Assembly: GCF_004526345.1 (NCBI RefSeq)
Contig: NZ_CP038213.1
Location: 1,860,001-1,924,000, forward strand
Length of the DNA: 64,000 nucleotides
DNA from: Ornithinimicrobium flavum
Lineage (GTDB): Bacteria > Actinomycetota > Actinomycetes > Actinomycetales > Dermatophilaceae
Direction: 5' to 3'
Both the position numbers and the translations under genes were made by a program. Below are positions 1 through 64,000 of the stretch, in pieces. Position 1 is the first letter of the stretch. Each line of letters starts with the position of its first letter. Below the pieces are notes generated by a model. The model saw nothing but the letters and a program-made list of their open reading frames with translations. It was not told where the DNA came from and searched no databases.

Positions 1-295
1 GGACGACGCGGTAGAGCAGAGCTGCCCCGGTGAAGAAGACGAGCGTCACGATGGTGGACAGCCGCATCACGGTGATCTTGCGGAACCGGTCCACGACCGC
101 GCCCAGCAGGATGCTGCTCACGGAGACGAAGAGCATGTAGGTGCCGCCGATGATGCCGGTGGCGAGCACCGACCTCGTCTCCAGGTAGGCCCAGAAGGTG
201 AGGGCGAACCACAGGAAGCTGGTGGTCAGTCCGGCCACGGCGGTGTTGACGAGGAGGTGCAGGAAGGTGCGTCCCACGAAGGTCGTGCGGCCCAT
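1..295 (-). CDS. MFS transporter, N-terminal part cut by the window edge
   Basis: From an ATG at 293-295 the minus strand reads MGRTTFVGRTFLHLLVNTAV and continues without a stop to the edge (about 98 residues). It gives three hydrophobic helices, and the loop GAVVDRFRK between the second and third fits the conserved GxxxDRxxR/K loop of the major facilitator superfamily. It lies divergent to the VOC gene with about 140 bp between them. Substrate cannot be told from this fragment. Confidence 0.75.
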   Translation of the reverse strand, partial: MGRTTFVGRTFLHLLVNTAVAGLTTSFLWFALTFWAYLETRSVLATGIIGGTYMLFVSVSSILLGAVVDRFRKITVMRLSTIVTLVFFTGAALLYRVV

Positions 296-434
296 GCCCC
301 AGTGTGACCCCCGGCACCGACGGACCGCACCGATGATCGCGGAGGAGGGACGTTTGTCGGTACCCGGTGCCATGCTGGAGGAGCTCCGGCCCGCCCGGGC
401 CGGAGCCGACGGTCGATGACGACAGGAGCAGATC

Positions 435-797
435 ATGGCGCACGGTGACATCACCCACATCGACATCCCGGTGTCCGACCCCAGCGCCGCCACGGCGTTC
501 TACAGCGGCCTCTTCGGCTGGCAGATCGCCGAGGCGCCGGGGTTCGAGGGCTACCCCATGTGGCAGGCACCCAACAAGATCAGCGGCGGTGGGCTCGCGC
601 CCCGTGAGGGGGACTTCACCCAGCCCCGCTCCTACGTCGAGGTCGACTCGATCGAGCAGGTGCTGGGGAAGGTCGTCGAGCTGGGCGGGGAGGTGGTGAT
701 GGACAAGCAGCCGATCAGCGAGACGAGCTGGTGGGCGATCTTCCGCGACCCCGACAGCAACGTGATCGGCCTGTACGAGGGCACGACGGACGTGTGA
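435..797 (+). CDS. VOC family protein (glyoxalase/bleomycin-resistance fold)
   Basis: A 120-residue single-domain protein starting MAHGDITHIDIPVSDPSAAT, with the beta-strand start, the FYSGLFGW segment and the C-terminal FRDPDSNVIGLYE typical of vicinal-oxygen-chelate proteins, where the last Glu is usually a metal ligand. An AGGAG box stands about 7 bases before the ATG. Members include glyoxalases, dioxygenases and many uncharacterised proteins; the reaction is not predictable here. Stand-alone gene, convergent with the PPOX-family gene. Confidence 0.85.
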   Translation: MAHGDITHIDIPVSDPSAATAFYSGLFGWQIAEAPGFEGYPMWQAPNKISGGGLAPREGDFTQPRSYVEVDSIEQVLGKVVELGGEVVMDKQPISETSWWAIFRDPDSNVIGLYEGTTDV

Positions 798-810
798 GCG
801 ACCGGGCGGC

Positions 811-1248
811 TCACGTCCCGTCGAGGTCAGGGCGGGAGAAGCTGAACCGGGTGCAGTCGGTCGGGAACGAGAACCACGCCATCGCCCTGGACGGCGAGAT
901 GACGCGCAGCCCGCCGCCGTCAGGACCGGCCCACGCGTCGGGGGCGGGGGAGTAGCCGGCGGCGGCATACTTGCCGAAGGCCCGCGCCAGACGCCCACCC
1001 AGGTCGTCCGGCTCGGCCCGGGTGGCGTGCGACTCGCCCTCGACGATGACGACCTCCGTGCCGCTCTCGAGGGTGAGCGTCACAGCCGGGTTCCGCTCGA
1101 CGTTGCGGGTGTGGACGGTGGTGGGTGCCCCGTCGTACCAGAAGCGCCCGTCCAGCCACACCCCCCACCGGGGGACGGAGTGGGGTCGGCCGTCCGGCCG
1201 GACGCTGCTGATCCAGTAGTGCAACGAGTCACGCAGCCTGCTCTCCAC
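811..1248 (-). CDS. Pyridoxamine 5'-phosphate oxidase (PPOX)-family flavin protein; N-terminus uncertain
   Basis: The frame contains YWISSVRPDGRPHSVPRWGV, then FWYDGAPTTVHTRNVERNP and the tail FPTDCTRFSF, the pattern of small FMN/F420-binding split-barrel proteins of the PPOX superfamily. The only start codon in frame is a GTG at 1246-1248, but family-like sequence (GYGIPETSEGLLTW) continues upstream to about 1310 with no in-frame start. An ATG at 1335-1337 lies one frame away and would give a natural N-terminus if one base were added or lost between about 1300 and 1320. I annotate the minimal start. Substrate unknown. Confidence 0.65.
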   Translation of the reverse strand: MESRLRDSLHYWISSVRPDGRPHSVPRWGVWLDGRFWYDGAPTTVHTRNVERNPAVTLTLESGTEVVIVEGESHATRAEPDDLGGRLARAFGKYAAAGYSPAPDAWAGPDGGGLRVISPSRAMAWFSFPTDCTRFSFSRPDLDGT

Positions 1249-1422
1249 CTGCGCCCAGGTCAGCAGCCCCTCCGACGTCTCCGGTATGCCGTAGCCGTCG
1301 GGGAAGGTCGGGCGCGCCCCGCCGTGGGTGTGTCCATGACTCGACGGTAGACCCGGCCGCCGTCGGGCGGAACCCGGACGCGCGGTCTTGCCACGAGGTG
1401 CCGGCAGGGTGGATCGTGACTC

Positions 1423-2469
1423 ATGGCCACGCGGAGGGGGCTCGTCATCGGGGCGAGCGGGTTCGTCGGATCGCACGTCACGCGGCAGCTCGTGGAGCGG
1501 GGGGACGACGTCCGCGTGCTGGTGCGCCCGACCAGCTCCACGGTGGCGTTCGACGACCTCCCGGTCGACGTGCGCCGGGCCGAGCTCACCGACGACGCCG
1601 CGCTGGTGGACGTGATGGCTGACCGGGAGGTCGTCTTCCACTGCGCCGTGGACGCACGGGCGTGGCTGCGCGACCCCGCGCCGCTGTTCCGCGCCAACGT
1701 CGAGGGGCTGAGGCACGTCCTCGAGGCCGCGGTCTCGTCCCGGGTGGAGCGGTTCGTCTACACCAGCACCGTGGGGACGTGCGCGGTACGACCGGGGCCA
1801 CCGGTGACCGAGGACGAGCCGTGCAACTGGGCCCACCTCGGCGGACCCTACATCCGCGCCCGCCTCCAGGGGGAGGAGATGGTCCTTGCCTACGCCCGGG
1901 ACCGCGGACTTCCCGCGGTGGTGATGTGCGTGGCCACGACCGTCGGACCTCGCGACCACCGCCCCACACCCCACGGACGGCTCATCGACGAGGCCTCGCG
2001 TGGTCGGATCCCCGTCTACGTCCGAGGGGCCGGGCTGGAGATGGTGGGGATCGAGGACGCCGCCCGCGCCCTGCTCCTGGCGGCGGAGCGGGGGCGGGTG
2101 GGGGAGCGGTACATCGTGTCCGAGCGGCTGGTCCCGGTGCAGGAGCTCTTCGTGATGGCGGCGCGCGCCGGCGGGGTGCGGCCGCCCCGCGTCGGTCTGC
2201 CGCTGAGCCTGATGAAGGGCGTCGGGGCGCTGGGCCCGGTGCTGGCGCTCCTGCTCCGGCGCGACCTCACCCTCACCCCGGCGACGGTGCGCATGATGCA
2301 CATCTGGACCCCCCTGGACCACGGAAAGGCCGAGCGTGAGCTCGGGTGGCGACCGGCACCTCTGATGGAGTCGGTGCGCGGGGCGGTGGCGTTCGCCCGG
2401 GAGCAGGACCGCCGCGCCGGGTCTCACGGTCCTTCGGCCAGCAGCTCCGGGACCGTGACGAAGCCGTAG
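1423..2469 (+). CDS. NAD-dependent epimerase/dehydratase (extended SDR)
   Basis: A 348-residue protein with the Rossmann motif GASGFVG at residues 10-16, DVMADREVVFHCA, and YTSTVG before the active-site region. The catalytic Tyr is in GGPYIRARLQGEE: the position four after Tyr, normally Lys in YxxxK, is Arg. The C-terminal part (RELGWRP) matches extended SDRs acting on nucleotide sugars or dihydroflavonol/sterol-like substrates; the substrate is not clear. Its end overlaps the convergent deacetylase by 46 bases. Confidence 0.8.
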   Translation: MATRRGLVIGASGFVGSHVTRQLVERGDDVRVLVRPTSSTVAFDDLPVDVRRAELTDDAALVDVMADREVVFHCAVDARAWLRDPAPLFRANVEGLRHVLEAAVSSRVERFVYTSTVGTCAVRPGPPVTEDEPCNWAHLGGPYIRARLQGEEMVLAYARDRGLPAVVMCVATTVGPRDHRPTPHGRLIDEASRGRIPVYVRGAGLEMVGIEDAARALLLAAERGRVGERYIVSERLVPVQELFVMAARAGGVRPPRVGLPLSLMKGVGALGPVLALLLRRDLTLTPATVRMMHIWTPLDHGKAERELGWRPAPLMESVRGAVAFAREQDRRAGSHGPSASSSGTVTKP

Positions 2470-3448
2470 CCCCGCGCCTGGAGATCGTCGATCACACCGG
2501 GCAGCGCGTCGGCGTCCAGGGTCGAGCCGTCCTCCGGGTGCGCGCCGACGTGCATGAGCACCACCTGGCCGGGCCGCAGCGTGTCCAGGACGCGCTGGCG
2601 CACGACCGCCGTGGTGATCCCTGCCTCCGTGCCCTGCCAGCCCAGCGTGTCGACGGTCCACCGGACGGGGACGTAGCCGGCCAGGTTGACCACCTCGATG
2701 TCCAGCGCGGTGCGGTCGCCGAACGGGAAGCGGAACAGCGGGGCCGTCGCCGTGCCGGTGAGGGCGGAGATCGAGGCGTCGGCGGCGCTCAGCTCCGCGC
2801 GGATCTCCTCGTTCGTGGCCAGCGGGAAGGGGGGTGCGTGTCGCTGTGGTTGCCGACGGGGTGGCCGGCGGCGGCGATGGACCGCACCTGGTCGGGGTAC
2901 GTGCGCGCGAACTGGCCGGTCACGAAGAAGGTGGCCGGCACCCCCTCGTCCGCCAGCGTGCCGAGGATGTCCTGGACCGCGCTGTCGGAGGCGCCGCCGT
3001 CGAAGGTGAGGGCGACGACCCGGCGTCCGGTCCCGAAGGCCTCGATGTCCATCCCCCACCAGAGGTCGACGAGGTCGGTGACGGGGGAGGGCGAGGTCCT
3101 GGGCGACGGAGCCGGGGCAGGGGGAGAGGGCTCAGGGGGAGTGGGGGTCGGGGTGGTCGGCGCAGGTGTCGTGGGGGAGGGGACGGTCGGGGCCGCCGTG
3201 GGACTCTCGCTCGCCGGAGGACCCGGCGTGGGAGCGGGGTCGGTGGTCGTGGTCCCCGGCGGTGAGGTGGTGGTCGGCGCGCTCGGGGGCGTCGGTGCCG
3301 AGGTGGTGGCGGCGGAGGTCGTCGGGGCCGCCTCGTCCGGCTCGTCCGTCCCGCACCCGGCGAGGAGCAGCACGATCGCCGCCCCGGCTGCCACCACCCG
3401 CGGCGGGCGGACGGTCCTGGGGCGCGGTGACGGCCTCGGGGTGCGCAT
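2424..3448 (-). CDS. Polysaccharide deacetylase lipoprotein (NodB domain), frame broken at a C6 run
   Basis: The start MRTPRPSPRPR leads to a hydrophobic signal and lipobox LLAGC, then a long Pro/Thr-rich linker (roughly residues 40-130), as in wall-spanning enzymes. The NodB domain follows: ALTFDGGAS (motif 1), GNHSDTH (motif 2, metal His residues), then FRFPFGD, VDTLGWQG and VVLMHVGAHPED (motifs 3-5). The frame changes at 2829-2834, a run of six G on the plus strand; one more base joins SDTHP directly to PFPLATNEEIRAEL. Expected role: removing N-acetyl groups from peptidoglycan or other surface glycans outside the membrane. A sequencing indel is as likely as a real mutation. Confidence 0.75.
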
Positions 3449-3532
3449 CGTCGGCCACTCCTTCCGGACGAGCCTTCACCCGGTATGTCGCTCCCGGGCG
3501 CCGGAAGGTTCACCCGGGCTGGGTGGCGACGA

Positions 3533-3811
3533 TCACTCCCGCAGGGCGGCGACGAGCTCGTCCTTGGTCATGCTCGAGCGCCCCTCGATCTCCAGCTCGG
3601 CCGCCCGGCGACGCAGCTCCTCGACGGTCCACTCCTCGTAGGCCTCGCTCTCCCCACCCCGGCGCGCGACCTCCTCGCGCGAGGTGCGCGCCGCCTCGTT
3701 GGAGATCGCCGCGGCCTTGGCCTTCGACATCCCTTCCTCGCGCAGCGCCTCATACATCTCCGGGTCCTTGATGCTGGAACCCGGCCGGTCGTCCTTCTTC
3801 TTCTCAGCCAT
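3533..3811 (-). CDS. Small charged protein with Rho-N/SAP-like C-terminal motif (DUF7218-like)
   Basis: A 92-residue hydrophilic protein starting MAEKKKDDRPGSSIKD. It has a helical ISNEAARTSREEVARRGG segment and a C-terminal TVEELRRRAAELEIEGRSSM followed by TKDELVAALRE, the helix-extended-loop-helix seen in Rho N-terminal/SAP-type nucleic-acid-binding modules. Such proteins are common in actinobacteria, often plasmid- or stress-associated, without a defined function. Start chosen at the ATG at 3809-3811 because upstream codons look non-coding. Confidence 0.7.
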   Translation of the reverse strand: MAEKKKDDRPGSSIKDPEMYEALREEGMSKAKAAAISNEAARTSREEVARRGGESEAYEEWTVEELRRRAAELEIEGRSSMTKDELVAALRE

Positions 3812-3888
3812 GACCCCACTGTCGTCCCCGGCCGGCACGCCGTCCACCGCAGCGGCCCGCAGGGTGGGCGGCCCGCCCGTCGCACGGC

Positions 3889-4863
3889 ATGATGGCTGGC
3901 ATGGACGCACCCGTGGTGGTCGAGCAGCTGCACAAGTCCTTCGGCCGCACGCAGGCGCTCGACGGCCTCGACCTGAGGATGGAGCCGGGAGAGGTCCACG
4001 GTTTCCTCGGGCCGAACGGCTCCGGCAAGTCGACCACGATCCGGGTGCTGCTCGGCCTGCTCCGGCCGGACGCCGGCCGCGTCAGCCTCCTGGGCGGCGA
4101 CCCCTGGCGGGAGGCCGCCGAGCTGCACCGGCGTCTCGCCTACGTCCCCGGCGACGTCGACCTGTGGCCGGGGCTCTCCGGCGGCGAGGTCATCGACCTG
4201 CTCGGCCGCCTCAGGGGAGGGCTGGACCCGTCCCGCCGGGCGCAGCTGCTGGAGGACTTCGAGCTCGACCCCTCGCGCAAGGCCCGCACCTACTCCAAGG
4301 GCAACCGGCAGAAGGTGGCCCTCGTGGCGGCCCTCGCCTCCGATGTCGAGCTCTACGTGATGGACGAGCCCACCGCCGGCCTGGACCCGCTCATGGAGCA
4401 GGTCTTCCAGCACTGGGTGCGGCGGCTGAGGCAGGACGGGCGCACCGTGCTGCTCAGCAGTCACATCCTTGCCGAGGTCGAGGCCCTGTGCGACCGGGTC
4501 AGCATCATCCGGGCCGGGCGCACCGTGCAGAGCGGCTCCCTCGCCGACCTGCGCCATCTCACCAGCCCCGCGGTCACGGCTCAGACCGACCGCCCGGCGG
4601 ACGCCCTGGTGCAGGTCCCGGGTGTGAGCGACCTGCAGCTCGAAGACGGCCGGGTGCAGTTCAAGGTCGACACCGACCACCTCCAGGAGGCGGTCACCCA
4701 GCTCACCCATCTGGGTCTGCGCTCCCTGCAGGCCCACCCGCCCACCCTGGAGGAGCTCTTCCTCACGCAGTACGGCGACCGGCTCCCGGCCGCGGAGAAC
4801 GAAGGAGACCCGGACAGCGACGCGACCGGTCCCGGGTGGACACCAGCGCATCCCGTGCGCTGA
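3889..4863 (+). CDS. ABC transporter ATP-binding protein (ABC-2 / multidrug export type)
   Basis: A 324-residue (320 from the ATG at 3901) nucleotide-binding subunit: Walker A GPNGSGKST near residue 45, signature YSKGNRQKV (an SxGNxQ variant), Walker B YVMDEPTAGLDP and the switch His in LLSSHILAEVEALC. The degenerate signature and C-terminal extension ending EELFLTQYGD are typical of ABC-2 exporters (CcmA type). The usual membrane partner is not next to it; the alpha-galactosidase follows and overlaps its end in another frame, so the permease has been lost or lies elsewhere. Confidence 0.88.
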   Translation: MMAGMDAPVVVEQLHKSFGRTQALDGLDLRMEPGEVHGFLGPNGSGKSTTIRVLLGLLRPDAGRVSLLGGDPWREAAELHRRLAYVPGDVDLWPGLSGGEVIDLLGRLRGGLDPSRRAQLLEDFELDPSRKARTYSKGNRQKVALVAALASDVELYVMDEPTAGLDPLMEQVFQHWVRRLRQDGRTVLLSSHILAEVEALCDRVSIIRAGRTVQSGSLADLRHLTSPAVTAQTDRPADALVQVPGVSDLQLEDGRVQFKVDTDHLQEAVTQLTHLGLRSLQAHPPTLEELFLTQYGDRLPAAENEGDPDSDATGPGWTPAHPVR

Positions 4864-7042
4864 GGTGGGGCCGTGACTGGAACGCCCGGCCCGCCCCCGC
4901 CCGACTCCTCCACCTCCGCAGCGCCGGCGTCACCGTCGTGCTGGAGCTCGCCGACGGCCTGCTCCGGTGGTGCTGCACTGGGGCGCAGACCTCGGCGACC
5001 TGTCCCCGGCCGACCTCGAGGCGCTCGCCCGGGCCTCCCGGGCCGCCCGGGGGGACAGCCCGTTCGACGTCGCCGACCGGGTGCCGGTCCTGCCCGAGCA
5101 CGCCCGCGCCTGGATCGGCCGCCCCGGGGTGGAGGGGTCGCGGCACGGCCGGGACTGGTCGCCGGCGTTCCGCACCACCGAGGAGCCACGGACGGGGACC
5201 CGGGCCGACGGCACCCAGCACGTCCTCACCCGCGCGGCCGACCCCGTGGCGGGCCTGTCCGTCGAGCACGAGCTGGAGCTGCATACCGGAGGTCTGCTGC
5301 GGCAACGGCTCACCCTCACCAACGACGCCTCCGCGCCCTACGCCGTCGGCGCCGTCCGCCTCACCCTGCCGGTCCCCGAGCGGGCGGGCGAGCTGCTCGA
5401 CTTCACCGGCCGTCACACGATGGAGCGGGTGCCGCAGCGCGCCCCCTTCGGCGCCGGGGTGCACAGCCGGGAGGTGCGCACCGGACGCACCGGTCTGGAC
5501 GCCGTCCACCTCCTGTGCGCGGGCGAGCCCGGCTTCAGCTTCCGCCACGGCCAGGTCTGGGCCGTCCACCTGGGGTGGAGCGGGAACCAGACGACCTACG
5601 CCGAGCGCCTGCACAACGGCGCGCGCCTCCTCGGCAGCGGCGAGCTGCTCGAGCACGGGGAGGTCGAGCTCGCGGCGGGCGCCGCCCTGACGACCCCCTG
5701 GATGTATGCAGCCCACGGGACCGGTCTGGACGAGGTCGCCGCCCGCTTCCACGCCTTCCAGCGGTCCCGCCCACACCATCCCTCGCGCCCGCGTCCCGTG
5801 ACCCTCAACAGCTGGGAGGCCACCTACTTCGACCACTCCCTGGACCGGCTCACGGCGCTGGCCGACCGGGCCGCCCAGGTCGGCGCCGAGCGCTTCGTGC
5901 TCGACGACGGCTGGTTCGGCGGGCGGAGGGACGACACCTCCAGCCTCGGTGACTGGGTGGTCTCCGAGGAGGTCTGGCCCGGGGGTCTCGGCCCGCTGGT
6001 GGACCACGTGCGCTCCCTCGGTATGGAGTTCGGCCTGTGGGTCGAGCCGGAGATGGTGTCCGCCGACTCGGACCTGGCGCGGGCGCACCCGGAGTGGCTC
6101 TTCAGCGCCGGGGGTCGGCGCGGTCTGGAGTCACGCCAGCAGCACGTCCTCGACCTGGCGCACCCCGGCGCCTACGCCCACGTCCGCGACCAGCTGCGGG
6201 ACCTGCTGCGCGAGTACGACATCGCCTACCTCAAGTGGGACCACAACCGTTATCTCAACGACGCCGGGCACACCCCGGACGGCGTCCCGGGCGTGCGCGA
6301 GCACACCCTGGCGGCCTACCGGCTCATGGACGAGCTCCTCGGGGTCTCGCCCGGGCTGGAGATCGAGTCGTGCGCGGGCGGCGGGGGCCGGGTGGACCTG
6401 GGGGTGCTGGGTCGGACCGTGCGCGTGTGGGCCTCGGACTGCATCGACCCCCTGGAGCGCCAGCAGATCCAGCGCGGGACCTTCCTGCTGGTGCCGCCCG
6501 AGCTGGTCGGCACCCATGTCGCCTCGGGCCGCTCGCACACCACCGGCCGGCGCCACGACCTGGCCTTCCGGGCCGCCACCGCCCTGTGGGGCCACCTTGG
6601 CATCGAGTGGGACCTGTCGGCGTGCACGAGCCAGGAGCTGGATGAGCTCGCCGCCTGGGTCGCCCTGCACAAGGAGCACCGGAGCCTGCTCCACACCGGC
6701 AGGGTCGTCAACGGCGACCACCACGACGACGCGACCTGGGTCAGCGGGGTGGTCGCGCAGGACGACTCGGAGGCGCTCTTCCACGTCGTGTCCGTCCGGC
6801 GGACGGTCACGACCGGCCCGGACCGGGTGCGGCTGCCCGGGCTCGACCCGGCGCGGCGCTACCGCCTCACGCTGCTGCGCCCCGGTGGACCGCGGTTGGA
6901 GGCGGGGCGCGGCGTGGTGCCGTGGGCGGTCGACGGGATCGCGCTGCCCGGCGCGGTCCTGGTCGAGCAGGGTCTCCCCGTGCAGCCCATGCACCCGGAG
7001 CACTCACAGGTGTGGCACGTCCGCGAGGAGCGCGGGGCATGA
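4836..7042 (+). CDS. Alpha-galactosidase, GH36 family, frame broken near the N-terminus
   Basis: The main frame (from 4967) begins VVLHWGADLGDLS and covers a full GH36 core: the nucleophile motif AYLKWDHNRYL, the acid/base motif VWASDCIDP, and a C-terminal beta domain. The missing first strand, LLHLRSAGVTVVLELADGLL, is present just upstream in another frame (GTG at 4836), so one inserted base near 4960 would restore an intact enzyme. Predicted to release terminal alpha-galactose from melibiose/raffinose-type sugars in the cytoplasm. The galactokinase start overlaps its stop (ATGA), so the two form a galactoside operon. Confidence 0.85.
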
Positions 7043-8241
7043 CGGACCAGACCTGGGTGGCCCCGCCCGACGACGCCGAGGTCGTGGCCGGGCTCGGGAG
7101 ATCGTTCGCGGACCTGTTCGGCGGGAAGCCGGACGGGGTCTGGGCGGCGCCCGGCCGGGTCAACCTGATCGGCGAGCACACCGACTACAACGGCGGCTGG
7201 TGCCTCCCCCTCGCGCTCGCGCACCGAACCTACGCGGCCGTCCGCCACCGGGGGGACGGTCACCTGCGGGTCGCCTCGCGTCAGATGTCCGGCCTCGGGT
7301 ATGACGGTCCCGTCCCCGGGGTCCGCCCGCGCGATCCGGGCGGCTGGGTCGCCTACCTCGCGGGGGTGGTCGCCATCCTCGCGGAGCGCGCCGGGCCGGA
7401 CCGCTGCGGCGTGGATGTGCTCGTGGACGGCCGGGTGCCGCTGGGGGCTGGGCTCTCGTCCTCGGCCGCGCTGTCCTGCTCGGTCGCCGTCGCCCTCCGC
7501 GACGTGGTGCCGGGGCTGGCGGACCTGGGGGACGCGGAGCTCGTGGACGTCTGCGTCCGTGCGGAGAACGCCTACGCCGGTGCCGCCACCGGGGGCATGG
7601 ACCAGACCGTGTCGGTCCGTGCGGTGGACGAGCACCTACTGCTGCTGGACGCCCGGGACGGCACGGTCACCCCGGTCGCGTGGACCCTGCCCGAGCACGA
7701 GGTCCTCGTCGTCGACACCCGGGCCTCGCACTCGCTGGCCGACGGGCAGTATGCCGCGCGGCGGGCCACCTGCGAGGCCGCCGCGGCGGCGCTGGGGCTG
7801 TCCTCGCTGCGTGAGCTGGGCCCCGGGAACGTCCAGGACCCCGAGGTGGTGGCCCGGCTGGTCGGGGTCCCGCACGGCCGTGAGCGGGTGCGGCACGTCG
7901 TCACCGAGAACGAGCGCGTCCTCGACCTGGTGGCCGCGCTCCGGGAGCGCGACGCCCGGGCGGTGGGGGCGCTGATGACCGCCTCGCACCTTTCGCTGCG
8001 CGACGACTACGAGGTCTCGTGCCATGAGCTGGACCTCGCCGTCGACGCGGCGCTGGGGGCCGGCGCCGTCGGGGCGCGAATGACCGGAGGCGGGTTCGGG
8101 GGCTCGGCGATCGCCCTGGTCCGCCGCGACTCCGTCGACCGGGTCGCCGTTGCGGTGGCGTCGGCCTTCGCGGAGGCGGGCCTCACGGCACCGCACTTCC
8201 TGTCGGCCGTGCCGAGCCGACCGGCCGGCCGGGTGCGCTGA
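7039..8241 (+). CDS. galK: Galactokinase
   Basis: A 400-residue GHMP kinase. The galactokinase signature GRVNLIGEHTDYN lies at about residues 39-51, the ATP-binding motif PLGAGLSSSAALS in the middle and the third GHMP motif ARMTGGGFGGSAIAL near the C-terminus. It phosphorylates galactose to galactose-1-phosphate, the first Leloir step. The start ATG overlaps the stop of the alpha-galactosidase, so translation is coupled and the two act in sequence on released galactose. No galT or galE is in the window. Confidence 0.95.
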   Translation: MTDQTWVAPPDDAEVVAGLGRSFADLFGGKPDGVWAAPGRVNLIGEHTDYNGGWCLPLALAHRTYAAVRHRGDGHLRVASRQMSGLGYDGPVPGVRPRDPGGWVAYLAGVVAILAERAGPDRCGVDVLVDGRVPLGAGLSSSAALSCSVAVALRDVVPGLADLGDAELVDVCVRAENAYAGAATGGMDQTVSVRAVDEHLLLLDARDGTVTPVAWTLPEHEVLVVDTRASHSLADGQYAARRATCEAAAAALGLSSLRELGPGNVQDPEVVARLVGVPHGRERVRHVVTENERVLDLVAALRERDARAVGALMTASHLSLRDDYEVSCHELDLAVDAALGAGAVGARMTGGGFGGSAIALVRRDSVDRVAVAVASAFAEAGLTAPHFLSAVPSRPAGRVR

Positions 8242-8280
8242 GCCGCCCCGGAGGCAGACCGGCCGCGCCGGCGCCCGACC

Positions 8281-9480
8281 TCAGCCCGCCGCCACCACCT
8301 CGGCCGCCTGACGAGCGATCTCCCACTCCTCGTTGGTCGGGATCACGAGCGCGGCCACCCGGCTGTCCGCCGTGCTCACCCTCCCGGTCTCCCCCCGGGG
8401 CAGGCCGGTGTTGGCGTCCTCGTCGAGCTCGACCCCGAGGAAGGCCACCCGCTGCAGCACCGCCGCGCGCAGCTCAGGCGTGTGCTCCCCGATGCCCGCG
8501 GTGAAGACGATCGCGTCCACGCCACCCAGGACGGCCACGAACGCACCCACGTAGCGCACCAGGCGGTGCACCATGACGTCGAAGGCGAGGAGCGCCTCGG
8601 GCTGCCCGGCCTCCCGCGCCGCCACCAGCTCCCGCATGTCGGCCGACCCGGACAGGGCGAGCAGGCCGGACTCCTTGGACAGCGCCCGGTCGAACGCCTC
8701 CAGCGTCAGCCCGCCGTTGCGCACGAGGTGGCCGGCGAGGCCGGGGTCCAGGTCACCGCCCCGGGTGCCCATGACCAGCCCCTCGAGCGGGGTGAGGCCC
8801 ATGGAGGTGTCGACGGAGCGGCCCCCGTCGACGGCGGTGGCGCTGGCGCCGTTGCCCAGGTGGAGCACCACGGTGCGCACCTCCTCCAGGGGCCGGCCGA
8901 GCAGTTCGGCGGCCCGGCGCGAAACGTAGGCGTGGGAGGTGCCGTGGAAGCCGTAGCGCCGCACCCGCAGCTCCTCGCGCCACCGTGCGGGGACGGCGTA
9001 GGTGTAGGCCTCCGGGGGCATGGTCTGGTGGAAGGCGGTGTCGAAGACCGCCACCTGGGGCACGTCGGGGAAGATGCGACGGGTCGCCGCGATGCCCTGG
9101 AGGTTGCCGGGGTTGTGCAGGGGCGCCAGCGGGATGAGCCGCTCGATGGTGGCCAGGACGGCGTCCCCGACGAGGACCGGGTCGGCGAAGTCCGCGCCGC
9201 CGTGGACGACCCGGTGCCCCACGGCCACCAGGTCGGCCTCCGACAGGTCGGGGCCGTGCTCGGAGAAGGCCCTGGTCACCAGGGCGATCGCCTGCTCGTG
9301 GTCGGGGACGGGGCCCTCCTCGCGCCAGGTGCCCTGCGGCGTCGTGTGCGTGATCACCCCCGTGTCGAGGCCGATCCGCTCGACCAGGCCCTTGGCGGAG
9401 GAGACGCCCGTCGCGGGGTCGACCAGCTGGTACTTCACCGACGAGGAGCCCGCGTTGATGACGAGCACGGCCTGCTGCAT
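8281..9480 (-). CDS. ackA: Acetate kinase
   Basis: A 399-residue protein from the ATG at 9478-9480. It begins MQQAVLVINAGSSSVKYQLV (acetokinase signature 1) and contains RRYGFHGTSHAYVS (signature 2), the phosphate-binding HLGNGASATAVDGG, and TAGIGEHTPELR near the end. It interconverts acetyl phosphate and ADP with acetate and ATP. It is the second gene of a pta-ackA unit, with five bases between the genes, as is usual in actinobacteria. Confidence 0.96.
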   Translation of the reverse strand: MQQAVLVINAGSSSVKYQLVDPATGVSSAKGLVERIGLDTGVITHTTPQGTWREEGPVPDHEQAIALVTRAFSEHGPDLSEADLVAVGHRVVHGGADFADPVLVGDAVLATIERLIPLAPLHNPGNLQGIAATRRIFPDVPQVAVFDTAFHQTMPPEAYTYAVPARWREELRVRRYGFHGTSHAYVSRRAAELLGRPLEEVRTVVLHLGNGASATAVDGGRSVDTSMGLTPLEGLVMGTRGGDLDPGLAGHLVRNGGLTLEAFDRALSKESGLLALSGSADMRELVAAREAGQPEALLAFDVMVHRLVRYVGAFVAVLGGVDAIVFTAGIGEHTPELRAAVLQRVAFLGVELDEDANTGLPRGETGRVSTADSRVAALVIPTNEEWEIARQAAEVVAAG

Positions 9481-9485
9481 ACCCC

Positions 9486-11600
9486 TCAGCCCTTCGCCTG
9501 GATGCCGGTGATGGCCACCGTGTTGATGATGTCGCGGACGGTGGCACCGCGGGACAGGTCGTTGACGGGGGCGTTGAGGCCCTGGAGCACCGGTCCGACG
9601 GCGACGGCGGAGGCGCTGCGCTGCACCGCCTTGTAGGTGTTGTTGCCGGTGTTGAGGTCGGGGAAGATCAGCACCGTGGCCCGGCCCGCGACGGGGGAGT
9701 CCTTGAGCTTGGTGCGGGCGACACCGGGGTCGACGGCCGCGTCGTACTGGATCGGCCCCTCCACCAGCAGGTCGGGCTCGCGCTCCCGGACGATGGCGGT
9801 CGCCTCGCGCACCTTCTCGACGTCGGCGCCCGACCCGGACCCGCCGGTGCTGTAGGAGAGCATCGCGACGCGGGGGTCGACGCCGAACTGGGCGGCCGTG
9901 CGCGCCGAGGAGACGGCGATGTCGGCGAGCTGCTCGGCGGTCGGGTCGGGGTTGATCGCGCAGTCGCCGTAGACGAGCACCCGGTCGGCGAGGCACATGA
10001 AGAAGACGCTGCTGACGACGGAGACGTCCGGCGAGGTGCGGATGACCTCCAGCGCCGGCCGGATCGTGTGCGCCGTCGTGGTGATCGAGCCGGAGACCAT
10101 CCCGTCGGCCTCACCGGCCCGGACCATGAGGGTCCCGAAGTAGGCCCCGTCGGTGACCAGGTCGTGGGCCTGCTCCAGGGTCATGCCCTTGTGGGCGCGC
10201 AGCTCGGCGTAGGTCCGGGCGAACCCGTCCCGCAGGGGGCTGGTGCGGGGGTCGACGACCTGTGCCGCGGAGAGGTTGAGACCCAGGGCCGCCGCCCGCT
10301 CCCGCACCTGGGCCTCGTCCCCGAGGAGGGTGAGGCGGGCCACCCGGCGGGAGAGCAGGGTGTCGGCGGCCCGGAGGATGCGGTCCTCGCCGCCCTCGGG
10401 GAGCACGATGTGGGCGTCGGCGGCACGCGCCCGCCCGACGAGCTGGTGCTCGAACATCAGCGGCGTCACGACCCGGTGACCGCCCGCCACGACCGGCCCA
10501 CCCACGGGGTCCGCCTCGCCCAGCAGCGCGTCGACCTCGAGGTGCTGGTGGACCAGCGCGCGGGCGTGCTCGATCTTGCGACCCGAGCGGACCGTGATCC
10601 GCCCCGTCACCTCGTGCAGCGTCATGGCGGTCGTCATGGTGCCCGTGCCGCAGGAGATGACCGGCAGCTCGACGCCTAGGCCCTCGATCAGCCGGGCGAT
10701 CTGCTCCGAGGGCCGGAAACCCCCGTTGAGCACGATGCCGGACAGTGCCGGGAAGGTGGAGGAGCGGTGCGCCAAGATCGAGGCCAGGAGCACCTCCTCC
10801 CGGTCGCCGGGGCAGATGAGGACGTTGCCCTCGCGCAACCGGTCGAGCACGTGGGGCATGGTCATCGCCGCCACGACCAGCCCGGTGCTCTCCCGGTCCA
10901 GCAGCGCCTCGTCGCCAGCGATCAGCTCCCCGTCGACCGAGGCCAGCAGGTCGCGCACCGAGGGGGCGGCCAGCAACGGGTCGTGGGGGGCGGTGAAGAC
11001 CATCGGCACGGGCATGTCGTCGGCCGTGCCGTCGGCGTCGTCGCTCAGCCGGGTCTCGATGTCGTCCTGCACGTCCTCCACGAGCTCGGGGGGCACGCGG
11101 TTGACCACGACCGCCGCCACCTCGGCGTGCCGCACCCTGGCCTCGTGCACCCCCACCAGCACCGCGGTGGCGGTGTCCTCCACCTGCCGCCCGGCGGCGG
11201 GGACCACGAGCACGAGCCGGGCACCCAGGTGCGCGGCGATCGCGGCGTTGGTGGCGAACTCCGCCGGCGCGGGCACCCCGGTGAAGTCGGAGCCCACGAC
11301 CAGCACCGTGTCGTGCTGGGCCGCGAAGGCGTGGAAGCGCTCGACGACCGTGCTGATCGCCGCCTCCGTCCGCAGGTTGACCTCGTCGTAGGTCACCCCG
11401 ACGGCTTCCTCCGGCGCGGCGGGGGAGGTCGACAACGGGTGGAGCAGCTCGACGATGGGGTCGGGGCCGCGGTCCTGGACGATCGGGCGGAAGACACCGA
11501 CCCGGCCGCCGCGGGCGCACAGCTCGGCCAGCAGGCCCACGGCGACGGCGGACTTGCCCGAGACGGACTCGGCGGACGCGACATACAGGGTGCGGGTCAC
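9486..11600 (-). CDS. pta: Phosphate acetyltransferase, long three-domain form
   Basis: About 704 residues from the GTG at 11598-11600 (VTRTLYVASAESVSGKSAVA), which matches the usual start of long Pta proteins. An upstream ATG (11634-11636) also fits but overlaps the divergent gene. Domains in order: a BioD-like P-loop domain (SAESVSGKSA), a DRTGG-type regulatory domain, and the catalytic PTA/PTB domain (HIVLPEGGEDRILRAAD, YGDCAINPDPTAEQLADIA, FPDLNTGNNTYKAVQR). It converts acetyl-CoA to acetyl phosphate for AckA. Confidence 0.94.
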   Translation of the reverse strand: MTRTLYVASAESVSGKSAVAVGLLAELCARGGRVGVFRPIVQDRGPDPIVELLHPLSTSPAAPEEAVGVTYDEVNLRTEAAISTVVERFHAFAAQHDTVLVVGSDFTGVPAPAEFATNAAIAAHLGARLVLVVPAAGRQVEDTATAVLVGVHEARVRHAEVAAVVVNRVPPELVEDVQDDIETRLSDDADGTADDMPVPMVFTAPHDPLLAAPSVRDLLASVDGELIAGDEALLDRESTGLVVAAMTMPHVLDRLREGNVLICPGDREEVLLASILAHRSSTFPALSGIVLNGGFRPSEQIARLIEGLGVELPVISCGTGTMTTAMTLHEVTGRITVRSGRKIEHARALVHQHLEVDALLGEADPVGGPVVAGGHRVVTPLMFEHQLVGRARAADAHIVLPEGGEDRILRAADTLLSRRVARLTLLGDEAQVRERAAALGLNLSAAQVVDPRTSPLRDGFARTYAELRAHKGMTLEQAHDLVTDGAYFGTLMVRAGEADGMVSGSITTTAHTIRPALEVIRTSPDVSVVSSVFFMCLADRVLVYGDCAINPDPTAEQLADIAVSSARTAAQFGVDPRVAMLSYSTGGSGSGADVEKVREATAIVREREPDLLVEGPIQYDAAVDPGVARTKLKDSPVAGRATVLIFPDLNTGNNTYKAVQRSASAVAVGPVLQGLNAPVNDLSRGATVRDIINTVAITGIQAKG

Positions 11601-11634
11601 GGGCCCCACGATATCGACGTCGTAGATTGCCCCC

Positions 11635-12570
11635 ATGACCCCAGTCCCCCCTGTCCCCAGCCCCGCCCCGCACCAGGAGGTGCGGGTGTGGGTCGACGGC
11701 GAGCTGCTCGGTGAGCGGGCCACGGTGGCGGCGCTCGACCACGGCGTCACCGTCGGCGACGGGGTCTTCGAGACCTGCAAGGTGGTCGACGGCACGCCCT
11801 TCGCCCTGACCCGCCACCACGCCCGGATGGACCGCTCCCTCGCCGGCCTGGGTCTGGAGCCGCTGGACCGGGGCCGCGTGCAGGAGGGCATCGAGGCGGT
11901 CCTGTCCCAGGGGGGTATGCCGTTCGGCCGGCTCCGCTACACCGTCACCGCCGGCGTCGGGCCGCTCGGGAGCGACCGCACCCCTGGTGCCGCGACCTAC
12001 CTGGTCACCGCCGTCGCGCAGCAGCCGCCGCCGCGGACCACGACGGTCGCGGTGGTCCCGTGGACGCGCAACGAGCGCGGCGCCATGGCGGGGGTGAAGT
12101 CGACCTCCTACGCCGAGAACGTCGTGGCGCTGGCCGCGGCCAAGGGTCGGGGTCACACCGAGGCGATCTTCGCCAACACCGCCGGGATGCTGTGCGAGGG
12201 CACCGGAAGCAACGTCTTCGTGGTCCACGACGGGGTCGTGCGGACCCCGTCCTTGCGTGGCGGGCCGCTGGCGGGGGTGACCCGGGCGCTGACCATCGAG
12301 TGGCTGCGCGAGGAGGGGGTGGAGGTGGTGGAGGAGGACCTGCCTCTGTCCGTGCTCGCCGACGCCGAGGAGGTGTGGGTCACGAGCAGCACCCGCGACG
12401 TCTGTGCCGTGACGCAGGTCGACGTGGTGCCGCCGGCCACGCTCCTGACCGGGGAGCAGGTCAGCGTCCCCGGGCTGCACCCCCGGACGCTGGGGGAGGA
12501 GCCCGGACCCTTGGCCCGGGTCGCCCAGGACGTCTTCGCCCGTCGGTGCGCGGAGGACCTCGACCCCTGA
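11635..12570 (+). CDS. Class IV PLP aminotransferase (PabC/branched-chain type)
   Basis: A 311-residue fold-type IV enzyme: VWVDGELLGERATVAALDHG, the VGDGVFETCKV segment, the PLP-lysine region GAMAGVKSTSYAENVVAL (Lys in VKSTSY), EAIFANTAGMLCEGTGSNVF and VTSSTRDV. The last pattern and the length fit aminodeoxychorismate lyase (folate synthesis), but branched-chain or D-amino-acid transaminases cannot be excluded from sequence alone. Divergent from pta, with the starts almost overlapping, so the two share a very short promoter region or one start lies further in. Confidence 0.82.
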   Translation: MTPVPPVPSPAPHQEVRVWVDGELLGERATVAALDHGVTVGDGVFETCKVVDGTPFALTRHHARMDRSLAGLGLEPLDRGRVQEGIEAVLSQGGMPFGRLRYTVTAGVGPLGSDRTPGAATYLVTAVAQQPPPRTTTVAVVPWTRNERGAMAGVKSTSYAENVVALAAAKGRGHTEAIFANTAGMLCEGTGSNVFVVHDGVVRTPSLRGGPLAGVTRALTIEWLREEGVEVVEEDLPLSVLADAEEVWVTSSTRDVCAVTQVDVVPPATLLTGEQVSVPGLHPRTLGEEPGPLARVAQDVFARRCAEDLDP

Positions 12571-12644
12571 GCGACGCGCCGAGGGCGGAATTATGTTCTG
12601 CCCACGGGGCCGCGTAAGATCGGTAGCCGCGCCAGGCGCGATCC

Positions 12645-12718
12645 GGACGTGTAGCTCAGTTGGTTAGAGCGTTCGCTTCACACGCGAGAGGTCAGGGGTT
12701 CGAGTCCCTTCACGTCCA
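12645..12718 (+). tRNA. tRNA-Val (anticodon CAC)
   Basis: A full cloverleaf folds by eye: acceptor GGACGTG pairs with CACGTCC, the D-arm is GCTCAGTTGGTTAGAGC, the anticodon arm is TTCGC-TTCACAC-GCGAG with anticodon CAC, and the T-arm is AGGGG-TTCGAGT-CCCTT. CCA is not fully encoded (A then CC). A TAAGAT box about 30 bases upstream could be its -10. The last 20 bases are the attachment site of the element that follows. Confidence 0.96.
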
Positions 12719-12721
12719 CCC
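12699..12721. repeat. attL: 23-bp direct repeat in the 3' end of tRNA-Val
   Basis: Bases 12699-12721 start TTCGAGTCCCTTCACG, end TCCACCC and recur exactly at 27748-27770 in the same orientation. The left copy is part of the intact tRNA; the right copy is not followed or preceded by tRNA sequence. This is the signature of integrase-mediated insertion into a tRNA 3' end. Confidence 0.92.
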
Positions 12722-12739
12722 GACTGTTCCTCAGTCACG

Positions 12740-12780
12740 AGGCCCCTGGCCTGCGGAGACGCAGGCGAGGGGCCTTCTTT
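12740..12780 (+). terminator. Rho-independent terminator after tRNA-Val
   Basis: AGGCCCCT (12740-12747) and GCCTGCG (12749-12755) pair with CGCAGGC (12760-12766) and AGGGGCCT (12768-12775) around a GAGA loop, followed by TCTTT. It lies inside the element, so the element brings its own terminator for the tRNA transcript. Confidence 0.8.
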
Positions 12781-12801
12781 GTGTCGCGGGTGTGCCGCGA
12801 G

Positions 12802-12825
12802 CGTGTCGGATACGTGTCGGATGAG
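12802..12825 (+). repeat. Left copy of a 24-bp subterminal repeat (possible integrase arm sites)
   Basis: Two tandem units of CGTGTCGGAT separated by one base, then GAG; the same 24 bases recur at 27596-27619 in the same orientation. They lie 80 bp inside attL and 128 bp inside attR, as expected for arm-type binding sites of a lambda-like integrase in attP. The stretch from here to 13053 holds no recognisable gene. Confidence 0.6.
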
Positions 12826-13053
12826 GACCGGAGACGGGCCCTCCCACGGGTCGCTGTCGAGTCGGCACTCCCGCCTCCGCCGGGTCCGGGCTCACGCGCC
12901 GCGGGGATTGCGATGGCGTTCGAGCTCAGCGAGTCCGCCCAACGACGCCGGCGCGCGGTCAACGGCCGCACCCCGCGACCGCTTCCGCGCCGGTGCGGTC
13001 TACGAGAAGAGCAGACTCGTCGCACGCAGCGGCCGCGCCCGATCTGAGGCAGG

Positions 13054-13257
13054 ATGAGCAAGCCCGCCACCGAAGCCGTGCACCACGTCGAGTCGTGGGT
13101 GCCCGACATGGACCGCATCACCGCACAGGGGGCTGACTGCTCGGCCCGCTTGGACACGGCCGTTCCAAGGACTGGCCCGAGGCCTCAGCCGGAAGCGTGC
13201 CGAGATCTCACCGCCTGGCGACGGGGCCGAGCTCATCTCACACGGATGAATGAATGA
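13054..13257 (+). pseudogene. Degenerate VOC-protein remnant
   Basis: Starts MSKPATEAVHHVESWVPDMD, which resembles the first strand of VOC/glyoxalase proteins. A second frame carries GPLGHGRSKDWPEASAGS, resembling the next segment of the same family. The sense then fades into stops, so at least one frame break and a 3' truncation are needed. Not expected to work. From 13258 to about 13440 nothing further is recognisable. Confidence 0.4.
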
Positions 13258-13351
13258 AGTCACCCACAGGTCTGGATAGTTCCTCGAGGTCGCTGTACCG
13301 TCTGACGAGCGGCGTGGCGACTCGGAAGCAGTCGCGCGAGAAGGGGGTCCA

Positions 13352-14080
13352 GTGCAAATTTCTGGGAGACACATTCCCTCAGACACGGTGGGTCAGACCG
13401 ACCACCGGGTGACGAGCACTGATGACACCGCGCTCTCGAACGTGGCGAGAGTTCGTTGGCCGTTGGCAACGGTAGGGCTTTCCCTGGTGCTGAGTGGGTG
13501 CGCGCCGAGTTCGGGAACGGGCCCCCAAGGGGTCAGTCCAGAGGTCGCTCCCATCACCCATGATGAGGAGCTGGAACGCCTCGCCGTCCAGTTCGGCCTG
13601 GGCCCGGAGGGTCTGCCCCAGGTGGACGTGGTGCGGGAGATCAGTCCCGAGGAGTCCAAAGAGGTGACTGCGGAGTGCATGACCGAGCAGGGCTTTCCGC
13701 CGGACCAGGGCGGAGGTCCGATGAGCTGGACCACCCCGGACGGGCAGCTGCTCGGGTTGAACACTGCTCTGTACGTCTGCCAGGCCAAGTACCCAGTGGC
13801 CCACCGGTATCGCGAGTCCCTGTCGAGGGAGCAGCTGGAGCTGGTGTACGACCATCAGGTGGAGGTCATGGTCCCCTGCATCCGTGGCCTGGGTTACGAC
13901 GTGCCGGAGCCACCGACCCCTGAGCGGTTCCTGGAGCGGAACGGCACGTGGGAGGAGCTCGCGCAGCTGGAGCCGCAGGTGGTGCAGGACGCTACCCGGA
14001 CGGGCCGCTGGGAGTCGTACCAGGACTTCCTGGACGCCTGCCCGCCCATGCCTCCACACGATGTGCTCTACGGAGACTGA
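13352..14080 (+). CDS. Four-cysteine lipoprotein, paralog 1 (intact)
   Basis: The best-preserved member of the family in this element. The signal peptide and lipobox (PLATVGLSLVLSGC) start from an internal GTG at 13442-13444, which is the likelier start; a GTG at 13352 with AAGGGGG before it gives a 30-residue extension. The mature part has four cysteines in conserved settings: TAECMTEQGF, YVCQAKYP, VMVPCIRGLGY and LDACPPMPPHDVLY. Between them are the repeated family features Y-R-E-S-L plus QLELVYDHQ and VPEPPTPERF. Predicted to be anchored on the outer face of the membrane. No known family recognised. Confidence 0.8.
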   Translation: MQISGRHIPSDTVGQTDHRVTSTDDTALSNVARVRWPLATVGLSLVLSGCAPSSGTGPQGVSPEVAPITHDEELERLAVQFGLGPEGLPQVDVVREISPEESKEVTAECMTEQGFPPDQGGGPMSWTTPDGQLLGLNTALYVCQAKYPVAHRYRESLSREQLELVYDHQVEVMVPCIRGLGYDVPEPPTPERFLERNGTWEELAQLEPQVVQDATRTGRWESYQDFLDACPPMPPHDVLYGD

Positions 14081-14131
14081 CGGCTGAGCCTGGGCAGCCG
14101 TGCATCGGCGACGCCACGGAGTTGCGGCACC

Positions 14132-14721
14132 TCAGTCCGTCAGCAAAGCCGGGGGGAAATCGGGGCAACTCGCAATCCAAGCATTCATATGCTCTAACGC
14201 ATCATCTGCAACCGCAGCTTGGAGCTGCACCTGGAACGTTGACGCATCGACCCATTGAGGGCTATTCATAAAAGCTTCCTGAGATGGCATTTGACCCAAC
14301 TCAATACCAAACTGCTCCTGCATACAGGGTATCCACACATCGCGTTGATGGCGATACACGACCAGCCAATCCTCGGGCGTTGCGTCCCTTGCGAAGTCGG
14401 ACTCGAGTGGGTACCGGGCCCTACACATCTCATCGACCCTGAGGAAACCTCATCTTGGGTTTCGGTGAACGGCCCATACTCCAGACTCCCGTCCGGCGCC
14501 ACCCCCGATGACGGGAAGCCCTCGTCCTCCAAGCAGGACGCAATTGCCGCGGGAAGGTCTTCCTGCGACACGGGTCGGACCACCACTCCCACCCCGGCGG
14601 GATTCTCAGTCCCAGAGGCCTCCGACGCCCCCACTCCGCCGTTGGCGGAACATCCGGCCAAGAGCAGAGCCGACAGTATCCACAACTCTCCCCTCATCAC
14701 GCTGGGCGTGGTAGTAGCCAT
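14132..14721 (-). pseudogene. Four-cysteine lipoprotein, paralog 2, frame broken
   Basis: Starts MATTTPSVMRGELWILSALL and has the lipobox LLLAGC. IASCLEDEGFP and GSLEYGPFTETQDEV follow, then the frame changes near 14428 to CRARYPLESDF, WIPCMQEQFGIEL, FMNSPQW and IASCPDFPPALL. Together these give all four conserved cysteines of the family, so only one base shift separates it from an intact copy. It lies downstream of paralog 3 on the same strand. Confidence 0.7.
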
Positions 14722-14838
14722 CTGCTGTCCTCCGTCCGCATAGACACTTCAAATGGTCATTCGCTGACATCGCGCCCCCGCCCTTGCACTACGCGGGTTG
14801 CTTTCCCGTGACGTTGCCTGGTCGCCCGGTGCGAGGTC

Positions 14839-15466
14839 TCAGGGGTAGAGCACCTCATCCGGCGGTCCGGCACAGACGCCGTACAGCGCTTCGTCCATGG
14901 TCGCGATGCGTCCAGCCTTGACGTCTGCCCCGGCCTGCTCGGCAACCCGCTCGGTCGGTAGCCATTGCGGGTTGGCGAGAAACGCCTCACGCGTGGGTAT
15001 CTCGCCGACGTCCCACCCCTGCTGCTCGAAGCACGGCACCGTGTGCTGGACCCACCAGTCGTACAGGACCGAGACGCTCGGTGGTCAACGGCTGGGTGTA
15101 CTTCTCCTCGACGGGGTACTGCTGCAAGCAGACGTAGTAGGCCAGGTTGAATGACTCCTGCTGGCCCGCAGGAATCTCGATGCCCTCGTCCGGTCCTGAC
15201 TCGCTCCAACCGGCGTCCTGCAGGCACCCCGTGTACACCTCCTGCGACTCGCGAGGGGTGATATGCCGCACCGGGGCAACTTCGGGTGGTTCGGTAAGCC
15301 CAAGATCCGAAGCCAGGCGCGCCTTGTCAGCTCCACCATGCTGAGTGCTGGAAGCACTCGTCGAGTCGGCCAGGGGCTCTGCCGTCACCGGTTGGGTGGG
15401 CTGAGAGCAAGCCCCCAGGAACAGGCTCGAGGCCACGACAAGCATGGGCCGCCCCAGTACGGACAT
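14839..15466 (-). pseudogene. Four-cysteine lipoprotein, paralog 3, frame broken
   Basis: From the ATG at 15464-15466: MSVLGRPMLVVASSLFLGAC (signal and lipobox), then LASDLGLTEPPEVAPVRHIT, YTGCLQDAGW, YYVCLQQYPVEEKYTQPLT. The frame shifts near 15070-15085 into the downstream half, with TVPCFEQQGWDVGEIPT, FLANPQW and CAGPPDEVLYP. Four cysteines and the closing DEVLYP match paralogs 1 and 4. The 418 bp between its start and the divergent gene at 15885 show no further gene. Confidence 0.7.
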
Positions 15467-15884
15467 GAACGCCACCCTACTCACCCCGGCGAGACGGCGC
15501 TGACACGCTCGTCGCACCATGGTCCCACCTAGATCGGAGGGTATGGTTGCCGCCCGGGGGAGGGGGCCGTGATTCACGAGAGTAGGGACGGCAACCAGAG
15601 GGCGCCTCATGAACGAGGTCTGGCGGCGTCGGGCGGCGGCGGTGAGGTGCTCGCTCACTGTGGTGGCTCGTGGGACTCGATGGCTTCCATGGCGGTGATT
15701 AAGCGCCCAGGTTCTCTGCGCTTTCGCAACCCACCAACTACCTCTCCCGCGCCCTCCTCGAGGCCGGCGGATTTCGACCCTGATTACACCTGGATTGTGC
15801 AGAGGCCCCTTGACCCGGCGAGCAGTCGTCGGATACGGTCACGAAACGGTCCTTCAATATCTCGGGCTCAATGAGGAGAACACC

Positions 15885-16220
15885 ATGAAGAGGTATCGCC
15901 AGACGAGGAACGCCATCGTCGCGGCCGCCGCTGCCGTGGCCCTCGGCATCTCGATCCCTCTGCCAGCTCTAGCAGACATTAAGACGGGTCCCACCGTGTA
16001 CTGCCCCTCGGCACGACGGTTGGCGCCTACAGCAGCACATCGACTTCGGAAACCGCCCCTTCGTATCAGACCCATAGTATACCAGCACGAGAGGTGAGGT
16101 GCGTACGTACAGCACCTTTACCGCGCCCTCCATCCACTCTTCGTCGTCCCCCTTCCGCAATGCTTCCACGCGGTGGTCATCGGATCGAACTATGTCAACT
16201 GGAGCAACCGCTGCGACTGA
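15885..16220 (+). pseudogene. Small secreted two-cysteine protein A, frame broken
   Basis: An AGGAG box precedes MKRYRQTRNAIVAAAAAVAL, a clear signal peptide ending ALA, then DIKTGPTVYC. The open frame then becomes implausible. Adding one base gives LGTTVGAYSSTSTSETAPSY, and the last readable stretch, AVVIGSNYVNWSNRCD, ends at a TGA at 16218-16220 in yet another frame. The restored layout (signal peptide, Cys soon after cleavage, Cys at the very end) is the same as proteins B and C. It sits just upstream of lipoprotein paralog 4. Confidence 0.5.
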
Positions 16221-16249
16221 TTCTGTGATGTTCCGCCCTTGTCCACGCG

Positions 16250-16922
16250 GTGGCTACGTCCTTGACGGTAGCAGTGGCGCTGGGGGCCTGTTCTGGGGCT
16301 GGGGTTAGCGCGGTCGACAGCCGTCGGAGTCTCCCGTCGCCATCGAGTCGGAATCTGCGGGGGTGTCGGCTACTGCGGCCACTGCGGACCTCCCAGAAGG
16401 GGTTCCGTCCAGCTACCACACGGACATGGCCGCGATCGCCGAGTCGATGGGCCTGGAGATCCGCCAGAGGTCACCCCCGAGCGGGCGGTCACCCCGGCGG
16501 ATGTTGACGCCACCATGGTGGAGTGCCTTGCTGAGTTCGGATTCCAGGCTGAGTTGACCCCCTCGGGTGGTTACAACTTCGGTTACCACGTCTCGCAGGA
16601 GGATGCCGCCGTGCGTGCCGAGTACACCTGTATGGGCCGATATCCCATGGCGGCGCAGTACCGCGAACCGCTGACGGAGCAGCAGTTGAGGGTCTACTAC
16701 GATTGGCACGTGGACGAGATCTTCCCCTGCATGGTGGACCTGGGGCACCCGGTCCCGGAGCCGCCGAGTTGGGAGGTCTACCGCAGCGAACGGGCTGGCG
16801 GCGGAAATCCGTTCTTTTTCGAGAATGCCCTGGATCAGACGACGCTCGTCAAGGATTTACAGGACATCATGACCAACTGCACTTACGTTCCGCCAGACGA
16901 GCTTCTCTATCCCCAAGAGTGA
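16250..16922 (+). pseudogene. Four-cysteine lipoprotein, paralog 4, two frame breaks
   Basis: A GTG at 16250 gives the signal and lipobox VATSLTVAVALGACSG. A change of frame near 16320 leads to ATADLPEGVPSSYHTDMA, and another near 16462 (CGCCAGAGG, one C short) gives RPEVTPERAVTPADVDATMV. The rest is continuous: VECLAEFGF, YTCMGRYPMAAQYREPLTEQ, IFPCMVDLGHPVPEPPS and NCTYVPPDELLYPQE. It has the four family cysteines and the same end as paralogs 1 and 3. Confidence 0.7.
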
Positions 16923-17272
16923 CCCTTTCCGACGTCACCGTTCGCCGGCGAGCAGCGTGTCGCCGCCGAAGAGGACGGCCGCCCGGCTCGGGCTGGACCC
17001 GCCCAGAAGGGCCCGCGCGCGGCGCGGCCCGTGGCCAGCGCGAGGCCACCGCAGCCCTGAGGCCAGTTCCGGCGTGTGGCACCAGGGGGGCAGTTGCCTG
17101 CCTTGCACTCGACACCAACAAGCCAATTCGGGAGCGTAGGGACCATCACCTGGCTCTCGCCGCTGGAGCGCCGAGGTGCTCACGCGGAGGGCGTTGTCAG
17201 TGACGGCGTGGATCATGGCCTCTTGCCAGACCGCACGGGGGAGCGTACAGTTCTCTGTACAGGAGGTCATGC
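16923..17272. other. Gap without a recognised gene
   Basis: About 350 bp between lipoprotein paralog 4 and yefM. Short open frames exist on both strands but none has a credible start, composition or family motif. The last 20 bases before yefM contain GTACAGTTCTCTGTACAGGAGG: GTACAG and CTGTAC form an inverted repeat next to the ribosome site, a plausible autoregulatory operator for the antitoxin. Confidence 0.5.
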
Positions 17273-17530
17273 ATGAAGACTATGAGCTACACCGAGTCGC
17301 GAGCTCGTTACGCAGAAGTGCTGGACGGGGTCACCAACGACCGTGAAGAGGTCGTCATCACGCGCGCGGGCCACGAGCCGGTCGTCATCGTCTCCCTGGC
17401 GGACTACGAGTCGCTGCGCGAGACGGCCTATCTGATGCGCTCACCCACCAACGCGCGTCGGCTGCTGGACGCCATGGAGCGGCTGGAGGCTGGCCGGGGG
17501 CAGTTGCGCGAGCTGGTCGAGACGGACTGA
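17273..17530 (+). CDS. yefM: YefM-type antitoxin (Phd/YefM family)
   Basis: 85 residues: MKTMSYTESRARYAEVLDGV, then VVITRAGHEPVVIVSLADYE and SLRETAYLMRSPTNARRLL, the usual Phd/YefM DNA-binding half and toxin-binding tail. AGGAGG stands just before the start, and a GTACAG...CTGTAC inverted repeat overlaps the region where such antitoxins bind to repress their own operon. yoeB follows after four bases. Confidence 0.9.
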   Translation: MKTMSYTESRARYAEVLDGVTNDREEVVITRAGHEPVVIVSLADYESLRETAYLMRSPTNARRLLDAMERLEAGRGQLRELVETD

Positions 17531-17534
17531 CCGA

Positions 17535-17791
17535 GTGCTGCTGGTCTGGGACGAGAACGCCTGGGAGGACTACCTTTGGTGGCAGGCGCAGGACCGCAAG
17601 GTGCTCAAACGCATCAACCTGCTTCTGAAGGACGTCCAGCGCAACGGCAACGAGGGGATCGGCAAGCCTGAGGCGCTCAAGCACGACTTTGCCGGCTACT
17701 GGTCGCGCCGCATCACCGACGAGCACCGACTCGTGTACAAGATCGCCGGGCCGAGATCCGAGTCGCCGCTTGCCGCTACCACTACGGATAG
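17535..17791 (+). pseudogene. yoeB: YoeB-type mRNA interferase, frame broken before the catalytic end
   Basis: The frame MLLVWDENAWEDYLWWQAQD, INLLLKDVQRNGNEGIGKPE, FAGYWSRRITDEHRLVYKI is a standard YoeB/RelE-fold ribosome-dependent RNase. After KIAG it runs into unrelated sequence, while one frame over the expected end EIRVAACRYHYG is present with a TAG at 17789-17791. The RYHY residues needed for RNA cleavage are thus displaced by one base near 17750 (GCCGGGCCG). Either the toxin is dead or the base is an assembly error. Confidence 0.82.
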
Positions 17792-17975
17792 GCACCGATC
17801 GGGCAAGAGCGGATGCCTCGGCGGGCGGAGCGAAACCTGGAGCGACACACACGACGGGCCAGGCGCACCCCCCACCCCGAGCCGGGGCCAGGGTTGACCC
17901 GCGCGTTCCCATCCCATAGTGTCGCGCTCTGACGCTGCCATCGTGGGCAACCGTCACCTGGACTAGGGAGGCATC

Positions 17976-18301
17976 ATGCAGGGACAGGGCGGAAGATCGT
18001 AGGATCACTTCTGGGGGGATTACTTGTCGTAGGTTTAGCTATTCCAGCATTCGCTGCGCAGAAGGATGGGTACCTCTATCGGATCGACTGCATACAGCCG
18101 TCAGACCCCTGGGTGCAGGCCCGGACCTCGGGGACTACCCAGGTGAAAGGCCCGGGACAGAACTTCTATAGAGAGTTTGTCAACGGCACGCAGTATCAGA
18201 CGCGATATGTGTACGGAACGTACAATGGCGGTTACTGGCATGTGACGACGCCGGCGAATCTCGACTCCAGCAACACGCGTGGCATCTGCCGCAATCCGTG
18301 A
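17976..18301 (+). pseudogene. Small secreted two-cysteine protein B, start region frame broken
   Basis: AGGGAGG precedes an ATG at 17976 that runs into a stop after eight codons. One base over, KIVGSLLGGLLVVGLAIPAF and AAQ form a signal peptide. The mature protein is DGYLYRIDC, PSDPWVQARTSGTTQVKGPG, FYREFVNGTQYQTRYVYG, YWHVTTPANLDSSNTRGICR, then NP and stop: two cysteines, one near each end of a Tyr/Thr/Gly-rich chain of about 75 residues. Its stop is six bases before the start of lipoprotein paralog 5, so the pair is co-transcribed. Confidence 0.6.
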
Positions 18302-18307
18302 TCGCCA

Positions 18308-18962
18308 GTGAAACTGAGAACGGCGATATTGGGTGCTGCCGCTCTCCCACTGCTTCTGGGAGCTTGTCTTGCTGGTCCAGAAGGTTCGGGGGAAGCTGGC
18401 GCGAACGCCCCTGTCCGCTCCACTGAGGTGAGCAGTGCAGACACTGCTTCCGCACCGGCGCCCGCTACGTCACCCGCGCACGGAGCCGCGCCGAGCGCTC
18501 CGGCCGCCCGGCCACGTAATCTGGAGGATCTACAGCGGGCCTGGCTTCAGACCAAGGGCGAATGCCTGCGGGAGGCAGGATTTAGGGCGCAGATGGCTGG
18601 GGACGGGCTCGACATTTGGGACCCGCCTCCGGAGCAGCGGGCTGCTTTCGAGAGGCCATCCAGGCGTGCGAAGCCGAGGCGGGCCAGTCCCGGGTGGCGA
18701 TCCGATGACGCGGGAGGAGCTCGGCACCCTTTATGATCTTCAGCTCCAGGCGAGGGAATGCTTGTTGGCGGGGGGATACCCGGTGACCGATCCAAGCAGT
18801 CGTGAGATCTTTATTAGTTTGTACCTCGCGATGTACGAAGGTGGCACCGATATCCAACCTCCGTGGTTCGCCCACGAGGCGACCGATGCCTCGGGAGACC
18901 TCTCCGCGCGGGAAGCCTGCCCTGAACCGACCATGGCCGACGTGTACAGGGCGAACGCCTGA
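18308..18962 (+). pseudogene. Four-cysteine lipoprotein, paralog 5, two frame breaks
   Basis: A GTG start gives KLRTAILGAAALPLLLGAC (signal and lipobox), an Ala/Pro/Thr linker, then TKGECLREAGF and IWDPPPEQRAAF. The frame then changes near 18650 to AIQACEAEAGQSRVAIR, and again near 18702 to MTREELGTLYDLQLQARECL, GGYPVTDPSS, and REACPEPTMADVY at the end. Four cysteines match the family, though the second block is diverged (QAC instead of YVC..YP). 215 bp of apparently empty sequence follow up to the IS. Confidence 0.62.
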
Positions 18963-19177
18963 CCTCCGCTGCCCACCAGGATCAGTTGGACTGGGCGTCT
19001 CGAGGCTACCCGTCCTGGCGTCGCCCGCGAATAACCCGGTGCAAGAATTGCGTTCGGAAAGCCCGGTCCGCGGGTCGCGGGCTTACGCAGACCAGGACTG
19101 GAGACTCTGCGTATCCGAGTTGGTCGTATCCCCCTGATGAGGGCCCCTCCCGGACGGGCAGATCTTGGAGCCAGTGG

Positions 19178-20597
19178 AGTCCACCAGAGTGGTGTACGAC
19201 GACCACGGTGGTGAGTGTGTCCTGCTGATGTAGGCGCGGTCACCGCGTGATCCTTCGAGTGAACCTTCCACAGCACTCTCGAACGGAGCATCACGATGAC
19301 CGCTCTCCCAGTATCGATCCTGAGGTCTTCCTGCACGAGCAGCTCGCGCAGGCGAGCCCGGACCTGATGCGGCACCTGCTGCAGTCCTTCATCAACACGC
19401 TGCTCTCGGGGCAGGCCGACGCGGTCTGCGGCGCCGACTACGGCACCCGCAGCACCGAGCGGACCAACCGGCGTAACGGGTACCGGCACCGCGACCTGGA
19501 CACGCGTGTGGGCACCCTGGACGTGGCGATCCCCAAGCTGCGCGAGGGATCCTTCTTCCCCGAGTGGCTGCTCGAGCGTCGTAAGCGGGCCGAGGCCGCG
19601 CTGACCACGGTGGTCGCGACCTGCTACCTGCTCGGGGTCTCCACCCGGCGGATGGACAAGCTGGTCACCGCGCTGGGCATCACCGGCCTGTCCAAGTCGC
19701 AGGTGTCGGTGATGGCGGCCGAGCTCGACGAGCACGTGGAGTCCTTCCGCACCCGGCCCCTGGACGCCGGCCCGTACACGTTCGTGGCCGTCGACGCGCT
19801 CGTGCTCAAGGTGCGTGAGGGCGGGCGCGTGGTCAAGGTGTCCGCGCTGGTGGCCACCGGCGTCAACGCCGAGGGCTACCGGGAGATCCTGGGCATCCAG
19901 GTCGCCACCGGGGAGACCACGGCCTCCTGGCTGGGCTTCTTGCGCGACCTCGTCGCCCGCGGCCTCACCGCGGCCGGGCCGGTCGGACTGGTCACCTCCG
20001 ACGCCCACGCCGGCCTGGTCGAGGCCATCGGCGCGACCCTGCCCGGGACCGCGTGGCAGCGGTGCCGCACCCACTACGCAGCCAACCTCATGGCCGCCAC
20101 GCCCAAGTCGTCCTGGCCGTGGGTCAAGGCGCTGCTGCACAGCGTGTACGACCAGCCCGACGCGCCAGCTGTGCAGGCCCAGTTCGACCGGGTGTTGGAC
20201 ACCCTGGCCGGCAAGCTGCCCGCGGTCGCTGAGCATCTCGAGGATGCCCGTGCCGACATTCTGGCGTTCACCGCCTTCCCCAAGGAGGTGTGGCGCCAGA
20301 TCTGGTCGAACAACCCCCAGGAGCGCCTCAACCGCGAGATCCGGCGGCGGACCGACGTCGTGGGCATCTTCCCGCACCGTGAGGCAATCATCCGCCTCGT
20401 CGGCGCCGTCCTGGCCGAGCAGCACGACGCCTGGGCCGAGCAGCGCCGTTACATCGGCATCGATGTCCTTACCCGCTGCCGACACTCCCTGGCACCCACC
20501 ACCACCGGACAGGAGGAAACCGCTGCTACCATCCCCGCACTGACGGCCTGATCAACCCCACCCAGGGATCACGGTCGTACACCACTCCACCGGACTT
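19178..20597 (+). mobile_element. IS256-family insertion sequence in the cargo zone
   Basis: One transposase gene between imperfect inverted repeats: 19178-19200 (AGTCC then GAGTGGTGTACGAC) and, inverted, 20574-20597 (GTCGTACACCACTC then CCGGACTT). The element is about 1.42 kb. I could not see a convincing target duplication, so either the ends are a few bases off or one flank has changed. It separates lipoprotein paralog 5 from paralog 6. Confidence 0.75.
19247..20551 (+). CDS. IS256-family (Mutator-type) DDE transposase
   Basis: About 434 residues. It has RNGYRHRDLDTRVGTLDVAI, FFPEWLLERRKRAEAAL, LGVSTRRMDKLV, the DDE core (FVAVDALVLKVREGG, LVTSDAHAGLVEAIGATLPG, QRCRTHYAANLMA) and the C-terminal SNNPQERLNREIRRRTDVVG. 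The annotated GTG start adds unusual residues. A natural start, ATG at 19294 (MTALPV), lies in another frame just before SIDPEVFLHEQ, so the 5' end may carry a one-base shift. Confidence 0.88.
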   Translation: MILRVNLPQHSRTEHHDDRSPSIDPEVFLHEQLAQASPDLMRHLLQSFINTLLSGQADAVCGADYGTRSTERTNRRNGYRHRDLDTRVGTLDVAIPKLREGSFFPEWLLERRKRAEAALTTVVATCYLLGVSTRRMDKLVTALGITGLSKSQVSVMAAELDEHVESFRTRPLDAGPYTFVAVDALVLKVREGGRVVKVSALVATGVNAEGYREILGIQVATGETTASWLGFLRDLVARGLTAAGPVGLVTSDAHAGLVEAIGATLPGTAWQRCRTHYAANLMAATPKSSWPWVKALLHSVYDQPDAPAVQAQFDRVLDTLAGKLPAVAEHLEDARADILAFTAFPKEVWRQIWSNNPQERLNREIRRRTDVVGIFPHREAIIRLVGAVLAEQHDAWAEQRRYIGIDVLTRCRHSLAPTTTGQEETAATIPALTA

Positions 20598-20952
20598 GAC
20601 CAATCTCCCGGAAGATCACGTGCATAACAAGCAGTAGCGGATGATTCATGTGTCCTTCAGCTGGAGCGTGGCGTGCCCCTAGGATCAGGTCATGTTGAGG
20701 AGTAGGTCAGTAGTTGGTTGATCAGTGTGACCAACCCAGCACGCGAACAACAGCAACCGATTAGCGGCTGGTCTGCTGAGGTTGCGTGACGGCGCCCAGA
20801 GGGCAACCCCACCGGCAGTGAGCCGATGTTGGGGCTACCGGGGCCTGGTCAACTGGGCCGCGAGGGTACCCGCCGCGAGGCCAAGGCTGGCACCCCGTGG
20901 CATGGAGCTGGACCCTCGATACTCGACAAAAGCCTTGAACGGGGGAGTACGT
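20598..20952. other. Gap after the IS without a recognised gene
   Basis: About 355 bp of mixed composition, somewhat less GC-rich than the chromosome. Short open frames exist but none has a believable start and product. It is the 3' side of lipoprotein paralog 6 and probably contains only its downstream region. Confidence 0.5.
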
Positions 20953-21651
20953 CTACTCATCACCGCTGAAGAGAAGGTCGTCCCCGGGGGACGCGGGACA
21001 CCGCTGGAAGACGTCGTTGGTCGGCGTCCCGTCCACATCGAAGTACGGCATCCAGTGCCGATCGCTCGTGCTGGCGTCATGAAGCCACACCGCCCGAGAA
21101 GGTGGTTCGATGAGATACCCCTCCGCCTGTAGGCAGGGAGTGAGATCGTCTACGTAGTAGTCATACAGTCGTCCAAGTTGATCGTCGTCCAGTGGCCGAA
21201 GGTATTGCGCGAGCGGCGGGTAGGAAGCCCAGCACACATACCACGACTCGTTCAGCGCGGGCATCTGATGATCAGGGACAGAAGCCATGACCCCGCCGTC
21301 CGGGTCAACCTCGACGGGCCAGCCTCGGTCCTCCATGCACGTCGCTACCAAGTCTGACTGCTCCGCTGGGGCGACCCTGCGGATCACCGCGACGACAGGC
21401 GGCTCGCTCAGCCCGTGGAGCTCGGCTAGGCCGCTGCGGTACTGCTCAAGAAATCCTGCATCGGACTCAGGTGCACCCCTAGTAGCTGGATGCTGGGTGT
21501 GAGCCCCACGGTCCTGGTCACGAACTGGTGACCGGTCGGCCTCCCAGCGGGCATCCGCCCGTTCGGTGCTCAGGCCTGAGCAGCCAGACAGGAGCAACGT
21601 GAAGGCGCAGAGAGCGGCAGCGCCAGTGGAAAGTTTAGAGGCAGCCAGCAT
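20953..21651 (-). CDS. Four-cysteine lipoprotein, paralog 6 (intact)
   Basis: From the ATG at 21649-21651: MLAASKLSTGAAALCAFTLL then LSGCSGLS (lipobox). The mature part has ELHGLSEPPVVAVIRRVAP, VATCMEDRGWPVEVDPDGGV, WYVCWASYPPLAQYLRPLD, QLGRLYDYYVDDLTPCLQAE, GYLIEPPS and RCPASPGDDLLFSGDE. All four conserved cysteines are in one frame. Its start lies inside the end of secreted protein C (overlap about 17 bases), so translation of the two is coupled. Confidence 0.8.
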   Translation of the reverse strand: MLAASKLSTGAAALCAFTLLLSGCSGLSTERADARWEADRSPVRDQDRGAHTQHPATRGAPESDAGFLEQYRSGLAELHGLSEPPVVAVIRRVAPAEQSDLVATCMEDRGWPVEVDPDGGVMASVPDHQMPALNESWYVCWASYPPLAQYLRPLDDDQLGRLYDYYVDDLTPCLQAEGYLIEPPSRAVWLHDASTSDRHWMPYFDVDGTPTNDVFQRCPASPGDDLLFSGDE

Positions 21652-21955
21652 AGACAGAGTAGACGTCAATGCTCGCGTATGCCTGCCCTCCAGAGATCCA
21701 CACACGATCGACATCTTGGAATGCGTTGTTGCGGTATGTCGAACTGTACGGAAATGTCTTTGACGTCGTAATCATGTGACCCCAGTGTTCTTTCTTGGCC
21801 GACCCCTTGTCGTATCCAGCGGTATAGACATTGCTGTTCGGGCACGATCTTTGTCCAAAGCCCCATGTATCGGCGTGCACCGTGACCGCACCTCCGACGG
21901 CGAGTGCTCCAACCAGCGTCAGTGTCAGCACGCTCCGCGCACAAGACCGCCTCAT
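21635..21955 (-). CDS. Small secreted two-cysteine protein C (intact)
   Basis: 106 residues from the ATG at 21953-21955, with GAGGAG eight bases upstream. The signal peptide MRRSCARSVLTLTLVGALAV...VHA is followed by DTWGFGQRSCPNSNVYTAGY, KKEHWGHMITTSKTFPYSS, VDRVWISGGQAYASIDVYS and a final VYAGCL. One Cys is near the mature N-terminus and one is the last but one residue, as in proteins A and B. It heads a two-gene unit with lipoprotein paralog 6. No known toxin or enzyme motif is seen. Confidence 0.75.
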   Translation of the reverse strand: MRRSCARSVLTLTLVGALAVGGAVTVHADTWGFGQRSCPNSNVYTAGYDKGSAKKEHWGHMITTSKTFPYSSTYRNNAFQDVDRVWISGGQAYASIDVYSVYAGCL

Positions 21956-22246
21956 CTTCGTCGTCTCCTCAGGTGTGGGATTTTCCCCATCATGGGGGGG
22001 TGGTCCCGGTGTTGTCAAGGATGCCGTGCCCTTGCGCAAGGCTTGAGGGAATGATGCACTTGCCAATGCCGAGCCATCATCCGGATAGCGAGGAGGGTCA
22101 TTCCGACATCCTCAAACGGCGAAGTCGCGATGTACGCACCTCCGCGCGCCCCGATCACCCACATATCCCTGATGGGTGCGCGCTCATCGGCGGTACAGCG
22201 ATGTATCGACCACGCACTTCCGCCTCTCTCGTGTGACTGACGTTGG
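21956..22246. other. Gap upstream of the secreted-protein/lipoprotein unit
   Basis: About 290 bp between the end of the relaxase gene and the start of secreted protein C, transcribed on the same strand. It should contain the promoter of the C/paralog 6 unit. No gene is recognised; short open frames lack family features. Confidence 0.5.
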
Positions 22247-25200
22247 TCACAGCGAAGGACCAGACGGGGGCCTGGTAGCGCCGTCATGGTGTCGTTGACG
22301 CTCGGCTCGTCGCTGACTGGCTTGGAGCCCGTCGCGCGCGGCGTTTGCGGTGGGCGTGGAGGCGACCGGTGACGGCACCGCCAGCCGGTGGATGAGCCGA
22401 GTCTGGTGCCTGGCTGCCTGGGGTTCCTTGATGGGCGGACCTGTCGGGCTCGGCTCGGTGGGTGGGATGTCGTGGGCGGCGCGCCAGACGGCGAGGTCGC
22501 CGATGAGCTGGCCGTCGACGTCCGGGGGCAGGGTTCGCTGCCAGGGCACCCGGTCGGACGCACCCGCCCGCTGGGCTTCGTCGGCGACGCGCTGCTTGAG
22601 GTGGTCGATCCGCTGGGTGAGCCGGTCGAGGTAGGCGCTCGTGCCTGGCTGGTGTCGTAGGGCGGGTGGGATGTCGGGCAGCCACGGCAGTGGCGCATCC
22701 CGGTGCGCGGGTGGGGTGGCGCCTGCGATGCGCCAGGTGAGGGCGGCGGCGGGGTCGTCGGCCTTGGTGAGGGACTGCGTGCCGCGGTACCAGGTGGCCT
22801 GCTCGATCACGGGGCGGGGCGGGGTCCCGTCGACCCAGTGCAGCGCGAGCTGGCCCCGCAGGTGCGGGTAGGCCGGTTGCCCCGTGAGACCGGGCATCCA
22901 CTTCTCTAGCGCGTCGTCCAACGCCGCCATCCGTTCGTGTCCGAGGTGGTGCTGGGCCAAGACGGGTAGGGCGTCCTGATAGGCCAGCACCGCCTGGCGC
23001 AGCAGGAGGGTGGCGTCACCGTGCTCGACGGTCTTGGCCGACTGTGTGCGGCCGTCGCGGGCGAGGATGTCGGTGAGCACCTGTCGCGGCTCCATGTTCG
23101 TGACCGGGACCTCGGGGCCGACACTGTCCAGCGAGGGGGTGGGCGTGGCCAGGTAGAGGTGGTTGGCCTGCCGGCCGCGCGAAAGGGCGACGTACAGGCC
23201 CTGACGGCTCTCGGTTCCGGTGAGGACGGTGTGGGTGGTGTCGACGGTGGCGCCCTGGGCGCCGTGGATGGTGCTGGCGTACCCCAGCTGGACGTGCTCG
23301 GACACGTACCCGGCCGGCAGGGTGACGTGAGGCCGCGTGCACTGACTGCCGCCGCGGTAACGTTCGACCGTCATGGTGCCGTCGGGATGGAAGGCGAGGA
23401 GACGCCATCGGTCACCGTTCTTGACCCAGGACCCGTTGCCGGTCCGCAGCGTGCGGTCGTTGCGGCGGGTGATCACGGTGTCGCCGGCACTGGCGCGGGT
23501 GCCGTCAGCCAGGGCCACCTCACGTCCGGGCGGCTGTCCCGTGTTGTCGAGGCGGTCCTGGCGGGCGCGCTGGTTGAGGTCACGGACGGTCTCCCGGGTG
23601 GCTGCCAGCAGCAGGCTGGACAACCCAGCGCGCTGGTCGGCCTTCCAGGCGGCGAACGCCGCCTCCATCACGTCCCCGGTGTCTCCGGTGTGGACGCGGT
23701 CGTAGTCGAGGTAGTGGTCCAGGGCGGCGGGGTCACCGTCGCGGACGCCGAGGGTGGCCGCGCCCTCGACGGGATCGGTGAACCGGTGCAGCTCGGTCAG
23801 CGTGGCGGTGGTGCCGTGCGCGTGGCCCTGCTCGGCCAGGTCGCGGAAGATCCCGCCGGCGGCCACGGCCGACAGCTGCTGGTCGTCCCCGACGAGGCGG
23901 ACGCTGCCGCCGGCGTCGACGACGTGCCGGACCACGGCCGCCAGGTCGCGGGTGCCCGCCATGCCCGCCTCGTCGATCAGCACCAAGGTTCGGGGGCCGA
24001 CTGCTCCGCCGACGGTGGTCGGTGGCCGAGCGTCGGTTGACGCCCCTGCCCGGGAGTTGGTGGTCTGGTGGAGGTGCTTGGCGAGGGTGTCGGCGGGGAT
24101 GCCGGTGGCGCGGCCGAGCTCGTCGGCTGCGACCGCGGTGGGCGCCAGCCCGAGGACGGTCCCGCCGGAGGCCTCCCAGGCCCGGGCGAGCACGCGCAGC
24201 GCGGCGGTCTTGCCGGCGCCGGCCGGGGCCAGGGCGACCTGAACCCGGCACCCGCTCGTGGCCAGGGTGCGGACCATCGCCGTCTGCGAACGGTCCAGGC
24301 TCGGACCGTCCGCAGACTGGGCGGCCAGGACGGTCTCGACCACGTTCGGGTCGGCCTGGCGGCCGTCGCGGCGCAGCCCCAGGGTGAGTAGCTCGTCCTC
24401 GGCGGCCAGGATCGCGCGGGAGGTGTAGGCCTGGCTGCCGTGCACGATGTGGGCGGACTGTCCGTCCGGGCGGCGCAGAACCTCCGGCTCGCCCAGCTTC
24501 GGCGGCACACCGACCGGTACTGAGAAGCCCTGCAGCACCCACTTCTCGACCTCATGGGCGTGCTCCTCGAGCCTGTCCAGGGGCACCTGGGCGGTGCGGA
24601 GCTGGCGCAGCGTCTCTGCGCGCACGTGCCACACCTGCCACGTCGCCCGCGACCCCTCCAGCACCGACAGGACTCGGGCGGCGAGCACTTGGGGGCGCAC
24701 GCCCCCACCCCGCCCCGGGCAGAGGCGCCCCTGCTGCGTCTCCACCCGCTGACCTGCGGCAATGGGCTCGTCTCCACCACGCTCCCGGGTGCGTCTCCAC
24801 CCCGCCCCCACCGCGCTCTCGACGACCTCCTCCGGGCTTCGTCCTGCGGTGGCAAGTGCGGCGTTCGCCTGCTGCCGCCAGGTGACGCGCTGCTCGGCCT
24901 CGGAGCGGGGTTCGTGCTTGCCGGGCCGGGTCTCCAGGTTCGCCTGCTGCGCCAGGGCCAATGACTCGACGGTCGTGGGGGTCCGGCCGTGGTCGGCCCG
25001 GAAGGTGGCGGCGAGCTCGCGCTGCCGGACCTGGATCGCCTGCCGCCTCGACGACCAGGCACTGAGCAGGGCCGGGTCGATGCCGTCGATCTCCCGCACC
25101 GTCCGCTTGCCCTCCGGTGAGGGGCGGTCGACGAAGGAGACCCCGAGCCGGTCGACGAGGCCGGCCTCCAGGTGCGTGTTGTAATGCTCGGAGGCCATCA

Positions 25201-26065
25201 CCTTCGCCTTGAACAGCATCCGCCCGTCCAGGGTCAACCACCGCCCGCCCTCCTCCGGCAGGGACTGGACCTTGTTTGAGACGACCACGTGGGTGTGCAG
25301 GTCCGGATCCCCGGTGCGGGAGTCGCGATGGTCGAAAGCCGCCGCCACCAGCCCGGTGACAGGAACCTGGCGGATGCCGCCCTTACCGACCCGGGTGAAC
25401 GCCACCTCGCGCTCAAGCATCGCCAGCGTCGCGCGGACCGCATCCTGGTGCGCGGCCTCCACCTGTGCCGCGACGTCGGCCGGGGCGAGGGCCCACAGCG
25501 CCGAGACCGACTTCACCGGCGAGAACGTCAGGTCGAACCCCGCCACCGGCACCTGCGCCGGCCGCGACGCCTTGACGATAAACTTCGTGAGCTCGGCCTC
25601 GTCGACGGGGGCACGGCCGTGCCGCTGCTCGAACGCCTCCCGGGCGACCTGGGTGCGGATCCGCGCCCGCTCCTGCGCCGGGATGGGGGCGTTCCACGCC
25701 AGCCCGCGGGAGGTGTTGTGCTCGCTGAACGCGCGGGCCGTCACCTGCCGCAGAGACGTGGCGCCGAAGGTCGGGAACGCTCGCCCCAACGCGCCCCAGC
25801 CACGCTCGGCCGCCTCGCGCTCGCCGGAGCGTGGGTGGCGGCCCTCCCCGAACAACAGCTTCATCTGCTCCTCGGTGACCACGTCCCCGACGTTCAAGTC
25901 GAGGCTGCCCAGGCCGGTGCCCAGCCACCGCCCGGGCGCCTCGCCCTTCTCCTCGTAGTAGGACGCCAGCCCGGCCTGCCGCTTCTCCGTGGAATCGTGC
26001 ACGGCGACCTGACGTGTCAGGTAGGTGTACCCGGACCCGGCCGAGAGCTTGTGCATCGTCATCAT
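22247..26065 (-). CDS. MobF relaxase with TraI/TrwC-type helicase domains
   Basis: About 1,272 residues from ATG codons at 26062-26065 (a further start exists at 26092). The N-terminal relaxase has MHKLSAGSGYTYLTRQVAVH (candidate catalytic Tyr) and the metal-binding HUH motif DPDLHTHVVVSN near residue 255. The helicase has Walker A APAGAGKTAAL near residue 615, Walker B LVLIDEAGM, and YASTIHGAQGATVDTTH plus LYVALSRGR at the end. It nicks the element's oriT and unwinds the strand for transfer. Without its own coupling protein, the element probably relies on a helper. Confidence 0.92.
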   Translation of the reverse strand: MMTMHKLSAGSGYTYLTRQVAVHDSTEKRQAGLASYYEEKGEAPGRWLGTGLGSLDLNVGDVVTEEQMKLLFGEGRHPRSGEREAAERGWGALGRAFPTFGATSLRQVTARAFSEHNTSRGLAWNAPIPAQERARIRTQVAREAFEQRHGRAPVDEAELTKFIVKASRPAQVPVAGFDLTFSPVKSVSALWALAPADVAAQVEAAHQDAVRATLAMLEREVAFTRVGKGGIRQVPVTGLVAAAFDHRDSRTGDPDLHTHVVVSNKVQSLPEEGGRWLTLDGRMLFKAKVMASEHYNTHLEAGLVDRLGVSFVDRPSPEGKRTVREIDGIDPALLSAWSSRRQAIQVRQRELAATFRADHGRTPTTVESLALAQQANLETRPGKHEPRSEAEQRVTWRQQANAALATAGRSPEEVVESAVGAGWRRTRERGGDEPIAAGQRVETQQGRLCPGRGGGVRPQVLAARVLSVLEGSRATWQVWHVRAETLRQLRTAQVPLDRLEEHAHEVEKWVLQGFSVPVGVPPKLGEPEVLRRPDGQSAHIVHGSQAYTSRAILAAEDELLTLGLRRDGRQADPNVVETVLAAQSADGPSLDRSQTAMVRTLATSGCRVQVALAPAGAGKTAALRVLARAWEASGGTVLGLAPTAVAADELGRATGIPADTLAKHLHQTTNSRAGASTDARPPTTVGGAVGPRTLVLIDEAGMAGTRDLAAVVRHVVDAGGSVRLVGDDQQLSAVAAGGIFRDLAEQGHAHGTTATLTELHRFTDPVEGAATLGVRDGDPAALDHYLDYDRVHTGDTGDVMEAAFAAWKADQRAGLSSLLLAATRETVRDLNQRARQDRLDNTGQPPGREVALADGTRASAGDTVITRRNDRTLRTGNGSWVKNGDRWRLLAFHPDGTMTVERYRGGSQCTRPHVTLPAGYVSEHVQLGYASTIHGAQGATVDTTHTVLTGTESRQGLYVALSRGRQANHLYLATPTPSLDSVGPEVPVTNMEPRQVLTDILARDGRTQSAKTVEHGDATLLLRQAVLAYQDALPVLAQHHLGHERMAALDDALEKWMPGLTGQPAYPHLRGQLALHWVDGTPPRPVIEQATWYRGTQSLTKADDPAAALTWRIAGATPPAHRDAPLPWLPDIPPALRHQPGTSAYLDRLTQRIDHLKQRVADEAQRAGASDRVPWQRTLPPDVDGQLIGDLAVWRAAHDIPPTEPSPTGPPIKEPQAARHQTRLIHRLAVPSPVASTPTANAARDGLQASQRRAERQRHHDGATRPPSGPSL

Positions 26066-26353
26066 TTCCACCCCTAAAGCGGACGAGCGCACGCCTGGGT
26101 CTCACCCGCGAGCCGAGTGCAGTAGGTGTGTTCTTCGTCTTCGGCTCGACGCTCAGGTCGGCTGCGGGCTCATGTCGTGACGTCGCGGCTGGGGCGGCGC
26201 GAGGGGAAGGCGCGCGTCTGGCGGTCGCGGAGGGAGGCGATCAGGTCGGCTGGGCTGACGGTGATGGTTGACGCGCAGTCCATGTCGGTGCGCGGGGGTC
26301 CGTGTGATGAGAGTCGGAGCAGATCGATCAGCTGCTGGTTCCCGTTCGGACGG
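26066..26353. other. Gap between integrase and relaxase genes
   Basis: 288 bp on the upstream side of the relaxase gene. A minus-strand frame MDCASTITVSPADLIASLRD of 37 codons is present but too short to call. An oriT or a small excisionase would be expected in such a place; neither is convincing here. Confidence 0.4.
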
Positions 26354-27577
26354 CTATTCGGCCTTGACGTGACGCAGTGGCGTCACGGTGCCGGCGGCTC
26401 GTAGCCGGTCGATCTGAGCCTGCAGCCTATCGGCGATGGCGCGGTCGCGTTCGGCGGTCGCCGCCTGGTAGCGCAGCGCCATCGTCGGCGTGGTGTGCCC
26501 GAGTCGGTGCTGCATCTCCCGCACGGTTGCCCCCGACTGCGCCCCCAATGTGGCGGCAGTCCTACGTAGGTCGTGCCAGTGAAGTTCCGGCTTGCCGACG
26601 ACCTCCCGGGCGGCATAGAAGCCGTAGGCACGCTTCCTGTAGTCCTTCCCGCCGCGGTGCTCGACGCGTTCCTCGCGCCCGTACAGCGCCGAGGGGGCGA
26701 GCAACTCACCGTCCCGGCCCGGGAAGACGAGCGCTTCACGGCCCCGGACGGGATGCGCCGCCAGGTGATCCCGCAGCGCGTCCACCACCAGTGCCGGCAT
26801 GGCCACCTCACGCTTGCCGGCAGGGGTCTTCGGGGCGTTCGTGGTCTTGGCCCCTCCGGCACGGACGGCGGTCCTCGCGACGGACACCACGCCTGACTCC
26901 AGGTCGACGTCTCGTCGGCGCAGGGCAACGGCCTCGCCGAAGCGCAGCCCGCACAGTCCGCACAGCAGCGTCAGGGCACGATGCTGGGGTGGCATGGCGT
27001 CAGCCAGGGCCAGCAGCTCCGCCAGGGTGAGCACCTCGGGCTCTCGTGCGACCGTGGTGCGCCCTCCGGCCTTGATGCGGCAGGGGTTGCGCATGATCAG
27101 CTCGTCCTGCTCCGCCTGCGCCATCACGGCGCCTAGGACCTGGTAAGCGTGGGCGCGCGCGGTCGGGGTCCGCTCGCCGTAGGACTGGAACCACGAACGG
27201 ATCAGGCTCGCCGAGATCTCCGTCAGGGGGGTGCCACCGAAGGCGGGCACGAGATGGCGCTCTATGGCCGTCCGGTAGCTGGCGCGTGTCGTGGCCCTCA
27301 GGTCGTGGCGGCCGGCCAGCCATCCCCGGGCGTAGGGGGCGAAGACGCTGCGTCGACGCTCCAGCTCGGCCAGCTCGGCGGCGCGCAGTCTTGACGCAGG
27401 CGGCGTCCAGGTGCCCGCGCTGATGAGTCGTCGTTCGTCGGTGAGCCAGGCCTCGGCGTCCATCCGGGTGTCGAAGGTGCTCGGGGCGTTGTGGAGCACG
27501 GTGTCCGGCCCGGTGTAACGAGCCCGGTACCGCTTGCTCGGCAGTCGGGTGATCTGACCGAACGACCGCTTGCCCAT
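26354..27577 (-). CDS. int: Tyrosine site-specific integrase of the tRNA-Val element
   Basis: 407 residues. The N-terminal arm-binding part has GQITRLPSKRYRARYTGPD, followed by a core-binding SAM-like domain (YARGWLAGRHDLRATTRASY) and the catalytic domain: Arg in CGLCGLRFGEA, HWHDLRRTAATL (HxxR), HRLGHTTPTMALRYQ (His and the nucleophile Tyr). It lies 170 bp from attR and reads away from it, a usual order for elements in tRNA genes. No excisionase is evident next to it. Confidence 0.95.
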   Translation of the reverse strand: MGKRSFGQITRLPSKRYRARYTGPDTVLHNAPSTFDTRMDAEAWLTDERRLISAGTWTPPASRLRAAELAELERRRSVFAPYARGWLAGRHDLRATTRASYRTAIERHLVPAFGGTPLTEISASLIRSWFQSYGERTPTARAHAYQVLGAVMAQAEQDELIMRNPCRIKAGGRTTVAREPEVLTLAELLALADAMPPQHRALTLLCGLCGLRFGEAVALRRRDVDLESGVVSVARTAVRAGGAKTTNAPKTPAGKREVAMPALVVDALRDHLAAHPVRGREALVFPGRDGELLAPSALYGREERVEHRGGKDYRKRAYGFYAAREVVGKPELHWHDLRRTAATLGAQSGATVREMQHRLGHTTPTMALRYQAATAERDRAIADRLQAQIDRLRAAGTVTPLRHVKAE

Positions 27578-27595
27578 GTGCCCCTCCGGCCCTGT

Positions 27596-27619
27596 CGTGT
27601 CGGATACGTGTCGGATGAG
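27596..27619 (+). repeat. Right copy of the 24-bp subterminal repeat
   Basis: Identical to 12802-12825, with two CGTGTCGGAT units. It lies immediately upstream of the integrase start and 128 bp from attR. Besides arm binding, it could let the integrase control its own promoter. Confidence 0.6.
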
Positions 27620-27696
27620 AGGCTACCAGTGCCCACTTCTGCCCTCCCGTGTCGTCCACTTCTCTGAGGTATAAATGCAGGTCAAACGGGCTTTAC

Positions 27697-29421
27697 TCAG
27701 GTGGGGACGTGAAAGACACGCAGAGCGCGACACGCCGCGGATTCTTTTTCGAGTCCCTTCACGTCCACCCTACGCACAAGGCTCGAACCCTTGCCAACGG
27801 AAACGTTGGTCGAGGTTCGGGCCTTGTTCACGTCTGCGGCCCAGGTCAGAGCGTTGGCGTTGACCTGCGGATCGAGGAGCATCTCGAAGGGCCGGTTGTG
27901 CTCGACGCGCAGCTCGTCGTCCTCGTCGATGAAGACCTTGGTGAAGAACGCCTGGTTGCACAGGCGCCGGTTGGTGTCGTCGCACCTGCGGTAGATGTCG
28001 GCGCAGTCGGCGAGCAAGCCGAGCGCGTCGTCGAGGTGGGAGCGGGCGTCTGCGTAGTCACCGAAATGGGCGTCGATGCGACGGGTCACCTGGTCTAGCT
28101 CGGCGACGATGCGGTCCTGCTCGCGCTTGAGCACGGAGAGCGGGATCGCGTCTGCGTAGTGCGCCTGCATGAGGCGGTCCTGCTCGCCTTCGAGCCGGTC
28201 GCGGTTGGTGGTGAGGCGTTCCAGTTCCTCGGTTTCGGCGGCCATGAGCCGGTCGAACTCGTGGTGGAGCATCCCCGCGAGCGCGTCCTGCTGGGCGGGC
28301 GTGATCTGGACGCGGGTGTAGTAATCCTCGACGAGCTTTTCGACGTCCTCTATGAGCATCGCCTGGCGCGTGCAGTCGGTGCGCTTGGAGTGCCGACCGG
28401 AGCACACGAAGTAGCAGTACACGTTCCCGTGACGGTTCTTCGCGTTGGACACGATGAGCCGGGAGCCGCACTGGCCGCAGTGGATGGTGCCTTTGAGGTA
28501 GTGGCCGTGGACTTGGGTTGCCTCGACGGCGCACTGGTGCGCGGTGAGCACGGACTGGACCTGATACCAGACCTCGGCAGGCACGAGCGCTGGGTGGTTG
28601 CCCTTGTAGCGGGTGCCTCGATAGATGACATCGCCCTTGTAGTACGGGTTTGTCAGGAGCCGATGGATGGTGGACACAGCCAGCGGTTTCGCCGGCCGCT
28701 TCGGCGTGGGCAGGCTGCGCAGCCCGCGCGAGGTGAGCTCGTCGTGCAGCTGGCTGACACTCCAGTTGCCCGACGCGTACGCCTTGAACGCCCACTCGAT
28801 CATCGGTGCCCGCTCCGGATCGAGTTCGATGGTGCGGACTTCGCGCCCGAGCTCATCGCGCTTGCGGACGTTCAGGTACCCGATGGGCGCGCGCCCGTTC
28901 GTGCCGCCGCCAATGGCCTTCTGGGTCATACCCTTGGCGACCTCGGTGGCGAGGTTGCGGGAGTAGAACTCGGCGATGGTGGACATGATGCCGTGCAGCA
29001 GCATCCCCGAGGGTGTCTCGTCGATGTTCTCCGACGCGGACACGAGCATGACCCCGCACTGTTGGAGCGCGAGGTGGATGCTCACGTCGTCGGCGCGGTT
29101 CCTGGCGAGCCGGTCGACCTTGTGAACGATGCAGTACGCGACCTTGTTGGCCTTGACGTACTGGATCATCCGCATCAGCTCGGGCCGGTCGGACGACTTG
29201 GCCGAGGCTCCCGCGTCGACGAACTCCTCGACGATGCCGGCGCCGAGCTGCTCGGCCTTGCGCCGGGTCGCTTCGCGTTGGGCCGGGATCGAGAAGCCCT
29301 CGTCCGTGCCGCCCTTCTCTGCCTGCTCGCGGGTCGAGACCCGCAGGTAGGACACGGCGGCGGCCATTGTCTTGGGCGGGTCGATGAGGCTGGCAGCCGG
29401 ATCGTCGGCAATGGTGGTCAT
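27697..29421 (-). CDS. Large serine recombinase, C-terminal end replaced
   Basis: 574 residues. The resolvase domain has the catalytic Ser in SYLRVSTREQ, VHKVDRLARN and FYSRNLATEVAKGM; then come a recombinase domain (NPYYKGDVIYRGTRYKG), a zinc ribbon (HCGQCGSRL...CYFVCSGRH) and a long coiled coil (TEELERLTTNRDRLEGEQDR). The last 17 codons come from the tRNA-Val element: beyond attR the frame reads KESAACRALRVFHVPT. Fused to the tRNA instead, it would end VDVKGLEPLTSRV. It belongs to an older element lying to the right. Confidence 0.9.
   Translation of the reverse strand: MTTIADDPAASLIDPPKTMAAAVSYLRVSTREQAEKGGTDEGFSIPAQREATRRKAEQLGAGIVEEFVDAGASAKSSDRPELMRMIQYVKANKVAYCIVHKVDRLARNRADDVSIHLALQQCGVMLVSASENIDETPSGMLLHGIMSTIAEFYSRNLATEVAKGMTQKAIGGGTNGRAPIGYLNVRKRDELGREVRTIELDPERAPMIEWAFKAYASGNWSVSQLHDELTSRGLRSLPTPKRPAKPLAVSTIHRLLTNPYYKGDVIYRGTRYKGNHPALVPAEVWYQVQSVLTAHQCAVEATQVHGHYLKGTIHCGQCGSRLIVSNAKNRHGNVYCYFVCSGRHSKRTDCTRQAMLIEDVEKLVEDYYTRVQITPAQQDALAGMLHHEFDRLMAAETEELERLTTNRDRLEGEQDRLMQAHYADAIPLSVLKREQDRIVAELDQVTRRIDAHFGDYADARSHLDDALGLLADCADIYRRCDDTNRRLCNQAFFTKVFIDEDDELRVEHNRPFEMLLDPQVNANALTWAADVNKARTSTNVSVGKGSSLVRRVDVKGLEKESAACRALRVFHVPT
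27748..27770. repeat. attR: second copy of the 23-bp tRNA-Val 3' end
   Basis: Exact match to 12699-12721. It is embedded in the last codons of the serine recombinase reading frame (VDVKGLE on the minus strand), so the first element cut that gene. Sequence identity stops at both sides of the repeat. Confidence 0.92.
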
Positions 29422-29600
29422 CGGGGGCTCCCTCTCACGCGGTTCGACCCTCGCGCTCCCACTGTTGGTGGGAGGGGTGTTGATCGTGAGAGCAGCCGGT
29501 GATGACTGTGGGGCGAGACCCGATGGTCTCGGTGCGTGTTGCCCGCCGGGCGGCGAGGTTTAGGCCACAACACCCCATCGCGAGGCTTGCACGGTTCATT

Positions 29601-29828
29601 CTACCGGGCGGCTTCAGAGGCGGCCAGGCCATCCGGTGCCGCCCGGTAGGTGTCGGGCACCCGCACGGCCGCGCGGACCGCGCGGCTCTCGCCGGTCTCC
29701 TGCAACGTCAGCCGGATGAGAACCTCGGCGAGCTTGTGCAGGTCGGCGCGTTCGCGGTGGACGGCCCGGACGGAGAACGACCGCTCCTCGTACGGGCGAC
29801 GGTCGGTCTTCTTGGCATAGCGGCTCAT
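29601..29828 (-). CDS. Small hypothetical protein of the second element
   Basis: 75 residues: MSRYAKKTDRRPYEERSFSV, RERADLHKLAEVLIRLTLQE, SRAVRAAVRVPDTYRA. Basic start and amphipathic helix, no recognised domain. It starts five bases after the DUF4913 gene stop, so it is co-translated with it. 29829 onward upstream belongs to that gene. The 180 bp between here and the recombinase start hold an inverted repeat CTCCCAC-GTGGGAG at 29456 but no gene. Confidence 0.6.
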   Translation of the reverse strand: MSRYAKKTDRRPYEERSFSVRAVHRERADLHKLAEVLIRLTLQETGESRAVRAAVRVPDTYRAAPDGLAASEAAR

Positions 29829-29832
29829 CGGT

Positions 29833-30390
29833 CTACGGACCCTCGTCGTCGGCCAGGTTGGCGTAGAACTCGTCTTCGGCCTCTTGGCGCTTGCGGACTT
29901 GCGTGATGACGAACTCGATGAACTCGGTGTCCCGGTCGGTGAAGGTGAAGTCGTGGATCGTGGGTGCCGGGTCCTCACCGGGCCAAGCCGCTTGCCGGGT
30001 CGGGCGGTCACGGTCGCCACGAGTGCCGCAGGCGGTGACCCAATAGCGAAGCCGTTCTCGGGCGTCGGCGAAGTCGCGGTGCCAGCCGAGTGGCGCAGAG
30101 CCGTTCTGCTCGGGGTCGTAGGCCGCGAGCCAGTGCAGGTGCAGCGCCGACAGCTCCCAGACCATCTCCGGGTGGTGGTGCCAGAACGGCGGCACCACCG
30201 CGACGGTGAGGCCGTAGGTGCGTCGCAGCCAGTCAACCCACCGGTTCAGCGCGAGCCATTCCTGCTCCAGCTCGTGCGCTGTCAGCAGGTTCCAGTTCAC
30301 GGGGTGAGGCGGCTCGGGCATGTCTGCGTTCGTGACGCGGGGCGGTCCGTCGAAGACGTCCGGCTCATCCATCTCATGCTGATCGTTCAT
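29833..30390 (-). CDS. DUF4913 domain protein
   Basis: 185 residues from the ATG at 30388-30390. LTAHELEQEWLALNRWVDWL, RRTYGLTVAVVPPFWHHHPE and MVWELSALHLHWLAAYD is the characteristic DUF4913 core found in conjugative plasmids and integrative elements of actinobacteria; the function is not known. An acidic tail (VRKRQEAEDEFYANLADDEG) follows. It sits in the conjugation-gene order SSB - DUF4913 - small protein - recombinase. Confidence 0.82.
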   Translation of the reverse strand: MNDQHEMDEPDVFDGPPRVTNADMPEPPHPVNWNLLTAHELEQEWLALNRWVDWLRRTYGLTVAVVPPFWHHHPEMVWELSALHLHWLAAYDPEQNGSAPLGWHRDFADARERLRYWVTACGTRGDRDRPTRQAAWPGEDPAPTIHDFTFTDRDTEFIEFVITQVRKRQEAEDEFYANLADDEGP

Positions 30391-30409
30391 GGTGCTGTGG
30401 CTCCCGAAC

Positions 30410-30850
30410 TCACATGCTGACCGGGGCGTGCGCCGCGGTCGCTGCTCGCTGCGTCGGGTCGTACGCCGCTGCGTCCCGGCCGACTCCATTGCGCGGCGTG
30501 CGGTCCACCTCGTAGCGGGTTCGCGCGGCGTCATGGCCGATCTTCTTAGCGACGAACTCCTCGCCCTCGATCGCCTGACCGTTGCGCTCGTAGCTGACCG
30601 GCCGCGTGTAGCCCTCGGCGACGAAGTTGTCGCCCTGCGCGAAGTTCGCGTGCGCATGCTCAGCGGAACGCCCGAACATCACCAGGTGGTGGTAGGTCGT
30701 CTCGGTCTGCGTGAACGATCCGTCGTCCTCGCGGCGGAAGTGCTCCTTGCCGATACGGGCGAAGAACCTGGCGTCTCCCTTGGCCGTCTCGGTGAGCAAC
30801 GGCTCCGAGGCGATGAAGCCTGACAGCGATTCCTGCGTGTGAATGGCCAT
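30410..30850 (-). CDS. ssb: Single-stranded DNA-binding protein
   Basis: 146 residues with an OB-fold pattern: SLSGFIASEPLLTETAKGDA, FFARIGKEHFRRE, TYHHLVMFGRSAEHAHANFA, QGDNFVAEGYTRPVSYERNG. The acidic protein-interaction tail of housekeeping SSB is absent; the end is AATAAHAPVSM, as in plasmid or element copies. It probably protects transferred single strands of the second element. Confidence 0.8.
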   Translation of the reverse strand: MAIHTQESLSGFIASEPLLTETAKGDARFFARIGKEHFRREDDGSFTQTETTYHHLVMFGRSAEHAHANFAQGDNFVAEGYTRPVSYERNGQAIEGEEFVAKKIGHDAARTRYEVDRTPRNGVGRDAAAYDPTQRAATAAHAPVSM

Positions 30851-30930
30851 GATGGCCTCCTCCTGACTCGGGCGACCAACTGCGTGTGGGTCGCTCTGTC
30901 AGGCAGGTGCACCCCGATTCCCAAGCGCCG

Positions 30931-32707
30931 TCAGGCTGAGGGGCGGTGGCGCAGCAGCGCTTCGAGTTCGTCGCGGTCGCTGCGGAGTTGCGCGGCGTCG
31001 GAGCGGGTCGGCCAAGCGCGCAGGTCGGTGACGATGGGCGGCGCAGAGCGCAGCATCATGATGCCCGTACCGAATGGCAGGGTGCGGATACGGTCTGGCG
31101 GCAGGATCGGGACGCGGCGGATCGAGCGCTGATTCGAGCGGGTGCCGTGGTCGCCGAGGGTCACGCTGTCGGTGTACTCGTCACGCTCGCCTATGAGAGT
31201 GGAGAGGTCTTGGAGGTCTCGGCTGTTGGATGCGCCGCCGAGGATGATCTTGACGATGCTGGCGTCCCAGATCGCGCCGGCCTGGTGTTCGCTCCACCTG
31301 TCGCGGGCTTGGGCGAGGGACTGCAAGACCGGCATCGTTGTGATCCCGGTGCCGCCGCCTTCGGCCATGAGGGTCGGCAGTGACGGCAGCGGGGCGAGAT
31401 TGCCGATCTCGTCGAGCGCGAGGAGCAGTGGCGGGTCGAGCCGTGCTCCGGGTGAGCGGGCGGCGAGTCGGCGGGCCATTTCGATGAGGTCTTCGACGAA
31501 CGCTGCGACCAGCGATGCGGAGGCTCCTGCTCCGGCACCGGTGGCGAGGAGGTAGAGGGTGCCTTGCTCGGTGAGGAAGGTCTCGGGGTCGAAATGTTCG
31601 TGCGGGCCTGGCGTGACGGCATCGAGCACGCGCGGGTCGGCCAGTGCGGCGAGGGCGAGGGAGACGCCTTGCCAGATGCTGTCGCGGGTCTTGGGGTCGG
31701 CGTCGATCATCGCGGCCAGGGAGTCGTCCCAGCCCATCGCCGCGTTCGGGTGCGAGTTGAGGATCGCGACGGCCTCCGACGCCGCGCTGGGATCAAGAGT
31801 CCACCGGAACAGCTCAACGGGCGAGCGGCCGTCGAGCGGCGGCGTGCAGCAGGCTCTGGAGTGCGGTGCGGGTCTTGCCCTCCCAGAACCCGCCGGACTC
31901 GACTCCTCCGGCGGACAGCCCGGTCGCGGCGGCGAGGCCGTTGGCGCGGATCATCGCGGTCAGCGGATCGTCGCAGCCGCGAATGGGTGACCATCGGAGC
32001 CCGGCGGGGATGCCTTCGGCGAGGTGTTGGGGGTCGAACACGGCGACCGGTCCGCCCTTGCGGCGTCGTGCGCGGAGGGTCGCGGTGAGGTTGTCGGGTC
32101 TCGTGCTGGTGGTGACGACCGCGCCGGGTGCGTCGAGGATCGTGTTGATGACGACGTGCAGGCCCTTGCCTGAGCGGGGTGGGCCGATCAGCAGGATCGA
32201 GTCTTCGACCGATGCCCAGACCTTCGTGCCACGGCTGGCACCGAGGAGGTAGCCGACGTCCTGTGGTGCTGGTGTCTGCAAGGAGGGTCGCAGGGTGGCG
32301 GCGCGGTGAAGTAACGCTTTCGCGGATGCTGCGGTCTTGACCTCGTGGCTTGTCGCGATCCCGGCGAGTCGGTGCGGGTCGGTCTCGGTCTTCCGCGTGT
32401 GGCGGCGTAGCACGATCCACACCCAGACGATCCCGGTGGCGAGTCCGCCGAGCAGTGCCGCGCTGACGAGCCAGTAGGCGACCGGGTTGAGACCGTCGGC
32501 ACCGAGCGCGGTTGCCGGGTCGCCGGGGTTGAACAGCACGGCGAGTCCCGCCGCTGCGCCGGCGTCTGGCTGGGGTGTGCCGGTGAGGAACGCGGCGACA
32601 CTGCCACCGGCGCGGAGAACGAGGGCGATCCCGAACATGCCGATCAGCCCAATGAGGGCGGCATTGGTGAGTTCGTCGCCCATGCCTCCGGCTTGCCGCT
32701 GGTTCAT
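30931..32707 (-). pseudogene. Type IV coupling protein (VirD4/TraG/TraD), frame broken in the middle
   Basis: Two N-terminal membrane helices (IGLIGMFGIALVLRAGG and YWLVSAALLGGLATGIVWVW), Walker A LIGPPRSGKG near residue 174, then LLHAAARRPLAR and stop. One base over, near 31838, the sense continues as DGRSPVELFRWTLDPSAAS and carries Walker B LLLALDEIGNLAPLPSLP, GGTGITTMPVLQSLAQARD and PPDRIRTLPFGTG. A single missing base in GCCGCCGCTCGACGG splits it. Such proteins feed relaxase-DNA complexes into the conjugation channel. Confidence 0.85.
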
Positions 32708-33252
32708 GTCAGCCGCCGCACCGCGAGCGTGCCCGAGATGCGCCCGAACAGGATCACCTCGTGTGTGCCGTCGGGTAGGTCGTCGAGGTCGATGAGCGTC
32801 CGCGCTTCGCCGGTTCCGGTGGCGTCGGTGTGGGAGGCGATCGTCGCGACGGCGACATCCTCGCCAGGCACGAACCCGTGAGCCGTGATCTCAGCCAAGC
32901 GCGGCACCCGTCGGGCGTGACGACTCCGGCGAGTCTCCGGCACAGGGTTCTGGGACGGTGCCACGGCGCGTCGTGGCTTGCGGGTGCGGAGGATGTCGGT
33001 GAAGACGCTGCCATCGTTCTCGCGCACCTCGACCCGGACCGCGATGGTGCGGTCCTTGGTGATGGCGTCCATGAGCGGCCCGAACGTCGCCCGCGTCCAA
33101 GCGCTCCCGTCCGGCGACGCGAACGGTGTTCCATCGACTGTCGCGGTGAGGGTGCCGTCTTCTGCGACGGTGACGAGGACGTGCGGCAACTCGACAGGAG
33201 CCGTCGTTTCGTCGTCGCCCGGGCCGGATCGGCGCGGGCCGGTGAGGTTCAT
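32704..33252 (-). CDS. Hypothetical protein preceding the coupling-protein gene
   Basis: 182 residues starting MNLTGPRRSGPGDDETTAPV, with ELPHVLVTVAEDGTLTATVD, FGPLMDAITKDRTIAVRVEV and TLIDLDDLPDGTHEVILFGR. Mostly beta structure; no signal or membrane segment. Its stop overlaps the start of the coupling protein (ATGA), so the two are translationally coupled. No family recognised with certainty. Confidence 0.65.
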   Translation of the reverse strand: MNLTGPRRSGPGDDETTAPVELPHVLVTVAEDGTLTATVDGTPFASPDGSAWTRATFGPLMDAITKDRTIAVRVEVRENDGSVFTDILRTRKPRRAVAPSQNPVPETRRSRHARRVPRLAEITAHGFVPGEDVAVATIASHTDATGTGEARTLIDLDDLPDGTHEVILFGRISGTLAVRRLT

Positions 33253-33319
33253 CGGCTGGCCGTTCCGACAGTGGTCGGGGTGCCGAGGGTGTGGCGTAGG
33301 TGCAGGCTCATACCGGGCA

Positions 33320-33460
33320 GGTGCGCACGCTACCGCCGCCGAGGTCCGCGCGACCGGTGGGGACCCGCGTCGCCTCACCGACTTGTTCGGGTTGAGTATC
33401 GAGGGCACCACCTGCTACGTCGACACCCTCGAACACCCCGACCTGACGACGCCCACGTAG
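33320..33460 (+). pseudogene. C-terminal fragment of a site-specific integrase
   Basis: The plus frame GDPRRLTDLFGLSIEGTTCY then VDTLEHPDLTT resembles the closing segment of actinobacterial tyrosine-type integrases (a short helix-turn-helix-like LTDLFGLS followed by RY..T..HPDL). Only about 45 codons remain, with nothing matching upstream. It marks a junction between the conjugation genes and the following antiporter. Confidence 0.45.
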
Positions 33461-33487
33461 AACTCCGAGAACAGGCCCGATCGTCGG

Positions 33488-33931
33488 CTAAGCGAAGATG
33501 CTGAGGCCGTAGAGCACGAACACGAACAGGTGGGCTGCTCCGTGGAGCGCGGTCATGCGTTTCGAGCTGAAAGTGGTCAGGCTCAGCAGCAGGCTCACCC
33601 CGAGCAGGAGCAGATTCACCGGGCTTTCGGCGAGGATCACGGTCTGCCCGGTGAACAAGCCGATCGCGAGCACCACCGGCAGGGTCAGCCCCACGCAGGA
33701 CACGAGTGCTCCGTGGGCGAGGTTCGTCACCCGTTGCGCTTCACCCATCCAGGCGGCGCGGACGTTGGTGATCGCTTCGGGGAGGAACACGATCATCGCG
33801 ATGAGGATGCCCGAGAGCGCGATCGGGGCGCCGAGCCGGTCCAGGCCGTCGTCGAGGAAGACGGCCATGTCGTGGGAGAGCAGCACGATCGGGATCACCG
33901 TGGCCAGCAGCACGAGCACTCGCGCGATCAC
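33488..33931 (-). pseudogene. ChaA-like Ca2+/H+ antiporter, C-terminal half
   Basis: 147 residues: VIARVLVLLATVIPIVLLSH, then FLPEAITNVRAAWMGEAQRV (the alpha-2 repeat of the CaCA family, with its acidic residue), TNLAHGALVSCVGLTLPVVL and three more hydrophobic helices. Its GTG start overlaps the stop of the N-terminal half by four bases, and adding one base would join the two into one protein of the usual ChaA length (about 415 residues here). Confidence 0.75.
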
Positions 33932-34734
33932 CTCGGCTGGTGCTCACGCAGCACGACCGTGGGGGGGGTGACGGCGGGCCGTGGCTTCGTCTCGCCGGTA
34001 TAGGGCGTCGGGGTGGTGACTTCCTGGAAGTCGGTGTTCTGTGCTCCGGTCTGTCGGTAGAGGAAGAACCCGTAGAGCAGGATCGTGAGGATCAGGATCG
34101 GGATCGCCTGTCCCGGCGTGTACGCCCCGCCGGGGCCGATGACCGCGGGGAACGCGAACGCGACGGCGACAAGTACCACCAGAAGCGAGAGGTAGGCGGA
34201 GATCCCAGTGGGGTTGACGCGTAGGTTGTCGTGGCGGAGTCCGCCGATGAGGAGGGCGGCGCCGATGACGAGGGTGAGCACGATCATGGTCGCGGCCATG
34301 ACGGAGTCGCGGGCGATGGTGGCGTGCTCGCCGGGGCCGAGCATGACCGCGGAGATGAGGATGACCTCGATGAGCACGATCGACAGTGTCAGCACGAGGG
34401 TGCCGTAGGGGTCGCCGAGGCGGTGTGCGAGGTGTTCGGCCTGGGTGACGACGCCGCCGGCGCAGACGATGATGACGGCCACGATCGCGGCGAGCACCAG
34501 GAACAGCACTGGGGTGGGCAGGTGCCCGCTAAGGAGCGGCTGGGCAAGGAGGAGGGATGCGAATGCGGCCCAGCCGAGCATGATCCGGAAGATCACCGAC
34601 GGGGTAAGAATGGCTCGCAGGGTGGAGGCGTGTGGCACGGGGACGGCCTGTTCTGCAGGGTCGTCCCGGCTCATACTCGTCGCTGCCCGGGTCGTCCCGG
34701 CAGCACGTTCCAACCCCACTATTCTAGCCCGCAC
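33928..34734 (-). pseudogene. ChaA-like Ca2+/H+ antiporter, N-terminal half
   Basis: 268 residues (perhaps starting at an internal Met, MSRDDPAEQAV). It has six or more membrane helices and the alpha-1 repeat HRLGDPYGTLVLTLSIVLIE, ending VVLREHQPR at a TGA inside GGTGATC. ChaA exchanges cytoplasmic Ca2+ or Na+ for protons. The split point is a loop between the two homologous halves, so a two-chain protein is conceivable, but a one-base indel is simpler. Confidence 0.75.
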
Positions 34735-35294
34735 CCCGATATCCGGCTACTGGCAACCGTCGGCGGACGCACGGAGACGAGCGAGCCGGAGTGGTTGCTG
34801 AGATCCGTGCCCGCCCGCCCCGACGTTGAGCCGACAGATGGTGGGTACATCCGCCGCCACTACAACGCTTACATGGCCGAGGCTGGAAATCAGGCGCTCG
34901 GGTTCATCATGACCGTCTATCGCCGCCGACTGACCTCCTCGTTCGAAGCGATCAAACGGTCTCTTCGCCGTCGCCTGAGTGTGTTGGAGAACGGCAAGAA
35001 CCTCGCCGAGCTGCTCACCGACGACGACAACGTAGATGTCGAAGGTTCGCTGTTCGAGCCAGAGGCCTTCGACACGAGAGCCGACCGCCTCCGTGACGAA
35101 ATCGCAGAGCTCAAGTCGTTCCTCCAAGACCTCGATAGCATCACGGGCGAAGACAGCAAAGCGAGCAAACTTGTTGCCGACGTGACCGAGGCTCTGAACA
35201 CGTACTCCTCTGTCGTCGTCTTCACCCAGTACGCCGACACGATGGACTACGTCCGCGAGCGGCTTCTCACAGCGGGGTACCGCCGCCTCGGCTG

Positions 35295-36701
35295 GGGTCT
35301 GTCCGATGAACGGTGTTTCTGGCGTTCATCTCAGAGGTTCTCCGCGGCCGGCATGCGGTCGGCGAAGGTGACGGCGAAAGCGTTGAGCGCGGGCTTCCAC
35401 CGCATGGTCCATCGTGCCTGCCCCGTGCCCTTGGGGTCCAGCCCGCGGGTCACCAGGTAGAGGCACTTCAGGGCGGCCTGTTCGGTCGGGAAGTGCCCGC
35501 GCACGGTGACCGCGCGCCGGTACCTGGCGTGCAGGGACTCGATGGCGTTGGTGGAGAACAGCACGCGGCGGATCTCCACGTCGTAGGCCAGGAAGGGGAT
35601 GAACTCCTCCCACGCTGCTCTCCACATCTTGGGGATGGCTGGGTAGGGCTTGCCCCATTTTTCCTCGAGCTCCTCGAACGCCGCCCACGCCGCCTCGACC
35701 GAGGGGGCGGTGTAGATGCGGCGCAGGTCCTTGGACAGCTGGTCCCAGTACTTCCGGCTGGCGTAGCGCAGCGTCGCCCGGATGAGGTGGATCACGCAGG
35801 CCTGCACGATCGCCTGCGGGAAGACGGCGTTGACGCTGTCGGGCAGTCCTTTGAGGCCGTCGCAGACGATGAAGAACACGTCGGCCACGCCGCGGTTCTT
35901 CAGGTCGGCCAGCACATTCATCCAGAACTTCGCCGACTCACCACCGCCCTGCCCTGCCCACAGCCCGAGGACGTCTCGCCGGCCGTTCAGGTCGACACCG
36001 ATCGCGGCGTAGAAGGGCTGGTTGCCGACCTGCCCGTCGCGCACCTTGACGTAGATCGCATCGATGAAGATGGCCGCGTACACCGGTTGCAGCGGACGGG
36101 AGGACCAGGCGGCCATCTCCTCCAGCACCTTGTCCGTGATCCTCGAGACCGTGTCCTTGCTGATACTGGCGCCGTACACCTCGTGGAAGTGCGCGCTGAT
36201 CTCACCGGTGGTCAGGCCCTTGGCGAACAGGCTGATCGCGACCGCGTCCACGTCCGAAAGCCGCCGTTGTCGCTTCTTGACGATGACCGGCTCGAACGTG
36301 CCGGCCCGGTCCCGCGGGACGGCGATCGTCACCTCCCCGGCGGCGTCAGTGAGGACCGTCTTGGGGCGGGTGCCGTTGCGGATGTTGCCGTTCCCGGCGG
36401 TGGGCACCTGGTGCTTCTCGTGGCCGAGGTGCTCGGTCAGCTCCTCCTCCAGCGCGGTCTCCAGGACGGTGGCGGTGATCGACTTGAGCAGCCCGTCCGG
36501 GCCGGTCAGGTCCTCACCGCGGGCCCGGGCGGCCTTGACCAGCTCCCGGACCGCCGCCTGTTCTGCCTCGCTGCGCGAGGTCGTCTTCTTCACCTTCTTG
36601 GGCATCGAGCTCATGCTCGAGATCTTCTCGGTCATCTCATGACCTTCCCCGCCAGCTGAGCCGGCGCGTCGGGCCAGAAACACCGTTTAGCGGACAGTCC
36701 C
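35295..36701 (-). mobile_element. IS256-family insertion sequence, copy 1
   Basis: Inverted ends GGGTCTGTCCGATGAACGGT (35295) and, on the other strand at 36701, GGGACTGTCCGCTAAACGGT, both followed by GTTTCTGGC. It is flanked by a perfect 8-bp target duplication CTCGGCTG (35287-35294 and 36702-36709). Same element as 61435-62841, in the opposite orientation. Confidence 0.95.
35331..36635 (-). CDS. IS256-family transposase, copy 1
   Basis: 434 residues from MTEKISSMSSMPKK (a start 48 bases upstream is also open). It has HLGHEKHQVPTAGNGNIRNG, TVLTDAAGEVTIAVPRDRAG, SLFAKGLTTGEISAHFHEVY, AIFIDAIYVKVRDGQVGNQP (first Asp), VFFIVCDGLKGLPDSVNAVF (second Asp), STNAIESLHARYRRAVTVRG (Glu). Differs from copy 2 by Ala for Arg in NRGVADV. 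Intact, presumably active. Confidence 0.95.
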   Translation of the reverse strand: MTEKISSMSSMPKKVKKTTSRSEAEQAAVRELVKAARARGEDLTGPDGLLKSITATVLETALEEELTEHLGHEKHQVPTAGNGNIRNGTRPKTVLTDAAGEVTIAVPRDRAGTFEPVIVKKRQRRLSDVDAVAISLFAKGLTTGEISAHFHEVYGASISKDTVSRITDKVLEEMAAWSSRPLQPVYAAIFIDAIYVKVRDGQVGNQPFYAAIGVDLNGRRDVLGLWAGQGGGESAKFWMNVLADLKNRGVADVFFIVCDGLKGLPDSVNAVFPQAIVQACVIHLIRATLRYASRKYWDQLSKDLRRIYTAPSVEAAWAAFEELEEKWGKPYPAIPKMWRAAWEEFIPFLAYDVEIRRVLFSTNAIESLHARYRRAVTVRGHFPTEQAALKCLYLVTRGLDPKGTGQARWTMRWKPALNAFAVTFADRMPAAENL

Positions 36702-37764
36702 CTCGGCTGCTACTCGGGCCGAGGTGGGGAGGTCTACAACGTCGAGTCTGGAAGCTGGACCGAGGTTACGAAGTCGGAGATCAAGACCAGGTTCCGCAGT
36801 GGCGAGCTTGAAGTCCTCATCGGTACAGACTCCATGAGTGAAGGTCTGAACCTGCAAACGTCCGGGCGACTCATCAACTACGACATGCCCTGGAACCTCA
36901 TGCGTGTCGAGCAGCGAATCGGGCGCGTCGATCGCATCGGCGCGTCGTACAAGGACATCCGCATCAGCAACTATTTCTACGCTGACACCGTTGAGGAGCA
37001 GGTGTACAAGGGCATCGCCGAGGACTATGGCGACTTCACCGACATCGTGGGCGACGCAGCCCCAGTGCTCGCCAATATTGAGAAGGCTATCGAGCGTCTG
37101 GCACTGACTGGCCACGCAACGACCACCGAGATTGACTCCGAAGTCGGACAGATTCGCCAGCAGGTCGAGGACATCAAGAGTGAGCCTGTCGGCAACGACG
37201 ACATGGGCGAACCCGGCGGTGACGGTCGGATCAAGCAGCCGCCAACGCTGGAGGGCGGTACATCTCTGCGAGACCTGGAACGTGTACTCACCGCGAACGG
37301 CCTAACCAGTGATGCCTTCGAGCCCGACCCTTCCCGTCCTCGGGTGTATTGGCTCAAGCCTCCGGCGGAAGCACTCTCAGCTCTGTCCTTCCGAAAAGAC
37401 GATGGCGTGCACGACATCGAGGAATACTTCGACCCGTCGCCGCTCGCCCCGCTGCCGGTGACGTTCGACCGTGCTACATGGGATGAGAGCGACGACGCTG
37501 ACCTGGTCTTCCTCACCTACGGCACCCCCGAACTATCCGCGCTGCTGCCCGCCGCATCGCACGACGACTAGAGATCGCCCGACCGTCCCGAGAGTTTCAG
37601 CGTCCGCAGAGCAGCGACAGCGTGCAGCGGAAGCACTCCGTCGCCGAGCGCGGTGATCTGTTGATTCTGCGTCAGCTGGTCAGTATCGGTGACCCATCCA
37701 GTCGGCGGCAGACTCATGAGCCACTCCACGAACGCGGGTGCTGGGCGGGGGCCGTCCGCGTCGG

Positions 37765-38259
37765 TCAGGAGGGCTGGCGCTGGCGCGGGGCGTCCGGTGA
37801 TGTGTTCCCACCGGGCGATGGCGTCGGCGTAGCGTCCCCAGCGCTGAACAGTCCGTCGATCAGGGACCACAGCGTCTCCGACTCGGCTCTCCTGCTCGGT
37901 GAGCCAGCCGGTCCGTGGAGCGCGAAGTCGATGATCTGGTGCGACAGCGCGATCGTCCCTCGTCTCGCTCGCACCTGGTCGAGAGTCTCTCCGCCGCGCG
38001 ATGAGTCCGTCGCCAGCGGGGTGCGGAACAGTGCGCCGGGCGAGGGCGAAGATGCGGAAGCGTTGGTGAGGAGCTCCGACAAGGGAAGCCGGTAGGCCGA
38101 TCCATCGTGCATCCAGCCGCAGGTCGGCCAGATCGCCGAGAACGGCGCCGAGAGCCCGTAGAGGTCGAGCTGCGTTGTCTCCCAGATGCCACGGGTCGGG
38201 TTCCATGCCGCGAAGGGTTGCGCCGTCGGGGGTTGCATCGTCCGGGTTGCGTCGGTCAT
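37765..38259 (-). CDS. Nested out-of-frame ORF inside the methyltransferase gene
   Basis: 164 codons from the ATG at 38257-38259, one frame away from the methyltransferase. It reads FAAWNPTRGIWETTQLDLYG, LSAPFSAIWPTCGWMHDGSA, FRTPLATDSSRGGETLDQVR, ARRGTIALSHQIIDFALHG and ends with a Pro/Ser tail. This looks like natural protein with an internal order of Trp/Pro-rich and charged blocks, and I recall similar hypothetical proteins in actinobacterial mobile elements. The methyltransferase frame over the same bases is also clearly coding, so this stretch may be dual-coding. Confidence 0.5.
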   Translation of the reverse strand: MTDATRTMQPPTAQPFAAWNPTRGIWETTQLDLYGLSAPFSAIWPTCGWMHDGSAYRLPLSELLTNASASSPSPGALFRTPLATDSSRGGETLDQVRARRGTIALSHQIIDFALHGPAGSPSRRAESETLWSLIDGLFSAGDATPTPSPGGNTSPDAPRQRQPS

Positions 38260-38527
38260 GGTCGTCTCCTTCTGAGGGTGGCCGTATCGCGGGTGAGGAC
38301 AGCAGCCCGCGGACGTTCTCGATGACGACCCATTCGGGCTGGAGCGCGTCGATGGCCACGGCCATGTGTGCCCAGAGCCCCGAGCGTGTTCCTGGCGCGA
38401 GGCCGGCGCGCTTGCCGACGGTGGACACGTCTTGGCAGGGGAACCCGCCGATGAGGATGTCCACGGGCTCGACCCAGCTCCAGTCGATGGTCGTGATGTC
38501 GCCGAGGTTCGGCGCGCCGGGCCAGTG

Positions 38528-38571
38528 GTGGGAGAAGAGGCGGGCGACGGTGGGAGAAGACGCGGGCGACG
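38528..38571. repeat. 22-bp tandem duplication in the methyltransferase gene
   Basis: Two units beginning GTGGGAGAAGA (38528-38549 and 38550-38571) that differ at one base (G/C in AGAAGAGG versus AGAAGACG). On the coding strand they encode ARVFSHH and ARLFSHH. 22 is not a multiple of three, so the extra copy shifts the frame. Confidence 0.9.
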
Positions 38572-38851
38572 GGCTCGTTGAGTTCTGAGAACCACACGGT
38601 CTTGGCGTTGAATACCTGCTCGACGGCGAGATCGAGGCCGCCGTAGCCGCTGAACAGCGACCCGATCCTGAGTTCTGAGTCGCCGCTGGCGTCGAGGTCG
38701 TGCATGAAGTGCGCTCCGGTGACGGTCGTTCCCGGCATCGCCTCGTCACGAAGCTGATGTCGAGCTGGTCACCTGTCAGGTGCACGACACCCACACGCGC
38801 CTGCCGCCCGAGGTCCTCTACCTCCGGCCTTCGCTCCAACCGCACTCGGAG

Positions 38852-39010
38852 GTCAGACCTGGGATTCGCAAGGACACCGTGAACGTCCTGCCGATGGAGA
38901 GCTTCGCGGTCGATCTCCAGGCGGACAATCCGGGTGAGTGGTTGGTGCACTGCCACAACATCTATCACGGAGAGCTCGGCATGATGACGGTGCTGTCGTA
39001 CGTCGCCTGA
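38852..39010 (+). pseudogene. Multicopper oxidase, C-terminal fragment
   Basis: RPGIRKDTVNVLPMESFAV, DNPGEWLVHCHNIYHGELGM and MTVLSYVA form the last copper-binding block (HCH..H....M, type 1 and type 3 ligands) of a multicopper oxidase. Earlier copper sites are absent; the 5' part of the gene is gone. Between 38739 and 38850 an in-frame QVHDTHTRLPPEVLYLRPSL may be non-homologous junction sequence. Confidence 0.75.
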
Positions 39011-39049
39011 TTCTGCCTGACCACGCACCGCAGGGAACCGCCCCTCGGG

Positions 39050-40411
39050 TCACGCTTCCCTGTACGTCCAGTCCGGCTGCTTGTCCAGGTACGTCTGGTC
39101 GTAGGTGAAGCCCTTTCCCGGTACGTAGTCGACCACCTTCGGCAGCATCAGGTCGTGACGGAGACTGCACTCGCCGTGGAGGTGAGCCCCGAAGTCCTCT
39201 GGAAAGGCGTCAAGGATGCTGCCCACGACCACGGACTCCGAAGTCGCCAGTGAACAACGCCCCCCGTTCGGCACCCAGGGCAGGATCGCCGCGATCTCGT
39301 CGAGGTCGCGGCGCTCGGCGGAACCGTCGATCAGCCGGGCCAGGTGTTCGGTGACGCGCTGGGACCCGAGCTTGCACGGCGGGCACTGCCCACAGGACTC
39401 GACGTGGAGGAAGTGCGAGAACATCCACGCGACCTGTACCATGCACGCGGTGTCGTCGTAGACGATGAAGGCGCCGGAGCCGAGTGCTGACCCGGCTTGG
39501 CGCATGGTGTCGAACCCCAGCGGCGTATCCAGTCGGTCGGGCGTGACGAGCGCGTTGGCGAGCCCCGGGAAGACCGCCTTCACACGTCGCCCAGGGCGTG
39601 GGCCGCCGGCAACGTCTTCGATGAGTTCCCGGAGCGTCAGCCCCAGCGGCCGCTCGGTCACGCACGGACTTTGCACATCACCGGAGACCGTGAACAGCAT
39701 GGTGCCAGGGGTGTCGGGGGTGCCGAAGCCGCGGAACCACTCGGGCCCCCGACGCACGATCTGCGTGACGTGGGCCAGCGTCTCCAGGTTGTTGACCACC
39801 GTCGGGTTGTGCAGTTCTTGGCCCGAGGTGCCGTAGGCGGGGCCGAAGAGCCCATGAATGTGGGGCGGGAACAGGCGCGGTAGCGGGGGGCCACCCTCGA
39901 TCACCGACAGCAGTGCCCGCTCCTCGCCGAAGAGGTATTCGTCGGGCCCGAGCACGAGCTCTATGGAGTCGGCCATTCCCGACTGGGCGAGTTCGTCCAA
40001 GGCGCGACGGACACGGGCGATCTCCGGTGAGAACGTGCCCTTGACACACAGGTAGGCGCGCTGCGCTCCGATCACGTGCCGCGCGATGGCCAGGCCCTCG
40101 ATCACCTGGTACGGGTTCATCCGCAGCAGATAGCGGTCCTTGAAGGTGCCGGGCTCGCCCTCGGCGCCGTTGGCGCAGACGAATTTCGTCCCTGCCGCGT
40201 CGGCGCGGGCGCCGTCCCACTTGACGGCAGTGGGGAATCCCGCGCCGCCGCGGCCCCGCAGCCCGGCCCGGCGCAGTTCGTCCACGATTGCCTGCGGTTC
40301 GATCGCACGGGCTCGCTGGAACGCTTCGCCGCCGCCGCGCTGAAGGTATGCGTCGAGGGACTCCACCGGCTGGCCGCCCGGATCCAGGAGCACCGACGCC
40401 TGGCTGGTCAC
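39050..40411 (-). CDS. NuoF-like NADH/FMN flavoprotein subunit
   Basis: 453 residues: GLRGRGGAGFPTAVKW (NADH/FMN glycine loop), CANGAEGEPGTFKDRYLL, LVLGPDEYLFGEERALLSVI, GTSGQELHNPTVVNNLETLA, and the iron-sulfur ligands ESCGQCPPCKLGS plus GGRCSLA (4Fe-4S). It lacks the NuoE partner. Encoded with the 2-oxoacid:ferredoxin oxidoreductase genes, it probably passes electrons between reduced ferredoxin and NAD+. The start overlaps the stop of the DUF2267 gene. Confidence 0.88.
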   Translation of the reverse strand: MTSQASVLLDPGGQPVESLDAYLQRGGGEAFQRARAIEPQAIVDELRRAGLRGRGGAGFPTAVKWDGARADAAGTKFVCANGAEGEPGTFKDRYLLRMNPYQVIEGLAIARHVIGAQRAYLCVKGTFSPEIARVRRALDELAQSGMADSIELVLGPDEYLFGEERALLSVIEGGPPLPRLFPPHIHGLFGPAYGTSGQELHNPTVVNNLETLAHVTQIVRRGPEWFRGFGTPDTPGTMLFTVSGDVQSPCVTERPLGLTLRELIEDVAGGPRPGRRVKAVFPGLANALVTPDRLDTPLGFDTMRQAGSALGSGAFIVYDDTACMVQVAWMFSHFLHVESCGQCPPCKLGSQRVTEHLARLIDGSAERRDLDEIAAILPWVPNGGRCSLATSESVVVGSILDAFPEDFGAHLHGECSLRHDLMLPKVVDYVPGKGFTYDQTYLDKQPDWTYREA

Positions 40412-40863
40412 AGTCCACCCCGCTCAGGTCCGCCGGCGTGGCTCAGATGGTCTGCAACGCCGCTCGGCAAGCACGCGGCCACCGCGTCCTGTGAGCGCGC
40501 ATCCACGCGTTGCCACAGCTCGTCGAGCACGGCACGCACCCGGGCCTGCCCCTCCACGCCGGCCGTGGCGGCGAGCGGGTCGTCACCGCCGAGCGTCTGG
40601 TCGGACCCGCCGGTCGTCTCGACCGAGGACATCACCCAACCGAGGAAGACCTCGCTGTCGATGAGGGGATCGGGCGTGCCCGGGCCACATCGTAGGCACC
40701 ACACCAGATCCTCGGGCACGCAGGCGCAGACCGCGTCGATGTGTTCGGCGGGCAGGACATAGGCCAGCGCCTGAAGCACGCCCTCCAGCAGCCGTTTGCT
40801 CTCGCTGGTGGTCCGCAGTCCTGCCCTACGTTGGATCGCGGTCACCAGATCGTGCTCGCTCAT
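40408..40863 (-). CDS. DUF2267 domain protein
   Basis: 151 residues: MSEHDLVTAIQRRAGLRTTS, ESKRLLEGVLQALAYVLPAE, VCACVPEDLVWCLRCG and a second helical repeat RVRAVLDELWQRVDARSQDA. All-helical with two related halves, like DUF2267 proteins, which often sit next to redox or dormancy genes in actinobacteria; function not established. Overlaps the NuoF-like gene by four bases, and follows korB by 15 bases. Confidence 0.72.
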   Translation of the reverse strand: MSEHDLVTAIQRRAGLRTTSESKRLLEGVLQALAYVLPAEHIDAVCACVPEDLVWCLRCGPGTPDPLIDSEVFLGWVMSSVETTGGSDQTLGGDDPLAATAGVEGQARVRAVLDELWQRVDARSQDAVAACLPSGVADHLSHAGGPERGGL

Positions 40864-40878
40864 CGCAGTTGCTCACCC

Positions 40879-41748
40879 CTACATGAACTGGTTCTTGAGG
40901 CCGTCGAACGCGGCCCGCTCTGTCAGGGATCGGCCGACCAGGGGTCCATCGCGCAGCGCCGGCAGCTGCTCCTCGTACGTGGGCACGCCGTCCTCGCGGT
41001 AGATGACACCGATCGGGATCCGGTCGTCCCACTCGACAGCCGCTCGCTCCGCCGCGGCGCGGTCCTGCGGATCGTGCCCCGCGTCGTCCAGCTTGTAGAT
41101 GCGTTCGCTGTACCACTGGTAGGTGTTGATCCGATTGAAGACGACGCACGGTTGGAGCACGTCGATCAGCGCGTAGCCGCGATGGCTGACGGCCTGTTTG
41201 ATCACGCCTGCCAGGTGAGTCGGCTCGCCGGCGAACGCCCGCGCCACGAACGTGGCGCCCATTGTGAGCGCGAGCGCGACAGGATTGACCGCCCGCTCGA
41301 TCACGCCTTCGGGCGACGTGGTCGTCACTCGACCCTGCGGCGTCGTCGGAGAGTACTGGCCCTTCGTCAGGGCGTAGATCTGGTTGTTCTCCACGAGGTG
41401 TGTCACGTCGGTGTTGCGCCTCACCGTGTGGATGAAGTGGTTGCCGCCGATGCCGTAGGCGTCACCGTCGCCGTCCACGACCACAACGGTGAGCTGGTGG
41501 TTCGCCAGCTTGGCACCCGTCGCTACAGCCAAGGGCCGTCCGTGGAGCGTCTGGAACCCGTTGACGTGCATGTAGTCCGGCAGCTTGCTGCCGCAACCGA
41601 TGCCTGAGACGACCAGAGTCTCGTGGGGTGCGATCGCCAGGTCCGTCAATGCGTGCTTGACCGCGGCCAGGATGCCGAAGTCGCCGCATCCTGGGCACCA
41701 CGTCGGCTTGACCCACGTGTCGAAGCTGCTTGCCGTGGCGCTAGACAT
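40879..41748 (-). CDS. korB: 2-oxoacid:ferredoxin oxidoreductase, beta subunit
   Basis: 289 residues: KPTWCPGCGDFGILAAVKHA (Fe-S Cys pair), VVSGIGCGSKLPDYMHVNG, and the thiamine diphosphate motif VVVDGDGDAYGIGGNHFIH with NNQIYALTKGQYSPTTPQG. Together with KorA it oxidatively decarboxylates a 2-oxoacid (2-oxoglutarate is most usual in actinobacteria) to the CoA thioester, reducing ferredoxin. The start overlaps the end of korA. Confidence 0.9.
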   Translation of the reverse strand: MSSATASSFDTWVKPTWCPGCGDFGILAAVKHALTDLAIAPHETLVVSGIGCGSKLPDYMHVNGFQTLHGRPLAVATGAKLANHQLTVVVVDGDGDAYGIGGNHFIHTVRRNTDVTHLVENNQIYALTKGQYSPTTPQGRVTTTSPEGVIERAVNPVALALTMGATFVARAFAGEPTHLAGVIKQAVSHRGYALIDVLQPCVVFNRINTYQWYSERIYKLDDAGHDPQDRAAAERAAVEWDDRIPIGVIYREDGVPTYEEQLPALRDGPLVGRSLTERAAFDGLKNQFM

Positions 41749-43651
41749 TGACGCCCACCTCGGTTTCCCGCGGCAGCGGCGGCTCCCCGGAAACCAGGTG
41801 GATCTCTTCGGCTCCGGCCAGGGCCTGCTCCACCGCCGTCAGGATTTCCTGCGGGGAGAAGGGACGCCCGTCGTAAGCGAGGATCTGACGGTCCAGCTGC
41901 CGCCCCGTCGACATCCGGATCAGCTTGGCGAGCTGGCCCGTGAAGTTCTGCTCGACGCCTATCGTGAGCCCGGCGACGTCCAAGGCGGCAGCGGCCGCCG
42001 CCGCCGGGAACGGCCACAGGTCGTGGAACTGCAGCACGGCGGCTGGACGCCCGGTCGCGGTGAACTGGGTGGCCACCTCGCGCGCCGCGCCTACGGTCGA
42101 CCCCCAGCACACGAGCGTGAGCTCAGGTTCTTCCGGACCGAATCGGCGGGGTGCCCGGATGTCCTCCCGCAGAGCAGCCTGCTCTTTGCGCATCCGCTTG
42201 CGCATCATCGCCACCCGCGTGTGCACCTCCTCGGTGATGTGCCCGTCCTGGGTGTGCTCAGTGCTTGCTGCACCGAACACCGCCGCCGGATCACCTGGCA
42301 GCGGGCGCGGTGAGACCCCGCTGTCGGTGACCGCGTAGCGGGGATACGTGCCCGGCTCCCAGGCGTGCGCCGTTGCCGTTTTTCCCGCCGACCCGTCTCC
42401 GACGGTGCGGTGCGACGTCTCGCCCCCGAGGATCGACGCGGTCCCCGAGGCGACCAGGGCTCCTCGGTCAATGGGTACGGCGTCGAGATCGAATGCCCCC
42501 GGCTCGACCGTTTGCAGCGAGCTTGCGAGGAACAGGTCCGAGAGCACGATCACCGGGCACTGGTAGCGCTCGGCGAGGTTGAAGGCGCGCCAGCCGGCCT
42601 CGAAGCACTCCTCGACGCTGCCCGGCGCGATCACGATGCGGGGGAACTCCCCGTTGGAGGCATGAAGGGCGAACAGCAGGTCCGCCTGCTCGGTACGTGT
42701 GGACAGCCCGGTGGAGGGCCCACCCCGTTGCACGTTGACGACCACCAGGGGTGTCTCGGTGATTCCCGCGAGGCCGAGGGCCTCGGTCATCAGCGAGAAG
42801 CCGCCACCCGACGTTGCCGTCATCGCCCGGGCGCCGACGTGCGCCGCGCCGATCGCCATGCACACCGCCGCAATCTCGTCCTCGGCGTGCTTCGTCACCA
42901 CATCGTGCTCCGCGGCGACGCTCGCCAGGTACTCCACGATCGACGTTGCGGGCGTCATCGGGTACGCGGCCATGAAACGGCACCCTCCGGCGAGGGCGCC
43001 GAGGGCGAAGGCGTGGTTTCCGTGCAACAGCATCCGCCGACGCCCATCGCCATGTGGCAGGGGAGACCCGAAGCCGCCGTGCCGCTGCTCGGCGACGCGA
43101 TGCGCAGCAGCAGCCACTGCCAGGTTCGCGCCGACCACGTCCGCACCCTTCCGCGCGAACGTGTCCCGAGTCACCTCCGAGATCATGTCCAGCGGGACGC
43201 CCGTGACCCCGCCGAGCGCACCGAGCGCGGCGGTGCTCATCATCACCCGACTGCCATGGTCCGCGGCGATCCTGGCCAGTGGGACGGGCATCAGACGCAA
43301 GTCTCGGGCGCGCAGCTGCTCGGCATCCAGCCGGTACCGGATCCGGTCCTCGAGCCGGAGCGCCTCGTCGTAGAGCACGGCCGCCCCAGGTGGTAGCTGC
43401 GCCAGATGGACGTCGATCGTCTCCGGGGTCATCGCCACGAGCAGGTCGGCGGGAGTGCGTTGCGCGAAGATGGGGCGCACGCCAGCGCGGATTTGGTGGA
43501 AGTTGTGCCCTCCACGGATCCGTGAACGGTAGTCAGGCGCGGTGAAGACATGAAGTCCGGCGCGTGCCAGCGCCTTGGCGAAGCCCCCGGCGATGGACTC
43601 GACACCCTGGCCGGCGTCGCCGCCGATTCGCACGCTGATCTCGTCATCCAT
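41741..43651 (-). CDS. korA: 2-oxoacid:ferredoxin oxidoreductase, fused gamma-alpha subunit
   Basis: 636 residues: an N-terminal gamma domain (RIGGDAGQGVESIAGGFAKA, YRSRIRGGHNFHQIRAG), then an alpha domain starting GNHAFALGALAGGCRFMAAY, PMTPATSIVEYLA, MTATSGGGFSLMTEALGLAG, and a C-terminal domain II (LVCWGSTVGAAREV). The gamma-alpha fusion order is that of KorA of mycobacteria and other aerobes. First gene of the cluster korA-korB-DUF2267-nuoF-like, all overlapping or closely spaced. Confidence 0.9.
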   Translation of the reverse strand: MDDEISVRIGGDAGQGVESIAGGFAKALARAGLHVFTAPDYRSRIRGGHNFHQIRAGVRPIFAQRTPADLLVAMTPETIDVHLAQLPPGAAVLYDEALRLEDRIRYRLDAEQLRARDLRLMPVPLARIAADHGSRVMMSTAALGALGGVTGVPLDMISEVTRDTFARKGADVVGANLAVAAAAHRVAEQRHGGFGSPLPHGDGRRRMLLHGNHAFALGALAGGCRFMAAYPMTPATSIVEYLASVAAEHDVVTKHAEDEIAAVCMAIGAAHVGARAMTATSGGGFSLMTEALGLAGITETPLVVVNVQRGGPSTGLSTRTEQADLLFALHASNGEFPRIVIAPGSVEECFEAGWRAFNLAERYQCPVIVLSDLFLASSLQTVEPGAFDLDAVPIDRGALVASGTASILGGETSHRTVGDGSAGKTATAHAWEPGTYPRYAVTDSGVSPRPLPGDPAAVFGAASTEHTQDGHITEEVHTRVAMMRKRMRKEQAALREDIRAPRRFGPEEPELTLVCWGSTVGAAREVATQFTATGRPAAVLQFHDLWPFPAAAAAAALDVAGLTIGVEQNFTGQLAKLIRMSTGRQLDRQILAYDGRPFSPQEILTAVEQALAGAEEIHLVSGEPPLPRETEVGVNV

Positions 43652-43716
43652 CGCGAACGACCCGTGTTCTCGGAGGCTGACGCGTCACGTCGGTTCCCAC
43701 CAGTCGCCGACTCGCC

Positions 43717-44127
43717 TCAGTGCTGCGCACAGCAGCCGCCTACGACGGCCGGGCTCCGGTCTGCTTCATCGGCGCCGCGCTCGTCGGAGGGGGTTCCGGT
43801 CGGGTTGCCGGTGTCCGTGCAGCAAGAGCCGGATGCCTCGAGATCGGCTGCTACTTCGAACGTCGTCGCCTGTGGGTGCTCGTCCAGGATCTCGGCGAGC
43901 CGGGCCTGGGCGAGACGCGCCTGGTCCGTGTTGTGCATCGCCGCGAACGTTTCAGCACTCTCGTGCTCCACGACTGCTGAGTACGACCCGTCGGACCCAC
44001 GCAGAAGCCGCCGCTGCCGCAGACCCGACGTCTCGCGCAGAGCTTCGTTGGACCAGTTGAACCAGTCCACGAATTCGCCATCGCGCTCAGTCGGGACGGT
44101 CGGGAAACGGACCAGTGCTACGAACAT
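43717..44127 (-). CDS. Small ABM-like (dimeric alpha-beta barrel) protein with a CC-rich tail
   Basis: 136 residues from the ATG at 44125-44127: MFVALVRFPTVPTERDGEFV, DWFNWSNEALRETSGLRQRR, LLRGSDGSYSAVVEHESAET is a plausible antibiotic-biosynthesis-monooxygenase (ABM) fold. The C-terminal extension has two Cys pairs (GSCCTDTGN and VVGGCCAQH at the very end), suggesting metal or sulfur handling. It lies upstream of korA on the same strand, and probably heads the same transcript. Confidence 0.6.
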   Translation of the reverse strand: MFVALVRFPTVPTERDGEFVDWFNWSNEALRETSGLRQRRLLRGSDGSYSAVVEHESAETFAAMHNTDQARLAQARLAEILDEHPQATTFEVAADLEASGSCCTDTGNPTGTPSDERGADEADRSPAVVGGCCAQH

Positions 44128-44228
44128 GGATCTTCTCCTCTGCAACGGGTCGAGGCCGGTACGTGAGCGACCACCTTCGGTTCCGGACCGTACCGGAACC
44201 ATGATCACCTTTCAAGGGACAGCGAGAA

Positions 44229-44320
44229 CTGCCCAGGGGCGGTCGTGAGAGCTGCCCGGTGACGGTCAGGAGATCTGCCCGGTGATGGCCATGGGATCTG
44301 CCCAATGCTGGCCATCACCG
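44229..44320. repeat. Four 23-bp tandem terminal repeats of an IS21-type element
   Basis: CTGCCC recurs at 44229, 44252, 44275 and 44298, exactly 23 bp apart, within similar units (AGCTGCCCGGTGACGGTCAG, ATCTGCCCGGTGATGGCCAT). Multiple subterminal repeats are typical of IS21-family ends, where the transposase binds. Confidence 0.7.
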
Positions 44321-44330
44321 GACCGGGGTG

Positions 44331-44445
44331 TCAGGCCAACGGCTTCACTCCCCGACCGGACAGGGCCTGGGACAGGCGGACCGACTCGCCGCTGGTCTGG
44401 CAGACGTGAGCGTGGTGCAGCAGCCGGTCGACCGTGGCGGTTCGG
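44331..44445 (-). pseudogene. IstB C-terminal fragment (IS21 family)
   Basis: The minus strand reads TATVDRLLHHAHVCQTSGES, VRLSQALSGRGVKPLA and a TGA at 44331-44333, the usual end of IS21 helper ATPases (IstB). Only about 38 codons are present; the rest of istB and istA are absent. At about 44445 the sequence switches directly into an MFS gene. Confidence 0.8.
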
Positions 44446-44446
44446 G

Positions 44447-45658
44447 CTGACCGTCCTGGGGTCCCTCGGGCCCTTCCTGCTCGGTGCCCAGGCGGTGCTC
44501 ATGCAGCAGGACCTGGGGTTCGGGGCGGCCCGGCTGGGTCTGGGCGTCAGCGTCTTCTTCGGGGTGGCCGCGCTGAGCACCATCCTGGGGATCGGTGCTT
44601 TCACCCGGCTGGGCCGGCGGGTGGGTCTGGTGACCGCCGGAGGCCTCGTGGGTGCCGGCGGACTGTTCATCGCGACCGTCGCCGACGGCTGGTGGGCGCT
44701 CGCCCTGGGCATGGCCGTTCTCGGCCTGGCGAACGCCGCGTGCCAGGGCACCGCCAACGCTGCGGTCTCCACCGCACTGCCCCAGCACCGACGCGGTCTG
44801 GGCTTCGGGATCAAGCAGAGCGCGGTGCCGCTGGCCATCATGTTCGGGGGGCTGGCCGTGCCCACCACCACGGTGCTCTTCGGCTGGCGCAGCACCTATC
44901 TGATCATCGGCCTCGTCGGCCTGGTCGTCGCCCTGGTGGGCCTGCTGCGGCGGGTGCCCGAGCCGGCTCCCGCACCCCGTGGGCGGAGTGGACCGCCGGC
45001 CGACAGTGCGCCCGTGCGTCCTCTGGTGATGTGCGGCCTGAGCATGATGTTCGCCAACGCCGGGGCCAACTTCTCGGGTGCCTACCTGGCCAGCTGGGCC
45101 TACGGGGTGGGCCTCACGGTGGAGGAGGCCGGGCTGCTGCTCGCGGTCGGAGCCGGCAGTTCGGCCCTGATGAGGGTTCTGGTCGGCCACGGGGCGGACC
45201 GCCGCCACGGCCGCAACCTTCCGGTGGTGGCCGGCCTGATGCTCTCGGGGGCCGGGTGCCTGGCGATCCTCGCCGCCGTCCCGCAGGTGTGGACCGTACT
45301 GATCTTCGGCTCGCTGGCTTTCGCGGTCGGCTGGTCGTGGCCCGGACTCCTCCTCTACGCGGTGGCGCGACTGGGGCGCGACGCCCCCGCCCAGGCATCC
45401 TCCCTGGTGCAGGCCGGGGCCTTCGCCGGCGGGGCCCTCGGTCCGGCGGCCTACGGGCTGGTGGTCGCCCTGATCGGCTTCCAGGCCGGTTGGTTCGTCG
45501 CCTCCGCCAGCTTCGTCCTGGCCGCCGTTCTGCTCCTGATCGCCCGCCAAGGGTTCGTGCGTGACCTGCAGGTCCGTCCGCCCAGGACACCCTTCGGCTA
45601 CGGCGGGGGCCACGACCGACCGCGCTACACCACCAGATCGCCGGACACGTCCCCGTAG
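44447..45658 (+). pseudogene. MFS transporter lacking its N-terminus, joined to an IS21 end
   Basis: From RFGLTVLGSLGPFLLGAQAV the sequence is a normal 12-helix MFS protein (GIGAFTRLGRRVGLVTAGGL, AVPLAIMFGGLAVPTTTVLF, VGHGADRRHGRN), similar to CynX/NimT-type or uncharacterised exporters. Its natural start and first residues are missing because the IS21 fragment abuts it. The frame is open upstream to 44282, so translation from within the IS is possible. VOC follows after nine bases. Confidence 0.75.
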
Positions 45659-45667
45659 GAGAACACG

Positions 45668-46051
45668 ATGCTGATCACCGCCCTCGACCACCTGGTCATG
45701 ACCTGCTCCGACGTGGACCGGACCATCGACTGGTACACACGGGTGCTGGAGCTGCCCGTCATCACGTACGGTCCCGGCCGGCGCGCCCTCCTCGTCGGGC
45801 AGCAGAAGATCAACCTGCGTCCAGCGGTGGGGTCCGACGACTGGCTCACCGGTGCCACCTCCACACCAGGTGACCAGGACCTGTGCTTCCTCACCGACCT
45901 CTCGCCCCAGCAGGTGCTGGAACGGCTCGCGGCACTCGGTGTCGAGGTGACGAACGGGCCGATCACGCGCGACGGCGCACGCGGCACCCTCCGTTCCGTC
46001 TACTGCCTCGACCCTGACGGCTCGCTCGTCGAGATCTCGTCCTACGAGTGA
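45668..46051 (+). CDS. VOC family protein
   Basis: 127 residues: MLITALDHLVMTCSDVDRTI, DWYTRVLELPVITYGPGRRA, LLVGQQKINLRPA and SVYCLDPDGSLVEISSYE. Both halves of the beta-alpha-beta pattern and the two metal-ligand positions (His8, Glu near the end) are present, as in virulence/lactoylglutathione-lyase-like VOC proteins. AGGAG precedes the start. Likely one transcript with the MFS gene. Confidence 0.85.
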   Translation: MLITALDHLVMTCSDVDRTIDWYTRVLELPVITYGPGRRALLVGQQKINLRPAVGSDDWLTGATSTPGDQDLCFLTDLSPQQVLERLAALGVEVTNGPITRDGARGTLRSVYCLDPDGSLVEISSYE

Positions 46052-46093
46052 CCGCATCGCCCGCCAGGTCCCCAGGTGGGCGCCCTGGGCCGG

Positions 46094-47946
46094 TCAGGAG
46101 CGAGGGACGCGCGCACCCGCGAGGACGCCGCCGACGAAGGCGGTGACGCAGCCGGCCAGCACGAGGGCGGCGCCAGGCGCATACCGGACCGTCTCGCCCA
46201 GGGTCAGCGACGCCAGGAAGAGCACCAGGAGGACGGCGCAGAGTGCCGCGGCCCCTCGGGTCAACCGGCCCGTCGACCCGGTCAGGCCGAAGAGGACCAG
46301 CACGGCGAGCAGGATGCTGACCCACCCTGCCCTGACGATGGCGTTGATCGGCGCGAGCAGTCCTTGCTCCTCGAGGAAGGGGCGGGCCCACCGCGCCCGT
46401 TGACCCAGAGGTCGTCGAAGGGGGTGAAGTGGGTGACCAGCGCGTCGTAGGTCCACCCGATCCCCGTCGGCGGCGGGACCGTGGTCCACGGGAGCACTGA
46501 CCCCAGCACCATCGCGACGGCCCCCAGGACGGTCAGGACGGCCCTGATGACGGGCCGCCGGTCGGAGCCGGCCTGCTCGAAGGTGCCGTCCGCCTCCCGG
46601 ACCGTCTCACCGTTCCACACCGCCACGGTGACCAGCCGTGTGCACGTCTGCCCGACGTCCGGGCGGGGTGCCGTCATCGTGAGGTGCACACCCTCGGTCC
46701 GACCCGGAGGCACCTCCACCCGGTCCGCCGACAGCGAGAACCGGACCACCCCCTCGTCGTCGTCCACCGAGAGCTCCACCCACTGGGGTCGCGTGCCGGC
46801 CCGGTTGTCGAGGACGACGGTGGCGTGGCCGACCGCACCGTCCTTCACCCGGACGACGGAGGGATCCAACCGAACGGACACGGGCGGGTCCACCACGGGC
46901 GCGGAGGAGGTCTGGACGAAGGTGGCGCGGGCCTCGTACTCCGACCGTCCGTCCACCGCCACCACGTTCAGCGTGCGGGTGAGCTGCTCACCCGGCTCCG
47001 GCAGCGGTGCGTCCACGCGCAGCCGCGCGGCCACCGCGCCGCCCGGGGGCACCTCCAGGTGCTCCGGGGTGAACCCGAAGCGGGCGGCCAGCTCCGGGTC
47101 GCTGCCCGTCAGGTGCACCCGGCGCACCTCGTTGCTCCGACGGTTGTCCACGATCACCCGGAACAGCGCCGTGGTCGAGTCCCTCGCCCGGAGGGTGCTC
47201 GGCTCCAGGCGCAGCTGGGGCGGGGCGGCAACGGCACCCACGACCAGGTCGACCCCGACGTCCCGGCGGAGCTCCAGGGCCGACTCGGCCTGGACGCGCA
47301 GCCGCAGCCGGGCCCGCTGCACCGGCACCAGGTCCTCCGGTCGGATGCTGAGGTGCACCAGGACCTGCTCGTCCGCTCCGGGCAGCAGCTCCACGCGACC
47401 GTCGACGACGACCAGCCAGGGGGGAGCGTTGACGACGGTGACGTCGTAGGCCTGCACGATGGTGGAGGTGTTGACCACCCGCACCGCGGCGGCCGCTGGT
47501 GGACCACCGGGGGTCACGACGACCTCCGCCCCCAGGGCCTGCGCCTGCAGGCCCCTGTCCAGGTCCTCCTCATCCTCCGGGCCGGGTCGTCCGGGCAGCC
47601 GGAACACCGTCGTCGGGTCCTGCGGCTGCGCCCTGGGTCGATCCTGCGGCGGCCGGGGCCTCGTGCGGTCGTAGCCGGCGCGCGCGTGCTGCGGCACGGG
47701 GAACCGTGGCAGGCCGGCATCCTTTCCCGACTCTCCGGCGGCCGCCTCCTCCTGGGCGCCGCCCTCGGGCGAGCTCGGGGGGACCGGCTCGTGCCGGACC
47801 CGCTCCGCGACGGGCTCGTCGAGCAGGACCAGGCCCGTGGGCTCGTCCTCGTCGTCCCAGCCCAGGTAGGCGCCGCAGAAGGTGCAGAACTGGGCCCGGC
47901 CGGGGTTGCGTTCCCCGCAGACGGTGCACGGCTCGTCGGTCACCAT
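46094..47946 (-). CDS. Zinc-ribbon membrane protein with DUF-type beta repeats, frame broken near the C-terminus
   Basis: From the ATG at 47944-47946: CTVCGERNPGRAQFCTFCGA (zinc ribbon), a Pro-rich acidic linker, then three or more beta-sandwich repeats (TVVNAPPWLVVVDGRVELL; VRLDPSVVRVKDGAVGHATV) like COG1470-type domains, and a transmembrane helix (IRAVLTVLGAVAMVLGSVLP). Near 46390 the frame shifts; the continuation RPFLEEQGLLAPINAIVRAG, VSILLAVLVLFGL and two more helices lies one base over. Function unknown; possibly envelope sensing. Confidence 0.7.
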
Positions 47947-48133
47947 CCACCCCCTCGTGGGCCTTCGCGCATCACGCACCTCCAGGTGTCCGGCACCGAC
48001 AGCCTGGCAGCCTCGGGCACCGCCCGGCAGGGACCCTCAGCCACCCTCGGGGGCAACGCCACTGGCCCCTTGGGGCACCGCAGGACCCACATTCCCAGGA
48101 TGCCGTCGGCGGACGCCGTTAGGCTGCGCGGTC

Positions 48134-49276
48134 ATGAGGACGGGCAGCCCGGGATGGCGGATCGGATCGATCTCCGGCGTGCCGGTCTACCTCGGTCGCA
48201 GCTGGGTGCTGGTCGCCCTGCTCATGGTGGCCATCTTCGGGCCCACCGTGGACCGGCTCGTGCCGGGCCTCGGTGCGGGGGCGTATGTCGTCGCCCTAAT
48301 CTTCGCGCTGCTCCTGCTGGTGTCGGTCCTCGTGCACGAGGCCGCCCATGCCGTCGTCGCCCAGCGGGTGGGCTTCAGGGTCTCCAGGATCGTGGCCGAC
48401 TTCTGGGGCGGGCACACCGCGCACGACGGGGCCGGGGGCACACCGGGGCGCAGCGCGGCGGTCGCGGTCGTCGGGCCCCTGTCGAACGGCGTGCTGGCGG
48501 TCCTCGGCTGGTGGCTCTTCAGCGCGCTCGCCTCCCAGCCCCCGGGTATGGCGCCGGGCGAGTTCGGCGGGTCGACGACCAGTGCCGTGCTCTTCCTGCT
48601 CGCCTACGCCTTCGCCTGGGCCAACACCTTCGTGGGTGTCTTCAACCTGGTGCCGGGGCTCCCGCTCGACGGCGGCTTCCTCCTGGAGGCCCTGGTCTGG
48701 AAGGTCAGCGGCAACCGCCATCTCGGCACCATGGTCGCGGGGTGGGCCGGGCGGATGCTCGTGGTCCTCGTCGCGATCTACGCGCTCCTCCCCGTGCTCC
48801 AGGGCCAGCAGGTCTCGCTGACGCGGGTGCTGTGGGCCGTCATCATCGGCGCCTTCCTCTGGCAGGGCGCGAGCCAGGCCGTGACGGTGGGCCGGCACGG
48901 GGCGATCTCCTCCCGCCGCACCGTCGGGGAGGCGGCGCTGCGGCCGGGCGTGGTGCCGGCGGACACGCTCCTGGGGTCCGTGCCCTGGCCCGAGCACCCG
49001 ATCTGGGTCGTGACGGGTGCGGACGGCAGGGCGGACGGCGTGGTGGACCCCCGCTCGCTGCAGCAGGTGCCCGTCGAGGCACGCGCGCGCACGGCGGTGT
49101 CCGCGGTCGCCGTCCGCCTCCCTGCGGGCTGGGCCGTCGAGATGGATCCGCAGACCCGCCTGGACACGGTCATCGAGGTCATGCGCTCCAGCGGCTCCGG
49201 CGTGGTGGGCCTGCTGGACCCGTCCGGGAGACCGTGGGGGGTCGTCATGGCCGACGCCCTGACCCGGCGCTCGTAG
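48134..49276 (+). CDS. Site-2 protease family intramembrane metallopeptidase
   Basis: 380 residues with six hydrophobic segments. The zinc site is LVSVLVHEAAHAVVAQRVGF (HExxH near residue 68) and GVFNLVPGLPLDGG near residue 171 (third ligand Asp). A CBS-like C-terminal region ends GVVGLLDPSGRPWGVVMADA. It corresponds to the Rip3/SpoIVFB-like group that cleaves membrane-bound regulators. Its usual actinobacterial neighbour is trmI, as here. Confidence 0.9.
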   Translation: MRTGSPGWRIGSISGVPVYLGRSWVLVALLMVAIFGPTVDRLVPGLGAGAYVVALIFALLLLVSVLVHEAAHAVVAQRVGFRVSRIVADFWGGHTAHDGAGGTPGRSAAVAVVGPLSNGVLAVLGWWLFSALASQPPGMAPGEFGGSTTSAVLFLLAYAFAWANTFVGVFNLVPGLPLDGGFLLEALVWKVSGNRHLGTMVAGWAGRMLVVLVAIYALLPVLQGQQVSLTRVLWAVIIGAFLWQGASQAVTVGRHGAISSRRTVGEAALRPGVVPADTLLGSVPWPEHPIWVVTGADGRADGVVDPRSLQQVPVEARARTAVSAVAVRLPAGWAVEMDPQTRLDTVIEVMRSSGSGVVGLLDPSGRPWGVVMADALTRRS

Positions 49277-50396
<1,120 letters not shown>

Positions 50397-50511
50397 GGCT
50401 TCGTAGGGTTGCAGGCACCTGGCGACGGCGCCCGGGCGACCACGGCCCGGCCGCGTGCGCGACCTCATACTCGGGGGGTGTCGTCGCTCCGACCCACGAG
50501 ATGGAGCACCG

Positions 50512-53327
50512 ATGAGACGTCCCCCTGCCCTGGCCGCCTGCCTGGCCGTCCCCCTGTCCGTCGCCCTGCTGATGCCCGGCGGTGCGGCCGCGTCCCCGGA
50601 CGCGGCGTCCGGGGACACGGCGGAGGGCGCGTCCTTCTTCCTCACCGAGCCCACCGACGCCGACCCGGTGACGGTCGCCGTCGACCTGCTGCGGCTGAAG
50701 GCAGGGAGCTACGGCGTGGCCGCCGCCGACCTCGCCGACCTGCAGGTGCTCTCGCAGCACACCTCCGACCACAACGGCGTCACCTACGTCAACCTGGTCC
50801 AGCACTACCAGGGCCGCGAGGTCCTGGGGGTGTCGCCACCGTCAGCGTGACCAGGGACGGCGTGGTCCTGCACGCCGCCGAATCGCTCGTCGCCAACCTC
50901 CGGGAGGCCGGAGGCGACGTCGTGCTCGACGCGCCCGACGCGCTCGGCGCCGCGGCGGAGGAGCTGGACCTGGCCCCCCGATCCGCCCGGGTGAAGAGCC
51001 GCGCCGGAGGGGCCGAGCAGGAGACCGTCCTGTCCGCCGCCGGCGTCTCGGAGCAGGACGTCCCTGCGCGTCTGGTCTGGCAGCCCACCGAGGACGGGCT
51101 CCGCCTGGCCTGGGAGGTCGTCATCGACGAGGAGGGCGCCGCCCACCTGTGGCAGGTCACGGTCGACGCGCAGACCGGGGAGACGCTGGAGGTCCAGGAC
51201 TGGACCGACCACGACCACGCCGGCCACCTGCAGGGACTGGCCCGAGACCCGATGGCCTTCGCCCACACGGCCTCCGTCCAGCTGCCGACCGGGGTCGCCG
51301 ACCCCGACGAGTACTCCACACCCACCCCGGTCCAGGACGGCTCCAGCTACCGCGTCTTCGCCTTCCCCAAGGAGAGCCCCAACGACGGGGACCGGTCCGT
51401 GGTCTCCAACCCCGCCGACGCGGTGGGTTCGCCCTTCGGATGGCACGACACGGACGGGCAGCCGGGCGCCGAGCACACGACCACGCGGGGCAACAACGCG
51501 CACGCCTACACCGACCGGGACAACAACGGCGTGCCGGACCCGGGCAGCGACCCGGACGGCGGCGCGTCGCTGAACTTCGACTTCCCGCTGGACCTGGACG
51601 AGCACGCCCTCAACCACGCCGACGCGGCGGTCACCAACCTCTTCTACGCCAACAACGTCATCCACGACGTGCTCCACCGCTACGGCTTCGACGAGGCCGC
51701 CGGCAACTTCCAGGTCACCAACTACACCGACGAGGGCGTCGGGGGCGACGACGTCCGGGCCGAGGCGATGGACGGCGGCGGCGTCAACAACGCCAACTTC
51801 TCCACCCCGGCGCGCGACGGCGGCCGCCCCCGTATGCAGATGTACCTCTGGCCCGGGGCACAGTTCGGCATGCCGAACGGCGTGACCGTGGGCACGGGTG
51901 AGGACGCCACGACCTACGACGCCAACTTCGCCTTCTTCACCCCGGCACCGACCAACGCCGGACTGCCCGGTGAGCCGGTCGTCGTGGAGGACAGCTGCTC
52001 GGCCTTCGAGGCACCGGGGGCCATCGTCGTCACCGCCCGCACCTCGAGCTGCGCGCCGGCCACGCAGGTCGCCAACGCCGAGGCCGGCGGGGCGCTCGCC
52101 GTGGTCATCAGCCACAACCAGCCGACCAACCCCGACAGCCCGGCACCGCCGCGGCTGACGGGGTCGATGGACCCGGCCGTCGGCATCCCGGCCGTGTCGA
52201 TCACCCAGGAGGATGGCGTCGCCCTGCGGGAGCAGATCGCCGACGGGGCGAGCGCGGCGTCGGTCCACAAGATCTCGACCCACCCCGGCATCCGCGACGG
52301 GGACTACGAGAACGGCATCATCATCCACGAGTACGGCCACGGGGTCTCCAACCGGCTCACCGGCGGTCCGAACATCAACTGTCTCTCCGGCCAGGAGCAG
52401 ATGGGTGAGGGCTGGAGCGACTACCTGGCGATCACCATGCTCATGGACCCCGCCGTCGACCGGCCCGAGCAGGCCCGAGGCATGGGTCCGTACGCGCTCT
52501 TCCAGGACGACCGCAGCGGCAACGGCATCCGCCCGCGGCCGTACTCCCGCAACATGGAGATCCAGCCCTTCACCTACGACCGCATCAGGACCGGTGGCTG
52601 GCTCGAGGGGGCGACCCTCGCGGCACCCCACGGTGTCGGTCACGCCTGGGCCGCTACGTTGTGGGACCTCAACTGGGACCTCGTCGACAAGCACGGCTTC
52701 AGCCCGAACCTCTACACCGAGTGGGACGCGGCCGGCAACACCCGGGCGCTGCAGTACGTCATGGACGGGATGAGCATCCAGGGCTGCCGCCCCGGCTTCG
52801 TCGACGGCCGCAACGGCATCATCGCCGCGGCCGAGGCCGTGGGCGGGGAGGACACCTGCAACGTGTGGGCGACCTTCGCGCGCCGTGGCCTGGGCTACAG
52901 CGCGGTCCAGGGCACCTCGGCCGACCGCAACGACAACGTCGAGGCCTTCGACGTGCCGCCGACCTGCGAGGCGCCCGGTGAGGGCTTCCTGAGCCCGCTG
53001 TCCGACACCGCCCTCAACACGGTCCGGGCCGGGAGCACCACCCCCGTCCGGTTCAACCTCGGTGGCGACCTCGGCGCCGAGCCGCTGCGCGCGGCGCACT
53101 CGCCGATGATCCAGGAGATCAGCTGCGACACCAGGGAGCCGATCCAGTACGCCATCACGGTGCCGACCGACACGACCGGCAACCGGGGCCTGAGCTACAG
53201 CCGTGGCCAGGACCGCTACCAGTACACCTGGAAGCCGGCGGACTCCCTCGCGGGCAGCTGCCAGCAGATGATCATCACGCTGGAGGACGGCACGCAGCAC
53301 CGGGCGGACTTCCGCATCACCGGCTGA
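50512..53327 (+). CDS. Secreted M36 (fungalysin) metallopeptidase, frame broken near residue 105
   Basis: Signal peptide ([20 protein letters not shown]), then an FTP propeptide ([17 protein letters not shown]). After the G5 run at about 50825-50829 it continues one frame over as [19 protein letters not shown]. The peptidase has [17 protein letters not shown] (zinc His residues and catalytic Glu, near residue 605) and [11 protein letters not shown] (third ligand), with an inserted PA-type domain ([17 protein letters not shown]) and a C-terminal beta domain. A secreted zinc protease for peptide nutrition. One base restores the full-length protein. Confidence 0.9.
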
Positions 53328-53349
53328 CCCGGCCCGGCCGCCCGACCCC

Positions 53350-53391
53350 GGCCCCCGTCGACCTCACCACCTGGTGGGGCCGACGGGGGCC
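53350..53391. terminator. Bidirectional hairpin terminator
   Basis: GGCCCCCGTCG (53350-53360) pairs with CGACGGGGGCC (53381-53391), and the loop region CCTCACCACCTGGTGGGG pairs further. It lies exactly between the convergent M36 peptidase and lipoprotein genes. There is no clear T run, as is common in high-GC bacteria. Confidence 0.7.
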
Positions 53392-53400
53392 ACGTCGTGC

Positions 53401-53880
53401 TCAGGGCTCCACGACCACGCGGATCTCCACCGTCCCGTCCGGCCCGTCCACCCGCACGACGGCCTCGCCCGCCCCGAGGGCGAGCAGGCCGTGCTCGGCA
53501 TACCCCGGGTCGGCGAAGTGGTCGACGGGCACGAGCTCCACCACGCCGGGGTCCGAGACCTCCGGCGGGGTCGCGTCCCAGGGCGGCGGCAGGCGCAGGG
53601 TCGCCTCCTCGCCGGCACGCAGCCGCAGGGTCGCACCGTCGTCGTCGGGGGTGAGCACCGCGCCGGGGCCCAGGTCGGTCGTGCGGTCCTCGGGCATGGT
53701 CCCCCCGTCGTCGGTGGTGGTGGCCGGCCCCGACGTGGTCGTGCCGGCACCGTCGGCCGGACCGGCTCCGGTGGTGACCGGGCCGGAGGTCGTGCCGGTG
53801 CCGCACCCGGCGAGCGTCGTGACGGCCAGTGCGAGACCGGCGAGCACGACCGTGCCGCGGGGAGCGGGCGGGAGCGTCAT
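53401..53880 (-). CDS. Lipoprotein of unknown function
   Basis: 159 residues from the ATG at 53878-53880: [20 protein letters not shown], lipobox TTLAGC, a Thr/Gly-rich linker, then [40 protein letters not shown] and [16 protein letters not shown]. The last 100 residues look like a small beta-sandwich of the chagasin/protease-inhibitor-like kind ([14 protein letters not shown]); this is a guess. It is divergent from arc, with 36 bp between the starts. Confidence 0.7.
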
Positions 53881-53916
53881 ACCCTGGGAATCTACCGCCC
53901 ACCTGAAGGAGGACCG

Positions 53917-55584
53917 GTGACCCAACCGTCGACCGGCAGCCAGACCAGTGCCACCGAGCGGCACCTGCAGCAGCAGGTCCGCACGCTCACGGGGCGCCTG
54001 GCCGAGGCGAAGGCGCACAACGACCAGCTGACGAGCACGCTCACCAGGACGCGGGAGCAGATCGTGGCCCTCCGGGAGGACCTGGACGCGATGGCCGCCC
54101 CGCCGTTGTCCTTCGGCCAGGTGCTACGCCTCGTGGGCGACGGCACGGTGGACCTGTCGGTCGCGGGGCGCCGCATCCGGACGAAGGTGTCCTCCGAGGT
54201 CGACACCGACGAGCTGCGGCCCGGGCGCGAGGTGTTGCTCAACGAGGCGCAGGCGGTGGTCGCCGTCGCGACCTACGAGCGCGCCGGCGAGGTCGTCATC
54301 TGCAAGGAGCTGCTGGACGACGAGCGTGTGGTGGTCGTGGTGCGGGGGGAGGACGAGAGGGTCTGCCGGCGCGCCGGCTCCCTGCGCGAGGAGAAGGTGT
54401 GCGTGGGCGACGCCCTCCTCCTAGACACCCGCAACGGTTTCGTCACCGAGCGGATCCCACGACCGGAGGTGGCCGAGCTGGTGCTGGAGGAGGTGCCGGA
54501 CATCTCCTACGACGACATCGGCGGGCTCACCGGGCAGATCGAGCAGATCCGGGACGCCGTGGAGCTCCCCTTCCTGCACCACGAGCTCTACGAGCAGCAC
54601 CAGCTGCGGGCTCCGAAGGGCGTGCTGCTCTACGGCCCGCCGGGGTGCGGCAAGACGCTCATCGCCAAGGCGGTCGCGGCCTCCCTGGCCCGGCAGTCGG
54701 CGGAGCGACGCGGCACGGGCGACTCCCGCAGCTACTTCCTCAACATCAAAGGTCCCGAGCTGCTCAACAAGTACGTGGGTGAGACCGAGCGGCACATCCG
54801 CCTGATCTTCCAGCGGGCCCGCGAGAAGTCGGCCCTCGGCGACCCGGTCGTCGTCTTCTTCGACGAGATGGAGTCGCTCTTCCGCACCCGCGGCTCCGGC
54901 GTCTCCTCCGACGTCGAGACCACGATCGTGCCGCAGCTGCTGGCCGAGATCGACGGCGTCGAACGCCTCGACAACGTCATCGTCATCGGCGCCTCCAACC
55001 GCGAGGACATGATCGACCCCGCGATCCTGCGGCCCGGCCGCCTCGACGTGAAGATCAAGATCGAGCGCCCCGACGCCGAGGCCGCCCGCGACATCTTCAC
55101 GAAGTACCTCACCGTCGACGTCCCCCTCCACGCCGACGAGCTGGCCCGGCACGGCGGGAACCGCGAGGCCACGGTGGCGGCGCTCATCGACGGCGTGGTC
55201 GGACGGATGTATGCCGTCACCCCCGAGAACGCCTTCCTCGAGGTCACCTACGCCGGTGGTGACCGGGAGGTGCTCTACTTCCGGGACTTCGCGTCCGGCG
55301 CGATGATCCACAACATCGTGGACCGGGCCAAGAAGCGCGCGATCAAGGCGTGGCTGACCGACGGGGAGTCGGGCCTGCGGGCCGAACACCTGGACCGGGC
55401 CTACCTCGACGAGTTCAAGGAGAACGAGGACCTCCCGAACACCACCAACCCCGACGACTGGGCCCGGATCTCGGGCAAGAAGGGGGAGCGGATCACCTAC
55501 ATCCGCACCCTCGTCGGCGGTGCCGGGGGCGTCTCGCCCGGCCGGTCGGTCGACCCGGGTGCGGGCCAGGGGCGGCACCTGTAG
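53917..55584 (+). CDS. arc: Proteasome-associated AAA+ ATPase ARC/Mpa, atypical C-terminus
   Basis: 555 residues from a GTG preceded by AAGGAGG. The N-terminal coiled coil ([18 protein letters not shown], the Pup docking part) is followed by two OB domains and the AAA domain (Walker [16 protein letters not shown], Walker [13 protein letters not shown], arginine-finger region [14 protein letters not shown]). The end is [10 protein letters not shown], whereas proteasome-dependent ARC/Mpa proteins end GQYL, whose penultimate Tyr opens the 20S gate. It unfolds pupylated proteins; coupling to a 20S core is doubtful here. Confidence 0.93.
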
Positions 55585-55603
55585 AAGTTTTCCTCGCCTA
55601 CAC

Positions 55604-55623
55604 TCGTGAACATGCGTTCACGA
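55604..55623. promoter_or_regulatory. Palindromic operator over the MFS start codon
   Basis: TCGTGAACATGCGTTCACGA: 8-bp perfect arms TCGTGAAC/GTTCACGA around ATGC. The ATG of the transporter is inside it (55612-55614). A TACACT box at about 55598 fits a -10, so the transcript would be nearly leaderless and a TetR dimer bound here would block transcription. The likely ligand-responsive repressor is the tetR gene at the end of the same unit. Confidence 0.7.
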
Positions 55624-57654
55624 GGTGGGTCGGACCAGCCGGCCCCGTCCGGTGCTGCCACCACCGCCATCATCCTGGTCCTGGCCCTGTGCGGGACCCT
55701 GGTCTCCCTGCAGCAGACCCTGGTCCTGCCGCTGCTGCCGGACTTCCCCGAGATCCTGGGCACGACGAGCGACAACGCGTCCTGGCTGGTGACGGTCACC
55801 CTCCTCACCGCGGCCGTGGGCACGCCCATCGTCTCGCGCCTGGCCGACATGTTCGGCAAGCGGCTGATGCTCATCATCTGCATGTGGGCGGTCATCCTCG
55901 GCTCCGTCATCGCCGCGCTCAGCCCGAGCCTGCCCCTGGTGATCACCGGGCGCGGCCTCGCCGGCCTCGGCGCCTGCCTGGTGCCGGTCGGCATCAGCAT
56001 CATGCGCGACCACCTGCCCGCGGACCGGGTGGGCTCCGGCGTCGCGCTCATGTCTGCCACCCTCGGGATCGGGGGAGCAGTCGGTATGCCGCTCGCCGGG
56101 GTCATCTACCAGTCCTTCGACTGGCACGCGCTCTTCGTCGTCTCGGGGGGCTTCGCGGTGGTCATGCTGGTGGCCGTCCACCTCGTGGTGCCCGAGTCGC
56201 TGGTCAAGACCCGCGGCCGCTTCGACTACGTGGGCGCGGTGCTGCTGTCGGTGGCCCTGACCTGCTTCCTGCTGGCCGTGAGCAAGGCCGGGAGCTGGGG
56301 CTGGTTCTCACCCATCACCCTCACCCTGCTCGTCGTGGCCGGTCTGGTCCTGGCCGCGTGGGTCCCCTGGGAGCTGCGCGCCGGGCAGCCCCTCGTGGAC
56401 ATCCGCACCTCGATGCGGCGCACGGTGCTGCTGACCAACACCGCCTCCGTGCTCGTGGGGTTCGCGATGTTCGCCAACTTCCTCACCTCCACCCAGCAGG
56501 TGCAGATGCCCCGGGAGACCGGCTACGGCTTCGGGCTGTCGGTCGTGTCGACCGGTCTGGTCATGCTTCCCGCCGGCATCGCCATGGTGCTGATGTCGCC
56601 GGTGTCCGCCTCGCTCATCCGCCGCTTCGGGCCGCGGGCGATCCTGATCGCCGGGTCGCTGCTCATGGTCGCCGGCTTCGTGGGGCGGTCCTTCCTCCAC
56701 GCCTCGGTGGTCGAGGTCATGGTGACCTCCGGCATCGCCTCGATCGGGACGGCGCTGGCCTTCGCCGCGATGCCCACGCTCATCATGCGGGCGGTGCCGA
56801 TCACGGAGACGGCCTCGGCCAACGGCCTCAACACCCTGCTGCGCTCGATCGGGACCTCGTCGGCCTCGGCCATGGTGGCCGCGGTCTTCGCCGCCTCGAT
56901 GGTCACCACCGCGAGCGGGGAGGCGGCGCCGACGTTCGCCGCATACCAGCTCATCTTCTGGGCCGGCGCGGCCGCCGCCCTGGGCGGCGCCCTCATCACG
57001 GCCTTCATCCGGCGCCCGCAGCGGGTCACCGAGGACGCCCTGCAGCGGCCCGCCCGTGCACCGGCCGGGGAGCGGACGGAGATGAAGCCCCGCTCGGAGC
57101 TGCCGGAGCTGCTCGTGCGGGGGCAGGTCGTCGGTCCGCAGGGTCGTCCGCTGCGCCAGGCGGTGGCCACCGTCCTGCAGCCCGACGGCGAGCACGTCGA
57201 CTGGGGTCGGACGGACAACGAGGGCAGGTTCGCCCTGGCCCTGCCGCACTCGGGGCGCTACCTGCTCGTGGTCTCCGCCGACGGGTGGGCGCCGCAGTCC
57301 ACCCTGGTCGACCTCGACGACGAGGAGATCGAGCCCTTCACCCTCACCCGGCGCCTGCTGCTCTCGGGTCACGTCCTGGACCGGGGGATGCCGCTGCCCG
57401 GCGCCATGGTCTCGCTCATCCGCCACTCGGGGGAGTACGTCGGCACCACCCACGCGGACACCACCGGCACCTACGAGATCGGCCTGCCCCCGCCGGGCCG
57501 CTACGTCCTCACGGCGGTCGACCACGTGAGCGGACGGACCCGGTCGCGGGCGCTCACGGTGCACTCCACGTCCGCCACGCTCGACATCGACCTGGAGACG
57601 GGGATCCCTCGTCCGGTGGAGCCGAGCGGCTCGATGGGGAGGGTCGAGGCGTGA
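55612..57654 (+). CDS. DHA2-type MFS transporter fused to two CarboxypepD_reg-like domains
   Basis: About 680 residues. The first 460 form a 14-helix MFS exporter of the drug:H+ antiporter type (LVSLQQTLVLPLLPDFPEIL, RLADMFGKRLMLIICMWAVI, IMRDHLPADRVGSGVALMSA). The last 200 are two cytoplasmic or external beta-sandwich repeats (VRGQVVGPQGRPLRQAVATV and LSGHVLDRGMPLPGAMVSLI), the CarboxypepD regulatory type. The GTG at 55606 is an alternative start. It overlaps the tetR start and carries a TetR-type operator at its own start. Confidence 0.88.
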   Translation: MRSRGGSDQPAPSGAATTAIILVLALCGTLVSLQQTLVLPLLPDFPEILGTTSDNASWLVTVTLLTAAVGTPIVSRLADMFGKRLMLIICMWAVILGSVIAALSPSLPLVITGRGLAGLGACLVPVGISIMRDHLPADRVGSGVALMSATLGIGGAVGMPLAGVIYQSFDWHALFVVSGGFAVVMLVAVHLVVPESLVKTRGRFDYVGAVLLSVALTCFLLAVSKAGSWGWFSPITLTLLVVAGLVLAAWVPWELRAGQPLVDIRTSMRRTVLLTNTASVLVGFAMFANFLTSTQQVQMPRETGYGFGLSVVSTGLVMLPAGIAMVLMSPVSASLIRRFGPRAILIAGSLLMVAGFVGRSFLHASVVEVMVTSGIASIGTALAFAAMPTLIMRAVPITETASANGLNTLLRSIGTSSASAMVAAVFAASMVTTASGEAAPTFAAYQLIFWAGAAAALGGALITAFIRRPQRVTEDALQRPARAPAGERTEMKPRSELPELLVRGQVVGPQGRPLRQAVATVLQPDGEHVDWGRTDNEGRFALALPHSGRYLLVVSADGWAPQSTLVDLDDEEIEPFTLTRRLLLSGHVLDRGMPLPGAMVSLIRHSGEYVGTTHADTTGTYEIGLPPPGRYVLTAVDHVSGRTRSRALTVHSTSATLDIDLETGIPRPVEPSGSMGRVEA

Positions 57655-58223
57655 CCACGCCCCAGACCGAGGGGGCCCGGGAACGGCGGGACCTGGTGCT
57701 GGTCGCCGCCCGACGGCTCTTCGGGGAGCGCGGGTATGCCGCGGTGACGATCCGTGAGATCGCGGCCGAGGCGGGTGTCTCGCCGGCGCTCGTCATGAAG
57801 GTGGGGGGCTCCAAGGAGCAGCTCTTCGCCCTCGCGGCCCCCACCGAGCCCGTCCCGCTCGACCCGGACGTCCCGCTGGCGGGCCTGGGCGAGCTGCTGG
57901 TGCGACGCATGGTCGACCGGCGGGCGTCCGAGGCCGCCGAGCCGTGGTTGCGGGCGCTGACCCTGCTCCACAGCGCGCCCGACCCCGCGGCGGCCCGACG
58001 GGACTTCCGCGAGCGTTTCCTGGGGCGCTTCCCGCAGGAGGGCGAGGCGGGACGGCATACCGACGAGGTCGCCTGCCTCCTCGTGGGACTCGCCGCCGGG
58101 CTGCGTTCCCTCCGGCTCCTGGAGCCGGGGTCGACCGACGAGGAGGCGCTCGTGCGGGAGTACGGCGCCTTCGTCCAGCTGGCCCTGGACCGGATGGACC
58201 GGATGGCAGGATCGACGCCATGA
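57651..58223 (+). CDS. TetR family transcriptional regulator
   Basis: 190 residues from a GTG that overlaps the stop of the transporter. The DNA-binding half is RRLFGERGYAAVTIREIAAE, AGVSPALVMKVGGSKEQLFA; the C-terminal half is helical without similarity by eye. By position it should repress its own operon through the palindrome at 55604-55623. The unit then runs on into dop (ATGA overlap), tying dop expression to this regulator. Confidence 0.88.
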   Translation: MTTPQTEGARERRDLVLVAARRLFGERGYAAVTIREIAAEAGVSPALVMKVGGSKEQLFALAAPTEPVPLDPDVPLAGLGELLVRRMVDRRASEAAEPWLRALTLLHSAPDPAAARRDFRERFLGRFPQEGEAGRHTDEVACLLVGLAAGLRSLRLLEPGSTDEEALVREYGAFVQLALDRMDRMAGSTP

Positions 58224-59835
58224 GCGTGCGGCGGGTCATGGGGATCGAGACCGAGCTGGGGATCACGAGCAGCCAGGTCGACGCGCGTGGCGTGCCCGTC
58301 ACCCCCATGGTGCTGTCCGGCCAGGTGGTCCTGGCGTATGCCGCGGCCACCCCTGCCGGGAGCGCGCTCCCCGCGGGGGCCGGGTGGGACTACGCGGACG
58401 AGACACCGCTGCGGGACGCCCGCGGCTTTGAGATGGCCCGGGCGTTGGCCCACCGGTCCCAGCTGACCGATCTGGACGACCCCACGATCGCCAACTCGGT
58501 GCTGTCCAACGGGGCACGCTTCTACGTCGACCACGCCCACCCCGAGTACTCCTCGCCGGAGGTGACCTCGCCGCTGGCCGCCGTGCGGTGGGACCGGGCG
58601 GGGGAGCTCGTGGCGCGGGCGGCGGTGCACCACCTGGCCGAGCAGGGCCTGGACGTCCGGCTCTGGAAGAACAACGTCGACGGCAAGGGCGCCTCCTACG
58701 GCACGCACGAGAACTACCTCGTCCCCCGCTCCGTCCCTTTCGACCGGCTCGCGCGCCAGCTGATCCCCTTCCTCGTGGCGCGGCCGGTCATCGCCGGTGC
58801 CGGCCGGGTGGGGATCGGGCAGGCGAGCGAGAGACCCGGTTTCCAGCTCTCGCAGCGGGCCGACTACCTCGAGGCCGAGGTGGGTCTGGAGACGACGCTG
58901 CGCCGGCCGATCGTCAACACGCGGGACGAGCCGCACGCCACGCCCCACCTCTACCGCCGGCTCCACGTCATCGTCGGGGACGCGACCATGGCCGACGTCA
59001 CGACCTACCTGGCGATGGGGTCGCTGTCAGCCGTCCTGCGAGTGATCGAGACCCATCCGCAGCTCCTGGAGGGGCTGGCACTGGCGCACCCGGTCGCTGC
59101 GGCCCAGACGATCTCGCACGATCCCTCGCTGCGGGCCACGGTCGCGCTCGCCGACGGCAGGACCCTCACCGGGCTGGACCTGCTGGAGGCCCACCTCGAG
59201 GCGGTGGAGCACGCCGCCGGGTCGGGGCACGAGGCGTGGGCTGACGACGCCGACGGGGAGTCCGACTCCCACAGTCCGCAGCCCGGCTCCGACGGCTCCG
59301 ACGGTGGCGGGACCGGCTCGGCCACCGGTGACGTGCTGGCCCGCTGGCGCTCCGTCCTCGACCAGCTGCGGGCCGATCCGCGGGGGCGGCGGAGCAGGTG
59401 GAGTGGGTCGCGAAATACGCTCTGCTGCAACGGTTCCGGGAGCGGTCGGGCGCGGGCTGGGACGACCCGCGGATCGCGGCGATGGACATCCAGTGGCACG
59501 ATCTCGACCCGGCCCGGGGTCTGGCCCAGAAGCTCAGGGCCGCAGGCCGGCTCGAGAGGTTGGTCAGCGACGAGGACATCGCCTCCGCGGTGACGGACCC
59601 GCCCGGAGACACCCGCGCCTGGTTCCGGGGCGAGTGCGTCCGCCGTTACGGCCCGCCCGGCGACGTGCGCGCCGCCTCGTGGGACTCGGTCGTCATGGTG
59701 GACGAGCGGGGAAGACTGCAGCGAGTGCGCATGGACGACCCGGCACACGGGACGCGCGACGAGGTGGGCGCGCTGCTCGACCGCCACGACCGCAGCGCCT
59801 CCCTGCTGCCCGAGCTCGTCGTCGAGGAGGCCTGA
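58220..59835 (+). CDS. dop: Pup deamidase/depupylase, frame broken in the C-terminal third
   Basis: VMGIETELGITSSQ, TPMVLSGQVVLAYAAATP, WDYADETPLRDARGFEMAR, YVDHAHPEYSSPEVTSPLAA, LWKNNVDGKGASYGTHENYL, RPGFQLSQRADYLEAEVGLE identify Dop rather than the ligase PafA. An acidic linker (ADDADGESDSHSPQPGSDGS) is unusual. At about 59381-59391 (CCGCGGGGGCGGCGG) the frame changes; one base over, EQVEWVAKYALLQRFRE and PPGDTRAWFRGECVRRYGPP complete the protein. Dop converts Pup-Gln to Pup-Glu and removes Pup from substrates. Confidence 0.88.
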
Positions 59836-59964
59836 CGGGCGGGCGGAGCGTCCGGGCCTCGCTGCCGACCACTCGTCGAGCCGTCGCCCCCTTCGCCTCC
59901 GTCAGTCGTGCGGGCCGCTGGCGCCGGTGCTCACACGGGTCAGCATCGGGGATCGCTGTCTCTC

Positions 59965-61414
59965 TGTTATCTATCGGGACATCGGTGACAGTTCTGCATC
60001 AGGACATCGGTGACGGTTCTGTCTCATCTGGTGGTGACACTTGTCACCGTCCGGGTGTTGCTGGACTTGGTCGATGCCCAGGAACGAGCCTGTCGATCCC
60101 CGCGTCCGTCTCGCGATCACGCAGTGGCCCGAGGACGCGCCTCGCGGGTCGGTGAGCACCTTCTGCATCGAGCACGGCATCTCGCGCAAGACGTTCTACG
60201 AGATCCGTCGACGCGCGCTGGTGGAGGGGCCGGCGGCAGCGTTGGAGCCCAGGTCTCGGCGCCCGAGGGCGAGCCCTTCCAGGATCACCGATGAGGTGAA
60301 GGAGCAGGCGATCGGGGTGCGGGCAGCGCTGGAACGTTCCGGGCTGGACCACGGGCCGATCAGCGTGCACGACAAGATGCACGCGATGGGCCTGGACCCG
60401 GTGCCCTCGACGGCGTCGCTGGCGCGGATCTTCCGCGAGGCTGGGGTCGCGAGGCTGGAGCCGAGGAAGAAGCCGCGCTCGGCGTGGCGACGCTTCGTCT
60501 ACCCGGCGCCGAACGCGTGCTGGCAGCTGGACGGGACTGAGTACGTGCTGACCGGGGGCCGCCGGTGCGTGATCCTGCAGCTCATCGATGACCACTCCCG
60601 TTACGCCCTGGCCTCGCGTGTGGCCTGGGGTGAGACCAGCGAGGCGGCGATCGCGGTCTTTGACAAGGCCGTGGCCGCCCATGGGGTACCGCAGCGGCTG
60701 CTCACCGACAACGGGGCCGCGTTGAACCCCACCCGCCAGGGTCACATCGGTCAGCTCGTCGAGCACGCCGCAGTCCTGGGCGTGGAGGCGATCACCGGCA
60801 AGCCCGGCAGGCCGACCACCCAGGGCAAGAACGAACGTTTCCACCAGACCCTGTTCCGCTACCTGGACAAGCAACCCCTGGCGCGCACCTTGGAGGAGCT
60901 GCAGGCCCAGGTCGATGCCTTCGACCGCATCTACAACACCGAAAGAGGCCACCAGGGGCTGCCCGGGCGGATCACGCCCCAGGCAGCGTGGGAGGCCACA
61001 CCGAAGGCGGAGCCACCACGTCCCCGACCCTTGCGACCGTTGTTCGAGCGGCCCGACCGGACCCACCGGCCCGCCCCACGCCAGCTCCGCCCGGCCCACC
61101 TGCCGCACGGGACCGTCGTGCGCACGCTCAGCTCGAACGGAACCTTCGCCCTCGACTCGGTCACCTACATGGTCACCGCCCTGCACGCGTTCGCCCGCGT
61201 GCTGGTCACCACCGACGAGGACCGGGTCATCGTCACCGACACCCATGGGGAGGTCCTGGCCGAGCGGACCCGACCCGCACCCGGCATCAAGTACGTCGGC
61301 AACGGACGACGCAGAGGCACCCAGCCCAAGAACCCTCCGTCACCGAAGTCCTGACACATCAACTGTTACCAAAGTCCTGACGCAGAACTGTCACCGATGT
61401 CCCGAGACATCACA
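59965..61414 (+). mobile_element. IS481-family insertion sequence directly after dop
   Basis: The ends TGTTATCTATCGGGACATCG and, inverted at 61414, TGTGATGTCTCGGGACATCG continue as inverted repeats for about 50 bp (GTGACAGTTCTGC). The 15 bases GGATCGCTGTCTCTC are present at 59950-59964 and again at 61415-61429, an unusually long target duplication. It occupies the place where pup and prcBA normally follow dop. Confidence 0.82.
60074..61354 (+). CDS. IS481-family DDE transposase
   Basis: 426 residues from MPRNEPVDPRVRLAITQWPE. It has an N-terminal HTH (TFCIEHGISRKTFYEIRRRA), then the rve core: NACWQLDGTEYVLTGGRRCV (first Asp), VPQRLLTDNGAALNPTRQGH (second Asp), PTTQGKNERFHQTLFRYLD (Glu). The C-terminal beta region follows. 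Frame intact, inverted repeats intact; presumed functional. Confidence 0.92.
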   Translation: MPRNEPVDPRVRLAITQWPEDAPRGSVSTFCIEHGISRKTFYEIRRRALVEGPAAALEPRSRRPRASPSRITDEVKEQAIGVRAALERSGLDHGPISVHDKMHAMGLDPVPSTASLARIFREAGVARLEPRKKPRSAWRRFVYPAPNACWQLDGTEYVLTGGRRCVILQLIDDHSRYALASRVAWGETSEAAIAVFDKAVAAHGVPQRLLTDNGAALNPTRQGHIGQLVEHAAVLGVEAITGKPGRPTTQGKNERFHQTLFRYLDKQPLARTLEELQAQVDAFDRIYNTERGHQGLPGRITPQAAWEATPKAEPPRPRPLRPLFERPDRTHRPAPRQLRPAHLPHGTVVRTLSSNGTFALDSVTYMVTALHAFARVLVTTDEDRVIVTDTHGEVLAERTRPAPGIKYVGNGRRRGTQPKNPPSPKS

Positions 61415-61434
61415 GGATCGCTGTCTCTCACCTC

Positions 61435-62841
61435 GGGACTGTCCGCTAAACGGTGTTTCTGGCCCGACGCGCCGGCTCAGCTGGCGGGGAAGGTCATGAG
61501 ATGACCGAGAAGATCTCGAGCATGAGCTCGATGCCCAAGAAGGTGAAGAAGACGACCTCGCGCAGCGAGGCAGAACAGGCGGCGGTCCGGGAGCTGGTCA
61601 AGGCCGCCCGGGCCCGCGGTGAGGACCTGACCGGCCCGGACGGGCTGCTCAAGTCGATCACCGCCACCGTCCTGGAGACCGCGCTGGAGGAGGAGCTGAC
61701 CGAGCACCTCGGCCACGAGAAGCACCAGGTGCCCACCGCCGGGAACGGCAACATCCGCAACGGCACCCGCCCCAAGACGGTCCTCACTGACGCCGCCGGG
61801 GAGGTGACGATCGCCGTCCCGCGGGACCGGGCCGGCACGTTCGAGCCGGTCATCGTCAAGAAGCGACAACGGCGGCTTTCGGACGTGGACGCGGTCGCGA
61901 TCAGCCTGTTCGCCAAGGGCCTGACCACCGGTGAGATCAGCGCGCACTTCCACGAGGTGTACGGCGCCAGTATCAGCAAGGACACGGTCTCGAGGATCAC
62001 GGACAAGGTGCTGGAGGAGATGGCCGCCTGGTCCTCCCGTCCGCTGCAACCGGTGTACGCGGCCATCTTCATCGATGCGATCTACGTCAAGGTGCGCGAC
62101 GGGCAGGTCGGCAACCAGCCCTTCTACGCCGCGATCGGTGTCGACCTGAACGGCCGGCGAGACGTCCTCGGGCTGTGGGCAGGGCAGGGCGGTGGTGAGT
62201 CGGCGAAGTTCTGGATGAATGTGCTGGCCGACCTGAAGAACCGCGGCGTGCGGGACGTGTTCTTCATCGTCTGCGACGGCCTCAAAGGACTGCCCGACAG
62301 CGTCAACGCCGTCTTCCCGCAGGCGATCGTGCAGGCCTGCGTGATCCACCTCATCCGGGCGACGCTGCGCTACGCCAGCCGGAAGTACTGGGACCAGCTG
62401 TCCAAGGACCTGCGCCGCATCTACACCGCCCCCTCGGTCGAGGCGGCGTGGGCGGCGTTCGAGGAGCTCGAGGAAAAATGGGGCAAGCCCTACCCAGCCA
62501 TCCCCAAGATGTGGAGAGCAGCGTGGGAGGAGTTCATCCCCTTCCTGGCCTACGACGTGGAGATCCGCCGCGTGCTGTTCTCCACCAACGCCATCGAGTC
62601 CCTGCACGCCAGGTACCGGCGCGCGGTCACCGTGCGCGGGCACTTCCCGACCGAGCAGGCCGCCCTGAAGTGCCTCTACCTGGTGACCCGCGGGCTGGAC
62701 CCCAAGGGCACGGGGCAGGCACGATGGACCATGCGGTGGAAGCCCGCGCTCAACGCTTTCGCCGTCACCTTCGCCGACCGCATGCCGGCCGCGGAGAACC
62801 TCTGAGATGAACGCCAGAAACACCGTTCATCGGACAGACCC
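61435..62841 (+). mobile_element. IS256-family insertion sequence, copy 2
   Basis: Same inverted ends as 35295-36701 (GGGACTGTCCGCTAAACGGT and, inverted, GGGTCTGTCCGATGAACGGT). Target duplication CTCACCTC at 61427-61434 and 62842-62849. It landed at the right edge of the IS481 element's 15-bp duplication, so it is the later insertion of the two. Confidence 0.95.
61501..62805 (+). CDS. IS256-family transposase, copy 2
   Basis: 434 residues, the same protein as copy 1 except Arg for Ala in NRGVRDV. Start chosen at MTEKISSMSSMPKK, preceded by GGGGAAGG. DDE residues are visible in FIDAIYVKV, VCDGLKG and NAIESLHARY. Two nearly identical copies within 27 kb point to recent transposition in this genome. 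Confidence 0.95.
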   Translation: MTEKISSMSSMPKKVKKTTSRSEAEQAAVRELVKAARARGEDLTGPDGLLKSITATVLETALEEELTEHLGHEKHQVPTAGNGNIRNGTRPKTVLTDAAGEVTIAVPRDRAGTFEPVIVKKRQRRLSDVDAVAISLFAKGLTTGEISAHFHEVYGASISKDTVSRITDKVLEEMAAWSSRPLQPVYAAIFIDAIYVKVRDGQVGNQPFYAAIGVDLNGRRDVLGLWAGQGGGESAKFWMNVLADLKNRGVRDVFFIVCDGLKGLPDSVNAVFPQAIVQACVIHLIRATLRYASRKYWDQLSKDLRRIYTAPSVEAAWAAFEELEEKWGKPYPAIPKMWRAAWEEFIPFLAYDVEIRRVLFSTNAIESLHARYRRAVTVRGHFPTEQAALKCLYLVTRGLDPKGTGQARWTMRWKPALNAFAVTFADRMPAAENL

Positions 62842-62858
62842 CTCACCTCTTGCGCAGT

Positions 62859-62874
62859 TCGAACAGGTGTTCTA
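62859..62874. promoter_or_regulatory. LexA-type SOS box upstream of the DUF222/HNH gene
   Basis: TCGAACAGGTGTTCTA agrees with the actinobacterial SOS box TCGAACRNRYGTTYGA at all but one position. It lies 8 bases before the GTG start of the following gene. DUF222/13E12-type genes of Mycobacterium tuberculosis belong to the DNA-damage regulon, which supports it. Confidence 0.7.
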
Positions 62875-62881
62875 GTATGGG

Positions 62882-64000
62882 GTGATCGAGCAGCTCTTGG
62901 TGGGGACCGGGGGCGCGGGGGATCTGAGGGGGGTGCGGGGTTTGAGGAAGGAACCGGGGAGGGCGTCGTCCTCCGGTGGGGACTCCGGTACCGGGCCTGG
63001 GCCCGTGCCCGCTCCGGCTGCCCGGGAGGTGCTGCGGGCGGCCCTGGTGGGGGTGGGGCTGGACGAGGCCGCGGCGGCGGCGATCGGGGATGCGGCGGTG
63101 GTGCTGGGTGCGGTGGGCCGTGGCCGGCGGGTCGATCCCGGCGACCTCAGCTCCGCCGAGGCCAGGACGGCGCAGGGGCCGGGGCCGGATGCCTCCGGGG
63201 TGCCGGGGCAGGGTGGGGCCGGGGTGACGGGGTCGGTGGGGGCGTGCCTGGGGGAGGCGGACGTGGCGTTGGCGGCGATGGAGGCGCTCGCGCAGGCCTC
63301 GATGCGGCTGGACGCGGCCCTGGTGCTCACGGCGCGCAGCAGTCGACCGCGATCGGGGCGGCGTTGCTGGCGCAGCGGGACGTGGCCGACCCGGGGGAGC
63401 TGTCGGTGACCGCGCGGGAGCGGTGGCGGGCCCGGGCCAAGGCCCGCACGGGGCGAGATCGCCCCGGCGATCGGGTGGACCCCGGGGGAGACGGTCCACC
63501 TGGTCGCGTTGGCGTGCGCCCCGGCCGCCTTCCGGGCCCCGGTGGTGGACCAGATGGCCGGGGGGTGCTGCCGTGGCGGTTGGCGCGGTCGTTGTGGCGG
63601 GCCTGCCAGGGGTTGCCCGTGGCCGAGGCGGTGCACGTGGCCACGGTGATGTGCGGCGACGACCCCGACACGTGCGTGCCGGAACGGTTGACCCCCGAGG
63701 GCACCGTGGCGACCGGGCCGTGGGAGCACCGGGCGTTCTACGCCGCGCTGGAGCGGGAGGTCGCCAAGCTCACCCACGCCGACGACACCGACCCGCAGGA
63801 CCGTGCGGCGGCGCGGGCGGTGCGGGACGCGGCGTGGGCCGGGCGGGGCGTGATCGCCCGGGTCGACCAGGACGGCACCGGCACCCTGACCGTGATCACC
63901 TCGGCGTTGTGGGTCGCCGGGATCAAGGACCGCCTGTCCGGGGCCGCCCGCACCGCCCGCGCCGCGGGCGACGGGCGCACCCTGGCCCAGCTGGAGTCCG
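62882..64000 (+). CDS. DUF222 (13E12-type) protein, likely HNH endonuclease, cut by the window edge, two frame breaks
   Basis: The first part VIEQLLVGTGGAG...VLRAALVGVGLDEAAAAAIG and ALAAMEALAQASMRLDAALV is the helical N-terminus. Near 63339 one base is missing and the frame continues as STAIGAALLAQRDVADPGEL, GWTPGETVHLVALACAPAAF. A second break at 63553-63559 (GGCCGGGGGGTG) leads to VLPWRLARSLWRACQGLPVA, VMCGDDPDTCVPERLTPEG and ALWVAGIKDRLSGAA. This is the DUF222 core; the HNH end lies beyond the window. Confidence 0.78.

What the first reader, a model, noticed from the sequence alone, without database searches (positions are those of the whole stretch)
13352..21955. Array of secreted two-Cys proteins paired with four-Cys lipoproteins on an integrative element
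Six divergent paralogs of one lipoprotein family lie within 8.6 kb. After the lipobox each has four cysteines in the same settings: xxC[LMI].E.G[FWY], Y.C...YP (diverged in paralog 5), PC....G[YFWH], and C...P.D.L[YF] at the end. Three of them (16250, 18308, 21651) are directly preceded on the same strand by a small secreted protein of about 75 mature residues with one Cys near the start and one at the very end; in two cases the genes are within six bases or overlap. This looks like a diversifying pair system: an exported disulfide-closed effector with its surface partner (immunity, receptor or anchoring protein). I know of no described system with this layout. Seen: paralogy, Cys pattern, pairing. 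Inferred: function. Most copies have frame breaks, which may be pseudogenisation or indels.
Basis: partly seen in the sequence, partly recalled or inferred. Interest (0 to 1): 0.8.

Follow-up and report, generated by a model that had tools for sequence, protein, structure and literature searches.

The report
Secreted protein, lipoprotein, pump: unknown gene system
A decaying collection of gene pairs on a mobile element of an actinobacterium belongs to a recurring, unnamed gene system - a small exported protein, a surface lipoprotein that changes in step with it, and a MacB-like pump - that may be a bacteriocin with its own immunity.

Summary
Six lipoprotein (LP) paralogs lie at 13352-21651, two with open frames. 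Four had a small secreted two-Cys protein (SP) upstream: S6 intact, S5 without a usual start codon, S4 broken, one a remnant fused to LP1. The array sits on a 15 kb element (23-bp tRNA-Val repeat, integrase, TrwC relaxase). No library scanned names either family. In the fetched stretches 53 of 56 intact-looking SP hits lie within 330 bp of an LP; SP and LP diverge in step (Mantel r 0.79 and 0.82); 69 of 127 LP domain hits have no SP. In 396 genomes of the order the adaptor is found in 32 and LP in 41; 31 have both (p=3e-36). Best explanation (inferred, 0.55): a Sec-exported bacteriocin-like protein, its lipoprotein immunity, and a self-protection pump, working like LanI plus LanFEG but of other families. 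Main rival: ligand-receptor signalling. The window array has no pump genes; the genome's only adaptor hit lies at 495 kb. No activity is shown, and the literature search was down.

The parts
12699..12721 (+). attL: 23 bp at the 3' end of tRNA-Val (12645-12720)
   Evidence: exact 23-bp repeat at 27748-27770
13379..13414 (+). 12-residue remnant of a secreted SP fused in frame to LP1
   Evidence: by eye like the SP upstream of the 87.6%-identical LP at 480158 of the same genome
13352..14080 (+). LP1, four-Cys lipoprotein, open frame (lipobox Cys at 13499)
   Evidence: LP HMM E 1e-57
14132..14721 (-). LP2, broken (pieces 14269-14721 and 14135-14449)
   Evidence: both pieces match LP HMM; 61-67% identical to an open-frame LP of G029
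14839..15658 (-). LP3, broken (pieces 14990-15658 and 14842-15084)
   Evidence: LP HMM; 54-83% identical to open-frame LPs of G001 and G002
15885..16230 (+). S4, small secreted two-Cys protein, broken (ends approximate)
   Evidence: SP type-1 HMM hits 15885-16025 and 16078-16200
16250..16922 (+). LP4, broken
   Evidence: LP HMM E 2e-40 on the 3' piece
17981..18301 (+). S5, type-2 SP; signal and mature frame open, no usual in-frame start codon
   Evidence: SP type-2 HMM E 1e-45; 106 aligned residues identical to the copy at 473390 of the same genome
18308..18962 (+). LP5, type-2 LP, broken
   Evidence: pieces 97-100% identical to LP at 472757
20953..21651 (-). LP6, intact four-Cys lipoprotein; AF2 model mostly helical, pLDDT 78
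   Evidence: LP HMM E 2e-58; model
21635..21955 (-). S6, intact type-1 SP (78 mature residues by eye, Cys 10 and Cys 77), overlaps the LP6 start
   Evidence: SP type-1 HMM E 2e-20
22247..26092 (-). TrwC-type relaxase/helicase of the element
   Evidence: PF08751 E 1.3e-87
26354..27577 (-). tyrosine integrase of the element
   Evidence: PF00589 E 2.1e-15
27748..27770 (+). attR: second copy of the 23 bp

Best explanation
The SP-LP pairs are the variable cassettes of a five-gene antibacterial system. SP is exported by Sec, is probably closed by one disulfide between a Cys near its start and one at its end, and acts outside the cell as a bacteriocin-like protein on related bacteria. LP is anchored on the outer face of the producer's membrane, binds its cognate SP (they diverge together) and gives immunity. 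The adaptor with a peptidoglycan-binding domain, the ABC ATPase and the FtsX/MacB-type permease form a pump or membrane-clearing machine that adds protection, as LanFEG does beside the lipoprotein LanI. Unpaired LPs and arrays such as the one in this window are kept or decaying immunity genes against other strains' SPs. Shown by sequence: families, gene order, co-occurrence, co-divergence, excess of unpaired LPs. Inferred: disulfide, killing, immunity, binding, role of the pump.
For: Pairing: 53 of 56 intact-looking SP hits in the fetched stretches lie within 330 bp of an LP; 22 of the 53 were not among the SP candidates first picked upstream of LPs, against 3 unpaired. Order-wide, 19 of 23 SP hits outside the own genome have an LP in their locus. 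Partner specificity: SP and LP distances correlate, r 0.785 (type 1, n=28) and 0.815 (type 2, n=19); with partners shuffled within genomes the means are 0.15 and 0.51 (p<=0.0002 and p<=0.005). Asymmetry expected of toxin and immunity: SPs are rarely alone, while 69 of 127 LP domain hits (pieces of broken genes counted apart) have no SP within 330 bp. SP-LP-adaptor in that order occurs in 11 of 18 clusters that hold trio genes, 7 of them on to the permease. Adaptor and LP: both in 31, adaptor alone in 1, LP alone in 10 of 396 genomes; in the genus 22 both, 1 and 1 alone, 7 neither of 31. The permease is FtsX/MacB type, PDB hits 5xu1 and MacB. The ATPase matches LolD, FtsE, L_ocin_972_ABC and MacB models, all below cut-off.
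Against: No known toxin family or fold: the best SP match in Pfam is E 0.00066 to DUF6299, below its cut-off; SP is not lactococcin 972 by profile; its AF2 model failed. LP has no clear structural relative. A ligand-receptor pair would co-diverge too. Four order-wide SP hits (L213, L218, L221, L224) and three intact-looking ones in the genus have no LP beside them. Of 29 adaptor rows in the genus 8 have no LP or SP within 1.5 kb; three of these have one a little further off, five do not in what was fetched. G002 and the G036 cluster have LP and trio genes without a detected SP. LP acidity (mean -19 over the matched part) may reflect acidic proteins in general; no control was run. No activity data.
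Confidence: 0.55

Rival explanations
1. Signalling or kin recognition: SP is an exported ligand, LP its surface receptor, and the FtsX-type ABC trio passes the signal across the membrane (as BceAB or FtsEX transmit extracellular binding; recalled).
For: Co-divergence of SP and LP fits ligand-receptor equally well; FtsX-type permeases are known as mechanotransmitters (recalled); three intact-looking SPs are divergently transcribed from their LP.
Against: LPs without an SP are common and SPs without an LP rare, which fits immunity better, though receptor-only genomes are conceivable. Regulators and kinases near the operons were not searched for, so nothing is claimed about them.
Confidence: 0.22
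2. Envelope maintenance: SP and LP are substrates or regulators of a MacB/FtsEX-like machine with a peptidoglycan-binding adaptor that controls wall remodelling.
For: The adaptor carries PG_binding_1 (E 7e-14) and the ATPase scores best to LolD and FtsE models.
Against: Patchy distribution (adaptor found in 32 of 396 genomes), SP diversity (14-23% identity to S6 among type-1 SPs), up to 13 LP matches per genome: not what a housekeeping wall function predicts.
Confidence: 0.1
3. Entry or surface exclusion genes of integrative elements: LP blocks incoming DNA transfer and SP is its accessory.
For: The window array lies on a relaxase-bearing tRNA element.
Against: Eleven clusters join SP-LP to the ABC trio instead; no tblastn match among 72,556 plasmids for LP6, another LP or a type-2 SP. 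Conjugation genes were not searched for around the other pairs.
Confidence: 0.05

Closest known systems
LanI lipoprotein plus LanFEG ABC immunity of lantibiotics (NisI/NisFEG, SpaI/SpaFEG; recalled)
   Same: A secreted-peptide gene with a surface lipoprotein and an ABC transporter beside it; LP co-varies with SP
   Different: SP is an about 75-residue two-Cys protein with no family match; LP hit no LanI family in Pfam (34 LPs) or, for window LPs, NCBIfam; the permease is FtsX/MacB type with a PG-binding adaptor
YknXYZ / MacAB-like trios of Gram-positives (B. subtilis YknWXYZ against SDP toxin and the S. pneumoniae source of 5xu1 are recalled)
   Same: Adaptor, separate ABC ATPase and FtsX permease; permease matches 5xu1 and MacB chains
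   Different: Adaptor detected only through PG_binding_1; an SP-LP pair is attached
Lactococcin 972 family (PF09683; ABC TIGR03608)
   Same: Sec-type signal peptides and similar size; the ATPase matches TIGR03608 below cut-off
   Different: No profile similarity between SP and a 7-sequence PF09683 profile; no LP and no such trio in the 1.5 kb flanks of the seven PF09683 loci fetched
Polymorphic toxin-immunity arrays with orphan immunity genes (general kind, recalled)
   Same: Pairs that diverge together, unpaired putative immunity genes, arrays
   Different: Effector is a free small Sec-secreted protein with no carrier domain

Membership tests
Lactococcin 972 (PF09683) | match to the family profile | tested here: not met
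   No PF09683 hit listed in Pfam scans at E<=1; hhalign score 4.4 (type 1) and 2.9 (type 2), inside the column-shuffle nulls (maxima 9.0 and 8.3). Against: one PF09683 homolog (L195) hit the SP type-1 HMM at 1.7e-5, signal peptide included.
Lactococcin 972 (PF09683) | TIGR03608 export ATPase above cut-off | tested here: not met
   131-138 bits against cut-off 254.85
LanI/LanFEG lantibiotic immunity | lipoprotein plus ABC transporter next to the secreted-peptide gene | tested here: met
   operon census
LanI/LanFEG lantibiotic immunity | lipoprotein in a known LanI family | tested here: not met
   no such family among the Pfam hits of 34 LPs at E<=1 or the NCBIfam hits of window LPs
LanI/LanFEG lantibiotic immunity | lanthipeptide modification enzymes in the cluster | not tested
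   no search for LanB/LanC/LanM was made
MacAB/YknXYZ-type ABC trio | ABC ATPase plus FtsX-domain permease | tested here: met
   PF00005 E 5e-27, PF02687 E 1.4e-11; 5xu1 and MacB chains
MacAB/YknXYZ-type ABC trio | HlyD/MacA-type adaptor | tested here: inconclusive
   only PG_binding_1 detected
DUF6299 (PF19816) | profile match above cut-off | tested here: not met
   one of 20 type-1 SPs, 19.9 bits against cut-off 26.8
Known anti-phage defence | PADLOC model match of SP or LP | tested here: not met
   none at E<=0.01 for three LPs and four SPs
Bacteriocin (functional) | growth inhibition of related strains, relieved by the immunity gene | not testable with these tools
   needs experiment

The most novel reading that the evidence does not exclude
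An undescribed class of actinobacterial antagonism (or kin-recognition) system: interchangeable cassettes of a hypervariable secreted two-Cys protein and a co-diverging, mostly helical four-Cys lipoprotein, placed before a dedicated PG-binding adaptor/ABC/FtsX machine, found in several families of the order and once outside its class, with mobile arrays storing spare immunity cassettes.
Probability: 0.5. Interest if true: 0.85.

Novelty: new variant of a known kind. Interest (0 to 1): 0.7.

Why it matters
If right, it defines two protein families that the scanned libraries do not hold and a five-gene operon that recurs in Actinomycetota, gives a new kind of small Sec-exported antibacterial candidate with matched immunity, and makes a clear test possible: swap SP-LP partners and see whether immunity follows sequence. 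It would also explain scattered orphan lipoproteins in these genomes.

Tried and rejected

Limits of the counts: SP counts come from places found and then fetched; two weak partial hits (G027:1888284, G009:1772031) were not fetched and are not counted. The stretches include two genomes outside the genus (G036, G037); one of the 53 adjacent SPs is in G037. In the order-wide searches (SP; LP; adaptor) candidates at most were scored per genome, so those counts are lower bounds; I take the three draws of 396 genomes to be the same because the handles agree. In the Mantel tests 6 of 53 pairs were left out (mature SP under 60 residues, duplicate SP, or LP>SP order), leaving 47.
Full report
WHERE IT IS. 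The window is G000:C1:1860001-1924000 of a 3.71 Mb single-contig genome, 99.73% complete. The array lies between a tRNA-Val and a tyrosine integrase, within an exact 23-bp direct repeat (12699-12721, 27748-27770), together with a TrwC relaxase.

THE ARRAY. The LP HMM recognises six LPs and the SP HMMs recognise S4, S5 and S6. Only LP1, LP6 and S6 look intact; a fourth SP survives as a remnant fused to LP1. The nearest relatives of the window LPs among those fetched differ: LP1 88% to own-genome 480158, LP2 61-67% to G029, LP3 54-83% to G001/G002, LP4 49% to G019, LP5 97-100% to own-genome 472757, LP6 37-43% at best. So the array looks like a collection of cassettes of different origin. The S5/LP5 segment is a 98.4% copy of the second array at 472.5 kb, with 14 substitutions and 8 single-base deletions, all deletions in the window copy.

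THE FAMILIES. LP: lipobox plus four invariant Cys, mostly helical by AF2 (pLDDT 78, 10-row alignment, first 34 residues below 50), no clear PDB relative. SP: signal peptide, an invariant Gly and Cys near the start of the mature protein, a nearly invariant Trp, and an invariant Cys at the C-terminal end. The two SP types appear homologous (hhalign score 17.3 over 84 columns against a maximum of 10.2 in 60 column shuffles; the program's own probability is only 4.9%). Type-1 SPs go with long LPs and type-2 SPs with shorter, weaker-scoring LPs, with one exception on each side among 47 pairs. Neither family had a match better than E 0.00066 in the Pfam scans made.

PAIRING ACROSS GENOMES. LP6 alone finds LPs in 25 of 58 genomes, own genome included, up to 13 matches per genome. 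SP searches of the 31 held genomes of the genus, re-scored on 89 fetched stretches, gave 67 SP hits (one of them in G037, outside the genus): 56 intact-looking, of which 53 lie within 330 bp of an LP (47 directly upstream on the same strand, 3 divergent, 3 given another order by the nearest-LP rule), and 11 partial or weak, of which 6 are adjacent. Of the 53, 22 were not among the candidates first picked upstream of LPs. 58 of 127 LP domain hits have an SP within 330 bp, 69 do not. In 396 genomes of the order SP hits occur in 21; of 23 hits outside the own genome 19 have an LP in the locus and 4 do not (L213, L218, L221, L224; L218 may be a chance hit). In a phylum sample of 246 genomes LPs at E<=1e-8 occur in 3, one outside the class (G533), with an SP-like ORF, the adaptor and the ATPase beside it. 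Spread outside the order is thus sparse in that sample.

CO-DIVERGENCE. SP and LP distance matrices correlate (r 0.785, 0.815 and 0.722 for type 1, type 2 and all). Shuffling partners within genomes, which keeps species relatedness, lowers the means to 0.147, 0.505 and 0.081 (p<=0.0002, 0.005, 0.0002). For type 2 the shuffles reach the observed value (maximum 0.815), as only 12 of its 19 pairs can be shuffled. Mean net charge is +1.5 for SP and -19 for LP; I give this little weight, since protein acidity in general was not controlled for.

THE REST OF THE OPERON. Gene calls beside LPs showed a protein with PG_binding_1 and a signal-like N-terminus, an ABC ATPase and an FtsX permease. Of 18 clusters that hold trio genes, 11 contain SP-LP-adaptor in that order (G003, G004, G006, G008, G009, G010, G011, G021, G024, G027, G029), 7 of them through to the permease (G006, G009, G010, G011, G021, G024, G027); the others differ: LP and trio without SP (G002, G036), SP directly before the adaptor (G012), divergent (G037), LP or SP-LP behind the permease (a second cluster each in G027 and G006), no LP within 1.5 kb (G000). 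In the genus the adaptor is in 23 of 31 genomes; LP (by LP6) and adaptor agree in 29 of 31 (22 both, 7 neither; Fisher p 2e-5); G012, counted as adaptor-only, has weaker LPs by HMM, and G016 has an LP match but no adaptor. Of 29 adaptor rows, 8 have no LP or SP within 1.5 kb: L243, L248 and L271 have one further off; L250, L251, L252, L255 and L264 have none in what was fetched. Order-wide, the adaptor at E<=1e-25 is in 32 of 396 genomes, 31 of them also with LP; LP at E<=1e-6 is in 41 (Fisher p 3e-36); 33 of 39 adaptor loci outside the own genome have an LP within 1.5 kb, 27 with LP directly upstream on the same strand; only G137 has no LP in the genome. The window array has no trio; the own-genome trio is at 495.2-498.1 kb.

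HOW IT MOST LIKELY WORKS. A Sec-exported small protein that nearly always sits beside its own co-diverging lipoprotein, while the lipoprotein is often alone, is what toxin-immunity pairs look like; a lipoprotein plus ABC transporter beside a secreted-peptide gene is what lantibiotic immunity looks like (recalled). I therefore commit, at 0.55, to a bacteriocin-like system with two-part immunity. Signalling (0.22) is the main rival, because co-divergence fits it equally well. Filing: it works like LanI/LanFEG-type systems but is not a member, since the LP matched no LanI family and the permease is FtsX type; SP is not lactococcin 972 by the tests run. Literature could not be searched, so 'undescribed' here means only absent from the libraries scanned.

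Noticed in passing
window 17273-17897: A YefM antitoxin and YoeB toxin pair (PF02604 E 8e-22, PF06769 E 2.5e-30) sits inside the array between LP4 and S5.
   Followed up: partly
window 19247-20551: Mutator-family transposase between LP5 and LP6.
   Followed up: partly
window 27697-37571: At and beyond attR lie a serine recombinase and a T4SS coupling-protein piece and, by eye, another transposase between two helicase-like ORFs: perhaps a second, tandem element.
   Followed up: no
L017 2298-3419 (-): In G013 an ORF that by eye is a membrane protein with a cytoplasmic-looking N-terminus carries the same four-Cys domain (LP HMM E 3e-8) next to an LP: the domain may also occur as an ectodomain.
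   Followed up: no
L152 (G012:C1:947117-955032): An SP type 2 with no LP for about 2 kb, and another SP behind an LP and before the ABC trio: an unusual gene order.
   Followed up: no
L213, L224 (G414), L221 (G149): SP-family proteins with no LP detected beside them; transposase-like ORFs are nearby by eye in L213 and L221.
   Followed up: partly
L250, L251, L252, L255, L264: Adaptor genes, with an ATPase and permease behind them where the locus reaches, without SP or LP in the 1.5 kb flanks.
   Followed up: partly
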